Positions 1 to 23,376 of a stretch of 23,376 bases of DNA are shown in pieces. Source of the stretch: Clostridia bacterium (GTDB lineage Bacteria > Bacillota_A > Clostridia > Christensenellales > Aristaeellaceae); NCBI GenBank assembly GCA_017399225.1, contig JAFQEB010000081.1, forward strand, positions 1 to 23,376, in the 5' to 3' direction. The position numbers and the translations under genes are program-made. Every line of letters begins with the position of its first letter. Positions within the stretch are counted from its first letter, which is position 1. Below the pieces are notes generated by a model. That model had not been told where the DNA came from, made no database searches, and saw only the letters and a list, made by a program, of their open reading frames with translations.

Positions 1-33
1 GCGCTCTTCTATGGTAAGATGATGGTAGTTCAT
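1..33 (-). CDS. IS30-family transposase, N-terminal 11 residues only (runs off the left edge)
   Basis: Reading the minus strand from position 33, an ATG is followed by MNYHHLTIEER. This matches the usual start of IS30-family transposases (Y-x-H-L-T-x-E-E-R, the beginning of their N-terminal helix-turn-helix). A ribosome binding site AAAGGAGA lies six bases before the ATG. An extended -10 box (TGGTATAAT, minus strand, 80-72) is the likely promoter. The rest of the gene, including the DDE catalytic domain, lies outside the window. The family call rests on 11 residues plus the promoter/hairpin architecture, so it is good but not certain. Confidence 0.72.
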   Translation of the reverse strand, partial: MNYHHLTIEER

Positions 34-96
34 ACAGTTCTCCTTTCGGTATTCTGGTGTGTGGTAACTCTATTATACCAGAGATCTGTATGAACT
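27..96 (-). repeat. Inverted repeat covering the transposase start and lying outside its own transcript
   Basis: AGTTCATACAG at 27-37 and CTGTATGAACT at 86-96 are perfect 11-base inverted repeats. A second pair, TCTGGT (53-58) and ACCAGA (77-82), is nested inside. On the minus strand the inner arm contains the ATG of the transposase and sits next to its ribosome binding site. The outer arm lies upstream of the extended -10 box, so it would be present only in RNA entering from outside the element. See the finding on read-through silencing. Confidence 0.7.
72..80 (-). promoter_or_regulatory. Extended -10 promoter of the IS30-family transposase
   Basis: The minus strand reads TGGTATAAT (80-72), a perfect extended -10 element. 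The expected start of transcription is near position 65, leaving a leader of about 30 bases before the ATG at 33. No good -35 box is seen (AAGAAG at the expected distance), which is common for extended -10 promoters. Confidence 0.55.
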
Positions 97-148
97 TCTT
101 TTATTTCCTATAGTGTTGCACTTGATAGTATAATTCACCGACACAAGC

Positions 149-178
149 AAAGGCTCCTCCCTTTCGGGAGGAGCCTTT
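149..178. terminator. Strong hairpin terminator after the GH4 gene
   Basis: AAAGGCTCCTCCC (149-161) and GGGAGGAGCCTTT (166-178) form a perfect 13-base-pair stem with a four-base loop. The stem begins 13 bases beyond the stop of the minus-strand GH4 gene. Its ends supply A/T runs in both directions, so it may also stop transcription arriving from the left. The IS30 element lies directly beside it. Confidence 0.8.
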
Positions 179-190
179 CATTTGCTATTC

Positions 191-1588
191 TCAGCAGAAC
201 CAGCCCTCAGGCAGCCACTGGCGCTGGTTTTCCAGCATGTCATTGAACAGCTTTTCGCCGTCCTCCGGCTTGATGGCGCCCATCTGCGGGTCGTTCATGA
301 AGGTGGTCAGTCCCAGGGTGCGGTCGCAGGTCATAGCCGACCGCAGGGTATTCTCCTGATTCTGCACATGGCGGGAGATCAGGGGCAGGATGTTCTCCGG
401 GATCTTGCCGGCGTGGACGGGCTCGATGCGGTCATAGCCGAAGAGGGCGTTGGTCTCCACCACTGCGCCCAGGGGCAGGTTCTCGATCTGACCGCGGTTG
501 GGCACGTTCACGTTGCTGACCAGGTCGCCCAGGCCCAGGATGGCCTTGATGAGCAAGTGCCCCTCCTCACCGGAGCCCTTCAGGCTCACAGCCTCCGCGC
601 CGGAGATCAGATCGTCGGAGCGCTTCAGCCGGTTTTTGAGGTCGTTCTCGCGCCAGTCGACCGTGGTCAGGCCGAACTTCCAGGCCTTGACCGTCTCCGG
701 ATCGCGGGTGTACCACGGGGGCATGAACTCCGCCAGATGGCGGTCGCCAGCTGCGGCGATCGCGCCGTAGCGATTGAACAGGTCGAATTTGACACGGTGC
801 GCACAGGCGAAGGAGTTGTTCATCCAGTTCTCGTCCTTGCCCTTGTAGAAACCGTCTTCGGCGTACTTCTTCGCAAATTCGGCGTACAGGGGCATCAGAT
901 CTAGGCCCTTCCAGGTGGCGCGGGTCAGCCAGGTGAAGTGGTTGATGCCCACGACGGTGGTGTAGATATCCTGACGCGCCACGCCCTCGGCAATGCCCGC
1001 GTCCTTGAGCATCTGGGTCAGCAGATGCTGGGTACCGAAGACCTCGTGGCAGCAGCCGAAGGCCTTGATCTCCGGGAACACCTCATACAGCGTGCGGATG
1101 CACAGCGTCATGGGGTTGGTGTAGTTGATGACCCAGGCCTTGGGCGCATAGTCGCGGATGGCCTCACCGATCTCCACGAACATGGGGATGGTGCGCATCG
1201 CACGCATGAAGCCGCCGGGGCCGACGGTATCGCCCACGGGCTGATATACGCCCAGGCGCTCAGGCAGGTGCACGTCGCTGCGCATCTCCTTGAAGGTGGC
1301 AGGAAGGATGGAGATGATGACAAAGTCCGCGCCGGTCAGGGCTTCCTGCAGACTGCCGGCCACCTCAAAATCCCAGTGGGACTTTGCATCGGGATGGGCG
1401 GAGATCTTCTCGCCGATGATCTTGTTGCGCTCGGCCGCCTCACGGTCGATGTCGTAGAGGTGCACGGTGCCGGAGATCTGCTCGTCGCAGGCAATGTCGG
1501 TCATGAAGCCCCAGGCCCAGCCGCGGCTGCCGCCGCCGATATAGGCCACCGTCAGGCCGTCCACGCGGTCGCTGTGATGCTGAATCAT
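191..1588 (-). CDS. lplD: GH4 alpha-galacturonidase (LplD-like)
   Basis: This is an intracellular NAD- and metal-dependent family 4 glycosidase of 465 residues, the usual length for the family. The Rossmann dinucleotide loop is at residues 16-24 (Y-I-G-G-G-S-R-G-W). The N-x-x-N-P motif is at 155-159, the metal-binding segment at 180-183 reads CHEV, and GINHFTW at 214-220 is the usual family substrate/metal segment. The CHEV signature is the published hallmark of GH4 alpha-galacturonidases (B. subtilis LplD), in place of the motif in MelA or phospho-glucosidases, so digalacturonate-type pectin fragments are the likely substrate. It is the last gene of a three-gene operon, 27 bases after the oxidoreductase, with AGGAGG eight bases before its ATG. 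GH4 membership is certain; substrate is inferred from the motif and neighbours. Confidence 0.87.
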   Translation of the reverse strand: MIQHHSDRVDGLTVAYIGGGSRGWAWGFMTDIACDEQISGTVHLYDIDREAAERNKIIGEKISAHPDAKSHWDFEVAGSLQEALTGADFVIISILPATFKEMRSDVHLPERLGVYQPVGDTVGPGGFMRAMRTIPMFVEIGEAIRDYAPKAWVINYTNPMTLCIRTLYEVFPEIKAFGCCHEVFGTQHLLTQMLKDAGIAEGVARQDIYTTVVGINHFTWLTRATWKGLDLMPLYAEFAKKYAEDGFYKGKDENWMNNSFACAHRVKFDLFNRYGAIAAAGDRHLAEFMPPWYTRDPETVKAWKFGLTTVDWRENDLKNRLKRSDDLISGAEAVSLKGSGEEGHLLIKAILGLGDLVSNVNVPNRGQIENLPLGAVVETNALFGYDRIEPVHAGKIPENILPLISRHVQNQENTLRSAMTCDRTLGLTTFMNDPQMGAIKPEDGEKLFNDMLENQRQWLPEGWFC

Positions 1589-1615
1589 ACATATCCCTCC
1601 TGTTTTTACAACAGA

Positions 1616-2797
1616 TTACTTTGCGTTGCCGTAGGTATTGCTCAGGTCGACGACTTCCGCCGGCGTTTCCGGAGCCTTCTTGTGGCGGGAGGTCGCGATA
1701 CGCTTCTTGAGCTCCTCATGGAAGAGCTCCTCGTCGATGGGCAGCGTCACTTCCCTGCCCAGGAAGGCGGAGAGGTGCATGGCGTTGGAGAGCATCAGGC
1801 CGTTGATGCCCTCGCGGCCGTCGGCAATCAGCGGCTCACCCCGCAGGATCGCGCCGCCCCAGGCGTTCACCACGCCGGTGTGCTGCTCGTTCTTTCCGTC
1901 GGTCTCCACCTTGACGTCGGTGGCAGGCATACAGGCAAAGCCCTCCTTGCAGGTGGCGGTCCATTCCGGCTCGGAGACGCCGAATTCCTTCAGCTCAATG
2001 CCGCCGTAGGTCACCACGAGCTTGGCCTTGTCCATCATGATCTCGAAGCGGTTGGTGCCGTGGGGATCGCCGGTGGTGGTGACGAACACGCCCGTCGCGC
2101 CGTTCTCATACTCGACATAGGTGGTCACGTCGTCCTCGACCTCGATGTCGTGCCACTGGCCGTACTTCAGGTGGGACTGCACCTTCACCGGCATACCGCA
2201 GATCCACTGCCACAAATCCAGCTGATGGGGGCACTGGTTCAGCAGCACGCCGCCGCCCTCGCCGGCCCAGGTGGCGCGCCAGGCGCCGGAATCATAGTAA
2301 TGCTGGGTGCGGTACCAGTCGGTGATGATCCAGTTGGTGCGGCGGATGCGGCCGTACTTGCCGCTCTGCACCAGCTCGCGGGCCTTGCGGTAGACGTGGT
2401 TGGTGCGCTGGTTGAACATCAGGCCGAAGACGACCTCCGGGTGCTGATCCGCCATCGCGTTCATCTCGCGCACCTGCTTGGTATACACGCCAGCGGGCTT
2501 TTCCACCATGACGTGGATGGAGCGCTTCATGCACTCGATGGCCAGACCGGGGTGGTCGTAATGGGGCGTGGCGACGATGCAGGCGTCGATCATGCCGCTG
2601 TCCAGCATTTCCTGGGCGGTGTGGAAGAAGGCCACGTTCTCGCCCAGGCGCTTCTTTGCCCAGTCCTCGCGGGCGGGGTTGATATCCGCCACGGCGGTCA
2701 GTACGAAGTCAGGGCACTCGCCGTCCACCACGCGGCAGGCGTGGCCGCTGCCCATGTTGCCGATACCGATGATGCCCAAACGAATCTTCTTATCCAT
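1616..2797 (-). CDS. Gfo/Idh/MocA-family sugar dehydrogenase
   Basis: A 393-residue NAD(P)-dependent oxidoreductase. The N-terminal Rossmann fold starts at residue 6 with LGIIGIGNMGSGH. The catalytic E-K-P is at 99-101 (VMVEKPAG). A C-terminal alpha/beta domain follows, with the GGGVLLNQCPHQLDLWQW segment that holds the second conserved histidine (H-x-x-D) of the family. Such enzymes oxidise or epimerise cyclic sugars, inositols or uronates in the cytoplasm. AGGAGG precedes the ATG by seven bases. It lies between a TIM-barrel isomerase (12-base gap) and a GH4 alpha-galacturonidase, which suggests it processes galacturonate or a derivative released by the GH4 enzyme. The exact substrate cannot be read from the sequence. 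Confidence 0.88.
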   Translation of the reverse strand: MDKKIRLGIIGIGNMGSGHACRVVDGECPDFVLTAVADINPAREDWAKKRLGENVAFFHTAQEMLDSGMIDACIVATPHYDHPGLAIECMKRSIHVMVEKPAGVYTKQVREMNAMADQHPEVVFGLMFNQRTNHVYRKARELVQSGKYGRIRRTNWIITDWYRTQHYYDSGAWRATWAGEGGGVLLNQCPHQLDLWQWICGMPVKVQSHLKYGQWHDIEVEDDVTTYVEYENGATGVFVTTTGDPHGTNRFEIMMDKAKLVVTYGGIELKEFGVSEPEWTATCKEGFACMPATDVKVETDGKNEQHTGVVNAWGGAILRGEPLIADGREGINGLMLSNAMHLSAFLGREVTLPIDEELFHEELKKRIATSRHKKAPETPAEVVDLSNTYGNAK

Positions 2798-2809
2798 GAT
2801 GCTTCCTCC

Positions 2810-3649
2810 TTACAGCAGCGCCTTGAGGGCGTTGCAGGCCGCATCGAAGGCGGCGTCGCTGCTCTCGTAACAGAACGGGTCGATCTTGGTTTCCTCACCT
2901 GCGCGCTCCAGGTCCTTAAGGCCCGCAAACACGCTCAGGTGGGGCTCGATAGTCACATTGCAGCCGCCGCGGGCGCGGAAGTCATCCAGGATGATCCTGA
3001 CGTTGCCCTCGCCCTTGCCGGCAGGCACAACCTTGCCGTTTTCCAGCGCATCCTTGATGTGCAGGTACTTGATCCGCCCGCGCAGCAGCTTCCAGGCGTC
3101 GATGGTATCCTGGCCGCACTGGATGAAGTTGGCCGGATCGAAGATGCCCTCCAGCTGGGGGAAAACAGTCAGCAGATCCAGGCAGCGGTCAGCCATGTCG
3201 CCGTAGATACCCTTCTCATTCTCGTGGCACAGTGCCACGCCGCTGCCCTCCGCAGCGCGGAGCATCTGGCCCATCTGGTCGATGACCTTGCCGCGGAACT
3301 CCGCAGCCCGGTCGCCCGGCATGTAGAAGGAGAACATGCGCAGGTTCTTTGCGCCCAGCACGTCCGCCAGCACCAGCGTATGGCGAAGCTTGTCCAGGTG
3401 GGCGGCAAACCCGTCGGATTCAATGCCGATCTTGCCGATGGGCGAACCCATGGACCAGACCGTCAGGCCTGCATCATCCAGCTTACGGCGCACCTCACGG
3501 GCCTTTTCAACGGAAATATCGGAAATGTTCTGACCGTCCACCCCGCGGATCTCCAGGCCGTTCAGACCGTTGCGGCACATCGCAGCAATCTGGCCGTCGA
3601 TCTGACCGGAGGCTTCATCGGCAAAGGCGTAGATATTCATCGGTTTCAT
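2810..3649 (-). CDS. Sugar phosphate isomerase/epimerase (xylose isomerase-like TIM barrel)
   Basis: A 279-residue member of the AP-endonuclease-2/xylose-isomerase-like superfamily. The expected divalent-metal ligands are visible in order: Glu in LCHENEK, Asp in GIFDPANF, His in YLHIKDA and Glu in TIEPHL. The start chosen is ATG 3649 (MKPMNIYAF), because GGGGAGGAA lies six bases upstream and the family fold begins there; an upstream in-frame ATG at 3691 would only add a non-conserved leader. It is the first gene of the operon with the Gfo/Idh/MocA dehydrogenase and GH4 enzyme. Paired isomerase and Gfo/Idh genes commonly catalyse oxidation and epimerisation steps on unusual sugars; the substrate here is unknown. 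Confidence 0.85.
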   Translation of the reverse strand: MKPMNIYAFADEASGQIDGQIAAMCRNGLNGLEIRGVDGQNISDISVEKAREVRRKLDDAGLTVWSMGSPIGKIGIESDGFAAHLDKLRHTLVLADVLGAKNLRMFSFYMPGDRAAEFRGKVIDQMGQMLRAAEGSGVALCHENEKGIYGDMADRCLDLLTVFPQLEGIFDPANFIQCGQDTIDAWKLLRGRIKYLHIKDALENGKVVPAGKGEGNVRIILDDFRARGGCNVTIEPHLSVFAGLKDLERAGEETKIDPFCYESSDAAFDAACNALKALL

Positions 3650-3702
3650 TGTGTTCCTCCCCTTCGTTGGCCGCAGGCGTTTCTGCAGCATATTTCCCTC
3701 AT

Positions 3703-3731
3703 ATTATACAGCAATTTTTGCAATCATGCAA
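3703..3731 (-). promoter_or_regulatory. Promoter of the uronate operon
   Basis: The minus strand carries TTGCAT (3731-3726) and TATAAT (3708-3703) separated by exactly 17 bases, a near-consensus vegetative promoter. It leaves a leader of about 45 bases before the isomerase ATG. Confidence 0.75.
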
Positions 3732-3743
3732 GCACAATATTGT
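3718..3743. promoter_or_regulatory. Two palindromes overlapping the uronate operon promoter (operator candidates)
   Basis: TTGCAATCATGCAA (3718-3731) is an inverted repeat TTGCA-N4-TGCAA that covers the -35 box. ACAATATTGT (3734-3743) is a perfect 10-base palindrome just upstream of it. A repressor binding the first would block RNA polymerase directly. No regulator gene is adjacent, so the protein is unknown. The rest of 3744-3870 is AT-rich and shows no gene or clear terminator for metF. Confidence 0.45.
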
Positions 3744-3870
3744 ATTTTATTGATTTTATTGCTCGTAATTCTCAGTACAATTTCTTAGGGGAAACAGCCT
3801 GCGCCCGCTGCCTGTTCGGAACACAAAACAGCGCGATACTGTCCTTTATAGACTGTACCACGCCGGATGG

Positions 3871-4737
3871 TTATTCGTCAAGATGTATTATGCTTGACAA
3901 GTTGTTGACGATCGCCCGGGTGACCCAGGGCTTGTTCATGGTGTAGAGGTGGATATGGGTGATGCCGTTGGCGACCAGATCGATGATCTGCTCGGTGGCA
4001 TAGGCGATGCCTGCCTGGGCCATGGCCTGAGGATCATGGGCAAAGTGATCCGCAATGGCAGCAAAGCGCGGCGGCATGATGCTGCCGGAGAGCTGCACGG
4101 CACGGGCCACCTGCTTTGGATCGCAGATGGGCATGATGCCCGCACAGACCGGCACGTCGATACCAGCTTTCAGCGCCCTGTACAGGAAATTGTACAGGAT
4201 GCCATTGTCAAAGAACATCTGCGTGGTAAGGAAATCCACGCCTGCATCCACCTTGCGCTTGAGGTATTCGATATCCTGCAGCCGTCCGCCGCTCTCCGGG
4301 TGTCCCTCCGGGTAGCAGGCAGCACCGACGCAGAAATCCCCCTGCCCGTGGATGAACTCGATCAACTCTGCCGCGTAGGTGAAATCGGTATAGCGTGAGC
4401 CATCCTTCGGCAGGTCGCCGCGAAGGGCCAGAACGTTTTCCATCCCGGCGGCCTTCATATCCGCCAGCACATCCCGCACATGCTCCTTGGTGGACTGCAC
4501 GCAGGTCAGGTGGCACAGGGGCGTGACCCCCGCGTCCGCCACCGCCTTGGCCACCGCCAGGGTATGTCCGGGCGTGGAGCCTGCCGCGCCGTAGGTGACG
4601 GACATGTAAGCAGGCTTCAGGGCAGCGATCTCCTTCGCCGTTTCGCAGGCCTGCGCAATGCCGTCGAACTTCTTGGGCGGGAATACCTCGCAGGACAGAC
4701 GAACCTTGTCCCCAGACAGAATGCTGCTGATGCGCAT
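3871..4737 (-). CDS. metF: 5,10-methylenetetrahydrofolate reductase
   Basis: A 288-residue FAD-dependent TIM barrel that reduces methylene-THF to methyl-THF for methionine synthesis. Conserved family segments are visible: LSCEVFPPK near the N-terminus (the catalytic Glu), MSVTYGAAGST, HLTCVQST, LALRGDLPKDG, GAACYPEGHPES, DFLTTQMFFDN and PVCAGIMPI. The start is set at ATG 4737 because AGGAGA lies eight bases upstream; an in-frame ATG at 4770 falls inside the -10 box of the promoter and is ruled out. Length matches the single-domain bacterial enzyme. It stands alone, divergent from the spore coat gene. No SAM or T-box leader fits in the short 5' region. Confidence 0.93.
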   Translation of the reverse strand: MRISSILSGDKVRLSCEVFPPKKFDGIAQACETAKEIAALKPAYMSVTYGAAGSTPGHTLAVAKAVADAGVTPLCHLTCVQSTKEHVRDVLADMKAAGMENVLALRGDLPKDGSRYTDFTYAAELIEFIHGQGDFCVGAACYPEGHPESGGRLQDIEYLKRKVDAGVDFLTTQMFFDNGILYNFLYRALKAGIDVPVCAGIMPICDPKQVARAVQLSGSIMPPRFAAIADHFAHDPQAMAQAGIAYATEQIIDLVANGITHIHLYTMNKPWVTRAIVNNLSSIIHLDE

Positions 4738-4768
4738 AGCTGAACTCTCCTTGCATTTCTTCCCGCCC

Positions 4769-4798
4769 ATGATACCATCCGGGCAGCGGCAAAGTCAA
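4769..4798 (-). promoter_or_regulatory. Promoter of metF
   Basis: The minus strand has TTGACT (4798-4793) and TATCAT (4774-4769) separated by 18 bases, with a TG one base before the -10 box (TGGTATCAT). Transcription would begin near 4762, about 25 bases before the metF ATG. Confidence 0.6.
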
Positions 4799-4816
4799 CG
4801 AATCTGCCGATCAAGT

Positions 4817-4846
4817 GCATGAAAAGTGCAGCGCCGGAGCATACTG
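4817..4846 (+). promoter_or_regulatory. Possible forespore (sigma-G-type) promoter of the coat gene
   Basis: GCATG (4817-4821) matches the sigma-G -35 consensus GHATR and CATACTG (4840-4846) matches the -10 consensus CATWHTA in six of seven positions, with an 18-base spacer. The leader would be only about a dozen bases, placing the ribosome binding site at the very 5' end; this is tight and lowers confidence. Confidence 0.35.
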
Positions 4847-4864
4847 GCCTGCGAGGTGATGAAT

Positions 4865-5350
4865 ATGATGACCTGGACGCAAAAAGAAACGTCTCTCCTG
4901 AAGGATCTGAAAAACCAGGAGCAGCTCTGTGTGGACAAGTACGGCAAGTATGCGGACGAGGCCTGCGACCCGGAGCTGAAGCAGCTCTTCCGCACCATCC
5001 AGCAGGCTGAGCAGGGCCATCTGCAGAGCGTGACCAGCCTCCTGAACGGACAGCTGCCCCAGCCGGGCGGCCAGCAGGGGCAGCAGGATCAGCAGAAGCC
5101 CCAGCGGTACGCGGAGTTCCCGCCCCAGGGTGCGCAGGATGTGCAGCAAGCCTTCCAGCACGACAAGTTCCTGGCCGAGGACGCCCTCTGCACCGAGAAG
5201 GAGGTATCCGGCGCGTACAACGTGAGCATTTTTGAATTCCGCGATCCGCAGGTACGCCAGCTGCTGAACCAGATACAGGGCGCGGAGCAGCGCCACGGCG
5301 AGATGCTCTATCAGTACATGGCCAGGAGCGGCATGTACCAGGCACAGTGA
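4865..5350 (+). CDS. CotF-like spore coat protein
   Basis: A 161-residue, all-helical, Gln/Glu-rich protein. It has two helical-bundle halves, roughly residues 1-52 (WTQKETSLLKDL, ending in a ferritin-like E-Q-G-H) and 85-158, with KFLAEDALCTEKEVSGAYN and a closing E-Q-R-H-G-E. These are the marks of the CotF/spore coat family. A Gln/Pro/Gly-rich linker of about 25 residues joins the halves. ATG 4865 (or 4868) is preferred because GAGGTG lies six (or nine) bases upstream; earlier in-frame starts lack a ribosome binding site. It has its own terminator and is probably monocistronic. It indicates a spore-forming host. The protein presumably sits in or under the coat; no enzymatic function is suggested. 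Confidence 0.85.
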   Translation: MMTWTQKETSLLKDLKNQEQLCVDKYGKYADEACDPELKQLFRTIQQAEQGHLQSVTSLLNGQLPQPGGQQGQQDQQKPQRYAEFPPQGAQDVQQAFQHDKFLAEDALCTEKEVSGAYNVSIFEFRDPQVRQLLNQIQGAEQRHGEMLYQYMARSGMYQAQ

Positions 5351-5361
5351 TCCTCTCCTCC

Positions 5362-5387
5362 GGGCAGCAGCACGCTGCCCTATTTTT
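5362..5387 (+). terminator. Rho-independent terminator after the spore coat gene
   Basis: GGGCAGC (5362-5368) and GCTGCCC (5374-5380) pair around a five-base loop, followed by TATTTTT. It begins 12 bases after the coat gene's stop codon. Confidence 0.85.
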
Positions 5388-5405
5388 GTTGAAAAAAAGC
5401 AGATT

Positions 5406-5417
5406 GGAAACGTTTCC
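5406..5417. promoter_or_regulatory. LacI/CcpA-type operator palindrome upstream of the GH31 gene
   Basis: GGAAACGTTTCC is a perfect 12-base palindrome with the central CG typical of LacI-family operators; it resembles a catabolite response element (cre) in its core but departs from it at the ends. It lies 80 bases before the GH31 start. A weak -10 (CATAAT, 5447-5452) and a small hairpin GAGCC-TACG-GGCTC (5455-5468) follow. Control by a sugar-responsive repressor or CcpA is inferred. Confidence 0.5.
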
Positions 5418-5496
5418 GGAAGGAGTTTCGCATTCCGCGGCGAATCCATAATCTGAGCCTACGGGCTCATCACTCAAACGAAAGCAGGGGAACGAT

Positions 5497-7571
5497 ATGA
5501 TCCGCAGATTTGATTTCGGTCACCCTTACGATACAGGCGCTGTGACGATGCAGCTGCCCGTTTGCCAGGACGCCATGCCCCGGCTGACCATCAGCCGTAA
5601 CGGCAGTTCCGTCACCTTCCGCACCATGCTCAGCGAGGATGACCAGATCTTCGGCCTGGGCGAGAGCGTGCGCGGCATCAACAAGCGTGGTCATCTCTAC
5701 CGGGCATGGAACTCCGACGATTTCTCCCACACGGAAAACAAGGCCAGCCTGTACGCCAGCCACAACCTCCTGCTGTTCAGCGGGAAGGACGGCGTCTGGG
5801 GTGCATATTTTGACGACCCCGGCGCAGTGAGCTTCGACCTGGGCTACACCCGTGGGGATGAGGCCGTCATCACCTCGGAGAACGGGGACCTGTCCGTGTA
5901 CATCATCGAAAGCGACAGCCTGATCGGCGCGGTGAAGGAATTCCGCCGCCTGATCGGCCGCAGCTACCTGCCGCCCAAGTGGGGCCTTGGCTACATCCAG
6001 AGCCGTTGGGGCTATGCCTCTGCGGAGGAGCTTCGCACGGTCGTCCGGGAGCATCGCCGGCGTGGGATCCCCATGGACACCATCTCCATGGACATCGATT
6101 ACATGGACGCCTAAAGGACTTCACCTGGAACCGTGATACCTTCCCCGATCTTCCGGGGCTGGTTTCCGGGCTGCGGGAGGATCACGTCCGCGTGATGCCC
6201 ATCATCGACGCCGGCGTAAAGGTGGAATCCGGCGATCCGACCTACGAGGAAGGCATGGCCAGGGACTACTTCTGCAAGAAGGAGGACGGCAGCGTCTTCG
6301 TCGGGGCGGTATGGCCCGGCCAGGCTGTATTCCCGGATTTCCTGCGTGCTGAGGTACGCCAGTGGTTCGGCGAGAAGTACCGTCCGCTGCTGGAAAGCGG
6401 CGTCGAGGCCATCTGGAACGACATGAACGAGCCCGCCATCTTCTACTCGCTGGAGGGGCTCCAGGCCGCCTATGACAAGGCCGAGTCCATGCGGGGCAAG
6501 AACATCGGCGTCAACGACTATTTCGCCCTCAAGGACGCCTTCACCGGCATGTCCAACTCCATGGAGGACTACCGCCGCTTCTATCATCTTATCGACGGCA
6601 AGCCCGTCCGGCACGACAAGGTGCACAACCTCTTCGGCGCCATGATGACCAAAGCAGGCGCACAGGGTATGAAGGCTGTCCGGCCCGGCAAGCGTCCGCT
6701 GCTGTTCAGCCGCGCCTCCTTCATCGGCGCGCATCGGGACGGCGGCGTATGGCAGGGCGACAACAACGCCTGGTGGGGCCACATCCTGCTGAATCTGCGG
6801 CAGATGGCCTCCCTGAACATGTGCGGCTTCCTGTACACAGGCGCGGATCTGGGCGGCTTTGGCTGCAACACCACGGAGGATCTGCTCCTGCGCTGGCTGC
6901 AGCTGGGCGTCTTTACCCCGCTGATGCGCAACCATGCTGCCGACGGCACCCGCGAGCAGGAGATCTACCGCTTCCGCAACTGGGAAGATATGCGCAATGT
7001 CCTCACCGTGCGCTATGCCCTCATCCCCTACCTCTACTCCGAGCTGGTGAAGGCCGCGGAGAAATACGACATGATGTTCCGTCCCCTGGCCTTTGACTAT
7101 CCCCAGGACGAGGACGCCTGCCGCACCGAGGATCAGCTGATGCTGGGCGACGGCTGCATGATCGCCCCTGTTTACGAGCAGAATGCCCGGGGCCGCCATG
7201 TATACCTGCCCGAGGACATGCTGCTGGTGCGCTTCCGTTCCGCTGCGGATTATGACCTGGTTCCCATGCAGAAGGGACATCATTGGGTGAAGCTGGGGCT
7301 GAACGAGTTCCCGCTTTTCATCCGCAAGGGGCATGTGATCCCCCTGGCAAAGCCCGCCGAATATGTGGAGGGGATCGACGCCGGTTGCCTGACCCTGCTG
7401 GGCTGGCTGGAAAGCGGAACCTCCGTCATCCTTTACGATGATGACGGCGAGAGCGAGGCCATCGACCTGGAGGCCGGCCTGACCCGCATCGACGTGCAGG
7501 TGAAGGACGGAAAGGCCGTGGCCGATGCGGAGGGACGCATCGTTGACGCCTCCCGGGTGATCGTGGACTGA
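5497..7571 (+). pseudogene. GH31 alpha-glucosidase split by a one-base frameshift
   Basis: Two reading frames together make one GH31 enzyme of about 691 residues. Part one (5497-6114, 205 residues, AGGGGA before its ATG) holds the N-terminal beta-sandwich (FGLGE, FDDPGAVSFDLG) and the barrel start (LPPKWGLGYIQSRWGY, MDIDYMDA). It meets TAA at 6112-6114. The homology resumes at once in the -1 frame from 6111 (KDFTWNRDTFPD) and runs to 7571. It includes the nucleophile Asp in IWNDMNEP (about residue 309), the acid/base Asp in WQGDNNAWW (about 422) and a C-terminal beta domain. One missing base in GCC-TA(x)-AAG would restore DA-Tyr-KDFTW, the normal family sequence. All catalytic residues remain, so the lesion is recent or a sequencing error. 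Substrate would be an alpha-glucoside or alpha-xyloside. Confidence 0.88.
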
Positions 7572-7588
7572 TACCTGTTTGTGCTTTG

Positions 7589-7625
7589 GGAGCGGCTGCT
7601 TTTTGTGGGTGGTCGCTCCTTTTTC
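7589..7625 (+). terminator. Terminator after the GH31 gene
   Basis: GGAGCG (7589-7594) pairs with CGCTCC (7614-7619) across a 19-base loop and is followed directly by a T run (7620-7624) and further T-rich sequence. It starts 18 bases after the GH31 stop. Confidence 0.55.
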
Positions 7626-7674
7626 CTTTTGGGGGACCGTGGGAGGGCCTTTTTCCTGCTTGTTAGTTGAACTG

Positions 7675-7708
7675 TTTGAGGGCTCCACCGGATGGTGGAG
7701 CCCTCAAA
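7675..7708. repeat. Perfect 15-base-pair hairpin between convergent genes
   Basis: TTTGAGGGCTCCACC (7675-7689) and GGTGGAGCCCTCAAA (7694-7708) form a perfect stem with the loop GGAT. It has A/T at its base on both sides but no long T run, so it may be a bidirectional terminator for the convergent GH31 and rpiB genes or part of a repeat module. Confidence 0.65.
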
Positions 7709-7751
7709 GGCGTTGTGTGACTTTTTTCCGCTGCGGCGGGGCCTCCGGCGG

Positions 7752-7812
7752 GCAGGGCTACGCGCCCTGCACTGCGCCAGGGACTTAGTCCCTGGACCCT
7801 TTTCGCTTCGCG
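7752..7812. repeat. Cluster of short hairpins resembling a clostridial intergenic repeat
   Basis: Three stems follow one another with little space: GCAGGGC/GCCCTGC (7752-7758, 7764-7770), CCAGGGAC/GTCCCTGG (7777-7784, 7788-7795, loop TTA) and CGC/GCG (7804-7806, 7810-7812). The wording (an 'agggctacgcgccct' block then 'cagggacttagtccctg' then a 'cttcgcg' stem) resembles dispersed REP-like modules of GC-rich Clostridia. It ends two bases before the rpiB stop codon, so it probably also serves as the rpiB 3' end. Confidence 0.5.
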
Positions 7813-7814
7813 CG

Positions 7815-8261
7815 TTACAGAGTTTCGCCGTTTTCGATGGCCGTGATCATGTCCACACGGCGCTGATGACGGCCACCCTCAAATTCTGCCGTCAGCCAGT
7901 GCGTCGCGATCATCTTCGCCAGATCCACACCCACCACGCGGGCCCCCATCGTCAGAATGTTGCTGTTGTTGTGCCGCTTGCTCAGCTCCGCACTGTATAC
8001 GTCTGAGCAGGTGCACACGCGGATGCCCTTCACCTTGCTGGCCGCAATGCCAATGCCAATGCCCGTGCCGCAGATCAGGATGCCCCGATCGCATTCCCCG
8101 TCCGCAACCGCCTTGGCAGCCTTGTAGCCATAGATAGGGTAATCACAGCTGACGGCCTCGTTCACGCCGAAATCCTTCCATTCCAGCCCCATGCCGTCCA
8201 GCAGCTTCATGATCTCCTTCTTCATCTCAATGCCCGTGTGGTCACATGCCAGTGCGATCAT
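7815..8261 (-). CDS. rpiB: Ribose-5-phosphate isomerase B
   Basis: A 148-residue cytoplasmic enzyme of the RpiB/LacAB family that interconverts ribose-5-phosphate and ribulose-5-phosphate. ACDHTG at residues 5-10 (Asp8, His9), catalytic Cys64 in GILICGTGIGIGIAA, and the R-H-N-N-S-N phosphate/ring-opening segment are all present. The length is normal. Start ATG 8261 is chosen because GGAGG lies upstream at normal spacing and the fold begins at MIALACDH; an earlier in-frame ATG adds eight non-conserved residues. It is transcribed convergently with GH31 and divergently from the metal ABC transporter. Some close relatives isomerise allose or galactose 6-phosphates; the sequence alone does not exclude that. 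Confidence 0.93.
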   Translation of the reverse strand: MIALACDHTGIEMKKEIMKLLDGMGLEWKDFGVNEAVSCDYPIYGYKAAKAVADGECDRGILICGTGIGIGIAASKVKGIRVCTCSDVYSAELSKRHNNSNILTMGARVVGVDLAKMIATHWLTAEFEGGRHQRRVDMITAIENGETL

Positions 8262-8364
8262 ATTGCTTTTCCTCCATATTCTCACGGCGTAACGCCATAT
8301 CGGTATCCATTACAAATAATACGCGAAATCTTCCGCTTCTCCTGCCGGTTGTGATGAATTTCCT

Positions 8365-8393
8365 GTGAAAACCCTTGACGCGCGTGGTATAAT
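8365..8393 (+). promoter_or_regulatory. Promoter of the metal ABC transporter genes
   Basis: TATAAT (8388-8393) is preceded by TG one base upstream (TGGTATAAT), an extended -10, and by GTGAAA (8365-8370, four of six matches) at a 17-base spacing. A leader of about 35 bases follows before the ATG at 8434. No clear Zur or MntR box was recognised. Confidence 0.6.
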
Positions 8394-8433
8394 GTATGCG
8401 TAGAAATATACCTTCACGGAGGATCACCCCTTT

Positions 8434-9252
8434 ATGGCAGATCAACGCTGTTCCCTGTGCCGCATCGCGCTGGAAAACGTGTCCGTTGCCCGCGGCGGCC
8501 AGAATCTGTTGCAGGATGTGTCCATGCACATCCACTGCGGCCAGCTGACCGTCCTGATCGGTCAGAACGGCGCAGGCAAAACGACCCTGATCCGGGCCCT
8601 GCTGGGCGAATTGCCCCACGGCGGCGCCATCCGCCATGTGGACGGCGAAAACCGCCAGGTGCCCCGGCTGCGAACGGGCTATGTGCCCCAGCACCTGCAG
8701 TTTGACAAGGAGATGCCGGTCACGGTGGAGGACTTCCTCGCCGCCGCCTTCTCCCGCCGCCCGGTGTGGCTGGGCGTGAGCCGCAAGACCCGTCGGCGGG
8801 TGCTGGAGGCGCTGCGGGCTGTTGAAAGCGAGGATCTGGCAAAACGGCCCCTGGGCCGCTGCTCCGGCGGCGAGCTGCAGCGGGTGCTGCTGGCCCTGGC
8901 CATCAATCCCACCCCGGATCTGCTGGTGCTGGACGAGCCCGTCTCCGGCGTGGATCAGAACGGCCTGAAGCTGTTCCTGGATACCGTTGTCCGCCTCAAG
9001 GAGCAGCATCACATGGCCATCCTGCTGGTCAGCCACGACCTGAACCTGGTGCGCCAGTATGCGGATCATGTCGTGCTGCTGGATAAGAGCGTGCTGGTGC
9101 AGGGCGCGCCGGATGCAGTATTCGCCTCCCCCGAGTTCCAGATGATCTTCGGCGTGGGCGCACGCAACCTGCAATCCGCCCGCATCCATGGCGCCGGCCG
9201 ATGGACGCCCCGCGTCACTGCGGAGCAAACCGATGAGGAGGTGACCGAGTGA
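8434..9252 (+). CDS. znuC: Zinc/manganese-type ABC transporter ATPase
   Basis: A 272-residue nucleotide-binding subunit that powers metal import at the inner face of the membrane. Walker A is GQNGAGKTT (43-51), the Q-loop is at Gln86, the signature is CSGGELQR (143-150), Walker B is LLVLDEP (163-169, catalytic Glu168) and the switch His is His201 (LVSHDLN). The Q86-H-L-Q-F context and the S-H-D-L-N-L-V segment fit the ZnuC/MntB-type branch, and so does the partner gene. A Cys-x-x-Cys pair sits at residues 6-9. GGAGG lies eleven bases before ATG 8434. It overlaps the permease gene by one base. Whether the metal is zinc or manganese cannot be decided. Confidence 0.85.
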   Translation: MADQRCSLCRIALENVSVARGGQNLLQDVSMHIHCGQLTVLIGQNGAGKTTLIRALLGELPHGGAIRHVDGENRQVPRLRTGYVPQHLQFDKEMPVTVEDFLAAAFSRRPVWLGVSRKTRRRVLEALRAVESEDLAKRPLGRCSGGELQRVLLALAINPTPDLLVLDEPVSGVDQNGLKLFLDTVVRLKEQHHMAILLVSHDLNLVRQYADHVVLLDKSVLVQGAPDAVFASPEFQMIFGVGARNLQSARIHGAGRWTPRVTAEQTDEEVTE

Positions 9253-10064
9253 TGGACGCGCTCCATGCCTTCCTTGAATTTGAATTCATGCGCAACGCGC
9301 TCTTCGCCATCCTGCTGCTCACGCCCCTGCTGGCGCTGCTGGGCACGATGGCCGTCAACCAGCAGATGGCCTTCTTCTCCGACGCCCTGGGCCACAGCGC
9401 CCTCACCGGCATCGGCCTTGGCGTGGTGCTGGGCCTCTCCAGCGATCTTCTGGCCATGCTGATCTTCGGCGTGGTATGGGCCTTCCTCATCTGCCGCATC
9501 AAACAGACCGGCGCTGCCTCCACGGATACGGTCATCAGCGTCTTCTCCTCCACCGCCGTGGCGGCGGGCCTGCTCATCCTCTCCCGGGGCGGCAGCTTCG
9601 CCAAGTACTCCCGGCTGCTGGTGGGCGACGTGCTGGCTGTGACCGTACCGGATCTCCTCTACCTGGCCATCGCGCTGGTCGCCGGCGTGATCCTCTGGGC
9701 GCTGATGTACAACCACCTTCTGCTGGGCAGCATCAACCCCTCCCTGGCAAAGACCCGCGGCGTCCGCGTGCAGCTGGTGGAATGCGCCTTTGTGGTGCTG
9801 GTGGCCGTGGCCGTCATGCTCTCCATCAAGTGGGTGGGCGTGATGCTCATCAATGCCCTGCTGATCCTTCCCGCTGCCGCAGCGCGCAACATCGCCCGCT
9901 CCAGCCGGCAGCACGCGCTGTGGAGTGTGGGCATCGCCCTTGTATGCGGCGTGCTGGGCCTGATCCTCTCCTGGTACATGGATACCACCGTCGGCGCGGC
10001 CATCGTGCTGTGCGCGGCGGTATGCTACTTCGTTTCCCTGGGGCTGCGGCGCTTTATCCGCTGA
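9252..10064 (+). CDS. znuB: Zinc/manganese-type ABC transporter permease
   Basis: A 270-residue integral membrane protein of the ABC-3 family (ZnuB/MntC-like) with about eight hydrophobic segments. Family marks are the early FFSDALGHSALTGIGLG segment and the later SIKWVGVMLINALLILPAAAARNIARS segment, which contacts the ATPase. ATG 9252 shares its A with the TGA of znuC; GGAGGT lies about nine bases upstream. Translational coupling of the two subunits is likely. No solute-binding lipoprotein (ZnuA) is encoded in the window. Confidence 0.87.
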   Translation: MDALHAFLEFEFMRNALFAILLLTPLLALLGTMAVNQQMAFFSDALGHSALTGIGLGVVLGLSSDLLAMLIFGVVWAFLICRIKQTGAASTDTVISVFSSTAVAAGLLILSRGGSFAKYSRLLVGDVLAVTVPDLLYLAIALVAGVILWALMYNHLLLGSINPSLAKTRGVRVQLVECAFVVLVAVAVMLSIKWVGVMLINALLILPAAAARNIARSSRQHALWSVGIALVCGVLGLILSWYMDTTVGAAIVLCAAVCYFVSLGLRRFIR

Positions 10065-10101
10065 TCCCCCGCGATCTCAATTTCGAAGGAGGCTGACGCT
10101 G

Positions 10102-11553
10102 ATGGATCGCATCCTGATCCTGATGGCCGCAGATGAATTTGCCGACGCGCAGTCCGCGCTGCTTTCCGCCCGCAATGCAGCCGCCGAGCCCGACGCCCTC
10201 AGCTGGGGGCTTTCCCTTGCCGCCGAGCCGGATGAGGAAGCCAACGAAGCCATGCAGGAGCTGGGCATGGTACGCTTCCTCTGCCCGGAGGCAGATCTGT
10301 GGGCCGCCATGCCCAGCCTCTGGCAGGGCGAAAGCTATGTGCTGATGGCTCATCCCGCCATGCGCTTCACCAAGGGCTGGGACAAGGAGCTGCTCCGGGA
10401 ACTGCGCGCCTGCCCTGCCGGGCCGGTGCTTACCTGCGCGCTCACCGGTTATCTGCCCGTGCGGGAGGATCCGCTGGGCTCCGTCTGCCCTGTGGCAGCG
10501 GACGCCTTCAACGAGGACAGCGAGCTGACCTTCCACCACGGTATGCCCCTGCGCTTCACCGCCGGCCCGACCCGCGGGCCCTTTCTCCACCCGGACTTCT
10601 GCTTTGGCCCGGCAGGCTTCTTCCGCGCCCTGGCCGAAGGCGACGAGCCCCTGTTCATGCGGGCGTTCCGCGCGGGCTGGGAGCTGTATACGCTGCACCG
10701 CCCCATCATCCGCCTTTTGTGGGACGTGCCCGTCGACCCGGTGCGCATCCCCGCCACCCATGATCTGCAGGAAGATTTTGCGGCAGTCTTCGGCGTATCC
10801 TTCGCCACGCGGCTGCTGTCGCCCCAGTCCCGGCGGGGGATGCTCAGCGAGGAGCTGAAGCTGCGCCTCCGCGTGCCGGTGAGCGTCCGGGTGCGCGAGA
10901 GCTACCGACAGCACCGCTATACCCTCAAAACGAAGCTGCAGCGCCACACAGCCAAGCTGGAGCCCAAGTGCGTGACCCTCTACACCTCCCTGATGGAGGA
11001 GGAGACCCTGCGCTGGCTCAAGCAGCTGGCAACGCTCAGGAACCTGCCGCTGGTAGCCTATGTGGAGCCGCTGCTGGTGCGGCAGATCGCCGAATTCCTG
11101 CCCAGCGTGCATGAATTCCGGCCCCGGCACGGCATGGAGCTGCCGGTGGACGCCCCCGAGGCGCTGATCCCCCTTTCCAAGGCAGCGCTGCTGTCCACCG
11201 CAAGGGACAAGTACCTCACCCCCAGCCATTACGTCTGGATGGACGCCGACGCCATCCGCTACCCCGTGTATGAACGCACCTTCTTCAACTGGGAGGCCAT
11301 CTGCACCGGCAAGATCGTGATGGCCATGGTGAACGGCGTGCCGGATACGACGCTCTTTGCCGTGCCGGAGAAGCTGGTGCTGAACCTGATGCGCGACATG
11401 CAGGCCCGGGCCCTGGTGCTGCTGGAGCAGCGCGGCGCCCTGCCCACCGAACAGGAGCTGTGGGAGCTGGTCATCCGCGAAAACCCGGACTGGTTCAGCC
11501 TGGTGGTGCTGCCGGTCAAGGGGCAGCTTTTCACGCTGATCTGCGACAACTGA
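10102..11553 (+). CDS. Two-domain glycosyltransferase-like protein (GT60-like plus HtrL/YibB-like)
   Basis: A 483-residue cytoplasmic protein without signal peptide or membrane segments. Residues 1-210 resemble GlcNAc-transferase (GT60-type) domains: a repeat-like start ILILMAADEFADAQ, then YVLMAHPAMRFTKGWDKELLREL where relatives have a D-S-H metal site before M-R-F-x-x-G-W-D, then FCFGPAGFF and AFRAGWELYTLHRP. The metal motif is altered to A-H-P. Residues 288-478 resemble HtrL/YibB-type transferases: CVTLYTSLMEEETLRWLKQL, LPLVAYVEP, then IPLSKAALL and YVWMDADAI with a candidate metal-binding D-A-D at 381-383. AGGAGG lies nine bases before the ATG. Placement 37 bases after znuB may reflect a shared transcript only. 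Families are assigned from pattern memory, so moderately sure. Confidence 0.55.
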   Translation: MDRILILMAADEFADAQSALLSARNAAAEPDALSWGLSLAAEPDEEANEAMQELGMVRFLCPEADLWAAMPSLWQGESYVLMAHPAMRFTKGWDKELLRELRACPAGPVLTCALTGYLPVREDPLGSVCPVAADAFNEDSELTFHHGMPLRFTAGPTRGPFLHPDFCFGPAGFFRALAEGDEPLFMRAFRAGWELYTLHRPIIRLLWDVPVDPVRIPATHDLQEDFAAVFGVSFATRLLSPQSRRGMLSEELKLRLRVPVSVRVRESYRQHRYTLKTKLQRHTAKLEPKCVTLYTSLMEEETLRWLKQLATLRNLPLVAYVEPLLVRQIAEFLPSVHEFRPRHGMELPVDAPEALIPLSKAALLSTARDKYLTPSHYVWMDADAIRYPVYERTFFNWEAICTGKIVMAMVNGVPDTTLFAVPEKLVLNLMRDMQARALVLLEQRGALPTEQELWELVIRENPDWFSLVVLPVKGQLFTLICDN

Positions 11554-11606
11554 ATCTCCTCTCCCGCATAGAATGATTCCCATGACCGCAAAGGACGGTG
11601 ACGCCG

Positions 11607-12512
11607 ATGTTTATTGCCGATACCCACTCCGATACGCTGTTTTCCCTGGGCGTGATGAAGCGCAGCCTGACGGAAACCTGCATCACCCCCCGGAGGCTTC
11701 TCGAGGGCGGCGTAAGCCTGCAGACCTTCGCCCTGTGGAGCGGCCCCAAGGGCCCCGACGGGGATTATGAGGCCATTGCCGAGGCAGAATACGCCGCAGT
11801 CCCCATTTTGACCGCCGCAGGACTGCGCCAGGTGGATGACCCCGGCGAGGCCAAAGCAGGCGAAAATGCCTTCATGCTGTCCCTGGAGGGCTGCGAGGTC
11901 TTCCACAAGGGGCTCACCGCCGTGGCCGACTGGCGTCAGCGCGGCATCCGCATGGGCGCACTGGTCTGGAACAACGTCAACCTGATCGGCACCCCTGCAA
12001 AGGTGAACGCCGATGACCGCCTGACGGACTACGGCGTCAAGGTCGTGCATGAGATGCAGCGGCTGGGCATGGCCGTGGACGTCAGCCACCTCAACGAAGG
12101 CGGCTTCTGGGATCTGTTCCGGCGGGGACACCGTCCTCCCATGGCCAGCCACTCCTGCTGCCGTGCCCTGTGCGATCACTTCCGCAACCTGACGGATGAA
12201 CAGATCCGCATGATGATCCAGTACGGCGGCTACATCGGCGTAAACTTCTACCCTGTTTTCCTCTCCGAGGACAAGGAGGCGGACAGCGTCACCATCGCCC
12301 AGCACATCGACCACATCTGCCAGATGGGCGGCGCGGAGATCGTGGGCTTCGGCAGCGACTTCGACGGCATCGAATGCGCCCCCGAGGACGTGCAGCATCC
12401 CGGGCAGATGGGCAATCTCCTGGAGGCGCTGAGGGACTACGGGTACGACGACGAGGCCCTCAGCGGCATTGCGGGAGAAAACCTCCTGCGGTATTACGAG
12501 CGAATCGGCTAA
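11607..12512 (+). CDS. Membrane dipeptidase family (peptidase M19)
   Basis: A 301-residue zinc metallopeptidase related to renal dipeptidase; bacterial members cleave dipeptides, often with a D-residue. The metal ligands are visible in order: His7-x-Asp9 in ADTHSDT, Glu in LSLEGCE (about 94), His161 in VDVSHLNE, His182 in MASHSCCRALC, and the Asp of GFGSDFDG near residue 247. There is no signal peptide, so it is probably cytoplasmic despite the family name. ATG 11607 is preferred over the in-frame GTG at 11598 because the AAGGA lies eleven bases before the former and only two before the latter. A good terminator follows. It could recycle peptidoglycan or dietary dipeptides. Confidence 0.9.
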   Translation: MFIADTHSDTLFSLGVMKRSLTETCITPRRLLEGGVSLQTFALWSGPKGPDGDYEAIAEAEYAAVPILTAAGLRQVDDPGEAKAGENAFMLSLEGCEVFHKGLTAVADWRQRGIRMGALVWNNVNLIGTPAKVNADDRLTDYGVKVVHEMQRLGMAVDVSHLNEGGFWDLFRRGHRPPMASHSCCRALCDHFRNLTDEQIRMMIQYGGYIGVNFYPVFLSEDKEADSVTIAQHIDHICQMGGAEIVGFGSDFDGIECAPEDVQHPGQMGNLLEALRDYGYDDEALSGIAGENLLRYYERIG

Positions 12513-12525
12513 GCATCTTTTTTCC

Positions 12526-12558
12526 GATCCTGGCCATACTACGGTCAGGATCTTTTTT
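12526..12558 (+). terminator. Rho-independent terminator after the dipeptidase gene
   Basis: GATCCTGGCC (12526-12535) pairs with GGTCAGGATC (12543-12552), with one G-U pair, around a short loop and is followed by TTTTTT (12553-12558). It separates the dipeptidase from the ABC ATPase, whose ribosome binding site starts six bases later. Confidence 0.85.
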
Positions 12559-12576
12559 GTTTTGGAGAGGTATGTC

Positions 12577-13275
12577 ATGCTCATCGCTGACGCACTTACC
12601 CGTACCTACCCCATGGGAAGCCAGACCCTCACCGCGCTGGACCGCGTCTCCTTCCACATCCCCCAGGGGGAATACGCAGCCATCGTGGGCCCCAGCGGCT
12701 CCGGAAAGTCCACGCTGATGCACCTGCTGGGCTGCCTGGATTCCCCCACCTCCGGCAGCTACCGCCTGCACGGACGGGACGTTTCCCGCCTCTCCGGAAA
12801 GGAGCTGGCACGGGTGCGCGGGGCAGAGATCGGCTTTGTATTCCAGGGGTTTCAGCTCATTCCCCGGCTGACGGCCCTGGAAAACGTGGCGCTGCCCATG
12901 CTGCTGTGCGGCATTCCGGCCAAAGCACGCAACGCCCGGGCAGAGCTGCTGCTGGCCCGGGTGGGACTCGCCGACCGGCTGCACCACAAGTCCACGCAGC
13001 TTTCCGGCGGTCAGCAGCAGCGGGTGGCCATTGCCCGGGCCCTCAGCCGCGACCCTGCCGTGCTGCTGGCAGACGAGCCCACCGGCAGCCTTGACCCCCG
13101 ATCCACCCGCGAGGTGCTGGCGCTGCTGGACGAATTGCACCGGGAGGGGCATACCGTGGTGCTCATCACCCACGATATGAAGGTGGCCGCCCAGGCGGAC
13201 AGGCAGCTGGAGATCGCAGGCGGAAGGCTGGTGGCTGACCGCCGCAGAACAGCGAAAGCGCAGGCTTCACCGTAG
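12577..13275 (+). CDS. ABC transporter ATPase, LolD/MacB type (orphan)
   Basis: A 232-residue ATPase of the MacB/LolD/FtsE-like group. Walker A GPSGSGKST, the Q-loop VFQGFQLIPRLTALENV (the F-Q-x-F-x-L-I-P-x-L-T form typical of this group), signature LSGGQQQRVAIARAL, Walker B VLLADEPTGSLD and the switch histidine in ITHD are all intact. ATG 12577 is chosen since GGAGAGG lies six bases upstream; the longer frame would begin inside the dipeptidase gene. Members work with FtsX/MacB-like permeases in lipoprotein release, peptide export or bacteriocin resistance, but no permease gene is next to it. The following gene is a response regulator, so it may belong loosely to an envelope-stress neighbourhood. 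Confidence 0.88.
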   Translation: MLIADALTRTYPMGSQTLTALDRVSFHIPQGEYAAIVGPSGSGKSTLMHLLGCLDSPTSGSYRLHGRDVSRLSGKELARVRGAEIGFVFQGFQLIPRLTALENVALPMLLCGIPAKARNARAELLLARVGLADRLHHKSTQLSGGQQQRVAIARALSRDPAVLLADEPTGSLDPRSTREVLALLDELHREGHTVVLITHDMKVAAQADRQLEIAGGRLVADRRRTAKAQASP

Positions 13276-13314
13276 AATTTACACAAAACTGTGACAATTC
13301 CATTGCACTCCTTA

Positions 13315-13343
13315 TTGATTTTTTCAACATTTCGTCGTACAAT
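13315..13343 (+). promoter_or_regulatory. Promoter of the two-component/GerMN operon
   Basis: TTGATT (13315-13320) and TACAAT (13338-13343) are separated by exactly 17 bases, giving a leader of about 25 bases to the regulator ATG at 13375. TTTACA (13278-13283) and GTGACA (13291-13296) lie just upstream and could be half-sites for an OmpR-type regulator, for example for autoregulation. Confidence 0.65.
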
Positions 13344-13374
13344 ATTCTTAATCATGAATAAAGGAGTGTCACAA

Positions 13375-14067
13375 ATGGGTAAGCATATCCTCCTTGTTGA
13401 CGACGAGCCCCTGATCCTCAAGGGCCTGAAATACACATTGGAGCAGGAAGGCTACGAGATCGAGCTGGCCATGGACGGCGAAGAGGCGCTGGAGAAGTTC
13501 CTCGCCCGGCCCTTTGATCTGGTGCTGCTGGACGTGATGCTGCCCAAGCTGGACGGGCTGAGCGTGTGTCAGCGCATCCGCGAGCACTCCAATGTGCCGA
13601 TCATCATGCTGACTGCCAAGGGCGAGGATATGGACAAGATCCTCGGCCTGGAATACGGCGCGGACGATTATATGACCAAGCCCTTCAACATCCTGGAGGT
13701 GCGGGCCCGCATCCGCACGGTGCTGCGGCGCGCCGGCTCCTCCCAGCCGATGGAAGACAAGAAGATCATCCGCGTGCGGGATATGGAGGTCAACCTCCTC
13801 AAGCGCACGGTGACCCTGGGCGGCAAGGACGTCAAGCTGACCGCCAAGGAGTTTGACCTGCTGCAGCTCTTCATCACCAACAGGGGCCGCCCCTTCTCCC
13901 GCAAGGAGATGCTGGAGACCGTCTGGAAGTACGATTACACCGGCGACGCCCGCACGGTGGACGTGCACATCCGCCGCCTGCGCGAAAAGGTGGAGCGCAA
14001 CACCAATCAGCCGGAGTTCATCCTGACCAAATGGAAGGTGGGTTACTATTTCACCGACAAGGATTAA
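13375..14067 (+). CDS. OmpR/PhoB-family response regulator
   Basis: A 230-residue DNA-binding regulator. The receiver domain (residues 1-118) has the acidic pair Asp9-Asp10, phosphoacceptor Asp53 (LLDVMLPKLDG), Thr80 and Lys102 (DDYMTKPFN). The winged-helix domain (about 131-228) shows KLTAKEFDLLQLF, the recognition region RKEMLETVW and RTVDVHIRRLREK, ending in VGYYF. ATG 13375 has AAGGAG eight bases upstream. It is the first gene of an operon with the kinase seven bases downstream, then two GerMN lipoproteins and a P-type ATPase-like membrane protein. It is closest in style to PhoP/YycF-type regulators; the regulated genes are unknown. Confidence 0.93.
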   Translation: MGKHILLVDDEPLILKGLKYTLEQEGYEIELAMDGEEALEKFLARPFDLVLLDVMLPKLDGLSVCQRIREHSNVPIIMLTAKGEDMDKILGLEYGADDYMTKPFNILEVRARIRTVLRRAGSSQPMEDKKIIRVRDMEVNLLKRTVTLGGKDVKLTAKEFDLLQLFITNRGRPFSRKEMLETVWKYDYTGDARTVDVHIRRLREKVERNTNQPEFILTKWKVGYYFTDKD

Positions 14068-14074
14068 GCGGCCC

Positions 14075-15487
14075 TTGCTGTCAAGCATCCGCTGGAAGAT
14101 ACTGCTGACCTTCCTGATCATCATCGGGGCGTCCTTTGCGATGATGGCCGCCCTGCTTACCGGCCTTGTCAGCAGCACGCTCTATGCACAGCGCACCCGG
14201 CAGGACAGTCTTTCAGTAGAGAGACTGGCCGCGTCGGCTGCGCCTTTTTTTGCCTCCGCCCGGATGGAGGAGCTGCATGAGACCCTCTCCACCGCCGCCA
14301 GCGAGCTGGGCGGAAGGCTGATCGTCGTTTCCCCGGACGGCAAGGTACAGCTGGACACCTTCGCCCTTCTTGAGGGCACAAAGCTGACGCTGCCGGAGGT
14401 CGTTACCGCCCTCACAGGAGAAGTCTCCCACGCCTATGGGATCTATCCGGCGCAAAGCAGCGGCGAATATGCCGCCCTGTGCGCCGCCCGCATGACCAGC
14501 GGGAATGAGACCATCGGCGCGCTGCTCCTCTCCACGCCCGTCACTGAGCTGCGAAACGCCATCGTCACCGTGGAGCAGCAGCTGCTGACCGTGTTCATCG
14601 CCGTGGCTGCCGCAGCAATGATCGCAGCGCTGGTGTTCGCCCTGACGCTCACGCGGCCGGTCAAGGCGCTGACCTCCGCCATCCGCCGGATGGGCCGGGG
14701 GGATCTCTCCGCCCGGGTCAAGGTGCGGGCCTCCGGTGAAATGAAGGAGCTGGCGGACAGCTACAACGCCATGGCCGAGAAGATCGAGAACTTCGACCGC
14801 AGCCGAAGCCAGTTCGTCTCCAACGCCTCCCATGAACTCAAAACGCCGCTGGCGACCATGAAGATCCTGCTGGAAAACCTGATCTACCAGCCTGAAATGC
14901 CCAAGGACTTGCAGGTGGAGTTCATGCAGGACATGAACCATGAGATCGACCGGCTGACCGGCATCATCAACGATCTGCTCACCCTGACGCAGATGGACAG
15001 CCAGAGCACCGCCCTGACAGAGGAGGAGGTCGATCTCTCCGGCCTGACCGAAGAGACGCTCCATACCCTCCGGGCTGCCGCTGCCAGGGCAGGCCAGCAG
15101 ATCAGCGACCGCATCGAGCCGGACGTCACACTCACCGGCGACCGCTCCAAGCTGGGACAGATCATCTACAACCTGATCGACAACGCCATCAAATACACCC
15201 CCGAGGGCGGCGAGATCCGCGTGACCCTGGCCAGCGAGGGACGCAATGCCGTGCTGACCGTCACCGACAACGGCATCGGTATCCCCGAGGATGATCAGGC
15301 CCACATCTTCGACCGTTTCTATCGGGTGGACAAGGCCCGCTCCCGCGCCACCGGCGGCACAGGCCTGGGCCTTTCTATCGTCCGGCAAATGGTGCAGCTC
15401 CACGGCGGCGAGATCACCGTTGCCTCCGCGCCGGAGAAGGGCTCCGTATTCACCGTAACACTGCCCACCAGAAGGGAGGGAGCATGA
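14075..15487 (+). CDS. Sensor histidine kinase
   Basis: A 470-residue membrane kinase, partner of the preceding regulator. TM1 spans about 8-30 and TM2 about 171-193. They enclose an extracytoplasmic domain of about 140 residues with a PAS/Cache-like strand (GGRLIVVSPDGKVQLDT). A HAMP segment (194-240) follows, then HisKA with phosphoacceptor His253 (NASHELKTPLA). HATPase_c carries the N box NLIDNAIKYTPEGG, the G1 box DNGIGIP, the F box IFDRFYRVDK and the G2 box GTGLGLSIV. The start is an unusual TTG at 14075; no ATG precedes TM1 and AAGGA lies eleven bases upstream. Its TGA overlaps the ATG of the GerMN lipoprotein, so the lipoprotein is made with the kinase and may modulate its sensor domain. 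Confidence 0.93.
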   Translation: MLSSIRWKILLTFLIIIGASFAMMAALLTGLVSSTLYAQRTRQDSLSVERLAASAAPFFASARMEELHETLSTAASELGGRLIVVSPDGKVQLDTFALLEGTKLTLPEVVTALTGEVSHAYGIYPAQSSGEYAALCAARMTSGNETIGALLLSTPVTELRNAIVTVEQQLLTVFIAVAAAAMIAALVFALTLTRPVKALTSAIRRMGRGDLSARVKVRASGEMKELADSYNAMAEKIENFDRSRSQFVSNASHELKTPLATMKILLENLIYQPEMPKDLQVEFMQDMNHEIDRLTGIINDLLTLTQMDSQSTALTEEEVDLSGLTEETLHTLRAAAARAGQQISDRIEPDVTLTGDRSKLGQIIYNLIDNAIKYTPEGGEIRVTLASEGRNAVLTVTDNGIGIPEDDQAHIFDRFYRVDKARSRATGGTGLGLSIVRQMVQLHGGEITVASAPEKGSVFTVTLPTRREGA

Positions 15488-16473
15488 TGCGCAGGCTGAT
15501 CCCCCTGTTCCTTTGCCTGCTGCTTTTCAGCAGCTGCTCTCCCCACGATCCTCTGGCCGATATGGCACAGCCTGCCGCCGATGAGCAGCTGACCGTCCCT
15601 GTGCCCGCCGCGGAGCAGACGTCCGCCCAGGCCCAGGCTGTAACGCTGTGGTTCCGTTTTGGCGACGAGCCCCTGCTGGCGCCGGAGAGCCGCACCATCG
15701 TCACATCCCCCACTGCGCCCTTTGAAATGACGCTCCTGCAGGCCCTCATTGGCGGGCCCTCGGCTGGTATGCTGGAGCTGAACAGCCTCTTCCCCCCCGG
15801 AACCAGGGTCGTATCCACCTACCGTCAGGGCAGGCTGCTCTTTGTTACCCTGTCCCGCCAGATCATGAACGCCTATGCGGACGAGCCGGAATTCTGGCAA
15901 TCGTCGCCGCAATGGGCAAGCGAGGTCCCCCTGCGCCGCCAGCTCGCCATGCAGGCCATCGCCGCCACAGTTACGGAAAACTGTGAGGTGGATCAGGTGG
16001 TCGTCCTGGTGGAGCAGGGCGCGCAGCCTACCGACAGTATGCGTCTGCGCCAGAGCTACTACCGCACCGGCGCCGATGCGTCCGCCCTGGCCGCGCCCCT
16101 GACGCGGGAGGAGGATCTGCTGCTGACCCCGCAGACCACGCTGGACATCATCCTGCGCTGTTGGTCAGAAAGAAACTGGGCGCGCCTGTACCGCTACGTT
16201 GCCAGTACAGATCCTGCCCAGAGTGCAGCGCGCCCTGATGTCGCCGATTTCACAGCGCAGATGGATCGCCTGCCCCTCCTGACGGACTACTCCTTTGAAG
16301 GCGGCAGCGTCAGCTATGACGGCGGCAGTGCTGCCTTCACCGCAGATCTGACGCTGATGGCGTCCGGGCAGGAATACACAGCCGGAAGCAGTGTGATCCG
16401 CCTGACCCGCGAGCGGGGCATATGGCGCATCGGCCTGAGTCAGCTGACCACGCGGGAGGTGACTGCCCCATGA
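15484..16473 (+). CDS. GerMN-domain lipoprotein
   Basis: A 329-residue exported lipoprotein. The signal sequence (MMRRLIPLFLCLLLFSSC) ends in a lipobox with Cys18. A GerMN domain spans about residues 50-178: VTLWFRFGDEPLLAPESRTI, TLLQALIGGP, FPPGTRVVSTYRQGRLLFVTLS, then the helix LAMQAIAATVTENCEVDQVVVLVE. Residues 215-328 form an NTF2/SnoaL-like tail (LDIILRCWSERNWARLYRYV to GIWRIGLSQL). GerMN domains occur in B. subtilis GerM (sporulation and germination) and actinobacterial LpqB. The ATGA overlap with the kinase gene indicates tight coupling. ATG 15487 is an alternative start that changes one residue. The role is likely envelope sensing or scaffolding, not catalysis. Confidence 0.85.
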   Translation: MMRRLIPLFLCLLLFSSCSPHDPLADMAQPAADEQLTVPVPAAEQTSAQAQAVTLWFRFGDEPLLAPESRTIVTSPTAPFEMTLLQALIGGPSAGMLELNSLFPPGTRVVSTYRQGRLLFVTLSRQIMNAYADEPEFWQSSPQWASEVPLRRQLAMQAIAATVTENCEVDQVVVLVEQGAQPTDSMRLRQSYYRTGADASALAAPLTREEDLLLTPQTTLDIILRCWSERNWARLYRYVASTDPAQSAARPDVADFTAQMDRLPLLTDYSFEGGSVSYDGGSAAFTADLTLMASGQEYTAGSSVIRLTRERGIWRIGLSQLTTREVTAP

Positions 16474-17972
16474 AGAGCAAGCGTCTGATCTGCCTGATGC
16501 TGTGCGCGCTGCTGCTGACGGGCTGCGCCGCCCAGGATGCGCCGCTTCCCGCTGCCGCGCCCACCCTGGCCCCGGACAGCACCGCCTTCGCAGCCCCCAT
16601 CGGCGACGCAGGGCTCATGCACAGCACCCCTGCCGCCTACGTCCTTTCCAGCCCGGATGGACAGCGGCTGCTCTACACCTATCGGGACACGCCCCTTGAT
16701 CGCAGCCAGCATCCCGCCGAGGCCATCGTCAGCCAGCTCCTGAAAGCAGAGAGCACGGCGGCTGCACGGGCCGTAGGCGGCAGCGTGCCCCTCTCCCTCA
16801 CCGGCGTCAATCCCGTGGAGGTTTCCGGCGGCGTCTGCACCGTCAATCTCTCTGCAACAGCGCTGCAGCTCTCCCTGCAGGATCTCCACAGCGCCTGCTG
16901 TATGCTTGCGGAGACCCTTTGCAGCATCGACGGCATCCAAAGCGTGAACATCCTGATCGCCGGACGCCCCGTGGCGATGGACGCCGCCGGCTTCCTGCCC
17001 CTGGGGGCGCTCTCCGCAAGCCACGACGCCTCCCTGCCGCTGCTGTGGGAGCAGCTGGCCGCCAAGCGGACGCCGCTGGGCGAAAAGCCGACGGCCATGC
17101 CGCTGACAGCGGACGCTGCACTGTACTTTCCCCTGACCGGCGGCGCGGGCATCGTGCCGGAAACACGGCGGTTATCCTTCCCCGGGCAGCATCCTCAGCA
17201 GCTGGTATTGACCTTGCTGGAGGCACTCTCCGCCGGGCCGACTGCGCTGAGCGGCGTCAGCGCCATGCCTGACCTTTCCGCCATGATGATCGCGCCCCCG
17301 TCAGTCACCGACCTGAGCACCGGCGGCAAGCGCGTGACGCTGTACTTCCCCGAGGATCTTCGCAGCCGCATCAGCGCCCTGGGCGCAGATCCTGCCTGCA
17401 CCTTCGCCGGGATCGTGTACACGCTGACCACCTTCGTCCCCGCCCTGGAGCAGGTGTGCATCCTCATGGGCGAAAACGCGCTGACCAGCCTGCACCATCC
17501 GGTGCACGGTTCGCAGCTCTTCCCCGGCGGCGTTCTGACCCGCCAGGCCTTCGCGGCCTACCTGATGGCCCAGGCCTCTGTTTATCACGCCGAAGGGGAA
17601 AAGCTCCACGCGCACACAGTCTCCCTGCCGTACCGCAGTGCGCGGTCTCCCCGGGCGCTGCTGCTGCGCCTGGCCGATGCGCCCCCCGAGTGTGCCGTGC
17701 TTCCCGCCGGGCTCACGGACGCCGATATCCTCGGACTTTCCATCGAAGGCGATACGCTGCTGATCAACCTCTCCGCCCGGTATGCCGATATGATCAGGAA
17801 AAGCGCCATGGATCAGCGCCTGATGGCCTATGCCATCGTCAACACCATGTGCGACGGCCTGCAGATCCGGCGCGTCCGCTTCTTCTTCGGCAGCCAGAGC
17901 GTGGATACGCTGGGCGGCAGCCTGATCTGGAGCGGCGAATTTCTCCGCACGCCCGGCCTCATCATCCGATAA
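16470..17972 (+). CDS. Lipoprotein with about three GerMN-like repeats
   Basis: A 500-residue exported lipoprotein with a signal MKSKRLICLMLCALLLTGC; the lipid-bearing Cys is residue 19, followed by an Ala/Pro-rich linker. Three regions share the GerMN layout (a beta-strand, a 'Q-x-L' helix, then a strand pair G-x-x-x-x-x-x-L, then a helix and a V-x-I/F strand). They are about 55-170 (clear: GGVCTVNLSATALQL, CSIDGIQSVNILIAGRPV), 215-335 (divergent: ALYFPLTGGAGIVPETRRLSF, GKRVTLYFPEDL) and 382-482 (GDTLLINLSARYADM, IRRVRFFFGSQSVDTLGG). The ATG overlaps the stop of the preceding lipoprotein gene (ATGA), and GGGAGGTGA supplies the ribosome binding site. The first ORF-frame Met upstream lies inside the previous gene and is rejected. 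No known close homolog is recognised; the function is unknown. Confidence 0.78.
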   Translation: MKSKRLICLMLCALLLTGCAAQDAPLPAAAPTLAPDSTAFAAPIGDAGLMHSTPAAYVLSSPDGQRLLYTYRDTPLDRSQHPAEAIVSQLLKAESTAAARAVGGSVPLSLTGVNPVEVSGGVCTVNLSATALQLSLQDLHSACCMLAETLCSIDGIQSVNILIAGRPVAMDAAGFLPLGALSASHDASLPLLWEQLAAKRTPLGEKPTAMPLTADAALYFPLTGGAGIVPETRRLSFPGQHPQQLVLTLLEALSAGPTALSGVSAMPDLSAMMIAPPSVTDLSTGGKRVTLYFPEDLRSRISALGADPACTFAGIVYTLTTFVPALEQVCILMGENALTSLHHPVHGSQLFPGGVLTRQAFAAYLMAQASVYHAEGEKLHAHTVSLPYRSARSPRALLLRLADAPPECAVLPAGLTDADILGLSIEGDTLLINLSARYADMIRKSAMDQRLMAYAIVNTMCDGLQIRRVRFFFGSQSVDTLGGSLIWSGEFLRTPGLIIR

Positions 17973-17999
17973 CCGATCCTCACAGGAGGCATGATCCCC

Positions 18000-19472
18000 A
18001 TGAAGCTCTGTACCCTGTGCCACTGGCTGCTGGAAAAGCGGCGGTGGCTGCTGCTGCCTGCCGCCATGGCGCTTGCCCTGGCGCTGTCCTTCGTGCTGCC
18101 CACGCCGCTGTGGCTGCTTATGTGTGCCGCGGTGACGCTGCCGGCCGGCCTGACGCTCCTCTACGCCTGGAGGATGCGCGGCCTCGTACTGACGGGCAAC
18201 AGCCGGCCCGTGGCGCCCCAGGACGCCCAGGCGGAGATCGTTGCCGTCGACGCCTCGCTGCTGGATCAGGGAATGCAGCTCCAGGCGGCGGCCCAGCCCT
18301 TTGAGATCGTGCCGGAAATGTCGCTGCGGATGGGTGGCGGCGCGCTGCTGCTGGGTACCGCCATGGCACTGCTGGCAGATCGTCTCCCTGACCGGGAGCG
18401 CCGCGCAGTCCTGAAGGGCGCAGAGGCACTGAACCTGCGCAGCGCCGCCCTGAAGCAGCAGTATCCCGCCGTATATCAGGGAACAGAGGACGGCATGGAC
18501 TGCCTTTCCGTCCAGGACGGCAATCAGGAGCGCAGCTACTTCATGGGCGATGCGGATACCGTCACAAGCTGCTGCGGCTCCATCTGGGATGGAAGTCTGC
18601 GCCTCATGGGTGAAGCCGACCGCCGGCGCATCCTGGAAAGCGCAGGGCAGATGAAAATGGGCGGCCGCCGCGTGATCGCCTACGCGACCGCCGCAGGCAA
18701 TGAAAAACCTGCCTTCCTGGGGCTGATCACCCTTGGGGACATGCTGAACCTGCAAGCCATTTTTGAAATGAACAAGCTGCGGGACATGGGCCTGACCCTG
18801 ATGCTGCGGGACGACGGCGCGGCGCCGCTGGATATCGCCGCGCTGCGCAACACCCTGGAGCTCCCCGACCTGCACGCCCGGCCTGATATCTGCCTCTGTG
18901 CGGGCGAGCCTTACCCGGATCAGCATTGCCTGAGCATCCTGATGGAGAAGGATCGTCCGCTGTCGGGCCCGCTCCGGCTGCTGCGGGAGCATTACAGCTT
19001 CATGACCCGGCTGCTGTGCGGTGTCTTCCGGACGGGCGCAGCCATTTTTCTCTGCTGCATGCTGGCAGGCGGCAACGCCTCCGTGCTGCTGTCGGCCATC
19101 GTGCTCGCAGCGGCTGTCACGACCTTCGGTGACTCCGGCGAAGCTGCGCCCCTCAGATGGTATTCCGCTGCCTTTGCCGCCGCCTGCTGCCTCCCCGTCC
19201 GGATGCTGCTGAACGCCGCCGCCCCCCTGGCAGCCGATGCTGCAGGGAGCTGCCTCTGCACCCTGCTGGCGGCGCTGCTTTCCCTGGCCCTTGCGCCCCG
19301 CCCGCGCCAGCTCACCCCTATGGCGCTGCTGCCGCTGGCCGTGAGCACCCTCGGCTCGCTCCTGCCGCTCCTGACGGCTCTGCCGCAAACCCTGCTGCCA
19401 GGGGCCTTCGTCATTGTATGCGCCCTCCTCATCGGACTGAGCACCCTGCTGATCCACTGGCGCAGAACGTAA
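18000..19472 (+). CDS. P-type ATPase-like membrane protein lacking catalytic motifs
   Basis: A 490-residue integral membrane protein. TM1-TM2 lie at about 15-57, a soluble region at 60-335, and four to six hydrophobic segments at 336-486. The soluble part follows a P-type ATPase in order. VDASLLDQGMQL (83-94) stands where DKTGTLT-x-x-x-M would be. SYFMGDADTVTSCCGSIWDG (179-198) sits at the KGAPE site, GGRRVIAYA (221-229) at 'G-x-RVLA-x-A', and AFLGLITLGDMLNLQAIFEMNKLRDMGLTLML (238-269) at the 'FLGLxxxxDPPR...I..L..aGI' stretch. SILMEKDRPLSGPLRLLREHY (312-332) matches the segment after the hinge. DKTGT, KGA and GDGxND are lost and no actuator domain is present. ATG 18000 (AGGAGG ten bases upstream) is preferred to 17991 (one base). 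It is probably a pseudo-enzyme with a sensing or scaffold role. Confidence 0.6.
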   Translation: MKLCTLCHWLLEKRRWLLLPAAMALALALSFVLPTPLWLLMCAAVTLPAGLTLLYAWRMRGLVLTGNSRPVAPQDAQAEIVAVDASLLDQGMQLQAAAQPFEIVPEMSLRMGGGALLLGTAMALLADRLPDRERRAVLKGAEALNLRSAALKQQYPAVYQGTEDGMDCLSVQDGNQERSYFMGDADTVTSCCGSIWDGSLRLMGEADRRRILESAGQMKMGGRRVIAYATAAGNEKPAFLGLITLGDMLNLQAIFEMNKLRDMGLTLMLRDDGAAPLDIAALRNTLELPDLHARPDICLCAGEPYPDQHCLSILMEKDRPLSGPLRLLREHYSFMTRLLCGVFRTGAAIFLCCMLAGGNASVLLSAIVLAAAVTTFGDSGEAAPLRWYSAAFAAACCLPVRMLLNAAAPLAADAAGSCLCTLLAALLSLALAPRPRQLTPMALLPLAVSTLGSLLPLLTALPQTLLPGAFVIVCALLIGLSTLLIHWRRT

Positions 19473-19482
19473 AAATTCACGG

Positions 19483-19544
19483 TTTACATGCAAATGTTCA
19501 TAAGTCGTTCATCACCATGCAAAATACATCGTATATACTATGAT
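19483..19544 (+). promoter_or_regulatory. Promoter/operator region of the HtrA gene
   Basis: An AT-rich tract with -10-like boxes (TATACT 19534-19539, TATGAT 19539-19544) but no convincing -35. Upstream are GTTCAT repeated exactly 11 bases apart (19496-19501, 19507-19512), CATGCAAA repeated 29 bases apart (19487-19494, 19516-19523) and TTTACA (19483-19488). Direct repeats at one helical turn are the usual binding layout of OmpR-family regulators. No terminator is seen between the operon above and this gene. Confidence 0.4.
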
Positions 19545-19597
19545 CACAGCCAACAAAGAGGCTGCTCCATCCGACCATTTACAGGAGGTACTTATCG

Positions 19598-20890
19598 ATG
19601 AGCAATCGCATTCGCCGCATGGTAGGCTGCGCAGCTATGGCGCTGGCCTGCCTGATGATCGGCTCCGCCATGACCCAGACGCTGACCCCTATCGCCGCTG
19701 CTGAGCAGGAACAGGCAGTCACCAAGGTCATCCACACCAGCCCCTTCACCGCTGCCATCGCGGAAGTCCGCAGCAGCGTGGTGGGCGTGAGCAATTATCA
19801 GAAGGTGACCTACGGCAATTACGGCAACGGCTACGGCAGCTTCTACTTCGGCTTCGGCTACGGTTACGGCGGCCGCGGCAACGAGAAGGAACCTGAGACC
19901 CGCGAGGAGCTGGCCTCCACCGGCTCCGGCGTGGTGATCGGCAATGGCTTCGTGCTGACGAACTACCATGTGGTCGAGGACGCCTCTTCCCTGAAGGTGA
20001 CCGTCACCGACGATGCCGGCGAGACCTCGGAATTCGCCGCTTCCCTGGTAGCCTATGACGAAAACCTGGACGCGGCCATCATCTATGCCCCCGAGTGCGA
20101 GCTGCCCCCCGTCGTGCTGGGCGACAGCGACAGCCTGCTGGTGGGCGACTGGGCCATCTGCATCGGCAATCCCCTGGGCTTTGCCAAGACCACCACGGTG
20201 GGCGTCGTGTCCGCGCTGAACCGCTCGGTGGAGTCCGAGACCTATGACCGCTACGGCCGCCGCGAGACCATCTCCAACGCCATGATCCAGGTCGATGCTG
20301 CCATCAACTCCGGCAACTCCGGCGGCGGCATGTTCTCCGTGACGGGCGAGCTGATGGGCATCCCCACCCTCAAGTACTCCGGCAGCTACTTCTCCGGCTC
20401 GGCGGTAGAGGGCATCGGCATGTGCATCCCCGTCAACGCCGTCAAGCCCCTGATCGACGACGTGCTCAGCGGCCGCATCCAGGCCATTCCCCCGGAGGAG
20501 AGCGCCGAGGCGGAGACTGAAACCGCCGGCGGTCTGGTGGGCAGGCCCCGCCTGGGCGTGAGCATCGCGGACGTGAACACCAACACCCGCGCCGCCATGC
20601 TGGGCCAGATCCCGGACGGCGTGTTCATCACCGAGGTGGAGGAGAATTCCCCCGCCCAGAAGGCCGGTATGGAAGAGGGCGATATCGTTGTCGAGATCAA
20701 CGGCACCATCATCACCTCCGCCAGCCAGATGCAGAGCGTTGTGGGCAACTATGCCGCCGGCGACGCCCTGAAGGTGAAGGTCTACCGTGCCCCCGGCATC
20801 CTGGATATCTCCGGCAACGAAGACGCCCCCGACGGCGAGTACGTCGACCTGGAGGTCACCCTGGCCATTATCGACGATATCAAGCAGTAA
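19598..20890 (+). CDS. HtrA/DegP-type serine protease with PDZ domain
   Basis: A 430-residue envelope protease that degrades or refolds damaged exported proteins. A signal or anchor segment spans about 8-34. The chymotrypsin-fold domain holds the triad His124 (LTNYHVVED), Asp158 (ENLDAAII) and Ser241 (GNSGGGMF, where most relatives have GNSGGPL). A PDZ domain follows at about 317-425 (RLGVSIADV, GVFITEVEENSPAQKAGMEEGDIVVEING). Residues 72-93 form an unusual Tyr/Gly/Phe-rich stretch before the protease core. AGGAGGT lies eight bases before the ATG. It has its own upstream region but follows the kinase/GerMN operon, recalling CssRS control of htrA in Bacillus. The catalytic assignment is secure; the regulatory link is inferred. 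Confidence 0.92.
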   Translation: MSNRIRRMVGCAAMALACLMIGSAMTQTLTPIAAAEQEQAVTKVIHTSPFTAAIAEVRSSVVGVSNYQKVTYGNYGNGYGSFYFGFGYGYGGRGNEKEPETREELASTGSGVVIGNGFVLTNYHVVEDASSLKVTVTDDAGETSEFAASLVAYDENLDAAIIYAPECELPPVVLGDSDSLLVGDWAICIGNPLGFAKTTTVGVVSALNRSVESETYDRYGRRETISNAMIQVDAAINSGNSGGGMFSVTGELMGIPTLKYSGSYFSGSAVEGIGMCIPVNAVKPLIDDVLSGRIQAIPPEESAEAETETAGGLVGRPRLGVSIADVNTNTRAAMLGQIPDGVFITEVEENSPAQKAGMEEGDIVVEINGTIITSASQMQSVVGNYAAGDALKVKVYRAPGILDISGNEDAPDGEYVDLEVTLAIIDDIKQ

Positions 20891-20895
20891 TATGC

Positions 20896-20935
20896 AAGGC
20901 CCGGACTGCACTGTTCCGCAGTCCGGGCCTTCTTA
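20896..20935. terminator. Bidirectional terminator between HtrA and the regulator remnant
   Basis: AAGGCCCGGACTGC (20896-20909) and GCAGTCCGGGCCTT (20918-20931) form a perfect 14-base-pair stem with an eight-base loop, five bases after the HtrA stop. The stop codon of the minus-strand regulator (20935-20933) touches its other side, so it can serve both convergent genes. Confidence 0.85.
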
Positions 20936-21634
20936 TGGGGTGAAATAGCTCGAATTGCCCATGAAGAAATAGTGGATACCCTCATAGGTCATCAGCTCCT
21001 GGGCAAAGATCAGTACGGCGTAAAGCAGGTGGAGCTTCGATTCGCCCTGGGTCAGCTCATAGTACACCAGCGGCGTTTCGTCGATCAGCAGCTCCCGCCG
21101 GGAGAACAGCCGACTGATTTTCAGCATCACGCCCAGCCGCTCTGCGTCCTCCACCCCGGCCATTTTCGCCAGGGAGGGCAGCGTGAAATTCAGCATCCGC
21201 CGGGAGATGATCACCTGCATGGCGCGGCGGAAGTCCTCGTCCGACAGCAGTCGCAGCAGGTCGAGATTCTCCGTCCGACTGAACAGGCTGCTCCAGCCCT
21301 CCTCCGGCTTGCGCAGAGCCAGCGCCCCCAGCTTCTCCCGGAAGTACAGCACATCCCGGTCGTTCTCGATCACGCTGCGCTGGCGTGGATCGGCCTTCAT
21401 GACCTTCCTGTACTGGGCCAGCTGATCCTCGAATTTCCCGTCCAGTTCAGGATTGTAGAACGTGCCGACGATGGTCTCCCGAACCGCGTCAATCACCCGG
21501 TCGATGACTTCCGCCTGGGGGACGCTGCGGTGTTTTTCCTCGCGTCCATAGAGCACGTCGATGGTCACGCCGAAGGTATCTGCCAGCACGGGCAGCAGGG
21601 CGATATCGGGATAGGTAGTGCTCGTTTCACTCAA
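20933..21634 (-). pseudogene. XRE-family regulator remnant, N-terminal helix-turn-helix lost
   Basis: The open frame (233 residues, TTG at 21634 directly after a TAA codon) begins SETSTTYPDIALLPVLADTFGVTIDVLYG. This is the segment that normally comes right after the 'S-K/R-W-E' end of an XRE helix-turn-helix ('WE-x-G-x-x-YPDI-x-LLP-x-LA-x-x-F-x-V-x-x-D-x-L-x-G'). The rest is a helical sensing domain (about 45-228) of the type fused to clostridial XRE regulators. No ribosome binding site precedes the TTG. The missing front half, about 60 residues, was presumably separated by insertion of the neighbouring recombinase element, whose gene ends 22 bases away. The C-terminal part looks intact and without frameshifts, so the insertion is recent. 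The original targets are unknown. Confidence 0.8.
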
Positions 21635-21656
21635 TTAAGGATATAGGTGTCATGGT

Positions 21657-23273
21657 TTAGTCGATTTTCCCGACAAATCGGTAGTAGATTTCGATCTTCT
21701 GCGTCCGCTGGCCGCCTTCGCCCTTGACAGCTTCATGGATCACGATCTTCTCGATCAGCTCATTCAGCATTTCAGCAGTCAGTGCCGTCGGATTCACATA
21801 GCGCTTGATCAGCTCCAGCCACTTTGCCGTATTCTCAGTGGTCTGGCGATCAGCTGCCAGCGCGTCCTTCAGCTGGGCAATCTGCGCAGTAAGCGCCTGT
21901 TGCTCATCCTGGTATTTCTCGGACAGCATCGTGAAGCTGTATTCTGTGATACGGTCGGCTGACCAGTCTTCGTACAGCTTCATGAACAGACGATCCACTT
22001 CAGCTTTACGCTTCTCTGCTTTCGCAAGGGCTGCCGCCTGCTTTATGCTGACAGCGGCTTTTTCCTTATCGCCAGCATTCAGCAGTTCACGATACAAGGT
22101 AGCTTCATCAACGGCGGCACGCTGCGACCAGTATTGCAGACGGGACAGAACATAGCTGTACAGCACATCGTAGCGGACATAATGCGCGGTGCATTTGCCC
22201 AACGACTTTCCATACTGCCTGTAATTCAGACAGTTATAGTAGCTGTACGGAGTCTTGTTTGACTTGTTGGTTGCGAAACTCAGTGACCACCCACAGTCAG
22301 AACAGCGAAGCAGTCCAGCGAAAATCTGAGTAGTGGCATCCTTCATCCGACGGCGGCGATGGTCAATCTGCTCCTGCACACGATAGAACACATCCTTGCT
22401 GATGATAGCTTCGTGTGTTCCTTCTACCCGTACCCATTCCTCCTCTGGCTTACGAATCCTCCGTTTGTTTTTATAGGAGATATTCGTCTGCTTGTTGTGG
22501 ATGGTATTGCCGATGTAGGTCTCATCGCGTAGGATACTTTTGATTGCTGCCAGCGTCCAGGCATAGGATTTCTCTTCAGGCTGATCAGCGTAAATATGAG
22601 CGAATTTCCCATAACGCTGATATTGGATGAAGCCAGGTGTCGGAACCTTTTCGGAAATCAGCACGCGGCCAATCTTTGCCGAACCTGCGCCGTGCAACGC
22701 CATGTCGAAAATCTTCTCAATGATCCATTTTGTTTCAGGATCAACGATCAGATGATTCCGCCTGTTCGGATCTTTCATGTACCCCAACGGAGCGTAGGTC
22801 ACCATGCGCTCTCCGGCAGCATGCTTCGCATGAAGCGCCGTTTTCACCTTACGGCTGGTGTCTTTGGCGTACCATTCGTTGAACAGGTTCTTGAAGGGCA
22901 CAAAGTCGGACAATCCGCGATCGGTGTCTTCGTTCTCCGCAACGGCGATGAAGCGTACCTTCTTCTCCGGAAAGACATATTCCAGATAGAAGTCCATCGT
23001 CACATGCTCACGTCCGAAGCGGCTCAGGTCTTTCACCACGATGCAGGTGATCTTCCCAGCATCAACGTCGTCCATCATCCGCTGAAAGGCAGGACGCTCA
23101 AAGTTGGTTCCGCTCCAGCCATCGTCCACGTATTCATCAACAACGTGGAGTTGCTGTTCCTGGGCGAACTTACGCAGGATGGTCCTCTGCGTTTCAATGG
23201 AAACGCTGTCGCCAAAGCGTTCGTCGTCACGGCTGAGTCTCATATATAGTGCGGTATTGTTTGGTTGTTTCAA
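21657..23273 (-). CDS. Large serine recombinase (site-specific integrase) with C-terminal DUF4368-like region
   Basis: A 538-residue recombinase. The resolvase domain (about 1-145) has nucleophile Ser14 in YMRLSRDDE, the SVSIETQRTIL helix, EYVDDGWSGTNFERPAFQRMM and VVKDLSRFGREH. The recombinase domain follows (APLGYMKDPNRRNHLIVDP, IKSILRDETYIGNTIHNK). A zinc ribbon comes next (CSDC ... YYNC ... GKC), then a coiled coil (about 400-490) and a tail like DUF4368 (LNELIEKIVIHEAVK to IEIYYRF). The start is TTG 23273: AGAAGGAGG lies six bases upstream, while the longer frame from ATG 23303 includes that site. Such enzymes integrate and excise clostridial conjugative or mobilizable elements. It sits at the element's edge and its insertion disrupts the XRE gene. 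Confidence 0.93.
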   Translation of the reverse strand: MKQPNNTALYMRLSRDDERFGDSVSIETQRTILRKFAQEQQLHVVDEYVDDGWSGTNFERPAFQRMMDDVDAGKITCIVVKDLSRFGREHVTMDFYLEYVFPEKKVRFIAVAENEDTDRGLSDFVPFKNLFNEWYAKDTSRKVKTALHAKHAAGERMVTYAPLGYMKDPNRRNHLIVDPETKWIIEKIFDMALHGAGSAKIGRVLISEKVPTPGFIQYQRYGKFAHIYADQPEEKSYAWTLAAIKSILRDETYIGNTIHNKQTNISYKNKRRIRKPEEEWVRVEGTHEAIISKDVFYRVQEQIDHRRRRMKDATTQIFAGLLRCSDCGWSLSFATNKSNKTPYSYYNCLNYRQYGKSLGKCTAHYVRYDVLYSYVLSRLQYWSQRAAVDEATLYRELLNAGDKEKAAVSIKQAAALAKAEKRKAEVDRLFMKLYEDWSADRITEYSFTMLSEKYQDEQQALTAQIAQLKDALAADRQTTENTAKWLELIKRYVNPTALTAEMLNELIEKIVIHEAVKGEGGQRTQKIEIYYRFVGKID

Positions 23274-23298
23274 ATTTATCCTCCTTCTGATGAAACAA

Positions 23299-23355
23299 CC
23301 CACGCTTACACAATACTTGCACCTCCATTATAGCGCAAGCGTGGGCTGTATGCAA
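23299..23355 (-). promoter_or_regulatory. Recombinase promoter inside nested inverted repeats
   Basis: The minus strand has TTGCAT (23355-23350) and TATAAT (23332-23327) with a 17-base spacer, a near-consensus promoter. CCCACGCTT (23299-23307) and AAGCGTGGG (23337-23345) are perfect nine-base inverted repeats flanking the -10 box. A smaller pair, CTTGC (23316-23320) and GCAAG (23335-23339), is nested inside. Candidates are an operator or a recombinase binding site. The last 21 bases of the window show nothing further. Confidence 0.6.
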
Positions 23356-23376
23356 ATATGTTACAGGGTTACAGTA

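Follow-up and report, generated by a model that had tools for sequence, protein, structure and literature searches.

P-type ATPases are defined by an aspartate that is phosphorylated. In the window, by which the whole stretch of 23,376 nucleotides analysed here is meant, a 490-aa protein (hereafter X) resembles such an enzyme in several segments but lacks its hallmark motifs, and its gene lies in a row with those of a two-component system, two GerMN proteins and an HtrA-type protease. This raises the question of where X comes from and what a protein of this kind could do beside a histidine kinase. The features of the locus are as follows, each with the model or method behind the assignment.

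13291..14067, + strand: response regulator of the OmpR/PhoB type, true start probably later (Response_reg 4.1e-32, Trans_reg_C 6.8e-28)
14075..15487, + strand: sensor histidine kinase, HAMP-HisKA-HATPase_c (best NCBIfam model WalK, 1.8e-88, under cut-off)
15484..16473, + strand: GerMN protein 1 (GerM1), lipoprotein-type signal FSSC (Germane 1.3e-7)
16470..17972, + strand: GerMN protein 2 (GerM2), lipoprotein-type signal LTGC (Germane 3.3e-26)
18000..19472, + strand: X, putative pseudo-P-type ATPase, 490 codons open (P-type ATPase homology)
18048..18164, + strand: two N-terminal membrane stretches of X, residues 17-35 and 37-55 (hydropathy)
18225..18869, + strand: X residues 76-290, covering the beginning of the P domain, the N domain, the hinge and the post-hinge strand (hhalign)
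18249..18251, + strand: codon of Asp84 of X, in the place of the phosphorylated Asp, with DASLL for DKTGT (alignment)
19050..19454, + strand: C-terminal membrane region of X, five stretches, residues 351-485 (hydropathy)
19496..19512, + strand: direct repeat GTTCAT-N5-GTTCAT with an 11-bp period, possible response-regulator site of htrA (sequence)
19598..20890, + strand: HtrA-type serine protease with PDZ (Trypsin_2 2.4e-27, PDZ_2 2.8e-13)

The operon and its surroundings

The Pfam matches, together with lipoprotein-type signal peptides read by eye in both GerMN proteins, agree with an earlier note on this DNA that had placed X beside a two-component system and GerMN lipoproteins. The best NCBIfam models of the response regulator (RpaB, YycF and MtrA) all scored under their cut-offs, as did degP_htrA_DO for the protease (8.7e-74). 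The kinase gene overlaps that of GerM1 by four bases, and the same overlap is found between GerM1 and GerM2 if the latter starts at 16470; its listed frame opens at 16422, and Cys35 of that listed frame is invariant in 14 aligned rows. The open frame and the good ribosome-binding site described earlier for X could both be verified, the latter as AGGAGG at 17984-17989. The spacing and the conserved gene order suggest that X is co-transcribed with the operon. A scan of the window with Rfam gave no match, and a promoter/terminator scan gave 3 and 6 sites with 1.5 and 4.4 expected.

Upstream of the operon (8434-13275, + strand) are ABC-3 type transporter genes, a GlcNAc glycosyltransferase-like protein, an M19 dipeptidase and a second ABC ATPase, a block that is conserved in three loci from Clostridia MAGs (L001-L003) and in L036. 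Past the end of the operon a large serine recombinase (Resolvase, Recombinase, DUF4368; 21657-23303, - strand) possibly marks the border of a mobile element. A putative 1002-aa frame at 938-3946 (+ strand) had no Pfam match at E 0.001.

Relationship of X to P-type ATPases

Searches with the single sequence of X gave no family in Pfam and no match in the PDB, and profiles were therefore needed. When 5.8 billion proteins were searched (7997 candidates scored), 21 relatives were found, one of them 97% identical and the others 38-55%; one is labelled Aristaeellaceae by its source, and a further protein search with the alignment added no more. The query was aligned with 20 relatives, excluding the 383-aa fragment P0021, to give the profile A1, and a wider X profile, A3, was made from 28 rows. 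The 21 aligned rows of the window's clade all start with MK(L/R) and are 481-492 aa long. A scan of genome contigs with the single X protein found nothing, and the alignment was used instead.

Comparison of A1 with 31 intact ATPases from the same bacterial family by hhalign aligned residues 76-290 of X with a probability of 98.4% and an E value of 8.9e-15. Among the NCBIfam models TIGR01522 (PMR1-type Ca-ATPase) was matched by 16 of the 21 X rows at E <= 1, the best at 2.6e-6 and the window's own row at only 0.027, and a SERCA-type model by 8 of the 21 (best 0.002); no match to TIGR01522 over the cut-off was seen in 60 genomes. In the PDB the sole match of A1 was SPCA1 (ATP2C1, E 0.008), and the same held for A3 (E 0.0014). 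A Pfam scan of the 21 rows at E <= 1 gave no more than scattered single matches to other families, the best at 0.014, and the PF13246 label that P0022 carries in the database was not reproduced by it.

A3 also picked up full-length ATPase frames, the lowest E value being 4.5e-23 for the sample of the order and 1.2e-34 for that of the family. When 297 genomes from the order and 245 from the class were searched, the A3 matches at E <= 1e-8 were either X (G001, G027 and G028) or frames of 685-1069 aa and nothing else, and a chance or low-complexity similarity was rejected on this ground; all except three of these frames are at least 870 aa long. Eleven of these order and class loci were analysed: DKTGT was present in the longest frame at nine, the longest frame at L146 and L149 being another one, and all eleven hold a DKTGT frame of more than 500 aa.

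Three soluble X proteins (L037, L040 and L042) match the N-domain family PF13246 above its curated cut-off (5.7e-10, 2.4e-8 and 1.6e-10, respectively), and several P-type ATPase models of the Ca2+ and Mg2+ kinds as well. With L042, 56 distinct P-type ATPase sequences of solved structure were matched, the best being MgtA (4.2e-10) followed by LMCA1 (1.8e-7). The other seven of the ten X proteins scanned had no Pfam family match.

The significant matches of the profile searches are thus to P-type ATPases and not to an unrelated family, and they show a P-type ATPase origin of X. The P2A (Ca2+-ATPase) kind is the one it resembles most, this subtype being assigned by nearest relatives. The earlier note had X following P2-type ATPases segment by segment up to the final membrane helices. 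This holds from the beginning of the P domain through the N domain to the post-hinge strand, and the segments VDASLL, YFMGDADTV, GGRRVIAYATA and FLGLITLGD are all found in the sequence; for the final helices it was not confirmed, as 11 of 40 column shuffles reached the score observed for residues 330-490 (the TM5-TM10 region). Residues 1-75 are also not clear of the controls (2 of 40 shuffles), and for the later P domain (ARVSP/GDGxND) no match was detectable, 4 of 40 shuffles reaching the score for residues 286-345 and 37 of 40 that for residues 291-340. A resemblance seen by eye between PDICLCAG in X and ADIGVAMG in the pumps was unsupported by the column-shuffle test, and an attempt to prove with shuffled columns that the outer helices descend from a pump failed.

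To compare motifs, 53 X rows were used: 25 of the window's clade, 23 other membrane X and 5 that are soluble or have two membrane stretches (2-TM). Some are near-duplicates (e.g. P0022 and L002), and the alignment of single columns is uncertain for rows as divergent as these. DKTGT, which carries the phosphorylated Asp of P-type ATPases (PMC10654040), is absent from all 53 X rows and present in all 31 intact ATPases, so the loss extends to every row compared. In the window DASLL stands in its place and YFMGDADTV in that of the KGAPE region. An Asp is kept at the phosphorylation site throughout the window's clade (25/25) and the soluble/2-TM group (5/5) and in 11 of the 23 other membrane X. The KGA lysine is found in 30 of the 31 intact ATPases and in 3 of the 5 soluble/2-TM X, and in none of the window's clade (0/25) or of the 22 itemised rows of the other membrane X; the adenine-site Phe is likewise missing throughout the window's clade (0/25). 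TGD and GDGxND are absent at the aligned columns in this clade. The actuator domain (TGE; Pfam E1-E2_ATPase) was not among the matches of the 21 X rows at E <= 1, and it was found in all three intact ATPases scanned. What X retains is the FLG hinge strand, with its Gly in 53 of 53 rows. Because the catalytic motifs are missing, X can, to judge from these columns, no longer run the P-type phosphorylation cycle.

A pseudo-ATPase could nevertheless still bind nucleotide through its N domain and report the ATP/ADP level to the kinase operon. The soluble L037, L040 and L042 would suit such a sensor, as they keep the KGA-site lysine and an (F/L)xYD..R near the adenine site, but the loss of both lysine and Phe from the window's clade, and of the lysine from the itemised rows of the other membrane X, makes a nucleotide sensor unlikely. 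Passive transport by a channel or facilitator freed from ATP coupling would fit the 4-8 hydrophobic stretches predicted by hydropathy in membrane X, whereas L037, L040 and L042 have no such stretch, and the columns of A3 that are invariant (G241) or nearly so (P100, A121, C192 and L240) all lie in the cytoplasmic core; such a function is considered quite improbable.

When pairs of X genes were compared, dN/dS was 0.155-0.534 in seven pairs. X had the highest dN/dS of the operon genes compared in five of these and the highest dN in six, HtrA being comparable in four of the seven. X is accordingly under purifying selection and fast-evolving, that is kept, but loosely, which supports the earlier view that it is selected as something other than a pump. 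The high dN, and an A3 match in G049 that runs through a stop, might instead suggest a decaying pseudogene without function. This is hardly credible in view of the dN/dS values, the open frames of uniform length in 21 rows of the window's clade and the ribosome-binding site in the window, and the pseudogene reading was rejected.

Distribution of X and intact ATPases at the locus

In L001-L003 the gene order is that of the window. A search with A1 of 200 genomes from the family of G001 matched 54 of them at E <= 0.1, and in 18 of 20 X regions the order kinase-GerM1-GerM2-X was found, in 17 with the regulator as well (L040 ends before the regulator); the exceptions are L048, with X alone, and L052, which is without GerM2. 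In L048, X (8397-9863, - strand) has no regulator, kinase or GerMN gene in the surrounding 14.9 kb. With A3, 80 of the same genomes were matched at E <= 1e-6, and reading of these matches gave X in at least 35 of the 200, a lower bound because few candidates per genome were scored; the remaining matches are P-type ATPase frames or fragments. In 33 of the 35, X is the gene immediately after GerM2 and has the same orientation, and the conservation of gene order asked about earlier is thus widespread. The two others are G122 (X after GerM1, L052) and G180 (X unlinked, L048). The X frames range from 356 to 591 aa, the listed frame of 672 aa in L001 including an upstream extension, and the proteins have 0 to 8 hydrophobic stretches by hydropathy.

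GerM2 itself was found in 183 of the 200 genomes at E <= 1e-15, and comparison with the 35 that hold X implies that the kinase does not generally need X. Sixty further regions were drawn from 150 listed GerM2 places (L098 repeats L046), and those of G173 and G147 were chosen because an ATPase match was nearby. In a quick tree of regulator plus kinase (63 rows, SH-aLRT 96-99, no bootstrap) the 27 rows with membrane X require two changes, and the two rows with soluble X and the two with 2-TM X fall in the opposite half, interspersed with rows that lack X.

The usual order is regulator, kinase, GerMN, GerMN and X, and in 16 of the 35 genomes htrA comes immediately afterwards in the same orientation; in 8 genomes htrA stands immediately behind GerM2. 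The proximity of X and htrA could mean that HtrA or the GerMN lipoproteins, and not the kinase, are what X serves, be it as inhibitor, anchor or secretion helper. X is, however, kept in cases where the region analysed showed no HtrA (e.g. L037, L038, L045 and L053), and partners outside the cell would be out of reach for soluble X, so that a role of this kind is regarded as doubtful.

When analysing 1.11 Mb of loci, GTTCA(T/C)-N5-GTTCA(T/C) was found 16 times, 15 of these upstream of htrA on the same strand and the remaining one just after X in L061. Counted by locus the repeat is present at 15 of 23 htrA loci and missing from 8, and it is also absent from the htrA regions of G173 and G147. 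A similar pattern occurs in 13 of 23 regions upstream of htrA (0.04 expected from base shuffles) and in 0 of 64 regions upstream of the regulator (0.14 expected); the pattern was chosen after its sighting in the window, and many of the loci counted are related. This repeat of the OmpR/PhoB type may be bound by the regulator of the operon itself, and would as such be a candidate handle on the regulon.

Intact ATPases were also found at or near the locus. In G173 an 880-aa DKTGT ATPase lies directly after GerM2, on the same strand and 148 bp away. In G147, on a contig that starts within GerM2, an intact ATPase of 882 aa follows GerM2 on its strand after a gap of 935 bp, in which an HTH-like frame runs the other way. 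In addition, contig C130 of G038 has an intact ATPase that lies 2.5 kb past GerM2 and is read in the opposite direction, and this protein (L136) ranks second of 42 for the profile of the window's clade. Among the 150 listed GerM2 places, related ATPases within 25 kb are confined to these three genomes and three further cases at 8.7-20.7 kb, with direct adjacency in G173 only. A search with the G173 ATPase gave a relative in 101 of the 200 genomes at E <= 1e-120, the closest being those of G147 (70% identity) and G036 (65%) and all others at most 53%, and the G173, G147 and G036 ATPases form one clade (SH-aLRT 94).

Of the 42 intact ATPases ranked, that of G036 comes first with each of four profiles of X subsets and with 8 of 11 X proteins taken singly, while that of G173 takes second place with the soluble and 2-TM subsets and eighth and tenth place with the membrane subsets. 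G036 also branches beside the membrane-X clade in the tree of regulator plus kinase. Divergent from its ATPase, contig C175 (L157 6112-6213) has the 17-bp repeat GTTCATAATCCGTTCAT and a ribosome-binding site ahead of a frame of which eight codons remain before the contig ends, and contig C53 (L158 1-120) opens inside htrA at about residue 9, lacking about eight residues. The two contigs probably hold one split htrA, head to head with an intact P2A-type ATPase, a link made across a contig break where the two ends share no sequence. Elsewhere the listed HtrA and ATPases are all more than 15 kb apart, the closest pair being at 17.8 kb (G186). In L035 (contig C5 of G077) a different P-type ATPase frame was seen about 110 bp after htrA; it has a long branch in the N/P-domain tree.

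Taken alone, the ATPase neighbour in G173 could be due to chance, and its weight comes from the combination with G036; the G147 and G173 ATPases, being 70% identical, may represent a single event. In the N/P-domain tree, which has long branches and a midpoint root, membrane X is not nested in an ATPase clade and soluble X groups with intact ATPases, and this separation means that more than one origin is possible. Either X would be old and often lost, or ATPase remnants would have arisen more than once. From gene position we infer that an intact P2A-like pump of this locus decayed in place into X.

Proposed role and comparison with known systems

The reading preferred here, with a probability put at roughly 0.47, is that the pump gene of a locus for a WalRK/MtrAB-like two-component system of the cell envelope decayed into X, which would now be an accessory protein of the kinase or of the GerMN lipoproteins. 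The ancestral locus would have held an intact P2A-like pump gene between GerM2 and htrA. This pump would have lost the actuator domain, DKTGT, TGD and GDGxND and, in the window's clade, also the KGA lysine and the adenine-site Phe, while the core of the N domain and early P domain was kept and in most lineages the membrane helices too. X would then act on the neighbouring kinase, or on GerMN lipoproteins that possibly modulate it, membrane-anchored in most lineages and with the cytoplasmic N-domain core as a protein-binding module. A cytoplasmic protein-binding role is favoured because the X forms share the cytoplasmic core and the soluble forms are without helices. Operon position and analogy with known accessory proteins point to a kinase modulator as the most likely function. 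A wider proposal, put forward tentatively, is that several lineages turned the P2A-type pump of the locus, to varying extents, into a non-catalytic accessory subunit of the kinase, the forms being an intact pump, a soluble remnant of the N and P domains, a 2-TM remnant and a many-TM remnant; X would then be a family of P-type ATPase pseudoenzymes with a part in signalling.

If so, the X family, having shed its catalytic motifs and kept the N-domain core, would show other uses of the fold, and the intact pumps and the soluble and membrane remnants at one locus would be a natural series of an enzyme becoming something else. X would also bring a protein of the Ca2+-pump type into the control locus of a system like WalRK/MtrAB. 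No pseudo, degenerate, truncated or inactive P-type ATPase was found in the literature covered, most subscription journals being outside it, and no operon of GerMN, histidine kinase and an X-like gene was among the best literature matches listed.

With P2A ATPases (SERCA, SPCA/PMR1 and LMCA1/lmo0841 of Listeria), and also with MgtA (P3B), X is homologous from the DKTGT site to the post-hinge strand, and X of the window's clade shares the Asp of the phosphorylation site with the P2A enzymes. It differs from these by its length (about 490 aa against about 880-940 aa) and by the absence of the actuator domain, DKTGT, the KGA lysine, TGD and GDGxND. The nearest case in the literature covered is from Plasmodium, where guanylyl cyclase alpha, a signalling enzyme, has an appended P4-ATPase domain; according to the title of PMC7858053 the activity of this ATPase domain is essential, while X is a separate protein without the catalytic motifs.

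In Bacillus the walRK operon continues with accessory genes and then a gene for an htrA-type protease. The window resembles WalRK-YycHI of Bacilli in that genes for a WalK/YycF-like kinase and regulator precede accessory genes and one for a protease of the htrA type, with GerMN proteins and X here in place of YycH and YycI. The kinase scored 297.7 bits against the WalK equivalog (cut-off 725) and the regulator 244.3 against YycF (cut-off 340), both below; a PAS domain is absent among the Pfam matches of the kinase, and the two genes after it match Germane and neither the YycH nor the YycI family. YycH and YycI modulate the phosphorylation of WalK, probably through membrane helices, according to PMC7355866.

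The actinobacterial MtrAB-LpqB system has regulator, kinase and GerMN lipoprotein in a row, as in the window, LpqB having a GerMN domain. Here the kinase scored 231.7 bits against MtrB (cut-off 450) and the regulator 227.9 against MtrA (cut-off 300), again both below, and the GerMN lipoprotein gene after the kinase is shared, Germane being found in both downstream genes. LpqB is an accessory protein of MtrB that lowers its activity (PMC5845573), and TapA, which has transmembrane helices, binds MtrB without the kinase domain and activates the system (PMC12338722). From MtrAB-LpqB the locus in the window differs by its two GerMN genes and by X.
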